From assembly GCA_021234155.1 (NCBI GenBank), contig JAJEKV010000025.1, positions 910,474-974,473 on the forward strand: a stretch of DNA of 64,000 bases. The letters run 5' to 3'. Origin of the DNA: Isoetes taiwanensis (lineage: Eukaryota > Streptophyta > Lycopodiopsida > Isoetales > Isoetaceae). Below, piece after piece: positions 1 to 64,000 of this stretch. The position numbers and the translations under genes were made by a program. Position 1 is the stretch's first letter. Each line of letters opens with the position of its first letter. The notes below the pieces were generated by a model that did no database searches, had not been told where the DNA came from, and worked only from the letters and a program-made list of their open reading frames with translations.

Positions 1-423
1 GAGATTCTCTTGAGATTCCTCTAGATTCCCAAGTATTATCCCAAGGTTCCTCTACATTCCCCAAGTTTCTATGTAGATTCTCCTTAGATTTCCTTAGATT
101 CTATGAAGATTCCCCTAGATTCTCTTCTAACTCTAATAGATTTCCAAAGATTCTCTTGAGATTTCCTTAGATTATCTAAGATCTTATGAAGATTCCCCTA
201 AATTCTCATGAATTACCATAGATTTCGTGAAATTCTAAGATTCCAAGAAGAGTATGATCCGCCTCGAGTATGTCAATCAGTTTGTCTCCCTGTTGGCCTA
301 GTGTAGGGGATTGCAAAATGTCTACCAAGTCATCTGTGAGCATCCTGCATAAGCCTCTGCGTGCTCATAGTGCAGTCGCAGCTGAGGCATGCGAGGGAGT
401 GCTGCATAGGAGTTTGGGACAAC

Positions 424-861
424 CTACCAAGCTAGTTGCAAGTAGAGTGGTAGGTGGTCCGAGTCCACCTCCTCATCTCTACTATCCGTTCCCACTCGGA
501 AATGCTTGACAACATGCATATCCTGTTCTGCCACCAACACATAGTCCACTACACTAGATCTGACCCCCTGGTCCTCCTGCCAGCAAGTGTATTTGCGAGA
601 GGACGCCCACTCCGCCAGTCCATTGCAGATTACCAGATCAAAAATACTGCACAACAACACCAACTGCCTATCATATCGCGTAACCTGATTGTCATCTGGT
701 ACCTGTGGCCAAGCTCCTTCTGAGGGATGCAGTTGCAACACATCGTCAGTCGAGGGATAAAACCTCATGGGTTGTTTCGTGCCCTTCAATTTCCAACCTT
801 GGAGAAAAGCCATGCTATCACATCTTTCCTTTGAAGCGAAGCTAGCGAATACTAGGAGCAA
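424..861 (-). pseudogene. LINE-type apurinic endonuclease domain fragment (satellite unit 1)
   Basis: The open frame (~145 residues) resembles the C-terminal half of the endonuclease/exonuclease/phosphatase domain found in plant non-LTR retrotransposons. It has an 'LVLLC..FDLVICNGL' segment, then 'SSVVDYVLVA', and ends with the signature 'SDHLPLYLQL', where Asp-His belongs to the catalytic set of the family. The N-terminal half of the domain and the downstream reverse transcriptase are absent, so it is not a functional element. The fragment is part of the repeated unit and has been copied with it. Family assignment rests on motif recognition only. Confidence 0.65.
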
Positions 862-945
862 CTAGGAGAATATCGGAGCAACTAGGAGCATATCGGAGCA
901 ACTAGGAGCATATCGGAGAATATCGGAGCAACTAGGAGGTATCAC
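853..945. repeat. Short tandem minirepeat inside each satellite unit
   Basis: Imperfect iterations of GAGCAACTAGGAGCATATCG with a shortened GAGAATATCG variant. Equivalent blocks lie at about 3,544-3,635, 6,233-6,305, 8,908-8,980, 11,584-11,655 and 14,254-14,325. The number of iterations varies between units. Confidence 0.8.
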
Positions 946-2695
946 ATCGGCAAAAAGTAGGCTACTTCTTCGTATATTCTATTATTAATATCGCTGCTTG
1001 TTCACATTTTAAACGTGCGAATATTGGTGCTTGGACTTAAGTCTTGCTTCACATTTAAATGTGTAGGTGAACCATTACCATCCAACAAATTTTTAAGATC
1101 CTTAGTTGGGCATGATTGTCATTGCCAAATTTCAAAAATGATTCCTTTAGAGTTGTGTATGCATTTATAACCTCATAATCTCTCTTTCCTTTTTTTTTAT
1201 GCATAGACGTGTGACATCGTGTTGCTTCCCAGCGTAAATGTGTACTTGTTATCATCCACAAATTGTTTAAAGATGCCTTGCTTCCGAGCATAAACTTGTA
1301 CTTGTTACCATCATACAAATTGTTTATAGATGCCTCAGCTGTATCCATGTGGGTTCGACGAGTTTAGAGTTGTATACATATTTATGTCATCCTCGATCCT
1401 TGTGCATCCATGTGGACACTATTGGAATTTGCCGTTGTAAGTGCAAATTCAACAGTAGCTGCTAAGCTCATAAGAAGAAAAAATAATCATACATCTAGTA
1501 GTTCAATAAACCATTGGTCCACTAGTGTAAACATCTTACAAAAGAAAGGGACTATTGAAATTGGTCAAGCGAGTGCAAAAGTTGCTAAGTTTTTTATAAT
1601 AAAACAAAAGGAAATAATATATCTATACAGGTTTTTGTCCTATGAGGGACTGTACAAAGCCGAATAGAAGCCAAATGCATAGCCATCCGATGAAGCTTCT
1701 ATAAAGATTCTCTTGGAGTCTCCAAGGCTCTGAAAAGATTCTTTGAGATTCCATCAATGTTCCATTATATTCCCCAAGACCCCTTGATGATTCCTACCCT
1801 TAGATTGCCCAATATTTTATGAAAATTCCCCTGCAAAATACACTTACTGTAAGAGATTCCAAAAACATTCCCTAGATTCTTAAGGTTATACAATTAGATT
1901 TCCAAACATTCCTGTAGATTATCCAAGATTCCATGTAGATTCCCCTAAATTTCCTTAGATTCTAGGAAATTCCCTAAATTCTCTAAGATTCCATCAAGAT
2001 TCTCAAAGATTTTTTGAAGATTCCCTTGATTCCAAAAAATTCTCTTAATTCCATAGATTCCCTATTGAGATTCCCCTACATTCTCAAATATTATCTTAAG
2101 ATTCCTCTAGGTGCCCCAAGTTTCTATATAGATTCTCCTACATTCCCTTAGATTCTACGAAGATTCCCCTAGATTCTACAAGATTCCATCAGGATTCACT
2201 AGATTCTCAAGAGGGACTGTAAAAATTTGACTAGAAGCCAAATTTAGGTCGAATGAAGATTCTATAAAGATTTTTCTAGATTCTTCAAGACTAAGAAAAA
2301 AGATAGCCCTAGATGCTTTGGGTTCCATCAATATTCCCTTAACTTCTCTAAGATTCCATAAACATTCCCTTAGATTGTCTAATATTTTATGAAGATTCCC
2401 CAAGAAAAACACACCCAAGTCTTGAGAAAAGATTCACCTAGATTCCCTAAGATTTCACAAAGGTTCCCTAGATTCTTAAGGTTCTACAAATCTTCCTCTA
2501 GATTTCCAAGGATTATCCCAAGATTTCTTTAGATTCCTCAAGGTTCTATGTAGATTCTCCTAGGTTCTAATAAAGATTCCACAAAATTCTCCACAATTCC
2601 ATAAGGGATTCCTCTAAATTCTCAAACATTTTGTGAAGGTTCCCTTGGATTCCCATAGATTATCAAAGATCCTCTTCAGATTCCCTAGATTCCCC

Positions 2696-5381
2696 GAGAT
2701 TCTCTTGAGATTCCTCTAGATTCCCAAGTATTATCCCAAGGTTCCTCTACATTCCCCAAGTTTCTATGTAGATTCTCCTTAGATTTCCTTAGATTCTATG
2801 AAGATTCCCCTAGATTCTCTTCTAACTCTAATAGATTTCCAAAGATTCTCTTGAGATTTCCTTAGATTATCTAAGATCTTATGAAGATTCCCCTAAATTC
2901 TCATGAATTACCATAGATTTCGTGGAAATTCTAAGATTCCAAGAAGAGTATGATCCGCGAGTATGTCAATCGGTTTGTCTCCCTGGCCTAGTGTAGGGGA
3001 TTGCAAAATGTCTACCAAGTCATCTCAGGAGCATCCCCGCATAAGCCTCTGCGTGCTCATAGTGCGCCGCAAATGAGGCATGCTTGAGTCTTTGCATAGG
3101 AGTTTGGGACAACCTACCAAGCTAGTTGCAAGTAGAGTGGTAGGTGGTCCGAGTCCACCTCCTCATCTCTACTATCCGTTCCCACTCGGAAATGCTTGAC
3201 AACATGCATATCCTGTTCTGCCACCAACACATAGTCCACTACACTAGATCGACCCCCTCGGGTCCTCCCCGCCAAACAAGTGTATTTATGAGAGGACGCC
3301 CACTCGGCCGGTCCATTGCGATTACCGGATCAAAATAACGCACAACAACACCAATCGCTTATCATATCGCGAAACCCGATTGTCATCCGGCACTGCGGGC
3401 CAAGCTCCTTCTGAGGGATGCAGTTGCAACACATCGTCAGTCGAGGGATAAAACCTCATGGGTTGTTTCGTGCCCTTCAATTTCCAACCTTGGAGAAAAG
3501 CCATGCTATCACATCTTTCCTTTGAAGCGAAGCTAGCGAATACTAGGAGCAACTAGGAGAATATCGGAGCAACTAGGAGCATGTCGGAGCAACTAGGAGC
3601 ATATCGGAGAATATCGGAGCAACTAGGAGGTATCACATCGGCAAAAAGTAGGCTACTTCTTCGTATATTCTATTATTAATATCGCTGCTTGTTCACATTT
3701 TAAACGTGCGAATATTGGTGCTTGGACTTAAGTCTTGCTTCACATTTAAATGTGTAGGTGAACCATTACCATCCAACAAATTTTTAAGATCCTTAGTTGG
3801 GCATGATTGTCATTGCCAAATTTCAAAAATGATTCCTTTAGAGTTGTGTATGCATTTATAACCTCATAATCTCTCTTTCCTTTTTTTTTTATGCATAGAC
3901 GTGTGACATCGTCTTGCTTCCCAGCGTAAATGTGTACTTATTATCATCCACAAATTGTTTAAAGATGGCTTGCTTCCGAGCATAAACTTGTACTTGTTAC
4001 CATCATACAAATTGTTTAAAGATGCCTCAGCTGTATCCATGTGGGTTCGACGAGTTTAGAGTGGTATACATATTTATGTCATCCTCGATCCTTGTGCATC
4101 CATGTGCACACTATTGGAATTTGCTGCTGTAAGTGCAAATTCAACAGTAGTTGCTAAGCTCATAAGAAGAAAAGATAATCATACATCTAGTAGTTCAATA
4201 CCCTATTGGTCCACTAGTGTAAACATCTTACAAAAGAAAGGGACTATTGAAATTGGTCAAGCGAGTGCAAAAGTTGCTAAGTTTTTTATAATAAAACAAA
4301 AGGAAATAATATATCTATACAGGTTTTTGTCCTATGAGGGACTGTACAAAGCCGAATAGAAGCCAAATGCATAGCCATCCGATGAAGCTTCTATAAAGAT
4401 TCTCTTGGAGTCTCCAAGGCTCTGAAAAGATTCTTTGAGATTCCATCAATGTTCCATTACATTCCCCAAGACCCCTTGATGATTCCTACCCTTAGATTGC
4501 CCAATATTTTATGAAAATTCCCCTGTAAAATACACTTACTGTAAGAGATTCCAAAAACATTCCCTAGATTCTTAAGGTTATACAATTAGATTTCCAAACA
4601 TTCCTGTAGATTATCCAAGATTCCATGTAGATTCCCCTAAATTTTCTTAGATTCTAGGAAATTTCCTAAATTCTCTAAGATTCCATCAAGATTCTCAAAG
4701 ATTTTTTGAAGATTCCCTTGATTCCCAAAAATTCTCTACGAATTCCATAGATTCCCTATTGAGATTCCCCTACATTCTCAAATATTATCTTAAGATTCCT
4801 CTAGGTGCCCCAAGTTTCTATATAGATTCTCCTACATTCCCTTAGATTCTACGAAGATTCCCCTAGATTCTACAAGATTCCATCAGGATTCACTAGATTC
4901 TCAAGAGGGATTTGTAAAAATTTGACTAGAAGCCAAATTTAGGGTCTAATGAAGATTCTATAAAGATTTTTCTAGATTCTTCAAGACTCTGAAAAGATAG
5001 CCCTAGATGCTTTGGGTTCCATCAATATTCCCTTAACTTCTCTAAGATTCCATAAACATTCCCTTAGATTGTCTAATATTTTATGAAGATTCCCCATAAA
5101 AACACACCCGGTCTTGAAAGATTCACCTAGATTCCCTAAGATTTCACAAAGGTTCCCTAGATTCTTAAGGTTCTACAAATCTTCCTCTAGATTTCCAAGG
5201 ATTATCCCAAGATTTCTTTAGATTCCTCAAGGTTCTATGTAGATTCTCCTAGGTTCTAATAAAGATTACACAAAATTCTCCACAATTCCATAAGGGATAA
5301 ATCTAAATTCTCAAACATTTTGTGAAGGTTCCTTGGATTCCCATAGATTATCAAAGATCCTCTTGATTCCCCTAGATTCCT
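2696..5381. repeat. Satellite unit 2
   Basis: Matches unit 1 closely apart from concentrated differences at about 2,950-3,090 and 3,245-3,395 (GC-rich patches) and scattered single-base changes. Confidence 0.9.
3120..3552 (-). pseudogene. LINE endonuclease fragment, unit 2 copy (broken)
   Basis: Counterpart of the unit 1 fragment. The N-terminal part is open (3,322-3,552), but small indels in the GC-rich middle shift the frame before the DYVL and SDH motifs. Confidence 0.55.
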
Positions 5382-8057
5382 GAGATTCTCTTGAGATTCC
5401 TCTAGATTCCCAAGTATTATCCCAAGGTTCCTCTACATTCCCCAAGTTTCTATGTAGATTCTCCTTAGATTTCCTTAGATTCTATGAAGATTCCCCTAGA
5501 TTCTCTTCTAACTCTAATAGATTTCCTAAGATTCTCTTGAGATTTCCTTAGATTATCTAAGATCTTATGAAGATTCCCCTAAATTCTCATGAATTACCAT
5601 AGATTTCGTGAAATTCTAAGATTCCAAGAAGAGTATGATCCGCCTCGAGTATGTCAATCGGTTTGTCTCCCCCTGTTTGGCCTAGTGTAGGGGATTGCAA
5701 AATGTCTACCAAGTCATCTCAGAGCATCCCGCATAAGCCTCTGCGTGCTCATAGTGCAGTCGCAGCTGAGGCATGCGAGGGAGTGCTGCATAGGAGTTTG
5801 GGACAACCTACCAAGCTAGTTGCAAGTAGAGTGGTAGGTGGTCCGAGTCCACCTCCTCATCTCTACTATCCGTTCCCACTCGGAAATGCTTGACAACATG
5901 CATATCCTGTTCTGCCACCAACACATAGTCCACTACACTAGATCTGACCCCCTGGTCCTCCTGCCAGCAAGTGTATTTGCGAGAGGACGCCCACTCCGCC
6001 AGTCCATTGCAGATTGCCAGATCAAAAATACCGCACAACAACACCAACTGCCTATCATATCGCGTAACCTCGATTGTCATCCGTACTGTGGCCAAGCTCC
6101 TTCCGAGGGATGCGGTTGCAACACATTGTCATCGAGGGATAAAACCTCATGGGTTGTTTTTGCCCTTCAATTTCCAACCTTGGAGAAAAGCCATGCTATC
6201 ACGACTTTCCTTTGAAGCTTAAGCTAGCGAATACTAGGAGCAACTAGGAGAATATCAGAGCAACTAGGAGCATATCGGAGAATATCGAGACAACTAGGAG
6301 GTATCACATCGGCAAAAAGTAGGCTACTTCTTCGTATATTCTATTATTAATATCGCTGCTTGTTCACATTTTAAACGTGCGAATATTGGTGCTTGGACTT
6401 AAGTCTTGCTTCACAATTTAAATGTGTAGGTGAACCATTACCATCCAACAATTTTTTAAGATGCCTTAGTTGGGCATGATTGTCGTTGCCAAATTTCAAA
6501 AATGATTCCTTTAGAGTTGTGTATGCATTTATAACCTCATAATCTCTCTTTCCTTTTTTTTTTATGCATAGACGTGTGACATCGTCTTGCTTCCCAGCGT
6601 AAATGTGTACTTATTATCATCCACAAATTGTTTAAAGATGGCTTGCTTCTGAGCATAAACTTGTACTTGTTACCATCATACAAATTGTTTAAAGATGCCT
6701 CAGCTGTATCCATGTGGGTTCGACGAGTTTAGAGTGGTATACATATTTATGGCATCCTCGATCCTTGTGCATCCATGTGCACACTATTGGAATTTGCTGC
6801 TGTAAGTGCAAATTCAACAGTAGTTGCTAAGCTCATAAGAAGAAAAGATAATCATACATCTAGTAGTTCAATACCCTATTGGTCCACTAGTGTAAACATC
6901 TTACAAAAGAAAGGGACTATTGAAATTGGTCAAGCGAGTGCAAAAGTTGCTAAGTTTTTTATAATAAAACAAAAGGAAATAATATATCTATACAGGTTTT
7001 TGTCCTATGAGGGATTGTACAAAGCCGAATAGAAGCCAAATGCATAGCCATCCGATGAAGCTTCTATAAAGATTCTCTTGGAGTCTCCAAGGCTCTGAAA
7101 AGATTCTTTGAGATTCCATCAATGTTCCATTATATTCCCCAAGACCCCTTGATGATTCCTACCCTTAGATTGCCCAATATTTTATGAAAATTCCCCTGCA
7201 AAATACACTTACTGTAAGAGATTCCAAAAACATTCCCTAGATTCTTAAGGTTATACAATTAGATTTCCAAACATTCCCTCAGATTATCCAAGATTCCATG
7301 TAGATTCCCCTAAATTTTCTTAGATTCTAGGAAATTCCCTAAATTCTCTAAGATTCCATCAAGATTCTCAAAGATTTTTTTTTGAAGATTCCCTTGATTC
7401 CCAAAAATTCTCTACTTAATTCCATAGATTCCCTATTGAGATTCCCCTACATTCTCAAATATTATCTTAAGATTCCTCTAGGTGCCCCAAGTTTCTATAT
7501 AGATTCTCCTACATTCCCTTAGATTCTACGAAGATTCCCCTAGATTCTACAAGATTCCATCAGATTCACTAGATTCTCAAGAGGGATCAGTAAAAAAATT
7601 TGACTAGAAGCCAAATTTAGGTCGAATGAAGATTCTATAAAGATTTTTCTAGATTCTTCAAGACTCTGAAAAGATAGCCCTAGATGCTTTGGGTTCCATC
7701 AATATTCCCTTAACTTCTCTAAGATTCCATAAACATTCCCTTAGATTGTCTAATATTTTATGAAGATTCCCCCAATAAAAACACACGGTCATGAAAGATT
7801 CACCTAGATTCCCTAAGATTTCACAAAGGTTCCCTAGATTCTTAAGGTTCTACAAATCTTCCTCTAGATTTCCAAGGATTATCCCAAGATTTCTTTAGAT
7901 TCCTCAAGGTTCTATGTAGATTCTCCTAGGTTCTAATAAAGATTCCACAAAATTCCACAATTCCATAAGGGATTCCTCTAAATTCTCAAACATTTTTGAA
8001 GGTTCCTTTGATTCCCATAGATTATCAAAGATTCTCTTGATTCCCCTAGATGCCCCT
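5382..8057. repeat. Satellite unit 3
   Basis: The 20-bp minirepeat block (about 6,233-6,300) is shorter than in unit 1. An expanded T run lies near 7,376. Otherwise it is very close to units 2 and 4. Confidence 0.9.
5808..6215 (-). pseudogene. LINE endonuclease fragment, unit 3 copy (broken)
   Basis: The C-terminal part, including 'SSVVDYVLVA' and 'SDHLPLYLQL', is open from 6,095 to 5,808. Indels near 6,080-6,160 disrupt the N-terminal part. Confidence 0.55.
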
Positions 8058-10731
8058 GAGATTCTCTTGAGATTCCTCTAGATTCCCAAGTATTATCCCA
8101 AGGTTCCTCTACATTTCCCAAGTTTCTATGTAGATTCTCCTTAGATTTCCTTAGATTCTATGAAGATTCCCCTAGATTCTCTTCTAACTCTAATAGATTT
8201 CCTAAGATTCTCTTGAGATTTCCTTAGATTATCTAAGATCTTATAGAGATTCCCCTAAATTCTCATGAATTACCATAGATTTCGTGAAATTCTAAGATTC
8301 CAAGAAGAGTATGATCCGCCTCGAGTATGTCAATCAGTTTGTCTCCCTGTTGGCCTAGTGTAGGGGATTGCAAAATGTCTACCAAGTCATCTGTGAGCAT
8401 CCTTCATAAGCCTCTACGTGCTCATAGTGCGGTCATGGTGAGGCATCGAGGGAGTCTTTGCATAGGAGTTTGGGACAACCTACCAAGCTAGTTGCAAGTA
8501 GAGTGGTAGGTGGTCCCGAGTCCACCTCCTCATCTCTACTATCCGTTCCCACTTTAAAATGCTTGACAACATGCATATCCCCGCTCTTCGCCACCAACAC
8601 ATAGTCCACTACACTAGATCTGACCCCCTGGTCCTCCTGCCAGCAAGTGTATTTGCGAGAGGACGCCCACTCCGCCAGTCCATTGCAGATTGCCAGATCA
8701 AAAATACTGCACAACAACACCAACTGCCTATCATATCGCGTAACCTGATTGTCATCTGGTACCTGTGGCCAAGCTCCTTCTGAGGGATGCAATTGCAACA
8801 CATCGTCAGTCGAGGGATAAAACCTCATGGGTTGTTTCGTGCCCTTCAATTTCCAACCTTGGAGAAAAGCCATGCTATCACAGCTTTCCTTTGAAGCGAA
8901 GCTAGCGAATACTAGGAGCAACTAGGAGAATATCGGAGCAACTAGGAGCATATCGGAGAATATTGGAGCAACTAGGAGGTATCACATCGGCAAAAAGTAG
9001 GCTACTTCTTCGTATATTCTATTATTAATATCGCTGCTTGTTCACATTTTAAACGTGCGAATATTGGTGCTTGGACTTAAGTCTTGCTTCACATTTAAAT
9101 GTGTAGGTGAACCATTACCATCCAACAAATTTTTAAGATGCCTTAGTTGGGCATGATTGTCGTTGCCAAATTTCAAAAATGATTCCTTTAGAGTTGTGTA
9201 TGCATTTATAACCTCATAATCTCTCTTTCCTTTTTTTTTTATGCATAGACGTGTGACATCGTCTTGCTTCCCAGCGTAAATGTGTACTTATTATCATCCA
9301 CAAATTGTTTAAAGATGGCTTGCTTCTGAGCATAAACTTGTACTTGTTACCATCATACAAATTGTTTAAAGATGCCTCAGCTGTATCCATGTGGGTTCGA
9401 CGAGTTTAGAGTGGTATACATATTTATGGCATCCTCGATCCTTGTGCATCCATGTGCACACTATTGGAATTTGCTGCTGTAAGTGCAAATTCAACAGTAG
9501 TTGCTAAGCTCATAAGAAGAAAAGATAATCATACATCTAGTAGTTCAATACCCTATTGGTCCACTAGTGTAAACATCTTACAAAAGAAAGGGACTATTGA
9601 AATTGGTCAAGCGAGTGCAAAAGTTGCTAAGTTTTTTATAATAAAACAAAAGGAAATAATATATCTATACAGGTTTTTGTCCTATGAGGGATTGTACAAA
9701 GCCGAATAGAAGCCAAATGCATAGCCATCCGATGAAGCTTCTATAAAGATTCTCTTGGAGTCTCCAAGGCTCTGAAAAGATTCTTTGAGATTCCATCAAT
9801 GTTCCATTATATTCCCCAAGACCCCTTGATGATTCCTACCCTTAGATTGCCCAATATTTTATGAAAATTCCCCTGCAAAATACACTTACTGTAAGAGATT
9901 CCAAAAACATTCCCTAGATTCTTAAGGTTATACAATTAGATTTCCAAACATTCCTGTAGATTATCCAAGATTCCATGTAGATTCCCCTAAATTTTCTTAG
10001 ATTCTAGGAAATTCCCTAAATTCTCTAAGATTCCATCAAGATTCTCAAAGATTTTTTGAAGATTCCCTTGATTCCCAAAAATTCTCTACGAATTCCATAG
10101 ATTCCCTATTGAGATTCCCCTACATTCTCAAATATTATCTTAAGATTCCTCTAGGTGCCCCAAGTTTCTATATAGATTCTCCTACATTCCCTTAGATTCT
10201 ACGAAGATTCCCCTAGATTCTACAAGATTCCATCAGGATTCACTAGATTCTCAAGAGGGACTGTAAAAATTTGACTAGAAGCCAAATTTAGGTCGAATGA
10301 AGATTCTATAAAGATTTTTCTAGATTCTTCAAGACTCTGAAAAGATAGCCCTAGATGCTTTGGGTTCCATCAATATTCCCTTAACTTCTCTAAGATTCCA
10401 TAAACATTCCCTTAGATTGTCTAATATTTTATGAAGATTCCCCCCGCAAAACACACCCAGTGCGAAAGATTCACCTAGATTCCCTAAGATTTCACAAAGG
10501 TTCCCTAGATTCTTAAGGTTCTACAAATCTTCCTCTAGATTTCCAAGGATTATCCCAAGATTTCTTTAGATTCCTCAAGGTTCTATGTAGATTCTCCTAG
10601 GTTCTAATAAAGATTCCACAAAATTCCACAATTCCATAAGGGATTCCTCTAAATTCTCAAACATTTTTTGAAGGTTCCCTTGGATTCCCATAGATTATCA
10701 AAGATTCTCTTCAGATTCCCCTAGATGCCCT
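8058..10731. repeat. Satellite unit 4
   Basis: Very close to unit 3 in its second half. The endonuclease remnant (8,433-8,921) is open through its length but reads into a shifted C-terminus. Confidence 0.9.
8433..8921 (-). pseudogene. LINE endonuclease fragment, unit 4 copy
   Basis: Open for 162 codons, but an indel after the 'EEVDS' segment replaces the SDH motif with an unrelated tail. The key Asp-His pair is therefore lost. Confidence 0.55.
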
Positions 10732-13395
10732 GAGATTCTCTTGAGATTCCTCTAGATTCCCAAGTATTATCCCAAGGTTCCTCTACATTTCCCAAGTTTC
10801 TATGTAGATTCTCCTTAGATTTCCTTAGATTCTATGAAGATTCCCCTAGATTCTCTTCTAACTCTAATAGATTTCCTAAGATTCTCTTGAGATTTCCTTA
10901 GATTATCTAAGATCTTATAGAGATTCCCCTAAATTCTCATGAATTACCATAGATTTCGTGAAATTCTAAGATTCCAAGAAGAGTATGATCCTACCGAAAG
11001 TATGTCAATCAGTTTGTCTCCCTGTTGGCCTAGTGTAGGGGATTGCAAAATGTCTACCAAGTCATCTGTGAGCATCCTTCATAAGCCTCTACGTGCTCAT
11101 AGTGCAGTCGCAGCTGAGGCATGCGAGGGAGTGCTGCATAGGAGTTTGGGACAACCTACCAAGCTAGTTGCAAGTAGAGTGGTAGGTGGTCCGAGTCCAC
11201 CTCCTCATCTCTACTATCCGTTCCCACTCAGAAATGCTTGACAACATGCATATCCCGTTACGCCACCAACACATAGTCCACTACACTAGATCGACCCCAC
11301 GGTCCTCCCCGCGCCAAACAAGTGTATTTGCGAGAGGGCGCCCTCTCATGATCCATTGCAGATTGCCAGATCAAAAATACTGCACAACAACACCAACTGC
11401 CTATCATATCGCGTAACCTGATTGTCATCTGGTACCTGTGGCCAAGCTCCTTCTGAGGGATGCAATTGCAACACATCGTCAGTCGAGGGATAAAACCTCA
11501 TGGGTTGTTTCGTGCCCTTCAATTTCCAACCTTGGAGAAAAGCCATGCTATCACAGCTTTCCTTTGAAGCGAAGCTAGCGAATACTAGGAGCAACTAGGA
11601 GAATATCGGAGCAACTAGGAGCATATCGGAGAATATTGGAGCAACTAGGAGGTATCACATCGGCAAAAAGTAGGCTACTTCTTCGTATATTCTATTATTA
11701 ATATCGCTGCTTGTTCACATTTTAAACGTGCGAATATTGGTGCTTGGACTTAAGTCTTGCTTCACATTTAAATGTGTAGGTGAACCATTACCATCCAACA
11801 AATTTTTAAGATGCCTTAGTTGGGCATGATTGTCGTTGCCAAATTTCAAAAATGATTCCTTTAGAGTTGTGTATGCATTTATAACCTCATAATCTCTCTT
11901 TCCTTTTTTTTTAATGCATAGACGTGTGACATCGTCTTGCTTCCCAGCGTAAATGTGTACTTATTATCATCCACAAATTGTTTAAAGATGGCTTGCTTCC
12001 GAGCATAAACTTGTACTTGTTACCATCATACAAATTGTTTAAAGATGCCTCAGCTGTATCCATGTGGGTTCGACGAGTTTAGAGTGGAATACATATTTAT
12101 GTCATCCTCGATCCTTGTGCATCCATGTGCACACTATTGGAATTTGCTGCTGTAAGTGCAAATTCAACAGTAGTTGCTAAGCTCATAAGAAGAAAAGATA
12201 ATCATACATCTAGTAGTCCACTAGTGTAAACATCTTACAAAAGAAAGGGACTATTGAAATTGGTCAAGCGAGTGCAAAAGTTGCTAAGTTTTTTATAATA
12301 AAACAAAAGGAAATAATATATCTATACAGGTTTTTGTTCTATGAGGGATTGTACAAAGCCGAATAGAAGCCAAATGCATAGCTATCCGATGAAGCTTCTA
12401 TAAAGATTCTATTGGAGTCTCCAAGGCTATGAAAAGATTCTTTGAGATTCTATTAATGTTCCATTATATTCCCCAAGACACCTTGATGATTCCTAAACAT
12501 TCCCTTAGATTGCCCAATATTTTATGAAAATTCCCCTGCAAAATACACTTACTATAAGAGATTCCAAAAAGATTCCATAGATTCTTAAGGTTATACAATT
12601 ATATTTCCAAACATTCCTGTAGATTATCCAAGATTCCATGTAGATTCCCCTAAATTTTCTTAGATTCTAGGAAATTCCCTAAATTCTCCAAGATTCCATC
12701 AAGATTCTCAAAGATTTTTTGAAGATTCCCTTGATTCCCAAAAATTCTCTACGAATTCCATAGATTCCCTATTGAGGTTCCCCTACATTCTCAAATATTA
12801 TCTTAAGATTCCTCTAGGTGCCCCAATTTTCTATATAGATTCTCCTACATTCCCTTAGATTTTATGAAGATTCCCCTAGATTCTACAAGATTCCATCAGG
12901 ATTCACTAGATTCTCAAGAGGGACTGTAAAAATTTGACTAGAAGCCAAATTTAGGTCAAATGAAGATTCTATAAAGATTTTTCTAGATTCTTCAAGACTC
13001 TAAAAAGATAGCCCTAGATGCTTTGAGGTTCTATCAATATTCCCTTAAATTCTCTAAGATTCCATAAACATTCCCTTAGATTGCCTAATATTTTATGAAG
13101 ATTCCCCCCGCAAAACACACCCAGTGCGAAAGATTCACCTAGATTCCCTAAGATTTCACAAAGGTTCCCTAGATTCTTAAGGTTCTACAAATCTTCCTCT
13201 AGATTTCCAAGGATTATCCCAAGATTTCTTTAGATTCCTCAAGGTTCTATGTAGATTCTCCTAGGTTCTAATAAAGATTCCACAAAATTCCACAATTCCA
13301 TAAGGGATTCCTCTAAATTCTCAAACATTTTTTGAAGGTTCCCTTGGATTCCCATAGATTATCAAAGATTCTCTTCAGATTCCCCTAGATGCCCT
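10732..13395. repeat. Satellite unit 5 (subfamily with unit 6)
   Basis: Carries a 16-bp deletion near 12,215 relative to units 2-4, plus linked variants (for example AAACATTCCCTTA near 12,496). All are shared with unit 6, which marks a subfamily. Confidence 0.9.
11160..11594 (-). pseudogene. LINE endonuclease fragment, unit 5 copy (broken)
   Basis: Same fragment. It is frameshifted near 11,345, inside the GC-rich patch. Confidence 0.5.
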
Positions 13396-16070
13396 GAGAT
13401 TCTCTTGAGATTCCTCTAGATTCCCAAGTATTATCCCAAGGTTCCTCTACATTTCCCAAGTTTCTATGTAGATTCTCCTTAGATTTCCTTAGATTCTATG
13501 AAGATTCCCCTAGATTCTCTTCTAACTCTAATAGATTTCCTAAGATTCTCTTGAGATTTCCTTAGATTATCTAAGATCTTATAGAGATTCCCCTAAATTC
13601 TCATGAATTACCATAGATTTCGTGAAATTCTAAGATTCCAAGAAGAGTATGATCCGCCGAAAAGTATGTCAATCGGTTTGTCTCCCCTGTTGGCCTAGTG
13701 TAGGGGATTGCAAAATGTCTACCAAGTCATCGTGAGCATCCTTCATAAGCCTCTACGTGCTCATAGTGCGCCGTCAAGCGGTGAGGGCATGCGAGGGAGT
13801 GCTGCATAGGAGTTTGGGACAACCTACCAAGCTAGTTGCAAGTAGAGTGGTAGGTGGTCCGAGTCCACCTCCTCATCTCTACTATCCGTTCCCACTCAGA
13901 AATGCTTGACAACATGCATATCCTGTTCTGCCACCAACACATAGTCCACTACACTAGATCGACCCCCGTCCTCCCCCGCGACCAAGTGTATTTGCGTAGA
14001 GGGCGCCCACTCCGCCATCCATTGCGGATTGCCGGATCAAAAATATCGCACAACAACACCAAGCGCCTATCATATCGCGTAACCTGATTGTCATCTGGTA
14101 CCTGTGGCCAAGCTCCTTCTGAGGGATGCAATTGCAACACATCGTCAGTCGAGGGATAAAACCTCATGGGTTGTTTCGTGCCCTTCAATTTCCAACCTTG
14201 GAGAAAAGCCATGCTATCACAGCTTTCCTTTGAAGCGAAGCTAGCTTAATACTAGGAGCAACTAGGAGAATATCTGAGCAACTAGGAGCATATCGGAGAA
14301 TATTGGAGCAACTAGGAGGTATCACATCGGCAAAAAGTAGGCTACTTCTTCAGTATATTCTATTATTAATATCGCATTTTGCTTGTTCACATTTTAAACG
14401 CGAATATTATTGGTGCTTGGACTTAAGTCTTGCTTCACATTTAAATGTGTAGGTGAACCATTACCATCCAACAAATTTTTAAGATGCCTTAGTTGGGCAT
14501 GATTGTCGTTGCCAAATTTCAAAAATGATTCCTTTAGAGTTGTGTATGCATTTATAACCTCATAATCTCTCTTTCCTTTTTTTTTAATGCATAGACGTGT
14601 GACATCGTCTTGCTTCCCAGCGTAAATGTGTACTTATTATCATCCACAAATTGTTTAAAGATGGCTTGCTTCCGAGCATAAACTTGTACTTGTTACCATC
14701 ATACAAATTGTTTAAAGATGCCTCAGCTGTATCCATGTGGGTTCGACGAGTTTAGAGTGGAATACATATTTATGTCATCCTCGATCCTTGTGCATCCATG
14801 TGCACACTATTGGAATTTGCCTCTGTAAGTGCAAATTCAACAGTAGTTGCTAAGCTCATAAGAAGAAAAGATAATCATACATCTAGTAGTCCACTAGTGT
14901 AAACATCTTACAAAAGAAAGGGACTATTGAAATTGGTCAAGCGAGTGCAAAAGTTGCTAAGTTTTTTATAATAAAACAAAAGGAAATAATATATCTATAC
15001 AGGTTTTTGTTCTATGAGGGATTGTACAAAGCCGAATAGAAGCCAAATGCATAGCTATCCGATGAAGCTTCTATAAAGATTCTATTGGAGTCTCCAAGGC
15101 TATGAAAAGATTCTTTGAGATTCTATTAATGTTCCATTATATTCCCCAAGACACCTTGATGATTCCTAAACATTCCCTTAGATTGCCCAATATTTTATGA
15201 AAATTCCCCTGCAAAATACACTTACTATAAGAGATTCCAAAAAGATTCCATAGATTCTTAAGGTTATACAATTATATTTCCAAACATTCCTGTAGATTAT
15301 CCAAGATTCCATGTAGATTCCCCTAAATTTTCTTAGATTCTAGGAAATTCCCTAAATTCTCCAAGATTCCATCAAGATTCTCAAAGATTTTTGAAGATTC
15401 CCTTGATTCCAAAAAAAAATTCTCTACGAATTCCATAGATTCCCTATTGAGGTTCCCTACATTCTCAAATATTATCTTAAGATTCCTCTAGGTGCCCCAA
15501 TTTTCTATATAGATTCTCCTACATTCCCTTAGATTTTATGAAGATTCCCCTAGATTCTACAAGATTCCATCAGGATTCACTAGATTCTCAAGAGGGACTG
15601 TAAAAATTTGACTAGAAGCCAAATTTAGGTCAAATGAAGATTCTATAAAGATTTTTCTAGATTCTTCAAGACTCTAAAAAGATAGCCCTAGATGCTTTGA
15701 GGTTCTATCAATATTCCCTTAAATTCTCTAAGATTCCATAAACATTCCCTTAGATTGCCTAATATTTTATGAAGATTCCCCCCGCAAAACACACCCAGTG
15801 CGAAAGATTCACCTAGATTCCCTAAGATTTCACAAAGGTTCCCTAGATTCTTAAGGTTCTACAAATCTTCCCCTAGATTTCCAAAGATTATCCCAAAATT
15901 TCTTTAGATTCCTCAAGATTCTATGTAGATTCTCCTAGGTTCTATAAAGATTCCACAAAATTCTCCACAATTCCATAAGGGATTCCTCTAAATTCTCAAA
16001 CATTTTGTGAAGGTTCCCTTGGATTCCCATAGATTATCAAAGATCCTCTTCAGATTTCCCTAGATTCCCT
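13396..16070. repeat. Satellite unit 6 (subfamily with unit 5)
   Basis: Shares the 16-bp deletion (near 14,892) and other diagnostic variants with unit 5. GC-rich patches at 13,655-13,800 and 13,960-14,065 differ from all other copies. Confidence 0.9.
13830..14245 (-). pseudogene. LINE endonuclease fragment, unit 6 copy (broken)
   Basis: Same fragment. The N-terminal part is open (13,949-14,212), and indels at about 13,960-14,030 destroy the rest. Confidence 0.5.
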
Positions 16071-16375
16071 GAGATTCTCTTGAGATTCCTCTAGATTCCC
16101 AAGTATTATCCCAAGGTTCCTCTACATTCTCCAAGTTTCTATGTAGATTCTCCTTAGATTTCCTTAGATTCTATAAAGATTCCCCAAGATTCTCTTCTAA
16201 CTCTAATAGATTTCCTAAGATTCTCTTGAGATTTCCTTAGATTCTCTAAGATCTTATGAAGATTTCCCTGAATTCTCGTGAATTACCATAGATTTCGTGA
16301 AATTCTAAGATTCCAAGAAGAGTATGATCCGCCCCGAGCATGTGAATCAGTTTGTCTCCCTGTTGGCCTAGCCAA
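16071..16375. repeat. Truncated satellite unit 7 and array edge
   Basis: Only the first ~305 bp of the unit are present. Similarity to other copies ends after TGTTGGCCTAG, and unrelated sequence follows. This is the right boundary of the array. Confidence 0.9.
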
Positions 16376-17750
16376 TTTGCTCTCAGGAATTTGCTCTCAT
16401 ATAGTCAGACAAAAATCAACGAAGTATCTTCATTGCTTACTTCTTGAAGGGCATTTGAATTATTTTGTTAAATCATATGTGTAATTGCTAAATTTTGAAA
16501 CAATTGAAATTGAAAAAAATATCACATCATGGGTCTGAAGGGCGTTTAGGAAGTTAACAAGAAACTTAAAGGCATTTGGAGAACTAATGTAAATCCAAAT
16601 GGCAACTAAACAATTTCAAAATATGACCAAGCATTTTAGGAAATTATTAAAATTTTAAGAAATTATTAAAACTCAAAGGGGTAATTAATGAAATTCGTCA
16701 AAACATAAAGGCATTTTCATTTAGTATTTTTTTCTAAATTAATATTAGGAATATACATTTAAATCTTGTCTAATTGATAAGTCGTCAACAGTAGCCGGAT
16801 TTACAAGAAAAGGCCCATATCTGCTCCAAATTACTCGGACCTGATTTTAGGAGGGCAAGATTTTCAGTTAAAAGTCGTGACTCGGACAAAAGAATGAAGA
16901 TTCAGAAGACTAGAAGAGATCATCTTTTAGAAAAGGATATAATTCAGGTTAACTGGAGGCCGATGCTTTAAGTGAAGAATGGGAATTGCGCATACATTCG
17001 GCAACAAACATTCATCTGTTGTAGAAAGAATTTGTTCCTCTTTCTTAATTTGTAAATGGTCATGCATTCATATCAATAGATAAATTAGAGAGCAAAATAG
17101 TATAGCCCAAGAGAGTCCATGCAATTGTGTGTAATTCTCGCCTGAATGCCTAATTTTAATTAAAAGCCCAATACAATTTTGTTATATCGGAAAAGTCATC
17201 GTTGCAATGTCGTGGCGTTGCCATGAGCTTTTTTTAAAGGACAACCAATATTGGCTGGCCCTAAAAAATAACATAGGTGTCCCTTGCTCAAATATTGCCT
17301 AGTGGATCTCTATTTCATTTTTATGTTCTGTTTCTCTTTCTTGATCCGTTAATGTGTCCTACGTGGATTTTTTATGTTTCATATGTGGAATCACCCTGTA
17401 AAAACTGCTACTTAAATTAAGGAACTTTAATCCCACGTCGTTAAAGAACATTTACCGTAGTGGAATCTCACCCTTATAACTTGTATCTTTATATGCTAAA
17501 TAAATAGTACACCATAATTGGTGAAATTGTAGTGCAAGATAGAACTAAATAGCAGTGGGTAATTGCATGTGGAATGTAGCAGATAATATCAGGCTGCAGC
17601 TAACGAGATTTAACAACTTTCAAATGTCATCTAGTACTAGATACACCTCCACGTGCATCATTTCTAAATTTGCAACAAACATTAGCCTAACACCATTACC
17701 AACTAACAACTAGCAATTAAACATTAAAAATTTTGATGGAAATGTTTTGT
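16376..17750. other. Intergenic stretch, no gene seen
   Basis: AT-rich sequence between the satellite array and the UTP20 3' region. No open frame resembling a known protein and no clear transposon ends were found. Confidence 0.6.
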
Positions 17751-17901
17751 CTGTTCTACGCTGCTATACTTTCTTCATCCCATTGTCTACTTTAACCTAT
17801 TTTCATCCTTTTCCTCTTCTTTTGCTCCTGCCGTTTGGCACCCAACCTGATTTTTCTTTGAGCAGTCCTTTCAGGATCTACTAATGCAACAATTTTCTGC
17901 A
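17751..17901 (-). repeat. Duplicate copy of the UTP20 terminal coding segment
   Basis: A 151-bp block almost identical (a few substitutions) to 18,453-18,603, in the same orientation. On the minus strand it still encodes the basic C-terminus of UTP20 through the stop codon, plus a few dozen bases of 3' flank. Similarity begins at the sequence TGCAG, which could serve as a splice acceptor, and ends abruptly on both sides. Confidence 0.9.
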
Positions 17902-18452
17902 CTCAGTGCACTCAATTGCCATTCTTTGTGGACTTTATTTATATTGTGGAAATGTACAAAATCAGATTTCTTACAAGGCTTCTTGTGGTGAGTGCCTGTA
18001 TTACCAACTGCAAATACAAGCTGCCTCTTTTTATAAGATTACAAATTATCTGGGAATCAGAATAGGGTTATGAACAATCAGCCCTGCAAACAGATCTTCA
18101 AATCTAGAATGCCTTCGAAGTCACATTGGCTTCTCACCATTGCCAATTGATGGCTAATATCTGTTACTTAGAAGTCAGAATAAAATCCAGAGAAAAATAA
18201 GCAATGCCTTTCGTTTCATGGCCATAGTCTCGGGCGGCATCATGTGCAGTAGTCCTGTATGTTGTGAAGCACCATGCACATACCCAGCAGTGATACACAA
18301 CATCAGCATTTCCACGTGCATTTGAATACATTCTCTGTTTGGTATCCACTTTCTGGTAATCAGATTTCGCTGTAAAGTCGGCTCCTTGATTTTATTCATC
18401 TGTTCAGTGCGGATTCATTAGTAGCAATTTGAAACATTTATTTCCGTCGCTC
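17902..18452. other. Spacer between the two copies of the UTP20 terminal segment
   Basis: Non-coding stretch probably within or beyond the UTP20 3' untranslated region. Short open frames on the minus strand here show no recognisable protein features. Confidence 0.5.
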
Positions 18453-18603
18453 CTGTTCTACGCTGCTATACTTTCTTCATCCCATTGTCTACTTTAGCCT
18501 ATTTTCATCCTTTTCCTCTTCTTTTGCTCCTGCCGTTTGGCACCCAACCTGATTTTTCTTTTAGCAGTCCTTTCAGGATCCACTAATGCAACAATTTTCT
18601 GCA
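18453..18603 (-). repeat. In-gene copy of the duplicated UTP20 terminal segment
   Basis: Partner of 17,751-17,901. This copy is continuous with the last UTP20 exon and contains the annotated stop codon at 18,494-18,496. Confidence 0.9.
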
Positions 18604-21600
18604 TTTTTTTTCGTTTCTCTTTGCGTTCTTTCACTGATATTCTTGCACTGTTGTAAAATGCCAAAAACTTTTCAGTGCCCACCACATCTTGGATCTGATG
18701 AAGAACTTCTTCTCCCAGAAGCTTTAAATCCTCTAATTACACATCTGGGGTTAGAACACAAACATGAAATAAAAGCACCGCAAGCTATAAAGCATACCAG
18801 AAACAATCCTAGCAGCAGATGATTGTGTAATCTTATAGAGAGGATGCAACATCGATGGCAGATAAGACTCAATGCTCCCATCAAGCTGTCTTGCTATTGT
18901 AGCATACCACTTGAAAATTAATTTACACTGCCACCAATGAAAAGTTCATAAGCGATATATCATAGAGATGGATAAAACATCAGTCACGTCTAATACTAGC
19001 TCCTATCCTTACCTGTAAAACCTGTGCCCGTAAAGCTGTTTCTTCGAGTCGCCAAAAGACAGCATGGAGGACTGATATGCCTTGCATCTTTTCACTGTGT
19101 TTTTTTTCATACTTGCTCACTTTGAGCAATTTAAGACCTGTATATAGTTTTTCTACGTCTGGAGCTTCACTGGATGGAGTTTTAAGCTTCAGTAATGCAT
19201 CCATTGGCAATTTATCCAGCAATTTACCAACAAAAACTAAATTATTGTGAAGCAGATCACTCATGGCATCGTCTAAGTGTGCAGAATCAAGGAGTTGGCA
19301 TAAGCTTCCAGCCAAAAAAACAAGGTTAGTAGGAGACAAGAGATGCCTAATACATGACTCATCAGCTTCAGTATTCTGGAAGTAAAAAGCCAAAAGGCGG
19401 TTGCAGACTTTCCTAACCCAAACATGTTGATGAAGCAGAAATGTCAAAACTAGTTCCCAGATTCCCTGCCAATTAAAAAAAAAATGGGGGTGTGAGGTTA
19501 TTACATACAAATGGAACTTCAAATGCATGGATTTATGGTTACCTTAAAGCTTTCATGTTGGGAACAGTCAGGAAAGCGCTGTATCAGCTTCTCTAACATT
19601 ACAAGAACAAAATATGCCTCCTTCCACAACGCAGGAGAATGTTTTTCTGTGGATGCATCCTCTACTGAACTTATGTGCCCTAGAATTTTTCCTGCTGCTG
19701 GAAGTAGTTCATCTAAATGTCGTTCAAACCCATTCATTGATTCAATGAAAAAGGTGAACACCTAGAAAAGCAAATATTGACCATAAGACATTTGACTAAC
19801 AAGGATGTATATATTGTATATGTTCTAGCTAGCCATACCTGTGCTGCAGGACGCCAAAGAGAGCATTTATCCCCCTTTATCCATGAAAAAGTGAATTCCA
19901 GCATCCGTTGTGACATATCTCCACTTGTATTTCCTATCAGATCTTTCAATACAGTTCCAATCATTGCTCGTACATGATTTACGTTGTCGTTCACAAGCCT
20001 AGTAACCAGCATGAGGAATAAACTTTCTGTCTGCTGTTCAATCACTGAACGGGGAAATTTAACCAGAATTGTGTGCAACATCTCTAATGCTGATTCTCTC
20101 CCGCTAATGTGTTCATACCTATTCAAACAGGCAATAATATTTTTACAATCATGATTTTTTAAGAACAATCACAATTTCTTACCCAACATGTTGCACAAGC
20201 TGGTCGATATGTTGTTGCAGACGTCTCCCACCAAGCGGGTAATCCAGCAAAAACTGCAACAGCACCTGACTGCAGAGCTGCCGTACATTAGCTGCTTGAT
20301 TTGTAATCATGATATTTTGTACTTTGAGCATGAGATCATACAACTCAGGAACCATCAGTTTCCTTCCAATAATTGCCTTGAGAACAGATAAAGCAACGCT
20401 ATTTGCATCCCTCTCAATATCAATAAATACTGGAAACTGTAAAAGTGCATGCAGCTGATCCTGTGAAACCTTAAGTGCTTTGCAGTGCCTCAGAATGACA
20501 ATCATAAGATTCAAAGAGGACTGAAAGAGTGAATTCTCTGCCCTTACTGAGCGTTGCGCAATAGTAAATATGATCGATACAAGCTTAGGCCCTATACGTT
20601 CTGTTGCAAGCAAAGGCACCTTCAGCAAATAGCATAAACATTTCATTGCCGCAGCTACAATGCCATCATACTTCGAGGACAAGCATTTTTGCAGAATATT
20701 TATAAAGGGGTCCAGCATTGATAGCAATGCTGTATCTTTTTCTCCTACTTTTAAATGCTTTATTTTATGAAGGAACAATTGGAGACCATACTCCGTAATC
20801 ATGTGTATATTTGGTGCAGATAAAGCCATAGAAATATCTTTTGCACTTCCATTATCTGAAGGTTTCTTTATACTCCCGTCGCCTTCAGTAGTAGACTCAT
20901 CTTTCATGGTCTCACAGAGCAAGGCACGCAAGAATAAGAAAAGGTCTTCGGTTCCACAGGAAGTATTAGATTGAACTCCTGCAGCCATGTTCTTCAATGT
21001 TAATTCCATGTTTTGTTTGGCCTTTGGAACAAGCGTGAACTTCAAGTTCCTTAAGACTAAATTGAGAAGACTTTTGGAATGCAAATTAAAAGTCATTGTC
21101 TGAGCAACAATTTTGATACTATCAAAGGATTGGGCATTTCTTGCTTCCTTCATTTTTGCAGCCACAGCTTCAACATCCTTTTCTTCCGATACTTGACCAA
21201 AGATTTCAGTCTCCAACAATGATAACAAACCATGCACACAGTCATCAATCTCCCCTACCTTCATCGTTGAAGCCACTTTTACAAGAATGGCATGGATAGT
21301 ATAGCCCAGTACATGCAACTCATACCCCCTAGTCAATGTTTGTTGCATTATTTTAAAAAGCAAAGGCAAAAATTTGAAACCAAGAGCCTCAGCTACTGCA
21401 ACTAGTGTGGATCTAGCCTCATCACGCACACTTTGCATCCTGCTTTTCAGTAGATTTATGATTGTTTGGAGAAGTCGTGGAACCTCAGCTTCAACGACTT
21501 CTCCATCCATCAGCTTCAATATTTTAACAACTGCAAGTGCAACAGGAACATTTACAATGCCTTCTTTGCGCATCATCAATTTGCTTGTTTCTGGAAGAAC

Positions 21601-24600
21601 GTTTTTTTGTAAATGTTCTATAATCAAAGCCTTTTGTCCAATTTCAGATGTTTCTCCTCGCTCTCCACAAAAGTAATGAAATTTGTCTATCACTATGCAT
21701 GCCAACCTAGTCAAAGCTTTCTGATTTTCACTTCTTAAATTTATTAAAGAGAAGCATCTCAACAGAAAAGCATAATAGGCATTCCATTTGAGTTGTTGAG
21801 CAACGCATCCAAGTGTCTGGATGGCTGCTTCCGCTAGATAAGCATCCTTATCACCTCCTTCAAAAATGGAGTTCATAAACAACGGTACAAAGGTGCTGGC
21901 AAGGATATCCTGGGATTGAAGATGTAGATATGAGAATGTGGTAAGAACCATCAACAACTGAACTTTATTTCCATTACAAGAGATAGCAACAACACATAAT
22001 AGACATCTTACTTACTGATGAAAAATGCCCTTTAACACAAGTAGACCTGAATCTGGACATGGCCTTTGCTCTGCGATGTACCTAAGGAGAGAATTATACA
22101 CCAAAATCTGTCATCAAAGACACAAAATACAAAGAAATTGCATCTCAGTTGTTTAACCAAAATCTCAACCTGTAAATGAACAATGTTGTTAAAGAAGTCT
22201 ACTTCTGGATCCTCACTGATGAGCGCATTATACTCGAGGAACATGGGATGTGATGAAAAGGACACCACCACCTCGCGAAACAAATTCACCCATTCCTATT
22301 TTGAAGTTGGCAATAGATTGCATATAAGATGTTACCCAACCAAATATGACAATGCAGACATATAAACGTAAACCTTACCCTTCGAACAGTCAAGGAATCA
22401 TTTGCCATAGCATGTTTAATACGAGGAAAAAGGAAATTCTGAATCAGAGGCATGATATTCTCCACTGATGCCCCACATAATTCCATCTTGTGCAACTTAC
22501 TACCCTGTCCTACACAGATATGACAACTTGCCATCTCCGCAACATCTGTCCCCTTGGCTGTCTTGACAAATGATGCAAGACAATTTGAAGCACTTTGTCT
22601 TATCGACATATCTTCTGATCCCATGTCAAAAACAACATTTGAGAGCACCAGGAAAATTTGACAGTACGACAATTCTGTCCATGCAAGCTGTCCTAGACAA
22701 GAGTAAGCATTTAGTCTACGTTCATAATCATATTCTCCAATATACTTCTGCGACATAGAATTGAGATCTGATAGCAGCGATGCCTGCAAATAGAATGAAA
22801 CAGAAAAATGTAAAAATGTGTTCCCATGTTCTTGATGATGTAAAATCAATCGATCACAAACCACTTGTAAGAAGGATCCATGATGAAAAGCAAACTGCTG
22901 TATAACTTCACACACAGCTGACCGCATGTCTTGAGAGGATGAAAATGACAATACAGATGAAAATGCCACTAAACACTTATAAATACTTGAAGTGTCCAAT
23001 GCACGGGATAATCCCTTTATGATGTATATAATTTGTATACAAAAGTCTGCATCAAAAAAGGGCACACCTATCTGAGATGGCGAACTATGATAAGAATGCA
23101 TAGAAAACTCTAACCTTGCTTAGAAAACTTCTTTGGTTTCAGCAACGGCAATAGTATTTCCACAAGCTTGGAAGCTTGGCCTGCATCTTCCACGTGCTTG
23201 CCTAGAAAGACAAGAATCTTGAATGCCCGATGTAACAAGGTTTTACCTTTCATCCTAATCCAGAAAAAGATACAACCTTAACGAAACAAAACCTTATCAA
23301 ACATATAGAACAGTAGGTTTTACTTTATTTTGTGTCGTAACAGGGCCGTGGCCATTCATTCATATTTTCATCGCAAAGATAATTCTGATAAATTAAAAAC
23401 ATGCAATGAACCCTAACTTCTCTGCAAGCCATTTTATGAAGGACTTATAATCATGTACATGATATTTTCACCATGCTTCCCTAGAACCCATATCTTCATC
23501 ATGCTTCCCTATGAAATAGGATTCAAACATCACGAAAACAAAGTGCAAATAAAACATTGCTTCCTTTTACCTACCCATATGGCTAATACTATATCAAACA
23601 TACATATATAAATTTGTAAAGTTACCGTGCATTTTCTTGCTGGATTTGAAGCTGCTCTTCCAAGCCTTTAAGAAGCATGCCGAGATGTGGTATAAGGATG
23701 TCACTGACATATGAAATGGCTTTTCCTTTATCTTTCTCCTCATTTTCTAGATTGACGATGTTCTCAACAAAGTTCATAACAGCGGAGATGATGGGCTGAG
23801 ATGCATTTTTTACAGATAAGATGGATATAATGTTACTGACAAGAACTTTCTCCTTACACAAAAGGGAAGCCAAGTTTGAACTGCTGCTCATTGCCAGAAA
23901 GCAAGAAAAGAGACTGCTGGGCACAGCATTAGAGTTATTTTCTTCTTTGAAACGCAGTATAGAGATCTTCATAGAAGAAAAAAATAGATCCCAATATGAA
24001 GGATGGAATTCAAAATCATCGAACTTATTCAATAGCATGGAAGTTAATTTCAGACACAAGGGTCTCACACTATCCCTACCTTTCATGGCAATCTTTCTCC
24101 CAAACCTCTTTGCATCCAGCATAACAGCTTTTATTTCATGTAAAGGATTTCCATCAATGCCATCGCCGCCACCCGGCTCTGGCAAATGTAGTGGTTCATC
24201 AAGAAACCCACTTTTACTAGAAATGCTATGCACTTCATCCATTTCTACTGCATTTTGTGGCTCTACAACCAAATTCCTTGTCCCTACCTCAGTTTCTGAC
24301 AAATAATCTTCTCCAGAAGTATCAATCATGCCATCATCCATGCAAGATGATGATTGCAGAAGCCTCAATATAAAAGCAAAAAATATGTTAAGGTAAGGCC
24401 AAACATGACTCCTGTCAAAGACTTCGAGTATGCCCTTGACCAAGTGTAAAAAACCTAGTTTCCTTTTGTGTGGCAACATTCCCACATAACCGCAGTGTAA
24501 GAAATTAAGAAACGGTTCAGTAACATCATTCTCAATCATATCCTCCCATATATATCTGCCTTGTTGGACTCTAATAATTGCATCTTCATTAAACGAACTT

Positions 24601-27600
24601 TGAAGGGGTTGTAACATTAGATGGCATAGTGGAGCCAATTCTCCAACATCCACTTGTGTTAAAAAGCTTAAAATCACATTCCTGTGAATGACTTTGGTTG
24701 ACTGAAAAAAAAGAAGAACGAATTATTTCAGTATAATACGAGGTTGTAACAACCGTGACTCTTATTGAATAGCAAAATAGCCTCCACAATGCGTTTGACC
24801 TTTGCTATACCCAAAAATGTAAGAACAAAATCCTGTGGTAGTTCCTTATAGGCTGGCTGTTAATAGAAAAACAGGAGTAAAAATTCAAATTGCTTGAGAA
24901 CTAATTTTCCTGATTCAGAGTGCTTTTAAACTACTTGCTCGCGAGAAACACAATGTAACAACTAGCCTGGCCAGCTTGCAGACAGTTAAGAGACTTCTAT
25001 CTTCTCTAAGTAGACACTACTGGTCTTCACAAGGAGCAATTGTATCACTTGTTGACAAATTCTACATACCTTGCCACATAATTTGGAGCTTCCTTTCCTC
25101 AGCTTCGGGTAAAGAATTTTCACTATAAGTGATATCAAATTTGTTCTGTGTGCGTCTGCGATCTGCTGACTGTCCCTTCCAATTTTCCACGTAGTGATCT
25201 CTTCCCGCAAAGTTTTTGAAGAAAACAAGTTCCTCAAATGATCCTCATAAGATAGAATAAAGTCATCTCTCCAATTCAATAAAATGTCAAATACATGTTC
25301 CTGTATTGTTGCATCTTCGTCCATTAAAAACCTAGCATTATATGTGTAACAATTGTCAGAGCGAACAACAGCAGTAGGCTTATCTTGCATAACAGACACA
25401 TCATTATGTTCCACTTCAGGCACATCTCATGAATCTCGCATACCTATTTTATTAACTTTACCTTTTTAGATACCATTAAATTCCTCTTTAGAAAAGAATT
25501 CATATCCATACGAGAAAAGGATGTTACCTATTTGACAAAATGTCTTTGATAACTGGGGATTTAGGTAGCAAAGATATATTTTTCAGCTTTTTAAGCAAAA
25601 TAAGCCACTCTTTCAAAACATTTCTCCACTTTTTACCCCCATTCTTGGCATTATCGCTGCTGCATTGAACCAAAAAAGTCAACTATTACCTACATAATTG
25701 CCCACAATATTAACTATAAGAATGCAACTTACTTTCCATGTCCATCTTCACTATGGCCAACAAACCGGAGAAAAAGAGGTATTATCTGTTGAGATCTAGA
25801 TTCCACAGCACTTGGAGCCTTCTGCATTGTGCGAAGCAGTAAGCACAATAAAGTAGCAGTATCAGTTGCATCCTCTTGAACATTGAAAACGGACTCCCAG
25901 AGAGTCCACAAATCTACAATGAAGAACTAGAAATCAGAGGAGATTATGAACTGAAAATCAGAAGTTATTGGGTGATCATAATCATAATAATAAATAACTA
26001 GCTAACCTCTGGCACAAAGAAGATAGTGCAATATAAGGGACCAGAAAAACCATATGGTCAACAAATGCACTACCAAAAGCTTTTATGGTTCGGTGATTAT
26101 TTGTTGGTAAAGTATTTTCCTGTCAATGGCCCTTATTGATTTCGCAAATGCATGGTATGCTATGATTTTATTTTTGTGCTGTCGTCTGGCACAAAGAAGG
26201 TAGTGCAATATACGGGACTAGCAAAACCATAGTGTCAACAAATGCACTACAAAAGCTTTTACTGTTTGGTAGTTGTTCGTCAGTAATGTATTTTCCAGGC
26301 GAGGGCCAGTGATTTTAGTTTTGTGCTCAAATATTCTTCATCCAGTCAGACTTAGCTTGATTTTACTTTTGCGTATATGGCCACTCGCTCAAGGGGTGCA
26401 CAGTTGGGACATTTGTTAACAGATTTCAAAAATAACACAAATCGCGTAATCTAATTCTAACACAAAGGGGTTCATTATGAAGGATATAATGAGTAAAGTA
26501 AGTAATGTTTGTGTAAAGGTTAAAAGCTGGTAATATTTGGTCATTGGGACAAGTGGCACTAGAGTTAATATGTTACCATATATAGGTGACGTTTTCTATG
26601 TTTTCTAGTCGGTCATGCATAACTAATTACGAGATTCTGGTTTTTGCCTTCTCTCCTTGTTTCTCCTAGTTGATTAAATCCATCACATTATCCTATTGCA
26701 TAAAAGCACAATGACAAATGGGAGTAACTTAAGCCATGCAGCAGAAGATGCACTGGAACTAAACATGTCATCCTTTGCCTCTACCGCAGTTCGATACAAT
26801 AAAAATAGATAACAACAAAAGAATTACCTTCGGGATGAAAGTCATCATGCTGCAAGTTGTCTTCCTTCTTATGCCCTAAATCCCCAGCATAAAACAATTC
26901 CTGGCTTTCTGATAAATAATCCAGAAAGATATTCCAGGTAGCATTGCCATGTTCCTCAATCAAGCATGCTAAGCAATCAATTGCCACGTCCCAAACAGGG
27001 GCAAACCGGTTCTGAATAATGCCTAACATGGCATGCAAAAGGGGCACAATGAAGCTTGATGAAATTTTTTTCGATTGCAAAGCAATCTTTATTCCCGATA
27101 TTAAATTACATGTTTGCCTGCTCCCATCTAGGTAAAACGGTGCCGTCTCAATGGAAAGCAAATCTTTAAACAGCTGAAAATGTACAGAAACGCACATCAA
27201 GTGAGCAACCAAGCTTAACAAAACATGTAAGGAACATTGGGAAACATAAGCACCTCATGATATTGCGGTTGACTTGTGCTACATACTTTACCATCATTTC
27301 CCTTCATTCTTTTTGATGGCCCGCTATTTACATCTAGATAAGATGTTTCAAACAAAGCGAAAATCCGTAACGTCTGAAGCCTTAGTTGTTTGTTGCGCTT
27401 TCCAAGATTGATTTGCAACTTTTGTGGCACTTCTAAGTGTGTATCAAGCCTCAAATCCACATTTTCCCTAAGCCATAAAGCAGCAACGTTTTTTTCTAAG
27501 TCATCAACTAAAAGTAATACGAACCAATAGAGACATCTAAGATTTCCTACTATATTAGGTAGCCTTAGTTATAAAGAAATACTTCAGACATATTTGACCA

Positions 27601-30600
27601 TTATAGAATGCCTTAGATCTAAAATGGGGTACATTTTCTCCTACCTGCTTGCTTTTCCCCTATAAGGTTCCACAATTTGACAATGTTTGTGTGCATATAT
27701 TTATGTATAGATAAGGATAAAGGAAGGTACCCTATCATACCAAGATTTATATACATTTCAATGAATAAAATATATGGGTCATTAAAGCCCTGTTTTTAAG
27801 CACCAACTCACCTTAAAGCATCATCCAAAAAATCTGCAGCCGCCTTAAGAACGTAAAAGCAATCACTGTGACGACAAGCAAGCATTAAAATTCTGCTTGC
27901 CGTCGCTTCTGGATGAGGTTTCTTTATTCTCTTCACTACATCCAACTGTGACAGAAGAGCCGAGCCTAACAAGCATTTCAAGCATAAACGCTATCTGCAC
28001 CTAGACATTCAAAAAATCCTTCCCCAATAAACACTTTTGCCAATTTTAAGAAAGTTCAAGAAGACTAAATCTTTTACCTTCGTCTTCGTCTAAAATGTTG
28101 TCAACGGCAAAAGCAAAATCCCATGGAAGAGAGAAAAGTTTTGGTTCAATTGTAACGACATAAGGAATACACTGCAGAGCAACCCATAAAACAGCCGGTT
28201 TGGTAGACAAAACTTGAAGAACCTGTTTTATGCTCTCGCGTATTTGGAAAACATGATTTTTCAGCCTTTGCACAAGCAAACCAGCAATGACCTCCACAAA
28301 TATGGAGCTTTCACAGCCTTCATCTTTAAGGAGACATGAGAATTTTTCTCCAGTTATCTCGAGCTTTTCAAAGAAATTTAGGAGCAATAGCAGTACTCCT
28401 GATGGCTCCAGAATAATAAAATGCTGAAAGGCGCTGTCACATTCGAACGACATACTTAGCAAGCAGAAGTTTTGCAACAATATACCTCGTATTATTCTCA
28501 GTTATGCTAAACCCTCATAACCACAGGGTACATGCACATAGGTAACACAAAAAGAAAAGTCATAACGACTTACCTAGTCAAGTAAGATGCAAATGGTTGG
28601 ATTAAACTCATTTCCTGCTCCAGCAGTCCTTTTATAAAAGGAAGTAAGCTGATAGTCATAAATGCAACAAGTAAGACACTCATTGAAGCAAAAGTGATTC
28701 TTTACAAATCCAACAACAAATACCAGTTGGCTTGAGGGCACTTAAACGCAATGCGCCATGAGGCAGCAACCCCAGCTATTACTGGCGGCCCTCTGCTTGC
28801 ACCTCCTACTTTCGAGTGATTTCTCACAAGATTAAGCAGAAAACGAAATGTTTCTGATACCACTGTTGGTTTACTGCTGAAAGAGTGAGACAATGTAAGA
28901 GGGCCAGAAGATTCCTCAGTTGATTGGATGTCCTCAAGCAATATCTTATTGCAAACAAGCCTCTCAACTAAATCGAACAATGGTGTATAATCTGTGAATA
29001 TTGTTGCCATTGTCACCCAAAATCACAATAAACAATGGCGAAACAGCCATACCAGTAGACCAAGACATACCTTTTACACGGTTTCCTCTCTTATATGCTA
29101 AAATAGTATTCAGCAAAGATAGCAAAGAAACAAGATGCCTATGTCCCTGAGTGTCATCCAGAATGGTACCCCTCTCATTGTGAGATACTATTTCCTCTAA
29201 TAAACATGTCCAGAGAAGCCCAAGCTTCTCACGCTTGAAATTCTCACATAGCAGATGGAGAGTCTTTTGCAATACATCCAAAACAACAGAATTTCCTGTT
29301 CAACCAAATCACATATTAGATGAATATGAAATATCAATTTCGCAAACATTACTGTCCTGGACAGTCTTGACGTCATATTTAAACATACCTGCATCTTTCT
29401 TTCTACAAAGAACATCCTTAGAAAGGAGGAGACGCAGTATTGCTTCAGCACGGGAATGAAATGTTGTTGATGAACCTTTAACAGAATGGTAAAGAAGCAG
29501 ACTACCACTAGAAATGGCATTCTCTGACTCATCTATATCAATCTCCAACAAAACTTTCTTCAAGCCTGATCACCCAGACAATTATAAGCCAACTGTAAAA
29601 AGAATGTTATACTTTCCAAGTCATAAGCTAGCTAGGAAGCATCTGAAACTAGCCCAGAGCTAACCGTCCAATTTGCATCGCACAACAGCCAAATGAAGTT
29701 CCTAGATATTCACTGTATATTCCGTAAGTGTAACAGCCTTTTGCAAAAGCATGATATTATAATGTAGTTTTTAGCAAATGCATGGTATTATAATGTTGCA
29801 GTTGTGAGCAAATACTGCAAGTCATTAGTATGCATGTCATGATACACGCTTTTTTTAAAAGAAGGCATTAAGCTATACTTACAAATCTAGTTTCCTGTTA
29901 TAAAGATCCCTTTATGTTCCCCTTACATAATGGTTGAACTTATAAAAAAATCTTGCCAATTAAATTAAATAATCCGCATCTTACATTGTAGTGCAAATAG
30001 CGATTGGTTACAGGACTTGGAGAAATTTAGTTATGTCCCACTATATCTTGCACGTTGTTTTGCATGATAGTGGAAACGGGAAAAAGAAACCTATTTTCTG
30101 GTTCCAAGTAGGCCATCCATATGTCAACAGCGCAACATATTTTTGAACGTTGGATACATTAAGGTTTATATGAACCTATAGCATACAAAACTGGTTTTAA
30201 TTCTATCTTGCTCCAGATTTATACAGCTGCTAATCGTATGGTACCTACCTATGTTTCTCTGTTTCTTGGGTGCATTACGCAACAGAAAGGATAGTGCCTC
30301 TGCAGAGAATTCCTGTACATAAGGCTGACCATAGCATCGCAATCTTCTTGTAATCCTAAATAAGTACATTTTCAGTCAAGAATAAAGGCAGCCAGATCTC
30401 GACAAAACAGAAAACGGCATGGCATACCTTAACACAAGCTCAATATCTTCAATAAGAATTTTTCGCAAATACTTGAATACCAATGAAATTGATGTGAACA
30501 CCTATAAACATGCACAGCATCCAGTTTCATAATCAAAGGCTCCAAAATATAAGCACAGATCTTTAGTAGCACAACCTGCTCTAAAACATCAGGTTCTCTA

Positions 30601-31727
30601 TCGCCACCAGATTGAAGAAGGTTCAAACATGAATCCATAAACCGCGGCAAAAATCTGTTTCTACAAGGGGTTAATTCATTATCCAGTTCTGTTATCTACC
30701 ATCCAAGTAATACTTACACAAGATAATCTTCTTGCAAATCCCTTGCCAAGCTTGAGAGTAAGCTATAGTATGAAGCCAAGCATAAGTGTCAGTGAGATTG
30801 TCTCAATCAATTTGGTCCAAATTAACAGCGTTACAAATGGCAACTCAAAAAGCATCCAAACATTGGTACGAGCTTCACAGCACAAGCTTAATATCAATAA
30901 TCTTTAGGTTTTCTTGTATGGGGACAAGCCGTTTATGTGAAGGAAAAAAGTACAGCAGTTCGGTTTTCATAATCAGTCCTATTTTATTCGCAACACCACA
31001 CATGTAAAAGTGAGCATCCCGTATAAAATTGGGACATTCTGTGTGCACAATGGCCACTCAGAGTTCTACTACTCTGGCCTAGGACCACATCGGCAAAACA
31101 AATTTAATCATAATCATTACAACGTTGTTAAACCAGTAAAGTGTAATCAATATTAAAACACTTAACAGAAATTACACAAATTCAAAAAAAATAAAAAAAC
31201 CTTGTTGGATAATAGACACACCTTAGTATTGGTTCCAAGGATAGTAGTGAATTGAAACATAAACAGGAGAGTAAACGGTCAAAAATTCTCTCCTTATGCA
31301 GCAACAGTTGAGGCAATGTCTGAACAAGTGGTAAGACCTCTTCGTACAAGTTAACAAAATCCACTGCAGCATTTAATTCCTGAAATATTGTTGAAATAAT
31401 AAGAGATATTAAATTAGTCCCATTGTTGTGGATGACAACATGCAGCTATTCCTTTATTTTTCACGAATACATACCCTCCATTGGAGGAGGTTCTCGTGAA
31501 AGAAAGAAGATCCTTGTGTTGGATTGGTTTTGACAGGATCAAGACTACGAAAAACGTCGATATCCACATCCTCTACACGCTCCCAGAAGGTTTTAAACTA
31601 ATTCATATTTCATCGGGTCAGAAATGGTAGCATATGTGCATTGTATCAGATGCTTGAGAGAATTTACCACAAAACGCTTATTTCCAGGCCCTTTGTTGAG
31701 GCACTTCACAGGCCGCGCCGGAGCCAT
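18494..31727 (-). CDS. UTP20: UTP20-like protein, small-subunit processome component 20 (spliced, ~30 exons)
   Basis: UTP20 is a nucleolar HEAT-repeat scaffold of the U3 snoRNP/SSU processome, required for 18S rRNA maturation. The start codon at 31,727 opens MAPARPVKCLNK; the first exon joins in frame at 31,668/31,597. Exons read (approximate; main ones checked at GT-AG junctions): 31668-31727, 31475-31597, 31222-31379, 30718-30762, two or three in 30427-30660, 30248-30358, 29388-29571, 29071-29296, 28722-28985, 28574-28650, 28071-28466, 27812-27950, 27251-27469, 26827-27175, 25732-25914, 25547-25665, 25069-25332, ~24767-24858, 23626-24701, ~23117-23250, 22862-23071, 22379-22783, 22170-22295, 22016-22081, 20183-21909, 19839-20118, 19543-19761, 19013-19465, 18798-18927, 18494-18732. 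Summed coding length is about 2,700-2,800 codons, matching the family. Recognisable parts are the N-terminal segment, the DRIM-type region (exon 23626-24701), the 'VHRRARAM'-like motif (here VHRRAKAMSRF, 22016-22081), and a C-terminal block ending in a very basic tail (RLGAKRQEQKKRKRMKIG). No in-frame break was seen in the exons checked, so it looks functional. Confidence 0.93.
26008..26307. repeat. Direct repeat inside a UTP20 intron
   Basis: Two ~125-bp copies at 26,008-26,132 and 26,185-26,307, both starting TCTGGCACAAAGAAG and sharing ACAAATGCACTAC and AAAAGCTTTTA. They lie in the largest intron (about 25,915-26,826). They may be remnants of a small transposable element; no clear ends were seen. 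Confidence 0.75.
26530..26685 (+). repeat. Dispersed repeat copy A (intron of UTP20)
   Basis: A ~155-bp segment repeated in the same orientation at 47,104-47,250, sharing GGACAAGTGGCACTAGAGTT, TCGGTCATGCATAACTAAT and CTCCTAGTTGATTAAATCC. Copy A has a ~10-bp internal extension near 26,600. Probably a fragment of a mobile element of unknown class. Confidence 0.85.
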
Positions 31728-32404
31728 AGCTTCGGTCCGCAGGCTTCAAAATTGCTAGACCCTTCCTAAACCCTTGTACACGTAGTAGGCTTACGTTGGC
31801 ACAATTCGTTTTTGGGGGCCCAAGGGCAAAACCTAGGAAGGGTTGTGAGGGCCCTAGAATATTTGCAGAATATTATGTGCTAGGGAACCGATGCTTTGAG
31901 GGTTTCCGCCAGGAAACTGGTAGTGGCGCCGCGAAGAAACCCCGAAAAGCAGGCGGCTCCTAGCCATTATCCCCTGCCATCATGAAATTCTGTTCACCCA
32001 TTTTTTTTCCTCTCTTGAGTTTGGCGATGGCGGAGGTCCAAAGTTAGAACTCTAGCAATCTTCGCTTGGGTCAAGGCTTTGGGCGTCAGTTTTTTTCCAT
32101 AGGTTTTTGCTATGATTTGTCGACTTTTTTTGTCATTCTCTGAGTTTCTAACTATCTTTTCTTGTTTCTAAATCCTTCATTTCCTTAAGAAATTCGGCGA
32201 TTTTCGTGTAGGTGAAGGCACTGGATCCGAGGCTTGTTATTGAGGTTAAGATTCTTGTTGTTGAGGTTTCTGGCAATTTTTCTTTTAGTTCTGAATTTCT
32301 GACCATTTTTCTTTGTTTATAGGTTTTGCTGTCGTCTTTTAATCCGTTGGCATTCCTTCGGTCGCTTGTTCTGAAGTAAATCAATCGGACTGTCCAGCCT
32401 CTTA
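31728..32404. other. UTP20 upstream region
   Basis: Presumed promoter and 5' untranslated region of UTP20, which is transcribed to the left. It ends at the left terminus of the CACTA element. No convincing TATA box or other motif was picked out, and no second gene is recognised. Confidence 0.5.
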
Positions 32405-33630
32405 CACTATAATATAATAGGGTGTTTTTTGTCGGGTATAGCGTCAAACAAAGTGATGCTATGCGTGTTTTCAAAGGATTGTTAAATGATACGATAATGA
32501 CGCTAAAAGTGTTATACTTTGATGTCGCATGGACGTCAAGTATTGCGTCACGGCTACATAACGTAAAAATGACATAATGACTACATTTGTGGCAATTGCA
32601 TAGCATGTTTGTGTCGCGCTTGTATCCAAGTTATTCAATAATTGTGTCATATTTTATATCATATTAGTTTCAACGCAATGACTGCATTTGTGGCAATTGC
32701 ATGCCATGCTTGTGTCGAGCTTATAACTAAGTTATTTAATAATTGTGTCCTACTTTCTATCATATTAGTCTTAACACAATGACTACATTTGTAGCAATTG
32801 CGTGGCACGTTAATGTCAAAACTTATATCTAAGTTTGTCAATAACTTATATTAGTCTCGATTATGCAACTAAATTGTTACACCCTATTGGCAACTGTAGC
32901 TTGCATAGGTTGACATCCTTTGCATCATATTTACAACTCTTATTACATGTTGTATATCTTTTTGTTATGCAAATTATAACGAGCCTATTTTATTTTTACA
33001 ATATGATTGTGACTTTTAGTTATATAGTTATGACAAACTAGTTTCCTTTTTGTAATAGTTGAGTAACAAAACTGTGTCAATATTTAAGTCTTTTTGTGAC
33101 ATATGCATATCAATTTTATAAGCACGTATGAGACTATTGTCAAATTTGTGTCCATTATACCTTTAATTTATGCCCATTTGTGGCAATTCTACCTTTAATT
33201 TTTGTCATTTTTATCTCTTCACCAATAGATTTTTATTTTTGGAACAATTTTGTATTTGAGATGTTTTTTCTTGTATTCATGCCAAATTGGTTTCATTTCA
33301 GTCTATAGTTGCATCATGCACAATGTACAAAGGAAGAAAAATTGAAAACCAAGTAACTGCAGTGATGATAAGAAGATAAATCGTGATCAAAATACTTGAC
33401 AAAATAAGGAACATTAAGTTCAAATGGAAGACCATTTTACATTTAGAGTACTTCTAACATTTGTCAAAATAAATCCAATAGTTTTAAATTTGAAACACTT
33501 TCGATCATGTATTATTTTCATTCCAGATTATCATCCTTGGTAGGAGACGGACCTTTTTGCGTTCTTCATCTTCGGTAACCTTTAAAAAAAGAGAGAGAAG
33601 AACTTGGTCGATTCTCAAATTATGCATCGA

Positions 33631-33931
33631 TTTCAAACAAGTTATATACCTCCTCTATATTTTTGGATTTAACACGGATTCCAAGTAAGCTGCTTAAAAT
33701 CACAAGATCAATAAAGTCATACTTAATGATTAGATTATGGACGAGTCTTCCATGACTTATAGAAAGGCCAATATTACTGCATGTAGCAAGGGAGTATTTC
33801 AATCAAGTTATATCCTCTATATTTTTGGATTTAACACGGATTCCAAGTAAGCTGCTTAAAATCACAGTATCAGTAAGGCTACATTTAATGATTAGATTAT
33901 GGACAAGTCTCCCACGACTTATGCGACAGTC
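33631..33931 (-). pseudogene. Captured PPR-like gene fragment, tandemly duplicated, inside the CACTA element
   Basis: Two direct copies (33,631-33,770 and 33,797-33,931, period ~167 bp) encode, on the minus strand, peptides with 'GRLVHNLIIK', 'VILSSLLGIRVKSKNIE' and (first copy) 'EVYNLFEI'. This pattern matches a plant PLS-class pentatricopeptide repeat segment (G..vH..iik......v...Ll.my.k...ie.a..lF). Only about one and a half motifs per copy are left and there is no full gene. It lies antisense to the transposase remnants, as expected for a host fragment picked up by the transposon. Confidence 0.6.
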
Positions 33932-34019
33932 TCCAGGAGACCAGTTCCCAATTAATTCCTTTAATTATTTCAGGTGCCATATGAGATTGAGTACCTATAT
34001 TTGTAGTTGACGCATCATT

Positions 34020-34811
34020 AGTGTTAAACTGAACCTCTGATCCAAGATGTGCTTTGAACAAACACCGTGACCAATGATTGGTTATTAGCTCATATGAAGC
34101 AAGAGATAGTGGACAAGTTGTTTTGGATGGTGATTACGAGATTGCGATTGGATGCAATAAAAAGGTATGGGATGAAAGTATTCCTTTAGTTTCATGAAAA
34201 GTTCATCAATATATCATTGCTTTTGGAGTTAAGAATTGGAAAATATAATAGAAAACTTGATTTTACTAGTTATACTTTTGTTGTTTAGACACAATTTCAT
34301 ACATCTATGTGGGCTTATGGATAACACTTTCGTATTAGTAATGTTGATAAACATAGAGTTACTTTTGACTCTGGAATCATGGCACATTTTAAACAAAAAT
34401 TCAAGCTAGCAGTAGGGATCGTAACCTTATTGATGGTGAACTATTATGTTGGAACTATATCCAATATCATTGAGTTAAACTATCGAACATTTTATGTAAA
34501 TGTCTTGAAAGAAAAGTAGTTCAAAGTTGTTTATAAAGGTCATGGAAGAACAATAAAAACACATGCCTCTGGATAAAAAGCCATTTGTTTTTCCAAATCA
34601 AGTTGAGCAAGTCTTCTTTCATCCAGATTCTGATAATAATGATTGGTAGATCGTTATACATTCTCAACCTAGATCACGTCGTGTGATTGAAATTCCTGAC
34701 CTGAAGACAAGATTGAGCCACCATCTGATGATGAAGATCGGCAATCAGAGCATATAGCAGAGGACTTTGGAAAATTGACGTATCATGCTTTGAACTCTTG
34801 AAGGCAATATT
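34020..34811 (+). pseudogene. CACTA transposase remnant with DUF4216 domain
   Basis: Reading through several frames gives ordered matches to the C-terminal part of plant CACTA transposases: 'VTFDSGIMAHFK', then a 'YVGTISNIIELNYRTF' segment, then 'PNQVEQVFFHPDSDNND', then 'SQPRSRRVIEI'. These correspond to the DUF4216 hallmark order (YyG.i..i.ElnY..f, then Q..QVfYv.D....W.vV). Stops and frameshifts separate the pieces. The frame that reaches the right end of this segment resumes at 43,997 after the nested element. The catalytic TNP2/Transposase_21 region was not seen. Confidence 0.7.
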
Positions 34812-34899
34812 ACACTACCACCCCAATTCTGGGTCCACACCTAAAAACAACAGTAATAAAAAGACCACATGTCATTGTTCCAAAAAATCTACATGTGGT

Positions 34900-36425
34900 T
34901 ATATGGAGGTGTGGTTTATTAAGGAGGCGGTGTAGTTTTTTTTACGGAGCTATAGTTTTTTTTTTTTTAAGGTGTGTCTTTTTTTGAGGTGTCGTTTTTT
35001 ATTTAAAAGAGGTGTTGCTTTTTTTTAGGGGGGTGTTGTTTTTAAGAAGGCGTTGTTTTTTGAGGTGTAGTTTATAATTAGGTGTAGTTCTTAAGTAGTT
35101 GTTTTTTATGGAAGTATAGTTTTTTGAAGTGCGGTTTATAAGGAGGTATAGTTTTTAAGTGGTTGTTTTTTTAGGAAGTATAGTTTTTTGAAGTGGTGTG
35201 ATTTTTTTAAGGGAAAATTGTAAAATTGCCCCTGTATTTTCCTCTAAATGTAAAAATGCCCCCATATTTAGCGTAATTGTCAGAATACCCCTTTTGTGCT
35301 TTTCACGACAGTTCCTATCTTCTCTTCTCCCTTTTATATTCTATTCTCTCCTCTTCTCGATTATATGCAGACTCTTCGTCTGGTCTGCCGGATCAATCAC
35401 CTGCAACTCGAGTTCCTTTGGTCTGCCGGATCAATCACCTGCAATCAGCTGCAAGTCGAAGTCTGCAAATAGCTAAGGTTTTTTCTCAAATCAGCTGCAA
35501 ATAGCTAAGGTTTTTTCTCAAATCAACGCACTACCGCTTTGCTTTAGTCAGCTCGCAGACTTGCCGCTTCTGCGCTGACCCACACTACTTGGCATGGACC
35601 ATTTCTATGCTAAGGACATCAACAGAGCCGATTCGGTTCTATTCGGCCTCCGCAATGCAGATTTTTCCTTCAAAAATTTGAATCCATCATATGTTACAAA
35701 GTGATTTCTTTCTAGAATTCCTCAGAGGTGTTGGGCGATCTTTTTGCGTCCAATTCTTCGTCCCCAAGGTCGGATCTTCTCCCCAAGCGTGATCACGCAA
35801 AAAGCCCCATCAAATTTGCCTCTATTTGGGCTGAATCATGGATTTTTCCCCAAAACCTGTAAAGAACAGGGGCAAAACATGTGTACGGCATAAAAGTACA
35901 AGAATTAAGGGCATTTTGATAAATATATAAAATACAAGGGTATTTTCACAATTATAGAAAAATATAGGGGCATTTTTACAATTTACCCTTTTTTTAATTG
36001 AGGTGTTGTTTTTTGAGGTGTGGTTTATAAGTGGGTGTAGTTTTTAAATAGTTGAGTATGGTTTTTTGAAGTGTCGTTTATAAGCGGGTGTAGTTTTTAA
36101 GTGGTTGTTTTTTAATGAAGTATGGTTTTCTGAAGTGGTGTAGTTTATAACTAGGTGTAGTTTTTAAGAAGTTATTTTTAAGGAAGTATGATTTTTTTAG
36201 GTGTGGTTTATATAACTAGGTGTAGTTTTTGAGTAGTTGTTTTCTAAAGTAAATATAGTTTTTTTAGGTGTGGTTTTTAAGTAGGTGTAGTTTTTAAGTG
36301 GCTGTTTTTTAAAGAAGTGTGGTTTTTTGAAGTGGTGTGGTTTATAACTAGGTATAGTTTTTACGCAACTATTTCTTAAGAAAGTATGGTTTTTTTGAGG
36401 TTTTCTTGAGGCTATTTCTTAAGCA
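34900..36425 (+). repeat. Left subterminal repeat array of the nested CACTA (interrupted)
   Basis: Degenerate T/G-rich units such as GGTGTAGTTTTTAAGTGG and GAAGTGTGGTTTTTTG. The Mutator-like element (35,211-35,988) interrupts them. They are the complement of the right-hand array. Confidence 0.85.
35211..35988. mobile_element. Mutator-like element (possible Pack-MULE), 778 bp
   Basis: Terminal inverted repeats of ~60 bp: the left starts GGGAAAATTGTAAAATTGCC, the right (reverse complement) starts GGGTAAATTGTAAAAATGCC. The flanking 9-bp duplication TTTTTTTAA is perfect (35,202-35,210 and 35,989-35,997), the length typical of Mutator insertions. There is no MURA transposase. The interior is non-TIR sequence with two short internal direct duplications (CTGCCGGATCAATCACCTGC, and a ~28-bp unit around 35,466-35,524). 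Gene capture is possible but no parent protein is recognised. Confidence 0.88.
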
Positions 36426-36514
36426 AAGCACCACCACCTGGAATATTCTTTGTGTGCTCAATTTTGGAAATGTATCGTACTGTTTTACATTCATGAAAAA
36501 TACCTTCAACGGTT

Positions 36515-37810
36515 AGATCCAAGGTGTCTCAAACATGCCACATAGGCTCCAACATACTACCTAGGCTCCACCATGCCAAGGTGGCTCAAGCATGCCATCT
36601 AGGCACCAACATGCCACCTAGGCTCAAACATGCCACGCGGGCTCCAACATGCAACCTAGGCTCCAACATGCCAATGTGCCTCAAACATGCTAGGCTTCAA
36701 CATGACACCTAGGCTCAAACATGCCAAGGTGGCTCAAACATGCCATGTGGGCTTCGTGCCACCTAGGCTCCAACATATCAAGGTGGCTCAAACATGCCAC
36801 CTAGGCTCCAACCTGCCAAGGTGGCTCAAGCATGCCGCCTAGGCACCAACATGCCACCAAGGCTCAAACATGCCAAGGTGTCTCAAACATGCCACGCTGG
36901 CTCCAACATGCCAAGGTGTCTCAAACATGCCACCTAGGCTCAAACATGCCAAGGTGTCTCAAACATGCCGCCACGCTGACTCCAAAGATGCCAAGGTGGC
37001 TCAAACATGCCCACGCAGCTACATGCCACCTAAGCTCCAACATTCGAAGGTGGCTCAAACATGCCACGTGGGCTCCAACATGCCACCTAGGCTTAAACAT
37101 GCCAAGGTGGCACAAACATGCCACATGGGCTCCAACATTACCTAGGCTCCAACATGCCAAGGTGGCTCAAACATGCCAAAGTGGTTCAAACATGCCATGT
37201 GGGCTCCAACATGCCACCTAGGATCCAGCATGCCAAGGTTGCCCAAACATGCCAAGGTGTCTCAAACATGCCACGCCAAAGCACCAACATGCCACATGGG
37301 CTCCAACATGCCAAGTTGTCTCAAACATGTCACTAGGCTCCAACATGTCACCTAGGATCCAACATGCCAAGGTGGCTCAAACATGCCATGTGGACCTAGG
37401 CTCCAACATGCCAAGGTGGCTCAAACATGCCAACTAGGCTCCAACATGTCACCTAGGCTCAAACATGCCAAGGTGGCTCAAAAATTCCACGCCGGCTCCA
37501 ACATGCCACCTAGGCTCCAACATGCCAAGGTGGCTCAAACACGCCGTGGGCTCCAACATAACACCTAGGCTCAAACATGCCACATGGGCTCCAACATGCC
37601 ACCTAGGGCTCCAACATGCCAATGTGCCTCAAACATGCCACCTAGGCTCCAACATGCCAAGGTGGCTCAAACATGCCATGTGGGCTCCAACGTGCCACCT
37701 TTGCTCCAACCTGTCAAGGTGTCTCAAGCATGTCGACTAGGCACCAACATGCCACCAAAGCTCAAACATGCCAAGGTGGCTCAAACACGCCACATGGGCT
37801 CCAACATGCC
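36515..37810. repeat. 19-bp minisatellite array
   Basis: Alternating 19-bp units such as CAACATGCCACCTAGGCTC, AAACATGCCAAGGTGGCTC and ACATGCCACGTGGGCTCCA. The 11-bp cores (GCCACCTAGGC, GCCAAGGTGGC, GCCACGTGGGC) are each nearly their own reverse complement or that of a neighbour. Long open frames across the array are a by-product of a 19-bp period that lacks stop codons. Confidence 0.95.
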
Positions 37811-39032
37811 ACTTCTCAGGTGTGTTAGTTCATATACATGCTTTGATATGGATATGGTGTGTTAGAACCTCCAGGTTGTTTAAGGAAACCAATTTTTGTC
37901 CAAAATTATGCAAAAAGTCATCAATTACATTAGGATTCCTAAAGCAAAATGAGATAGTTGCACTCAGATCTGAATATCTCGAGTTCTGTTGATCTTGTTC
38001 AAATGATTTTTGAAGAAGCAACCAGCGAAATGTTGTGGTGAGATGTAGAAAAAAATTTGGCTCAATTTGGATCTGGGATGTATGTGAAAATCAGGTTCAA
38101 AATTGGAAGAAAATTTGGCCAGTGCACTTCCCTGAGATAAAACAAGGCCTGCACACCCAAATGATGATATCTCGAGTTTTACTGAAAACTTTTGCATGGT
38201 TTTTTAAATGACTATTAGAGAAAAGTTATAGGAATATGTGGCAAAAAACTTAGCCTGATTTAAAACTGGGATGATGAAGAAAAATGAGACCAAATTGGAT
38301 CCAAAATTCTGTCAGTGAACTGTCGCAGAAAACCAGCAGGTAGATTTTTGGATCTCAAGCTTGATAAGGTTTTTTTGCATGATTTCAACTAACACAGGTC
38401 TGAATAGGGCCTAATATCATGTGCAAAAGGTAAATTATAGTTCGGATCGCAAGAAGTATCTCTGTAGCATGTTGTTATGAGAAGTATCTCTGTTATTACA
38501 GAAGTGCAGTGGTCAAAATTTCTTCCAACTTTGAACCAGATTTCTCAGACATCCCAGATCCAAATTAAGCCTAATTTTTTCCCACATCTCATTAGTCTAG
38601 TGGTAACACACTAGGTCTAGCAACTATAGGTCTCGAGTTCGAGACTGCCCAGAATCGCACTATGAACTGTTGGGTGTCAAAACCCACAGACGCAATGTAA
38701 AGTGGTTGGGGGCAGGGCCCAACCAAGCAATGTAGTGTGGTGTGTGGTCACATGTCCAGTTGGATGCTGCCTAGTGGCGTGACGTTAAAATACTATCTAT
38801 CTATCACATTTTTTCTCTAGTTGCTCCTCTAAAAATCATTTGAATAAAGACCAGCACAACTCGAGATATTCAGATCTAAGTGCAAGTACCTCGTTTTGCT
38901 TTAGGGATCCTAATGTAATTGATGCCTTTTTGCATAATTTTGGACAAAGATTAGTTGCCTTAACCAACTTGGCGGTTCTAACACATCATACCCATATCAA
39001 AGCATGCCTACGAACTAACTCACCTAAGAAGT
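37811..39032. mobile_element. Foldback element with ~300-bp inverted arms
   Basis: The left arm (37,811 to about 38,130) and the right arm (about 38,500-39,032, reverse complement) match over their lengths. Shared stretches include TTTGTCCAAAATTATGCAAA and CATCAATTACATTAGGAT near the ends, and AATTTGGATCTGGGATGT further in. The right arm is longer because a SINE-like sequence sits in it. The termini read ACTTCTCAGGTG and its near complement CACCTAAGAAGT. No matching target duplication was found, so the exact ends are uncertain. A MULE-type or other long-TIR non-autonomous element is likely; no coding capacity. Confidence 0.8.
38593..38806 (+). mobile_element. tRNA-derived SINE inserted in the foldback element
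   Basis: The 5' part carries internal RNA polymerase III promoter boxes: an A box TAGTCTAGTGG (38,593-38,603) and a B box GTTCGAGAC (38,637-38,645), spaced as in a tRNA-like head. The body is unrelated to the foldback arm and the 3' end is a short TATCTATCTATC-type tail. The segment is absent from the opposite arm, which shows it is an insertion. Clean target duplications were not identified. Confidence 0.75.
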
Positions 39033-39580
39033 ATCAACTTATATACGCTTATCCCAAAATGATTCAGTGAGCATGGGAGAGGAAGACAAGCCATATGATC
39101 ATATTTTACAGAATACATTAGAATTTAGACTCGGTCAATAATTCCAACTCCTTTGAGTGCTTCTATTGATCAAGACAATATGTATACAATTAGCTCTTGA
39201 TTTCTAATTGCCACAGTGGGAGAAAAATAGATCCAAACCCATGTCCGTCAGTTACTTATGTTTCGCGTCTTCAACTGCAACTTCTCGACCATGTCCCAAG
39301 TGTAAGCGACCATGCTATAATGTAAACACTTCAATAACCTAACAACACACATGGTTTATATTTGGAGGCCATATCCTAGTCAGGTTTGACCAGGATCTTG
39401 CACAATGTCATCACGTAGAGGGAGGGTATTGAAACCAGAAGATAGACCCTTAAAACCTTCCGGAAGCAGCTTGACCAAAGGTCCTCTCCTGAAGGCCCCT
39501 ACCCACGGACGAGCAACCATCCCACTCCGTAACTGTGAACTAGCTCTGCCAAGGGACTCAAATGTCGTGCCCTTAGGATC
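39033..39580. other. Unrecognised segment inside the nested CACTA
   Basis: Separates the foldback element from the second minisatellite block. Short open frames occur on both strands from about 39,380 but match nothing recognisable. Confidence 0.5.
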
Positions 39581-39972
39581 CATCATGCCACCTAGTTGGC
39601 TCCAACATGCCATGCGGGCTCTAACATGCCATGCGGGCTCCAACATGCCAAGGTGGCTCAAACATGCCACGTGGGCTCCACCATGTCACCTAGGCTCCAA
39701 CATGCCCTCTAGGCTCCAACATGCCACGTGGGCTCCAACATGCCACCTAGGCTCCAAGATGCCAAGGTGGCTCAAACATGCCACCTGAGCTTTGAAATGC
39801 CAAACAGGCACCAATGTGCCACCTAGACTCCAACATGCCAAGGTGGCTCAAGCATGCCACATGGGCTCCAACATGCCACGTAGGCTCAAACGTGCCAAGG
39901 TGGCTCAAACATGCCAAGATGGCTCAAACACACCACCTAGGCATCAACGTGCCAAGGTGGCTCCAACATTAC
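39580..39972. repeat. Second block of the 19-bp minisatellite
   Basis: Same unit types as 36,515-37,810 (for example CATGCCAAGGTGGCTC and CATGCCACGTGGGCTCC). It was probably one array with the first block before other sequence entered. Confidence 0.92.
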
Positions 39973-42900
39973 AATTCAAGCATTAATGGCCTAAAATGCC
40001 ATTTCAAATGGAATATATTTTTTAGTGGATAACTCAGTGCACCATCTCTAAGCATGCATATAGAGCCATGGCAAAACATAGAGTTTGAATCCATCGGCCA
40101 TCCAGAATGAACCCAAACAATATCTTGCTACTAGGACATGAAGGGTCTACGTTTTGGAGGTTGAGTTTAGGTCGTTTGCACTTGGGACCTTGACTAGCTT
40201 GGTCTTAGATTGAATAAATTTCCTGGCTGTCACGAAGACGATCTCCTAGATGCTGCTTCTTGGGGCGCGTGTAGGGCAGCTATGGCAGGAAAGAAGCCGC
40301 CCTTCTTTCTTTTCTCCGGCACTGCTGCTGCACAAACATGTCTTCGATTCATGAACCAAAGTCTTTGTTTGTCTTTCACAACTCCTTATCCTAGCTTTCT
40401 TTGTACTACGTCTTTCTATATAACTCTTAAGAGTCTGGATAAGCACATGGCAGTGTTGGTGAATTTCTTGCATCTGTAGTGAGTTTGTGATTCCATGATC
40501 TTTTATGAAATGGAGATCATAATATCAGACGTTCCCTGTTTAGCCTTTTGATGTGGAAATTTTATTATATTTCGGACGTTTCGCAAAAGACTGTAGATAA
40601 CTATGACAACTTGATGCTTAGATGAGCTTTTATGGAGGCATAATTTCTAGTTGTCAAGATCACTGTTTATAGATGTATATGTTGTCTAATTATTCTGCTC
40701 TCTTTGCAACCAGACCTCTACGCCAAATTGTCACTTTAATTACCATGATCATGTGGTGGAAGACGATTTCAAGAATATTGTTTGGTGTCAAGTATGCACA
40801 TATGAAACCTTTACAAATTTTGGTAGTGCTTATTATGGGCATGTAGGCAATAACATGGACTACAGTTCCTTTAACGAGACATCATGGTAGAATTTTCAAA
40901 AAGACTATTTGGTCTTCAGCGAAGTAATTGCAGTGTCCAGTTACTATGCCTAGGCTCGCAAATCAATCTGTGTTTGCACTTCACTGCAGCCAAGATATGC
41001 ACTTGGACAGGAAGGGTTAGCATTGGAGCGACCATGAATTTCAAAAGCTGGAACTGATGATAATTCTATCGGATGCCCTCTTTACGAATAAAAGACAGAA
41101 AACAATTATTAGTTGTACCCCCAATCACGCCAAAGGACTTCCCTTATTTTTGCCATATACTAGTATTTGAACACTTTTTGGATGTTTAACAAATTTCCAA
41201 AGGCCATACTTAAAAATATTTAATGCTTTTAGAGTGACGTGGGACCATAGGCCAACATTTATGGGCTAGAGAAAATTTGTAAAAGCATCTTAAAGACCAT
41301 GGCAAGTTGACTCCATTACTTGATTTTTGGCTAGAGCAACCATTGGTCAAACCTTGGGACCATTGTGGAGTGAGAAATTAAAGGCATGGTGGTATTCACA
41401 AGTCCATCCTTTTCAAAAAGCAAGAAAACCCAAAGGCTTAGAACCATGGTGGAGCAATAATGGTCGCTTAGCTGGAACAAAGGGCTTGAAGACCAAGGTG
41501 AAGGGTAAATAAAAGGAAAAGATCATAAAAGAAAAGATCACACGGGGGCAATAGGAAATGGTAATGCCATTTTTACAAATCCGTGGTACAAGAACTAGGT
41601 ACAAGAGTATTTGGACAAAGGCAATGGTGGTAAAATTTTAATAAAGGGCATGGGTGGAAATGTAAATATTGGGTAGGCAAAAATATTTAAACACTAAATA
41701 TAAGGCAAAAGAAGCACAATGAAGGTGAAAGAAAATGATTAAGCTAAAAAATATAAAGGCAGAGATGAGGGAGAGATGAAGGGCCAAGATTAAGATCTTG
41801 GGCCCTAACATTCTATTGGTTTATTTCAACGGCAGAGATGAGGCAGAGATGAAGGGCCAAGATCTTGATCTTGGTCGTGACATCCTATTAGTTTAGGTTA
41901 ATTTTTTTTTCCCCACGTCGATTTTGGCGCCTTGTTTCTTGGCGCCTTGCCCTGTTTCTTGCCGCTTTGCCTTGCTTGTTTTTTGGCGCTGTGCTATCTT
42001 GCATGCTCGTCTTGCAGTCTTGAGATTGAGATTGCAACTCTTCAAAGCAATGCAGTAGCGGAAATCTGAGCAGCGGAGCTGTGCCTAGCCTGGCCACCAA
42101 TGAATACATGGAGCTCAAGGGATTGGATTGCTAGCCAATCTAACAGACGAGGCACCTAAACTGGCGTCCACAGGAAAATGTCGGATTTGAAGCTGGCATA
42201 CACAGCGGTCGCTTCAAGATTTGTAGCTGTCGGATTCGTTGCACCTGCTAAAACACAGTTTCAGATATGCATATTGCTATGCTACCGGATTTGTTGCCGA
42301 AGATGTGTCGGCTTGTGACAGATAGTGCATTTGGCGTCTGTATAATCCTTTGTTTCCTAATCTACAGGGCAGAGACAAGATTTGCTAGAAATACAGTTTT
42401 GAATCTATTTACCAGCATATGCTGGTCGGCCTGTTCAAGACCATAATAGGCTCTGCATCGATTTATGATGGATTGCTTGTACCATGCCTGTGCCACTTGC
42501 CTGTACTCTAAACTGCTCGAAATCCATAAGCTAACATTTCAGCAGGAGAAATATAGGTCAAATAATCTTGGCCTACATACAGGTTTGGGTTGATTTCCCT
42601 TGAACATCTACATTTTTGCTTGGAAATGGTAGTTGGAATTGTGTTTTAACTAAAACTTGGTTGTCTAGGGATGCCCAAATGTGTTTTTTGCCTGCAAACA
42701 GCTTATGCAAATTATACCATAACAGATGTGTGTTGGGCTAATATTCCGCGGGGCCAGATCTATTACTATGGAAGTGCCCTCTAATGATGTTGGATAACAC
42801 GGAGATGCTTTTGTATATCATGGTATGATGCTATCTTTTCTTATTCATTTATTTAAAGCTGGAAGCATGAGAGGTGTCTGGGTTCTGTTGTCTATTAGAA

Positions 42901-43255
42901 CCCTATCTGCATTAGAAAGTTACAGATAAATATGGTGTAGTTCAAGTCTTGCATATGGTTTTCAATATGGTGCGAATCTTGCATACACTTGACACTATTC
43001 TTTTATAATTCTTTGGCAGGTTTGACAAAGTTTATAGCTAGAATACAGCATAGACAAAGATCTGCTCCGGCAAAATATTCTAACTGGTCTGCTCTGGCTA
43101 AATACGCTTCTGCCAGTTATGGTTTGCTCCGGAAAGAGTACATTACAAGCAGCTAGTTTTGCAACCTCCAAGGATGTCAAAATCCCATGAATTGAATAGG
43201 CAGATAGAGTAAGGATATGAAAATCATGTTTTTAGTAATTGGAAACAGGATTTTT
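39973..43255. other. Internal filler of the nested CACTA, no gene recognised
   Basis: About 3.3 kb without a convincing gene. It contains a local duplication around 41,755-41,870 (two copies of GCAGAGATGAGG followed by GAGATGAAGGGCCAAGAT) and a GGCGCCTTG-type short repeat near 41,930-41,990. Captured host sequence is possible but unproven. Confidence 0.5.
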
Positions 43256-43980
43256 GAATCAACTTCTTATACTTGAAATACAAAATTGCAAAACTTGCTC
43301 TCATCTATCAAAAGTAGTAAACATCAACAATTTCTTGAAAAACAGCAATTGATTGTAATCAAAAACAATACTTGAAAAACTTGTCATTTAACCATGTTGT
43401 TTATTGAAGAAAACAACACTTAAAAATATTTATTTGACATGTTGTTTATTGAAAATTCTATAAAACCACATGTGCATTTTATGTAAAATAATACTAAAAG
43501 ACAACACCTATTTTTGAAAAAATACATTGCTTCTCAAAACCACATATCATTTTTTGAAGGACCAACACTTGAAAACAACATAATCAAAAGAAAAATAAAA
43601 AAACTACGCATAGTTTTTAGCAAAGTCGGACAAAATCCTATACATGGTTTTTTAGTGTTGCTTTTTGGCAAAACAACAGTTAAAAACAACATGTGGACCT
43701 TTTAAGTTTTATTACAAATCACATGTCTAATTTTGAAGAAAGCAACGCTTGAAAACTACAGCTACTTTTAAAACAACCTGTAGAAATATACGTTAATTCC
43801 TACGTGTAGATAATTTTGACAAAACTCTATGCGTAGACTTTTGGCAACAAAAACTACATATATAAAAATTTTGCTAAAAACTACACGTCATTTCTAGCAA
43901 ATTCGGACAAAAAACAACACGTAGTTTTTTGGTGTTGTTTTTTTGCAAAAAAGACACTGAAAAACAACATGTGGACCCAG
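43256..43980 (-). repeat. Right subterminal repeat array of the nested CACTA
   Basis: A/C-rich degenerate units (AAAACAACACTTGAAAAAC, AAAACTACACGT and similar) that are the complement of the left array. Oppositely oriented subterminal arrays are a standard feature of CACTA ends. Confidence 0.8.
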
Positions 43981-43996
43981 TTTTGGGGTGGTAGTG

Positions 43997-44303
43997 TTAC
44001 ACATGGCATAATGAAGGCACAAATGATGCGTTACCTCAACCATCAGATGTGAATGATGACATCAATGAAGGAGATACTGATTCCATTATTTTATCTCCAA
44101 CAATGATCTCTCATCCACGAAATGAGGTTGGAAGTAGTGAACAACTATGTGATGATAGCATTAGTGATGACTATATTGAAGATGAAGAAGTTCCAAGCAT
44201 TGATTCACGTTTTAATTTGCATACAAATTTGCGCTTGCATTTGGATGATGATGACTTAGACGACATTGAGCACAATATTCAAGACCAATTCAATGCTTTA
44301 TAA
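43997..44303 (+). pseudogene. Acidic C-terminal tail of the outer CACTA transposase
   Basis: An open frame with a strongly acidic, Asp/Glu-rich composition (for example DDDDLDDIEHNIQDQF) that ends at a stop near 44,301. Read upstream, the frame stays open to the TTA at 43,997. It continues in the same phase into the sequence left of the nested element, apart from a TGA six codons before the TAC that spans the junction. This supports a single transposase exon split by the nested insertion. Confidence 0.65.
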
Positions 44304-45645
44304 CCATTTATGTTGCCATCGATCCGAGCCATCGGATCGGAATTCTCGAATGGGCAAGCATGCATCTCTCCTATGCATGCATGCATTGCAAGCATTTTCT
44401 GAGGCTCTGGTTCGTTTGGGGATCGTTATTTCTTGCAGGTTCTTCATCGACTCTCATCGGCGTTTTCTCCTCTCTCAGCAGCTCCGTTGACTGCCACCCG
44501 CCCTCCCTTCATGTGTATATTATTATAAATATTGTTTTTTGTCGCGTGGCACGCGTGACCAGCCCCTCGCTTTTCGAGGTATTTTCTCTATTGGTTTTTT
44601 GTTGGTGATGTGCAGGTTCAAGGGTGATGCGCGACTTCAGTATTCTCTATGGAGCGTGGGTTTTTTTTTGTGGGAACGTTTAGCAGCCTGGCATTGTCCA
44701 AGCCCCTTGCCGAGATTTTATTGTTTTCCTCGAAAACCCAAAAGGGCGGGGTTTTTTAATCCCGGCGATAAACTTTCGGCAGGTACACTAGCCAACATCT
44801 GTAGCACACAATTTTATTTGGGGTCCATGTGTTATAACTGGATATTCCCTATGTTTTTCATTTTTGGGTAGCCTGTGATGTGCATCTACCCACTCTATAC
44901 CATTGTAGAAAAACTGCTGAGATGAATGAAAAGCCTAGATGAATATTATATAAACGTTTGCTCTAAATTGCTTTTCTTGCACTTTTGATTAACTATATAA
45001 GGACTAAGAACATACATGCCTATACACATGACATATTGGATATAATGTTTATTCCATACTTCTAATGTAATTCTTATGGTTAGCATATTATCATTAAAAA
45101 CCATGCCAGTTACTGAATACTATAAAATGTTTATTTGCAAGATTGTTTTCGTCATACTAGCTAGTGGCACTTTTGTGTCAAACTTAGCGCTTTTTGCGTC
45201 AAGATATCTATGTATTTCTACTTCACAATGTCACTACAGTAATACTTTTTTGACGCAATCACAAGACATAAGTACCACAATATATAATAGAGAATTGACA
45301 TAAATTAACCGATATGTTTGATACTATTAAAATGACACAAACGCTTCACAAAACGTGACAACAACCTATCACAAAATATGGCAGAAACGCGTAACAAAAT
45401 TGACCCAAAACTTTAGAACTAGCAAAGTTATAGTGGACACAAATCTATTGCTATATTTGACTCAAGAAATGTCACAATTTTTTCACAATACATGATGTAA
45501 TAATTATTACAAATGCTAATGAAAAAGTAATAAATTTTTGACTTTCGAATTAATTTATATCACTTTCAAACTTCTGACACAAATGTGTCAAAACTTAAAG
45601 CGTAGTGACACAGGATTTGACGCAAAAACCTATTCTCTTGTAGTG
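44304..45645. other. Right non-coding and subterminal part of the outer CACTA
   Basis: The left half shows no recognised gene. From about 45,130 the sequence is AT-rich with repeated GTCAAA/TGACGCAA-type motifs that mirror those at the left end (about 32,440-32,830). Confidence 0.6.
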
Positions 45646-47103
45646 TCACTTTGTTCTTTCTGCTTGATCTTTGCGATCTTTGGCAAGATTTTTGAGCAAG
45701 GTTTTAGATGTCTTTAATGGTCTTTATGGTATTAATTTGCTCTATTATTATAGTAAACTATTGAGCACAATCCTCTGTAAAGAATGAGCTGTTGGTTATA
45801 GATTTGTACAGTTAAAGGAATCTGAAGAAGGAAGAGCTTATTTTCGTTTCATAGACTAGTATACAAGGAAGACGTGGTCCGAACTACAACTTCGTCTCAT
45901 TTTCCTTCCTTTTTTGCGAAGAGGGGAGCTTCTGGCGAGCCTGGCTATGTCAGATTTGAGTTGGATCAGAGAAAGGCTCAGGCAAAATGCTCTGTTTGAA
46001 CCAATTCTTTTACGTATGTGGTGGCGGTGATCTAAGCGGTGCCACCAGTAAACTTCATCCCAAAATTACCTAAAAGAAATAAATAGGGAAAACTCCAGAA
46101 ATTTCCTGGTGGCAGGGGTTTACGAATAAACAGTGTAGATTGGGAGACGAACTGGAATATCTACAAAATATGTTGAATGGGCGTATGGAAATAAGAGCAA
46201 AAAAAACAGATGATGTTTTTGCATTATCTTCTATATCGAGTTGCATCGAATATCCTCCAAAGTAGCACACTGCATGGATGTCGAGCGGATCCAAAAAAAT
46301 CCCCCTTTCTAATTGTTTATTTCAGGGTTCCGGTTTCGGATTTGCCTTCAACAGATTATGCATCTTAAAGAACATAACAAATTGGAGCTTGCATCAGATT
46401 GAAGCTGGGTTTTTCTTCTATCTACTTTTTTGTCCTTTCATGTAGGTTGAAGCTTGCCTCGATTTTCATCAAATTGAATAATAAATTGTTCGCAGCCATG
46501 GACTCCTACTTTTTTCCTCCCATCTGTTTTTTCCCCTTCCGTGTGACCAACCAATCGTGTAAAACCACCTTGTTAATGCTTTTACGGGATATAAAAGTAA
46601 AGGTGAAGGAATAAGATTTTTAATTAAGTATTTGAAACTGTATAAAGTTGATAATGGCATTGAGGTTCAGACTGAAGTTTTTGACATGTTAGTATGTATT
46701 TTTTGGATATCAAAAGGGCAAGCCCTTGCTGGATGGGCTCAAAGAAAATTGATTTGTTGGATGTACCAATTGGACAGTTTAAGTGCGCAGACCACTCAGC
46801 ATTACGTGACGCGAGCGGATGGTTTCTTTCTAATTAAGTGAAATGATCCATCATTCGCCATGTCGGGGGTTCCTTAGGGACTGATTCACTCTGCATAGAT
46901 TGACTTAATGTAGAAAACTTGGAACTTTTGGCGATCGTTTTTTCCACATGATTTCTCGTTACTCGTGTCAGCATTTCCACTTTTGTGGCCTTCGGTCAGA
47001 CTATCAGACGATAAGCCCCAAGAAACATCAAGCATCTTCCAGGAGATCCGTGGAACGATCTTGATATAAGGAACACTAGGGGTAACGTTAGACGTCCCTA
47101 GGG

Positions 47104-47250
47104 GTAGTATTTGGTCATTAGGACAAGTGGCACTAGAGTTGATATGTTACCATCTATAGGTGATGTTTTCTAGTCGGTCATGCATAACTAATGAAGAGAT
47201 TTTGGTTTTCGCCTTCTCTCCTTGTTTCTCCTAGTTGATTAAATCCATCA
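47104..47250 (+). repeat. Dispersed repeat copy B
   Basis: Counterpart of the UTP20-intron copy at 26,530-26,685, same orientation, with scattered substitutions and one ~10-bp length difference. Confidence 0.85.
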
Positions 47251-49112
47251 AAGTCCATTTACTGGAGCTGGCGTGTCAAGTTGCCGACGCGCGTCGGCAG
47301 CTTTCCACGCCAAGAAATTCCAGAGGGACTTTTCTATATACAGAAACAACACCACTGAAAGTGGATCTCGCGTTTCTCACACGATATGGATAGGCCATGA
47401 AGGCCAAGAAATTGCAACATCAATGATTCAGAAGCTCCTAGTAGCTAAAACCCTCCGCAAAACAAGAGAGTTGAATAATGATGCCACCCAAGTCTCGGAC
47501 TACCAGCGAAGAGGCACTGGATGTTCTACACAGTCAGCACAGAGCAGGTCTTCATGTTTCGCACCAAAGGCAACTCAGGTACCAAGAGAAGTATAGAGGT
47601 TCCAAGAGAAAGAAAAGGAATTGAAAAAAAAAAAAAAAAAAAAAAACTTGGGCCTCTAAACCAACTAAAAAATGCAGTTTATTTCAAACCGAATGGAAAA
47701 AGCTGAACTCAATCCGACACTCTAAATGTCAAAAACGCCTTTAAGCAAACAAAACTTTGTATTTTCCCATCATGAACTACATGCCCAAATTCATGTTGTA
47801 AGCTTCAGTTGTCCCGGAGTGAATGAAAGATTTTGAGTACAAACTAGAAATGTTTATAAGAAAAAATAAAATTAATGTAGTACTATAACATAGAAATGAA
47901 GCATACCTTAAAGAGTTCCTTCTAGGTCTTTTTCTTCAGCGCATTGCATTATTCATGCATATGATTTATAAACTTCTGCGATTTTTGTTTCGTATTTGGG
48001 AATCAGTGGTTAGGACTATGATTTTGATGTCGTATTGTATGAAAAAGGGTATATTTTGGCATGTTTGAGCTGCTTGTTTGCATTTAGTGGTCTAGTTTCA
48101 CGTCATTTATGTGTGTGCAAGTTTATTGTTCGCTATTTTTTATGCTGAATTGTAGGGGTGGATAGCCTTTCACGCTACTTCCTTTTTCGAGGCTGGGCTA
48201 TCGTTGAAGCCAAGAACGACCTGCTGCTTTGTTGCTTTGCTGCGGACGAAGCTTGAGGTAAGTTAGGAGGTATGGCGATGAAGCTATGGCTGGGAAGCTA
48301 TGGGCATGGTGTAAACAGAGAGCAGAGAGCTATGGCGATGAAGCTATGGCTATGGTGTAAACAGCCGTGCAAGAAGATGATTGATTTTGGCAGCAGGATT
48401 GAAGGCCTCTTTAAAATATTCCCGAAATTCTTGGTCCGTTGGTGGTTCGGGCGATGTCTCCGCAATCGGCAATGTGCGGCCACCAAATAACGCCGAAAGC
48501 AATCGATAGTTAAAATTTCATATGTGGCTTTAGCTTGGTATCTGCTTCACAGCCGACAGATGCTTGCTGCTGCTTGCTTAACAGAGGAAGAATTTCTAGG
48601 GTAACGATTGGAAGAATTTCTAGGGTAACGATTGGAAGGAGAATAAGGCTTGATTGTAGATGGAGTTTTGGTGGATGCCGCTACTAGTGCTCTAAATCAG
48701 GCCATGTAAGGCCAATTTATTAAATATCCTTATGCATCAAGGCGCATGTGGGTATTGCATGCCCGCAGATTAATGATGCAAATTTTTCCTTTGCCGCTTC
48801 TTCTTTTGACGTGCTTTTAGGACCACTGAAGCTTCCTTTGCTCTGCTCGAACCAATCGATTCGAAATCCTCCTATGTCAGTATGTGTTTGTGAATTACAG
48901 CATTACCTTGCTGTGAGATCTGGCAGGGGTTTGAAATCCCCGGGCTGCAAAGCCTGTTGTTTATATGTGTTAGTGAATTACTTCCCAAAAAAGTGATAAC
49001 TTTTTGTGACATTTGACTGAGTTGAAATCTCCGGATGCAAAGCCCGTTGTTTGTGTTGTTTTTGCAATTACATTTGTTCCGTTAACCCGGCCGCGGCCTA
49101 AGATGGAGGGTT

Positions 49113-49156
49113 ACGTGAGGCCGAGATGGCCGGAGGTTCGAATCCTCCGCCACGTG
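49113..49156 (+). other. tRNA-like fragment with perfect B box
   Basis: CGGAGG-TTCGAAT-CCTCCG forms a perfect T-arm-like hairpin containing the B-box consensus GGTTCGAATCC. It is preceded by GGCCGAGATGG, resembling the A-box/D-arm start of tRNA-Ser or tRNA-Leu. The outer ACGTG and CACGT segments could pair as an acceptor-like stem. The anticodon region is missing, so it cannot be a working tRNA. It may be a relic or part of a SINE. Confidence 0.45.
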
Positions 49157-50041
49157 TATAGCGACCATCTCTGTTGTCAGCGAGGTACATCCGATTATGG
49201 GTTGACTCAGGAGTCTTGGATTGATTTTGGCCAGGATTAATAGGGGGAGCAAAGCGAGGGATCGATTGAGGGAGTTTCGTTTGGCACAATCAGTCTGGCT
49301 TTGCAGAGAGACCATGGTTTTGCAGAAATTGTTATTAATGCTATGGTTCGTTAGGCGGTGAAACCATGTTAATGAAATTGTTCAATTGACACCATAGGGA
49401 ATGGCATGGTGATTTTTCGGCAAAATGTTAATAGCCATGGATGTGGCACAACACTAGGAATATGCTGCCAATCAATGGCTCCCAATCAACGTTTAATGGA
49501 AACCCATAATAATACTTGTAAAAAACATAATAAATATATTGTAATTAGAGCATTGTTATCCAAAACACATTAGAAGAAGAATTATCAGGTTCTAATAATT
49601 TAGTTCATAAGGTTGGTTATATCTCGACGTTTCCCCCTAAAATAATTGCCTTCAAAAAACAGAAAGAAAACAGAAACCTCTTAGGTATTATCATCTAAAA
49701 CACATCAGGAAGTCCAAGTTTCACTTGAAATGATTGCCTTGAAAAAATCCTCTTAACCATTTTCCTGCTAGTGGATCACATCAAGATGTCCCTCTGCAAT
49801 AGCTCAGCACGTAGCTAGAATCTAATGAAGAAGAAAAAGAAGAAGCGAATTGCAAAATAATGGCAGATTTAGATGCCATCGTTGTGTCTAAGCCATTATT
49901 TATTTATTCATTATGTCACCAATCGGTTTCATTGGATATTTTTGGACATGTGGTAAGAAATATATTTCTCAATTAATAAATGCACATTTACATCCTCAAT
50001 ATACATGCTCTCTCTCAATGATATGTACAAGCTGCCATCTT

Positions 50042-53000
50042 CTAGCTTTCTTCAAAAGATTGAGGCTCGCAATTCGCAAATAGGTTCCATATAATTGTGC
50101 CGCTCACGTAGAAAAAGATTGATGGTGCAAATAATGCCAACTGTTACAGAAGGACGCTTCACGTTAATAAGCAGCACCCATGATAAAAAGTAAAGATTGG
50201 ATTAAAATTTATGACTCAGCGATCTTTTGTTTCTAAGCGATTTTTGACTAAGCGATCTTTTGTTTCTTTTGTGAACAGATCGCAGGGTCTGTTGTTAAAA
50301 CATATTATTCTAAAACTGCACTTACGCCCCAGGAATGTGATTGGTCATAAATATATCCACATAGAGCAATACCCAGAATGCCTGGCAATGCTCCAGCTGT
50401 GCTTGTAATACCCTGCACCATTTTGCAACATCATATACATATAGCAAATCTACTCCGATTTCACTTTAGAGCAGGAGAAGACTTACAAGAAGAACACCTG
50501 CATATTTTGGAGAAATATCTTGATGGCTGCAATATAGTCCTGTAAGTTTTAAGAGTTAAATAATTATTCAACAACAACAGTAATAGCTGCCAGAATGTTA
50601 TCTAGCAAAAATGCATGAGCAGGATGTTTAATATGAGAGACAGGATTTTACATTCCTGAGAGGCAGCAGATGATAGCCTACATGTGTTTGCCCATGGCTT
50701 ATTGATCTGATGCAAAAAGTTGGAAAAGCACGTAGGCAAGCTGCTGGTCATCTTCAGCTTGAAGTTAATAAGGTTGATGCATTTAACGCCTTCTAATTTA
50801 TCTCTACTGAATGTATGTTTTACTCTTTTATGCTCGCCAATTTTACCTGACAAACCGAAACTGGAGAGACCAATACCACTGGTAAGAATAAGGATAGTGA
50901 CTGTAGGAGATATATTTATATCCAAGGCAGCAATTGTCAAACAAATTGATGGTGAAATGAAAGCTACACTTTGGCACAACTTCCTAACCTGGAAAAATAG
51001 CAACATGAACCAGTTCCACTAAAAGAAAATTTATTAGAATAAACAATCAAAATTTATGCTGCACCTACTATGGTGATTTCGACTCCAGAAGATATTAAGC
51101 TATCCGCGAATGGTGCTGCAATGGATGAGACCAGCACGGATGCCAAAGGAGGGAAAATGGAGACCTGGATTGCAACCCATGAAATCATATCAGTTTTAAA
51201 TATACAGGAGGGGAACAAGAAGTCGTTAACAGAGGTGGCAAGTCTAATATACCAGTGCCGCATCCGTTAAGTTGAACTTTAGAGCATCACTGGAAAAAGC
51301 AATTTGTTGGAAATGATAGAATATTAATGTACAATCCTTGAACTGCAGATATGATAAGAGGGTGCTCTAAAAATCTATTTAAGACATCTACCAAACTCCA
51401 AAACACCAAAAGCATAAACCTTTCTAAAATCAGACGAGAAAATAGACCTAAGATAGGTTGGAAGCCAAGAAAGAAGTGTGTAATGCCCCCAGTTTCCACA
51501 GAAGTGAGCATATGTCATAGCCCATACAGCTGGGGTTCTGGACATCCCTTTCCACGGAATTTTCTGCATCAAGATTGCTTTATCAGTTTCCAAACGAGAT
51601 ATGACATACACGATTTGTTATCAGGAAATTGCAATAGCAAGATACTTCTCGGGACAGTTCAGAAAACGTATAGAAAGAATTATTTCAGCCATACTTCTTA
51701 GAAACGTCCCATTACCTTATTATCACAAAGAAGACATGTAATGTTTTACTATTCATCAATGTAAACTATGCATAAGTATGTACATGCTGGCAAGAAAATC
51801 TTCGCTGACATATACATTTTCAGAAGCCTTCTTAGTTGTGTTTTGCCTTTGCTTCTGATCCATATCGTCTGATTTCAATGCTGCTTCTCCTGAGAACATC
51901 AATTAGATAATATAAGGATTAAAGATATGAGTTCTTGTGCGTGGCTTATACTCATTTTCTGGGTGAAGAACAAAAGGAAGCATATTTATATTCTTATTTG
52001 AACAGACTATCCCTTTGTCCAAAGAAAACTTTTTTGAAATTAGCCTCTTTAGCTTACAAAGCAATTATAAAAGACTTGAGACTGTAGAATGCTAATGAAC
52101 CGACTTTTGTTAAAATTCGAATGACAAACAGACATTACTGCACTATTGACATTTATGTCAGGGTAGAATGAAGTACACGGCTAACATCTTTCTTTCTTTT
52201 ATAACTTACTTTCTTGATTAAAAAAATCAAAACCCCCATTCTTATCGGCAAATCTGAAACCCAAGCACCTGCAATACATCAGAAAGTTCAGTGCATTATT
52301 TCCTTTACATAAAGGGAATAGGATGGGTGGAGAACATTAAGCATGGTTTGCCAAAAGTTGGAACAACGATCTCTAATGCTGGCTGGCTCATCATTTATTT
52401 ACTGTTTTACATGGATGCATTGCCCATAGCGTTAACCTAGCGGAAGACTTTCGAGAAAAGCTGATAACTTGTTTACCACCTATGCAAGAACGTGATCAAT
52501 AGACATCTCTTTTCCCCCCTCTTGAAGTGCGAAAAGTGGACAAACCGAAATACATTTTGACCAAGCCCATTTGTTCACAGCTCTTGGAAGCGAATAAAGG
52601 GAGCAATGATAAGTTTTGCGCACAAATGCACTTTAAAAATGGAAATAGCAAGTATATATGGATATCCTGTACAGGTGTACAGGAATATAGTACCTGATAG
52701 AGAAGCTGCCTCTTGACAGGAACGTTCTAAGGATTAACATGCTTGATTAACTTTGATATTACAACTCATTTCTTAATGCTTTAACATGGCAATAACATGG
52801 ATGCAAATAATTATAGACAATAAAGGATGAGTCCTCCTACCATAGTACCCCAATTGAACCAAATATGTAGAATACTGATTCCCATCCATATTTCTCAATG
52901 CAACCTGGGGCTATGAGCAGCCTAGAGACACGGGAAAAAATTACGAGTCAACAAAATCATGGCAAAAAAAAAAAGACTACCATGCTGCTTCATATTAGGA

Positions 53001-55272
53001 CTTGTCTTATTTTATTCTGCACGTTTAACTTTCTCTTGATGTTTGCAATGTCAGTATGAAAAATAAACATAGAATGTACCCTAAAATGCTGCCGACATTT
53101 AGACCGCCAAATACCAGCGAGACAGCCCTGGATCGTTCTTCTATTGGGATTGTCCTGAATTATAGAGAACATATTATTTGGGGATTTCAGGTACTTAAAC
53201 AAGACCTTAAGAATAACTACTGAGCAAATTCTCAAAGATCGCCCAATTCATTATTCAGTGATACATTATGTTCAGCACATGCCACGCAATGGCAACAACA
53301 ATGCCTCTTATGTAAAACGATGAGGTCGCTGAAAGTTATCTTTACCTTGCAACAAGATCTGTAGCAGCTGATGGTGATACGCCCTCGCCAAGTCCAACCT
53401 GCAGTTGTCAGTAAGTTATGAATTTTATATTACGATTCATTCACAATTCCAGTCTACGTTTCAAATATAGTGCATGTTTTAAGTGGCCTGCATGCATGGT
53501 CAGCTATTGCAGTCTTAGACAGGTTATACATTCTCTTACACATTATGGTCAGGGGATGATCGAGACTATCAAAAACTCATGGGAACTGCTAGACTGCAGT
53601 CTAAGACAAATTATATCTTCGGTTACACGTTATAATCAGGACAGGATTGAAATTACCAAAACTTCATGCAATCCATTTCTATTATGGCAAGCTAAAGACA
53701 ATAACTAGATAAACAATCGAACCAGAAGTCGACAGGCTAGAATTCCAGGTAACGCTGCAGATGCATATGGAATGGCTGCAGTTGCTAATGACCAGACAAG
53801 AACTCCAATGCATAGCACGTTCCTGCAATTCATCACCAGGTTAGTCCAGTCAATGGAAGCAACAAGGGTAATTGGCAATAAGTGGCAAATTATAAATATC
53901 AAAAAGCAAAAGGAAAGCGTTGGAATTATTTAAGAAAGACCATGGCCCTGGGGCAAATTATGACAAACAGATGTGTTAATAGAGTTTCCATCCTACTTAA
54001 AAGCTCTACAGTATGAGCATGCTTCACGTAGCGAATCAATAAGACCTTTTTTCTTAGAACCAGTATGATGCATGTTTGATTGTTACTCCTTTTAGCTTGG
54101 TAGAGTGGTGGTAATTATGACAGCTTGGTTATGTTCCACAGATTACTGATATTAGATAATTTGGCAATAAGTGTTCCTGGAGATTTAAAACATCGTAAAA
54201 TTGCCTTTGAAGGGACATAACATTGAGAGTAAAGAGAGAAGTCATCATTTTCCATCTCACGTTAGATGAAATATCTCCTGCCATGTTTAGTGAGCTAGTA
54301 ACATTCTTGGCAAAAATTATGCCTAAGAGTGGTTTATTTGGCTAATATTTAGACTTTCATGGTAATTATCACCAATAACTGAAGTACTCTGTACTTTCTA
54401 TCTTCGCAAGACTAGATTTGACAATACCTACTTGCCAGTGAACTGTTTTGCAAGCCATCCTCCTGGCAACTGGCTTACTGCATAACCCCAGAAGAATGAA
54501 GATTGGACCAATCCTGCTGTTGTTGCATCCCATCCAAACTGGTGTGACATAGGAATGATGGCAACACTCATGTTCACCTGCTTACACGTAAAAGACCTTG
54601 TTTAGTAAACAGGTGCTGACGAACTGAGCCAATAACTTGTTTTAACTAAGAAATTCCTATAGATATAACTACTTATACAGTTTGAATAGTTGTACAGATT
54701 AGCTGATTATTATGCATATCAATAGAATATTAACCTTGTCCATATTGCATATAACGAAAGCAAGAGAGGTTGCCAATATCATCTTGTATCTCTCCGGAAA
54801 TAGCTCCTGATCAACCTGTGAGTGGTTATCGTGTTTGACTATTGGACCTGCCAAAACAGCGTATAAGTTCCAGGACTATTAAACACGTAGAATAATGGAG
54901 TTTGATTCTTGTGAAAAAATTCTCAACAATGATAATCTGATATTGTCTTGCGTTGAAGCTAAGGCAGGTGAGATTAAACTCATCAGGAACAAAGGCGCTG
55001 ATAGTCTAACTTTATTGACATAATTTCTTAAGCTGGGCACTCAAGAAATCAAGCTGACCTGAGACATCATTTTTCTTTCTTTCTTCAATAGTAGCTTCCG
55101 ATATCTGGGCTCTGAAGACTCTGCCTTTAGCCCGTAGTATCCATTTGAATTTGCATTCAAATATGTGGTGGCGGTGGCACAATTTGGAATGAAAACTGAC
55201 ATGGAAGGTTTTTGGTTGAGGTGGGTTGGAAACGAGGAAGCCCAATTGGCCTCCAAGGCCATTGATGGGCAT
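50042..55272 (-). CDS. PHT4: PHT4;1-like plastid anion (phosphate) transporter, SLC17/MFS family (16 exons)
   Basis: The encoded protein belongs to the plant PHT4/ANTR branch of the major facilitator superfamily; PHT4;1 is a thylakoid phosphate carrier. Exon 1 (55059-55272) begins at ATG 55,272 and gives a basic, Ser/Arg-rich, acid-poor leader typical of a chloroplast transit peptide. Later exons: 54735-54847 (PERYKMILATSLAFVICNMDK), 54432-54577 (VNMSVAIIPMSHQFGW), 53723-53822, 53346-53398 (GEGVSPSAATDLVAR), 53079-53154 (PIEERSRAVSLVFGG), 52841-52921, 52210-52268, ~51780-51894 (hydrophilic loop), ~51447-51560 (AVWAMTYAHFCGNWGHYTLL), ~51250-51290, ~51073-51215, ~50846-50996, 50487-50538 (YCSHQDISPKYAG), ~50327-50416, and 50042-50142 ending at TAG 50,042. 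Phases agree across the exons checked and no internal stop was seen. The closest recalled subfamily is PHT4;1 (ANTR1) rather than PHT4;4. Exact paralogue assignment needs a tree. Confidence 0.92.
53509..53668. repeat. Direct duplication inside a PHT4 intron
   Basis: Two diverged ~73-bp copies (53,509-53,582 and 53,596-53,668) sharing GCAGTCT.AGAC, TTACAC.TTAT and AAAACT.CATG. Non-coding. Confidence 0.7.
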
Positions 55273-56517
55273 TTTGAAGATTGATCAGTAGATGCGCTGC
55301 TACAAGATTTTCAGTTCCGTTTAAATGGGCTCCTCAAGGCCATGGTTTGGCCACGTCCCTCAGTTCCTGGTCATGGAATATCTTTTTATTCAGTTCTCTT
55401 TCTCCACGTCGGATCCACGTATTGTTAGTTACACACCGCACATTCTGTAGCCACCTAGCCCTGCCATACACGTCAAGGAAAGTTGATCATCGTTCTTCTT
55501 TATGCTCCAATGGTGGACTGCCATGTGGCAACCATTCTATCCCAGAATGACAAATCGCAACACCATTCTGTCACGACCGGTTGGATCCAGTTATCTGCAC
55601 ACCTGAAGCATCGCCATAGCTGAATCTGCAAGAGCCATCGCAAGAAAGCTTGAAATCAGCAGGATTTTCATCCAGCAGGCAAGTCAAAATACAAGAAACC
55701 ATTGCAAGAGCTTGAAATCCCCAAAATCGCAAGAGCTTGAAATCTGCAAGAGCCTAAAACCTTAGCATCTCTGGATCATCTAAGCTTGAAATCTGAAGCA
55801 TATAGCCAGATTTGAAGCTCAAAATCTGAAGCGTATAAAGCCGGATCTTTCCTTGACGTTGTGGAGTGGGAATAGGGAGCCCCTATTCCCATTCCACATA
55901 ACGTAAAAACCACAAAAATATCTCCTATTTGGTTCCACATAATGGAAAAGTTCGGTCATATTACATCCCGGACATGTCAATTCATGCCTCCGCCTAAGGT
56001 GTCGGCATGGTTCTTAGTGGACGATAAAAATCATTCTTTCTAACTTTCTTTCTTTATACGAAATGGCCAATCTCTGCCATTTCACAACATTAAGGAGAGC
56101 AGGAGTTTTGGCTATGGCGATGCTACAAGGTAAATGGATGCGCGATGTGACGTCCCCTTACTCCATACGATGCCCCGATCGTCTAGAATTGGGAGGCCTC
56201 GGGGTCGAACTAAGCTGGGAAGCATAAATATAAGCACAAGCAACATGCGCATATCAACATGCGCATAGATATATTCTTCATAAACAGTGGAGATCCCACC
56301 CCAAGCTCTGACTCAGTATGGTATGACTGATGGTCTGGGCCACAAGATGATAACAGACGAAATATTTTACAGAAAGACCAGAACAAGTCGGGTCTCGACT
56401 GTAGCCTGCCAGAGATGTAACCATAAGGCTGCTCCATGGTTTCATCTTCCTCGGTCCAATGAGGCAGGAAGGCTATTCCTTCTAAAAGATATTTTGTCAG
56501 TGCAGGCAGCTAGAGAG
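55273..56517. other. PHT4 upstream region and left flank of the Copia element
   Basis: The first few hundred bases should hold the PHT4 promoter. Further left-to-right, 55,600-55,830 has irregular repeats of GCTTGAAATC and GCAAGAGC-like words. A short inverted pair (GGGAATAGG / CCTATTCCC) lies at 55,868-55,891. From about 56,100 the sequence may be part of an older repeat into which the Copia element inserted. No gene is recognised. Confidence 0.5.
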
Positions 56518-57228
56518 TGTTAGATTTCCAAGCTTGAACTTGCAACCTTGCAATTTATGCCTAGCACAACAAGTCAATAATTTAAGAGACAATAGCTTAG
56601 ATTCACTAGAATTGTGTTTTACAAAACCTTCAACCTTGGGAGCCAAGATTTGGTCACTTATCCCAAGCTTGTTTTATCAAGAGAAATCAAGTATTCAACT
56701 CCTTGAATTTCCTAGCCAAATATCAAATAAAAACTTTTTCTAGAAAACAATGGTTATTAAACCATTGAGTTATTTTCGATCAACACTGTAGCAATCTATT
56801 ATAGCTACGGTATTGACCATAATACTGTAGTACAGTTGACCTTCACTTCCCAGCTTCAAAACGACACACAGATCATACCTCCATTCCCGAATCAAATGCA
56901 TTCTGTATCTGCTTCGATCTTCTATACATCTTCTCTGACGGTTTAGGAATGGATCATCCCGGAATTCGACTGCTAATCTTAGATATTCGTCCAGCACTAA
57001 TATCCCACATGCTTAGACGCTAAAATTAGCCTTTTCAACCATTGCCGAAAACAACAATAGACAACTTAATATTTAATATGTAAATAACAAGAGTTCCCCT
57101 AGGTTTTTGAAGACCTACATCTTTGACAATTCCAGAATACCTTGTATCTCAGCTTTGAAAATAGTTAGAACTTAGTCACAACCTACTTGAAGTTCTCATC
57201 AACTATAAGCTTACCAATAAAATTAACA
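56518..57228 (-). repeat. Copia 3' LTR
   Basis: 711 bp, matching 62,730-63,421. Compared with the partner it keeps ~15 bp near 57,190 and ~7 bp near 57,078 that the other LTR lacks. Starts TG and ends CA on the plus strand. Confidence 0.95.
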
Positions 57229-57240
57229 CTCCTCCTTCAG
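57229..57240 (-). promoter_or_regulatory. Polypurine tract of the Copia element
   Basis: The minus strand reads CTGAAGGAGGAG directly upstream of the 3' LTR, the position used to prime plus-strand DNA synthesis. Confidence 0.85.
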
Positions 57241-57244
57241 CTTA

Positions 57245-57735
57245 CTAATTGATGACATTAAGATCCCCTTTGAACAGATTGAATTTGTTTTCTGCAAGAG
57301 CTTTAGTAAAAATGTCAGCAGTCTGTTTGGCTCTCATTTGGATATATTTTTTGTCTGCTAGATCTCTGATAAAATGAATGTTGAGCTCTATATGTTTAGT
57401 TCTTTTGTGCTCAACTGGATTCTTGACTATGGCAATGCAACTTTGACTGTCTGTCATAATTTCAATGGCTTCAAGTTGTAAACAATTTAACTCCTCCAAT
57501 AATCTTCTCAACCAGGTGATCTCCTTGGCTACTAAGGAAGCTGCTACATACTCAGCTTCAGCTGAACTCATTGCTATAGCTGATTGTTTTTTACACTTCC
57601 AATTTATAACTCCACCACCTAAAAATATTGCATAGCCAGAAGTTGATTTCCTACATTCTAAATCCCCACCCCAGTCTACATCACTATATACCAGTAATTT
57701 TAGATTGTCAGTAGAATAACAAATCCCATGGTTTT
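57245..57735 (-). pseudogene. Copia pol, RNase H segment
   Basis: Open frame with the Copia-type RNase H signatures: 'YSDVDWGGDLECRKSTSGY', 'SSAEAEY' and 'DSQSCIAIVKNP'. It ends with a stop at 57,245, next to the polypurine tract. The LINE insertion at 57,736-58,060 cuts it off from the upstream reverse transcriptase; the first residues of the open frame belong to that insertion. Confidence 0.9.
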
Positions 57736-58060
57736 TTTTTTTTTTGAAGAACTGTGTCAGCAATATATTAAAAGAATGGTAATGTTACAAAGCAAGTGAG
57801 GAGGAAGGAGAACTGCCCCAAAGAGACAGTGATACCTCGACACTCCACAACAACTGCAACTCTACTGCTGTACAAACTGGCCATCACCATCTACCACACC
57901 CAAGAAGTCCCGCCAAATGGAAAACTTCCGCTCTACTAATCCCGGGAACACCAAAAAGCTTTGAAATAGCTTGTACCTGAGTCGAGGAATCAGAGAGGCT
58001 GCAGGCTGCTGAATCCCCTGAAAGATCCACAACCGCCGCCGCTTCCAAATCAACCACACC
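57736..58060 (-). mobile_element. 5'-truncated LINE 3' end with poly-A, inserted in Copia pol
   Basis: On the minus strand this ~325-bp segment begins with coding-like sequence 'WLIWKRRRLWIF', typical of the C-terminal end of L1-type plant LINE open reading frames. A 3' untranslated region and an A run follow, adjoining the second target copy. The 13-bp target duplication ATCCCATGGTTTT (plus strand) is present at 57,723-57,735 and 58,061-58,073. Truncation at the 5' end and a poly-A tail are hallmarks of target-primed reverse transcription. Confidence 0.85.
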
Positions 58061-58740
58061 ATCCCATGGTTTTGAGTACCCTTCAGATACCTAAGAATTT
58101 GTTTTCCAGCTTCCCAATGTTCTTTTGTGGGATTGTGACACCTTCTACGTACAATATTTACTGCATATGCTATATCAGGCCTTGTACTGTTTGCTAAATA
58201 TAGCAAACAACCAACCAGAGCTCTATAAGGTACATGTTCCATGGCAGCAATCTCCTCCTCAGTCTGAACTTGGTTATCAGTTAACCTGTGACCTGGCAAC
58301 ATTGGGATTTTGACAGGATTTGCATTTTCCATGCTGAATCTTTTTAGCATGTTTTCAACATGCTTGCATTGGTTTAACTTCAACACCTTCTCCTTTCTGT
58401 TTCTGATCACATCTATCCCTAGAAATTTTTTTAATTCCCCAAGGTCTGTCATTTGAAACCGAGATCTCAATATTTTTTTGCATTCATTGAGAATATTTAA
58501 GGAATTTGCAATCATAATGCAATCATCCACATAAAGTGCAATGATGTAAAACTCTTCTCCAATTTGAAATCTATATAAGTTGCCATCATTTCTGAATTTC
58601 TCAAAACCATGTTCTCTCAAGAAATGGTCCATGCATAGATACCACTCTCTTGGGGATTGTTTCAAACCATACACAGCCCTCTTTAATTTCCACACATTCT
58701 GGCCCCTGCAACATTCCGCTATGCGCAGACATCTTGCATA
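58061..58740 (-). pseudogene. Copia pol, central and C-terminal reverse transcriptase
   Basis: Contains 'WKLKRAVYGLKQSPREWY', the catalytic YVDD box (58,522-58,533), 'DLGELKKFLGIDV' and 'YRALVGCLLYLANSTRPDI', ending in 'ILRYLKGTQ'. The LINE insertion breaks the frame at its C-terminal side, and the other LINE fragment separates it from the RT N-terminus. Confidence 0.9.
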
Positions 58741-58744
58741 TTTC

Positions 58745-59565
58745 CACAAGGTCACCAACATGGATGCACAATGTCTTCCCCCGAGGGCTTTGTTATTGGC
58801 ACAAGAGCCACAACGACTGAAGAGGGTATGGCAGGAGCACTGTCAGGGGTGGTTCGCAACGTGGTCTATAGACTACCAGCAGATTCTGGCTATGCCTGAT
58901 GCCCAGGGACAGGCTGCACACCTGAATGAGCGCTTTGCCACCACTCTGTGGGATGCAGCCACTCGTGCAAAGCCTAAAACAGAGCACTACCACACGCAAG
59001 TTAATCCAACACTGGAACGTGGCCCACACCAGTACTTGAAAGCGCATATATCTATGAAGAAACGGAGAGCTATTGCCTCCGTGAGGACGGGGTCCCATCA
59101 TCTCAGAATTGAAACAGTCATTTGGACTACGATGGAGGGCGAGAATCCCCAACATGAGAGAATATGCCGGTGTTGCCACATGCGACAATAGAGGATGAGC
59201 ACCATGCTCGCAAGAGTGTCCCGCATATACGCCGTATCCGGAAAGCAACACATGCTGATCTTAGATGCTCTGCGGCACCATTTGCATCAATTGTGGCATC
59301 GCCGATGGTTGCACGCCTCGCATCCTACATTTTGCAAGTCTCTACCGTCAGAGAATCCCTTACAGGACAAGGGATCTGAGAGCCTACTACCAGGGTTTTT
59401 CCTCCCATGTGGGGGTTTTTTCATTCCAGTAGTAGGGACACATTGTATAGTAGCATTTGTCTTTTTGGTGTGGTTTTATCTGCTTTGTGTACTGTATGTA
59501 CCGTCTCATAGGTCAAGTTTGGCCTCCGCGGACGTTAAAATATACTTCCTTCCTTCCATATTTTT
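58745..59565 (+). mobile_element. LINE C-terminal fragment inserted in Copia reverse transcriptase (opposite strand)
   Basis: Plus-strand frames give 'ASVRTGSHHLRIET', then 'ERICRCC', then, after a one-step frame change, 'IEDEHHA...IRRIR'. This resembles the zinc-finger-like region downstream of reverse transcriptase in non-LTR elements (LR.G.H.LriEtgrw...R.C..C....eDE.H....C). The reverse transcriptase itself is missing, so the copy is 5'-truncated. Both edges are approximate; short ATATTT-containing words at the two junctions may be remnants of a target duplication. Confidence 0.65.
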
Positions 59566-59574
59566 ACCAATCTC

Positions 59575-61847
59575 AAATCCTGGCGGTTGTTATATAAGCC
59601 TCCTCCTCAAGTGTGGCATTTAAGAAAGCGGTTTTCACATCCATGTGATGTAATTCTAAATTCAATGCATTTGCCATTGCCAAAAGAACTCTGATACTAG
59701 TGCATTTTACAATTGGAGAATATGTTTCCTCATAGTCTCTACCTTTCTTTTGAGTAAAGCCCTGTGCAACTAGTCTTGCTTTGTATTTTTTTGTGCCATC
59801 AGAACTTTCTTTGATCCTAAATACCCACTTGCTTCCAATAATATTTTTCCCTACATTTAATCTGACTAGATCATAAGTCCTAGTTTCCTCAAAGGACTTT
59901 AATTCATCTTTCATAGCATCTAGCCACTTGTTTTTATCTACACTTTCTTGAACCTCTTCAACACTTGATGGAATCAGTTCATCTTCAAGAATTGCCATAA
60001 TCTGCTCAAAACTTGGTTCCTTTTTCTTTTCAATTCTTCTGCTTCTTCCTTGTTCATTTCTGCCATATGGTATTTCTCCTAGCTTTGCTTCCTCAACTAG
60101 TTTTTCTGCTTGAGTTTTTCTCCTCTTAACAAGTACCTCCTCAGTCTTTTTATTTTCATCTATATTTTCTGCAACTGGTAATGTTGGCTCATCTACTTTC
60201 TCTGCATTTACTTTCTCAGCGTCTACATTAGTAGAACCAACCTCATTTATATTTTTTTCATTCTCATCAGTGTATAAATCTGGCTCAGTTCTGGAAACCT
60301 CATTTATATTTTCTCCATTCTCATCAGTGTCTATATCTGGTTCAATTCTGGTTACTAGTGGAGTTTGCTCTTTTATTTCAACCCCCTTTTTATATCTATC
60401 CTTATAGACAATCTTCTCGTTGAAAATAACGTCTCTACTGATAACAATAGTTTGCTTTTCTGGAATTAGAACCCTGTACCCTTTAGACACAGAGTCATAG
60501 CCAACAAGAAATCCAACTTCTGCCTTGTCATCTAATTTTTTTCTTAACTCTACTGGTTTATGAACAAAACACAAACAACCATACGATCTGAACCAATCAA
60601 AATCTAACTTTTCATGAGAATCCCAAAGTAAATTTGGTATCTTACCTTTGAGACTTGCAGAGGGTAGCATATTTTGAACTCGAACAGCAGTTCTCAGAGC
60701 TTCTTCCCATAGATTCCTTGGTAGTCCACTGTATTTTAACATTGCCCTCACTGCATCCATCACAGTTCTGTTTCTTCTCTCAGCCACTCCATTTTGCTGC
60801 GGACTGTGCCTGCAAGTCAACTGCCTTTTTATGCCATGAGCAATGCAAAAAGTCCTGAATTTTTCAGATAAGTATTCTCCTCCTCTATCAGATCTTAAAC
60901 ATTTAACCTTTTTTCCAGTTTCCCTTTCCATTTCTGCAACAAACTGCTTGAATGCTTGTAATGCTTGAGACTCTCTTGTTAAACAGTAAACTTTACATTT
61001 TCTACTATAATCATCAATAAATGTGATGAAATATCTGTGATTAGTTCTGCTTCTTACATTCAGGGGAACACAGAGATCTGTATGAATAAGTTCTAGTACT
61101 TGGCTTGCTTTTGATTCTCTTTTTCTAAAAGGCAATCTGTTTAATTTTCCAACTGCACAACCTTCATATATTGGATCCTCTTCCTTTTCATCTTTCCAGT
61201 CTATGATACCAAGTTTGTGTAATGTTCTTAAATTATTGAAGTGAGAATGTGCCAATCTGTTGTGCCACAACTCCAGATTTATTTCTTGAATAAGATTTAT
61301 ATTGTTTGGTGCAAGTCTACTCATCTGGAAAAGATTCCCAACCCTTTTTGCTCGAAACTTTAACTTTTCATTCATGAACACATTACATTCTTTTGAGTCA
61401 AAATTGACTCGATAGCCTAAGTCAACAAGCTGACTCACAGAAATTAGATTTTTAATGATTACTGGCACACAAAGAACATCTTCAATATTTACAATATTTC
61501 CATCCAAGTCTTCAAGTTGCAACAATCCTTTGCCTTGTATTTCGGTTAGAGCTCCATTGCCAACTTGAATTTTTCTAGAGCTTGCTGTAGACAAATTTCT
61601 AAGCAACTCAGCTGATTTCACAACTGATCTTTCAGCTCCAGAGTCAACTACAAGATCAGTTTTGTCAGCACCATAATTTTCATGAACAATAGCAAAAGTA
61701 TTGGTTACCTCTTCATCATTACCAATATCAGCTTTGTCCTTTTCAACAACTTCTTGAGCCAAGTATGTCCTCTCCATACTTCTGCCTCGACCCCTGCCAG
61801 AACTTCCTCCCCTTTCTTTTCCTCTCCCAAAGTTCTTTGGAGTAGGA
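59575..61847 (-). pseudogene. Copia pol, protease-integrase-RT N-terminus
   Basis: The long open frame (Met at 61,777; homology starts ~70 bp earlier) holds the aspartic protease site DSGA, the GAG-pre-integrase segment ('ELWHNRLAHSHFNNL'), and the integrase core ('HTDLC', 'FIDDYSRK', 'LRSDRGGEYLS', 'HSPQQNGVAERRNRT'). The reverse transcriptase start ('KWLDAMKDELKSFEETRTY', 'GSKWVFRIK', 'KARLVAQGFTQ', 'MDVKTAFLNA') follows. A small indel near 59,598 throws the frame into a stop just after 'EEEAYI', although the neighbouring frame still matches. The integrase appears complete. Confidence 0.93.
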
Positions 61848-62709
61848 CATTTAGCTCACATTTAGCTGCCATGTGTCCCCTTCCTCCACAAGTAAAACAA
61901 TTAAATTCTTTTTCTTTCTTCAGTTTAGGACACTCACTTTTGTAATGACCTTGTTCATGACAATAATAGCAAATAATATTTCCCTTCTTCTTAACAAATA
62001 GAACTTCAGGATTTTCTTGACTCTGCCTTAAAATTTTCTTTTGTTCCCATTCAGTTCTGAGAAGATTTTCAGCCTCTTCCTTTGATCTACATGTATTTCT
62101 AACAAACAGGGATAAGTTTTCATTCTCACTAATAGCCCTTGAAATCTGAAGGACTTGACTCCTTTCAGAAATAACTGTGCCTGCCCCTGCCAAATCTGCT
62201 ATCATATTATCAAATTTATTAAAGTATTCAGCCATGTCCTCATCTTCTCTAAGTTTCAAGTTTCTCAATTCATTCTCTAATAAATCCAACTGAGAAGATG
62301 TTTTTTCTTCATAGTGACTTAACGAAAACTTCCACATGTCCTTTGGACTAAGAGATCTAAGTTTCAATCTAATAGTAGGACTAACCTTACAGGAAATAAC
62401 CCCTTGTGCCTCCTTGATCTTTGCTTGCACAGACTTTCCTGTACTGCTACCAAGTGTAGTACCACCTGTACTTCCACTACCAGCACCAGCAGTTGAAGAT
62501 TGACCAGCTCCTCCTGCCACAGACCCTGTTGAAGCAGACCTGACCAAGCCACCAGTACTCACAGCCAAATTGCTTGTGGGATCCACCAGTTCCCATAAGT
62601 CTTCAACCTTCAAGATATGGATCATGGCATCCTTCCAAACTTGGAACCCAGGTCCACCCTTATAGACCTCTACCTGATTTAATAGACTAGCTTCAAACCT
62701 GCTAGACAT
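61848..62709 (-). pseudogene. Copia gag with two zinc knuckles
   Basis: The start is taken as the Met at 62,709, right after the primer-binding site, although the frame is open further upstream. It encodes a UBN2/Copia-type capsid ('FQVWKDAMIHILKVEDLW', 'DLLENELRNLKL', 'MAEYFNKFDNMIADLAGAG') followed by two CCHC motifs, 'CYYCHEQGHYKSEC' and 'CFTCGGRGHMAAKC'. Just after the second knuckle an 11-bp tandem duplication (61,848-61,869) shifts the frame. The open frame therefore runs on into an unrelated tail (to 61,705) instead of pol. Confidence 0.92.
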
Positions 62710-62716
62710 AACTGTA

Positions 62717-62728
62717 GCTCTGATACCA
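62717..62728 (-). promoter_or_regulatory. Primer-binding site (initiator Met tRNA)
   Basis: The minus strand reads TGGTATCAGAGC, one base from the 5' LTR end. This is the standard match to the 3' end of initiator methionine tRNA used by plant Copia elements. Confidence 0.95.
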
Positions 62729-62729
62729 C

Positions 62730-63421
62730 TGTTAGATTTCCAAGCTTGAACTTGCAACCTTGCAATTTATGCCTAGCACAACAAGTCAATAATTTAAGAG
62801 ACAATAGCTTAGATTCACTAGAATTGTGTTTTACAAAACTTTCAACCTTGGGAGCCAAGATTTGGTCACTTATCCCAAGCTTCTTTTATCAAGAGAAATC
62901 AAGTATTCAACTCCTTGAATTTCCTAGCCAAATATCAAATAAAAACTTTTTCTAGAAAACAATGGTTATTAAACCATTGAGTTATTCTCGATCAACACTG
63001 TAGCAATCTACTGTAGCTACGGTATTGACCATAATACTGTAGCACAGTTGAGCTTCACTTCCCAGCTTCAAAACGACACACAGATTATACCTCCATTCCC
63101 AAATGAAATGCATTCTGTATCTGCTTCGATCTTCTATACATCTTCTCCGATGGTTTAGGAATGGATCAGCCCAGAATTCGATTGCTAATCTTAGATATTC
63201 GTCCAGCACTAATATCCCACATGCTTAGACGCTAAAATTAGCCTTTTCAACCATTGCCGAAAACAACAATAGACAACTTAATATTTAAATAACAAGAGTT
63301 TCCCTAGGTTTTTGAAGACCTACATCTTTGACAATGAATCCGGAATACCTTGTATCTCAGCTTTGAAAATAGTTAGAACTTAGTCACAACATCAACTATA
63401 AGCTTACCAATAAAATTAACA
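62730..63421 (-). repeat. Copia 5' LTR
   Basis: 692 bp, partner of 56,518-57,228. It lacks ~15 bp near 63,391 and ~7 bp near 63,284 present in the other LTR and has a small insertion near 63,337. Confidence 0.95.
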
Positions 63422-64000
63422 GATAGACGACTCTCGTACTCGACCTAACCTCGCTGAAGTGACGCATCACCTAAGAGGGGCCAAACCCATACTGTGTCCT
63501 TTCGCAGTGGCAAAGCATTAGGTCTAGCTTGCGATGGATCCCCAACAAACCAGCACACTGTTGGTCCCTCTGCACTGGGATCAAGTCCTTTATTGTAAGC
63601 CAGTCAAGGCCCTTAGCCCACAATCAGGCGGGTTCCTATATACAAGCCGAATTGTTTGTAATGGGAATTAATGAGGTATACTACTAGAGTTATTTTAATC
63701 ATGGCTCCTAAGTCTCTACCCCCCTTCCTCAAGCACAAAACGTGCAAAACAAAGCAACATCCCATGATTCCACATCATCACCATAATAGAACAATAGTTC
63801 TAATCTAGCTAATTATACAGAATACAAGGGTCAGGGTTCCTCAATGTCACTCTCTTAGGGGGTCAAAGAGCATCCAACACTAAAGCAGAGAGGCAATTCA
63901 GTTTAACTTCTACCTAGGATCAGCATGTTATTCTAAGTCTAACATGATCCTTGCTCTAGATTTCTATTCTGAGACCCTGATGTGGCGAATAACCTTCTTA
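63422..64000. other. Right flank of the Copia element, no gene recognised
   Basis: Continuation of the sequence left of 56,518. It has no open frame of note. The composition is reminiscent of LTR or other repeat DNA, but no ends or domains lie within the window. Confidence 0.4.

Follow-up and report, generated by a model that had tools for sequence, protein, structure and literature searches.

A nested non-autonomous CACTA transposon of Isoetes taiwanensis and the differing histories of its two ends

A member of a large CACTA family inside an older CACTA element

In the window, the stretch of 64,000 nucleotides of Isoetes taiwanensis DNA analysed here, positions 34813-43996 were confirmed as a non-autonomous CACTA (En/Spm-type) transposon of 9184 bp on the forward strand. 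Its insertion site, marked by a duplicated TTA target, lies in what is left of the dead tnp2-type gene of an older CACTA element. Its own family comprises several hundred copies. We place a probability of about 0.93 on the reading that this nested non-autonomous CACTA belongs to a large family, carries ends of different histories, is mobilised in trans and took its form through hybrid formation or repair. The nested insertion is now documented with an empty site, which takes it beyond a visual guess. Moreover, the family is a large natural one in which the proposed origin of Pack-CACTA elements as hybrids of neighbours can be tested through left-end and right-end histories, and the plant in which these CACTA elements occur is seed-free.

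Termini and subterminal arrays

The left terminal inverted repeat (CACTACCACCCCAATTCTGGGTCCACA, 34813-34839, forward strand) and the right one (CACTACCACCCCAAAACTGGGTCCACA in the inward reading, 43970-43996, reverse strand) were recognised by inverted-repeat comparison and by genome matches. Both begin with CACTA, and the best inverted repeat joining the two ends of the element was the termini themselves, with 28 nt at 93% identity (27 nt in the element plus one base of the target site duplication, TSD). Four weaker inverted pairs (26-30 nt, 73-80%) joined the subterminal regions. A genome search with the 27-bp terminus, which the earlier note had proposed, returned 792 matches at up to two mismatches (385 forward and 407 reverse), compared with 0 for the reversed pattern. 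Other copies terminate at the same bases. The end at 43996 given by the earlier note was correct; its start at 34812 was one base early, the true start being 34813.

The TTA of the TSD occupies 34810-34812 on the left and, as read in the sequence, 43997-43999 on the right. Among the 14 other members fetched first, a non-random set chosen because their paired ends were visible, 12 have a perfect duplication of 3 bp flanking these ends, as do two of the four sister copies; a matching TSD was thus absent from 4 of these 18 members.

The left subterminal array of GTDGTTTT-type motifs (34840-36420, forward strand, inner limit approximate) is interrupted by a MULE-like insertion. The motif, which was picked after inspection of the sequence, occurred 15 times at the left end against once on the opposite strand (base-shuffle mean 0.98), and 13 times in the inward reading of the right end against twice on the opposite strand (base-shuffle mean 0.13). 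The subterminal repeats therefore face inward at both ends, in line with the opposed arrays described from the sequence before.

Length, insertions and the 19-bp array

Compared with three sisters, the inner element carries about 1 kb of extra sequence, at 35211-35988 and 38592-38805, and nearly all of the remainder is a multi-copy core common to the sister copies. MULE-like elements are recognised by a 9-11 bp TSD and inverted ends. The segment at 35211-35988, absent from the three sisters, has 82-bp inverted ends (77%), lies between 9-bp repeats TTTTTTTAA at 35202-35210 and 35989-35997 (the exact TSD length is uncertain, the repeat being T-rich), and has an empty site in L027-L029. Marks of tRNA-derived SINEs are Pol III A and B boxes, a TSD and similarity to a tRNA. 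The segment of about 214 bp at 38592-38805 (forward strand), also absent from the three sisters, is SINE-like, with an A-box-like pattern at 38593 and a B-box-like one at 38637; an Rfam search with it gave no match, and no clear TSD was seen at its edges. The idea that the element had grown by collecting repeats thus holds for these two insertions of about 1 kb and fails for nearly all the rest, which is shared core. Likewise, the 9.2-kb length noted earlier is real, but it is not unusual within the family, as lengths of 2.8-13.3 kb occur among the first 14 members retrieved, a set chosen for visible paired ends.

The segment at 39895-40503 is also missing from three sisters. It was considered as a third recent insertion and dropped; its start lies within a tandem array and each of its edges carries GTG, and a deletion in the sisters is more likely than a gain here. 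The array concerned has 19-bp units in two forward-strand blocks, the first at 36519-37812, with the same orientation in other members, and the second at 39584-39969, found by repeat detection in the sequence. Between the blocks lies an inverted-repeat segment (37811-39032) with outer arms of 186 nt at 88% identity, and similar sequence occurs in sisters and other members. The body at 40504-43380 is common to sister copies and contains no recognised coding sequence. A 96% fragment on contig C913 (L035) was considered as the donor of the body. Its edges are sharp and lie in unrelated sequence, and its nearest relatives are this copy, at 95.7%, and L031, at 96.3% over 489 bp, so that transfer may have run in either direction.

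A 24-mer of the 19-bp array had 8991 exact genome matches. The first 100 of these places formed 27 clusters, of which only three had an exact 12-mer terminus of this family at a distance of 10 kb or less. Eight clusters were then hand-picked among those not near a family terminus, and five of the eight had the left end of a related CACTA element no more than 2.4 kb away, oriented as expected and matching at E 2e-25 or better. Two of the other three loci had no match and one matched at E 1.9; in the controls, the best of eight reversed searches reached E 0.15 and the best of ten window segments (five places, both strands) E 6.5. L039 and L040, which were inspected first and supplied two of the reference ends, are excluded from this count. 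Capture of the array as a satellite by the inner element is weakened by these neighbours, and because the array stands beside related left ends at five of eight loci, inheritance seems a better account of it than acquisition by this copy.

A wider reading takes the family as part of a CACTA clan with variant termini (CACTACCACCCC, CACTACAACCCC and CACACTCACCCC), in which the 19-bp minisatellite would be a conserved cis component and the ends would be modular and exchangeable. The minisatellite, a second component conserved over a long time, would keep a fixed orientation and a place directly interior to the left subterminal region, and end cassettes would join arbitrary bodies to give hybrid Pack-type elements at family scale. 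We hold this reading tentatively, at somewhat below even odds.

Different histories of the left and right ends

The trees of the left and right ends of 16 elements conflict, which points to different histories for the two ends of the inner element. These trees leave out L007, L014 and L017, whose ends are aberrant, and were built from short alignments of 397 and 343 columns. The right-end data reject a left-end clade of five elements (p-AU 9e-8), and the left-end data reject the group of this copy, four sisters, L003 and L004 (p-AU 3e-38), for clades that were named after the identity matrix had been viewed. Furthermore, left and right identities were uncorrelated (rho 0.07, permutation p 0.28). 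A right module shared by L008 and L002 was also considered as an end exchange and set aside, as L008 looks like an L002-type element that has lost internal sequence.

The right-end module of the inner element (43382-43996, 615 bp, reverse strand) shows 97-98% identity to the right ends of L003 and L004, but the bodies next to those ends bear no relation to that of the inner element, a pattern that hybrid formation or an exchange of ends would produce. The match ends sharply at 43382. This breakpoint falls within a 45-bp tandem repeat that occupies 43362-43453, where the right subterminal array has its inner edge. Such a position would suit gene conversion or ectopic recombination within the subterminal arrays, which are natural recombination substrates, and mosaic ends may have arisen in that way instead of by joint mobilisation of neighbours' ends. 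On the body side of the breakpoint, however, the inner element is unrelated to L003 and L004, which would have left any exchange with one-sided homology; recombination in the arrays is a possible origin, but one that we judge less likely than not.

Under the preferred reading, a TNP2-type transposase of some autonomous CACTA element would recognise the terminal repeats together with the inward-facing subterminal arrays and, acting in trans, would move the inner element by cut and paste. Reassorted ends could arise if two elements were mobilised jointly, one contributing its left end and the other its right, or one end may instead have been replaced during repair. The hybrid elements would pick up whatever lies between, including the host gene fragments in some members.

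Transposase and the search for an autonomous partner

No similarity to a transposase was found within the inner element by tblastn, as the earlier note had read from the sequence. TNP2 was likewise not found in 15 elements (including the inner one), in 8 further loci and in 4 more, nor in slices of 10, 10 and 9 kb from three longer pairs of 13.5-18.3 kb. The same TNP2 queries matched the outer remnant and also matched one another's separate TNP2 loci, L026 matching L025 and both matching L022. A search for PF02992, in which 150 of 2312 candidates were scored, gave 167 matches. None of the matches listed lay inside 21 close pairs of terminal inverted repeats, pairs that represent a fraction of the 792 termini, and no autonomous partner came to light among them. 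A TNP2-type transposase belongs to autonomous CACTA members only, and its absence is expected of a non-autonomous member and is no bar to CACTA membership.

Non-autonomous CACTA elements descend in some form from autonomous ones, and related ends here hold other internal blocks. The inner element could thus be an autonomous CACTA in decay, in which deletion and overwriting removed the transposase genes from this copy, and not an element that multiplied in their absence. Against this, no TNP2 remnant was found in the shared core, and several copies share that core free of transposase, including L028 and L029 with TSDs of their own, which indicates that the core was copied in the transposase-free state. 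We regard such decay in this copy as improbable.

Empty site and the outer element

Contig C1055 contains a duplicated copy of the surrounding segment, with the same outer CACTA at the same place, and its alignment to the window holds on both sides of the outer element. There the inner element is absent and TTA is single, which represents a clean empty site. In a search with the joined flanks, the insertion point was crossed without a break in 37 of 46 non-self rows; six rows were inspected at single-base level, and in L019 the sequence is GGCAATATTACACATGG, which has a single TTA. The flanking TTA, taken as a target duplication from the sequence alone, is thus a true TSD, and the worry that the match was coincidental is answered by flanks that run continuous elsewhere without the inner element.

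CACTA elements move by cut and paste, and the inner element could therefore have predated the segment duplication and been excised later from the C1055 copy. This is very unlikely, as the single TTA in C1055 is clean and shows no footprint, and more remote copies of the outer family also lack an interruption at this site. That the terminal repeats and TSD are a chance match in a unit that is not mobile can be dismissed, although a 3-bp match is expected once in 64, in view of the 792 termini, the TSDs in other members, the empty sites and the sister copies.

The outer CACTA element spans 32405-45645, including the inner one, with TTA on its left and TCA on its right here, and TTA on both sides in C1055. 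These limits are backed by other copies; they rest on DNA similarity because the outer right terminus, used as a genome pattern, matched just four places, itself among them. A C-terminal tnp2-type remnant was found by tblastn on the forward strand on both sides of the insertion, upstream at 34040-34768, in pieces and in different frames, and downstream at 43997-44300. The downstream match begins at 43938, within the inner element, and this start is taken as over-extension. When two pieces of the outer flanks were searched against Pfam, the sole match was to TRCF and lay below threshold; tblastn with related tnp2-type fragments recognised these pieces. With flanks that match C-terminal parts of a tnp2-type gene, the nesting of one CACTA in another suggested by the earlier note is borne out. 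The outer element also holds a high-copy repeat of about 630 bp, placed by DNA similarity at approximately 44309-44939.

Comparison with known CACTA systems

The literature matches listed for CACTA in Isoetes or lycophytes were mostly other meanings or passing mentions, and the partial set of matches listed held no dedicated study of CACTA in seed-free plants. Non-autonomous CACTA (En/Spm) members include the dSpm type. The inner element resembles it in its CACTA termini, 3-bp TSD, inward-facing subterminal repeats and lack of a detected transposase; unlike the dSpm type, its body is not recognisable as a leftover of an autonomous element, and an oriented 19-bp array adjoins its left subterminal array.

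Of the first 14 members retrieved, at least three carry host gene fragments, as a screen of seven ORFs chosen by eye from L001, L003, L006 and L010 showed. A dynein motor AAA_6 in L001 (1e-30), AMP-binding in L003 (1e-7) and PsbQ in L006 (6e-8) scored above cut-offs; these fragments might alternatively lie in elements nested inside those members. In the inner element no host gene fragment was recognised among 16 chosen ORFs, the best matches being Rep_1 (E 0.004), Symplekin_C (0.05) and PHD_4 (0.07), all below the cut-offs, and for this reason we do not class the inner element with the Pack-CACTAs. As far as the available parts of the sources go, Pack-CACTA elements have been proposed to be hybrids of neighbouring insertions (PMC8903248, PMC13317346), a proposal that predicts differing ancestry of left and right ends, as in the end trees here, whose clades were named after the identity matrix. 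Going by those parts, the inner element is like a Pack-CACTA in that it has no detected transposase and some members of its family carry gene fragments between their ends, and it differs in that none was recognised in this copy.

A tandem array inside a CACTA element is also described in the available part of a study of Chenopodium quinoa, where a satellite array of 171-bp monomers was captured in a coding element of 16.5 kb (PMC8978399). In contrast to those monomers, as far as that part describes them, the units here are of 19 bp, stand by the left end and recur beside related CACTA left ends at five of eight other loci.

Insertion of the Inner CACTA Element and Its Empty Site

The inner element, a non-autonomous CACTA transposon, covers 9184 bp (34813-43996) and is bordered by TTA on either side. 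Its termini, in inward reading, are CACTACCACCCCAATTCTGGGTCCACA at the left and CACTACCACCCCAAAACTGGGTCCACA at the right. When the genome (1,658,258,908 bases, 1110 contigs) was searched for the 27-bp terminus with up to two mismatches, 792 matches were obtained (385 + 407), while the reversed-pattern control gave 0. The AATTC and AAAAC forms of the terminus lay at opposite ends of close pairs among the first 100 of the 792 matches listed. Fourteen other members, picked as visible close pairs, were fetched, and 12 of them had a perfect 3-bp target-site duplication (TSD); because of this choice, their lengths of 2.8-13.3 kb are not a random size sample. It is well supported that the inner element is an ordinary kind of object.

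The older, outer CACTA spans 32405-45645. Similarity started at 32399-32408 in 34 of the 38 other copies scored, and three outer copies ended at 45643-45653. By tblastn, tnp2-type C-terminal remnants, in pieces and different frames, were found at 34040-34768 and up to 44300. The inner element thus lies within them, which bears out the CACTA-in-CACTA nesting proposed in an earlier note from the sequence alone. The TSD of the outer element is TTA at the left and TCA at the right; the C at the right probably replaced a T at a later time, because contig C1055 of the same assembly has TTA on both sides. A high-copy repeat of ~630 bp also lies inside the outer element (44309-44939) and is absent from five more distant copies (L020-L024).

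An empty-site check of the kind suggested by the earlier note was run inside one assembly. The flanks were joined across the inner element with one TTA retained and searched against the genome. Two of the 48 rows were the window itself, and the joint was crossed without break in 37 of the other 46, six rows being inspected base by base. The best match (93%), locus L019 on C1055, reads GGCAATATTACACATGG, which is the window sequence minus the inner element and one TTA. The TTA at both edges and the single TTA in L019 confirm the target duplication that the note had claimed. Moreover, C1055 matched 28000-32400 at 97%, 32105-33105 and 44496-45430 at 94%, and 45545-46400 at 90%. Since the similarity extends to both sides of the outer CACTA, C1055 is more than another outer copy. 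On sequence comparison, the contig carries a duplicate of the segment (or an uncollapsed second haplotype), in which the outer CACTA occupies the equivalent position and the inner element is absent.

The duplicate of 28000-46400 occupies C1055:10492585-10508778 (L019, L037, and L038). Its outer CACTA holds a CACTA of a different family (ends CACTACTACAAAAATAGG, TSD ACC, about 6.9 kb), ~0.5 kb away from the point equivalent to the inner insertion.

Composition and Coding Content

Three sister copies, L027 (8.04 kb), L028 (7.99 kb), and L029 (7.70 kb), have nearly the whole core in common with the inner element at 87-96%, and L030 is related but shorter (4.75 kb). Two segments are missing from all three longer sisters: 35211-35988, which has 9-bp repeats TTTTTTTAA plus inverted ends and looks like a MULE-like insertion, and 38592-38805, in which A and B box patterns occur but neither a clear TSD nor an Rfam match was found. 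The third difference is at 39895-40503, where the sisters more likely underwent a deletion than the inner element a gain. The growth by collecting repeats proposed in the note therefore accounts for ~1.0 kb; nearly all the remainder is a core that was multiplied as such. All four sisters start with CACAA, not CACTA (CACAACCACCCC in place of CACTACCACCCC); this altered terminus may still work, because two of the four have perfect, intact TSDs. A 768-bp piece of the inner element's body (96% identical) was also found at C913:1449692-1450459 (L035), with sharp edges in unrelated sequence.

The multi-copy core has no detectable transposase, in agreement with the note: when fragments of TNP2 and of outer-element proteins were used as tblastn queries, no match was obtained in 15 elements, in eight further loci, or in L035, L036, L039, and L040, alongside which L031 was run a second time. 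The same queries matched the outer remnant and cross-matched separate TNP2 loci. None of 16 ORFs chosen from the inner element matched Pfam above the cut-off (best below it: Rep_1, E 0.004; Symplekin_C, 0.05; PHD_4, 0.07). In four other members, seven ORFs selected by eye were tested. L001 carried a dynein motor AAA_6 fragment (1.3e-30), consistent with a plant having motile sperm, L003 carried AMP-binding fragments (9.5e-8 and, below the cut-off, 5.5e-5), and L006 a PsbQ fragment (6e-8), while three ORFs (two from L001, one from L010) had no Pfam match. Because of these fragments, the family includes putative Pack-type elements.

Mosaic Ends and the 19-bp Array

The more interesting side of the inner element is its modular ends together with a common oriented array. 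The two ends have conflicting histories. Left-end and right-end identities disagreed among 15 elements (rho 0.05), and in a set of 16, with sisters added and L007, L014, and L017 excluded for aberrant ends, the correlation was 0.07 (permutation p 0.28). The left-end clade L002, L003, L004, L005, and L008 was rejected by the right-end data (p-AU 9e-8), and the grouping of the inner element with its four sisters, L003, and L004 by the left-end data (p-AU 3e-38); these clades were named only after the identity comparison of 15 elements had been viewed. Most inner branches of both end trees were weakly supported. The 615-bp right module of the inner element is 98% identical to that of L003 and 97% to that of L004, with similarity breaking off abruptly at 43382; the left ends of the inner element and L003 are 84% identical. 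L008 and L002 also have a common 625-bp right module (98%), which was rejected as an end exchange because L008 appears to derive from an L002-type element by internal deletion.

The 19-bp tandem array lies next to the left subterminal array. A 24-mer from it had 8991 exact genome matches (reversed control 0); among the first 100 listed, forming 27 clusters, three clusters had an exact 12-mer family terminus no more than 10 kb away. In eight other hand-picked clusters, a related CACTA left end was found just upstream in five and not in three. The array octamer was present in at least three copies in 15 of 19 family elements and absent from four, and its orientation was uniform, save one reversed octamer in L017. 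The array is interpreted as a long-standing part of a CACTA clan broader than this family. At L039 and L040, such arrays adjoin repeated units of ~0.8-1.1 kb and diverged CACTA left ends (CACACTCACCCC, CACTACAACCCC).

A putative TNP2-type transposase would mobilize the inner element in trans. Hybrid elements may form out of two neighboring elements, as two reports describe for Pack-CACTA (PMC8903248, PMC13317346). The main rival is gene conversion through the arrays, which would also give mosaic ends.

Other Features of the Window

About six tandem units of ~2.67 kb each (counted by eye) fill 1-16700 and contain 10-, 20-, and 31-bp AGATTCCC-type sub-repeats. The minus-strand open frames of one large gene, by eye presumably resembling RRP12, lie at 18966-31700, with the outer CACTA on its 5' side. 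Ty1-copia-like open reading frames were recognized by eye on the minus strand at 57245-62766.
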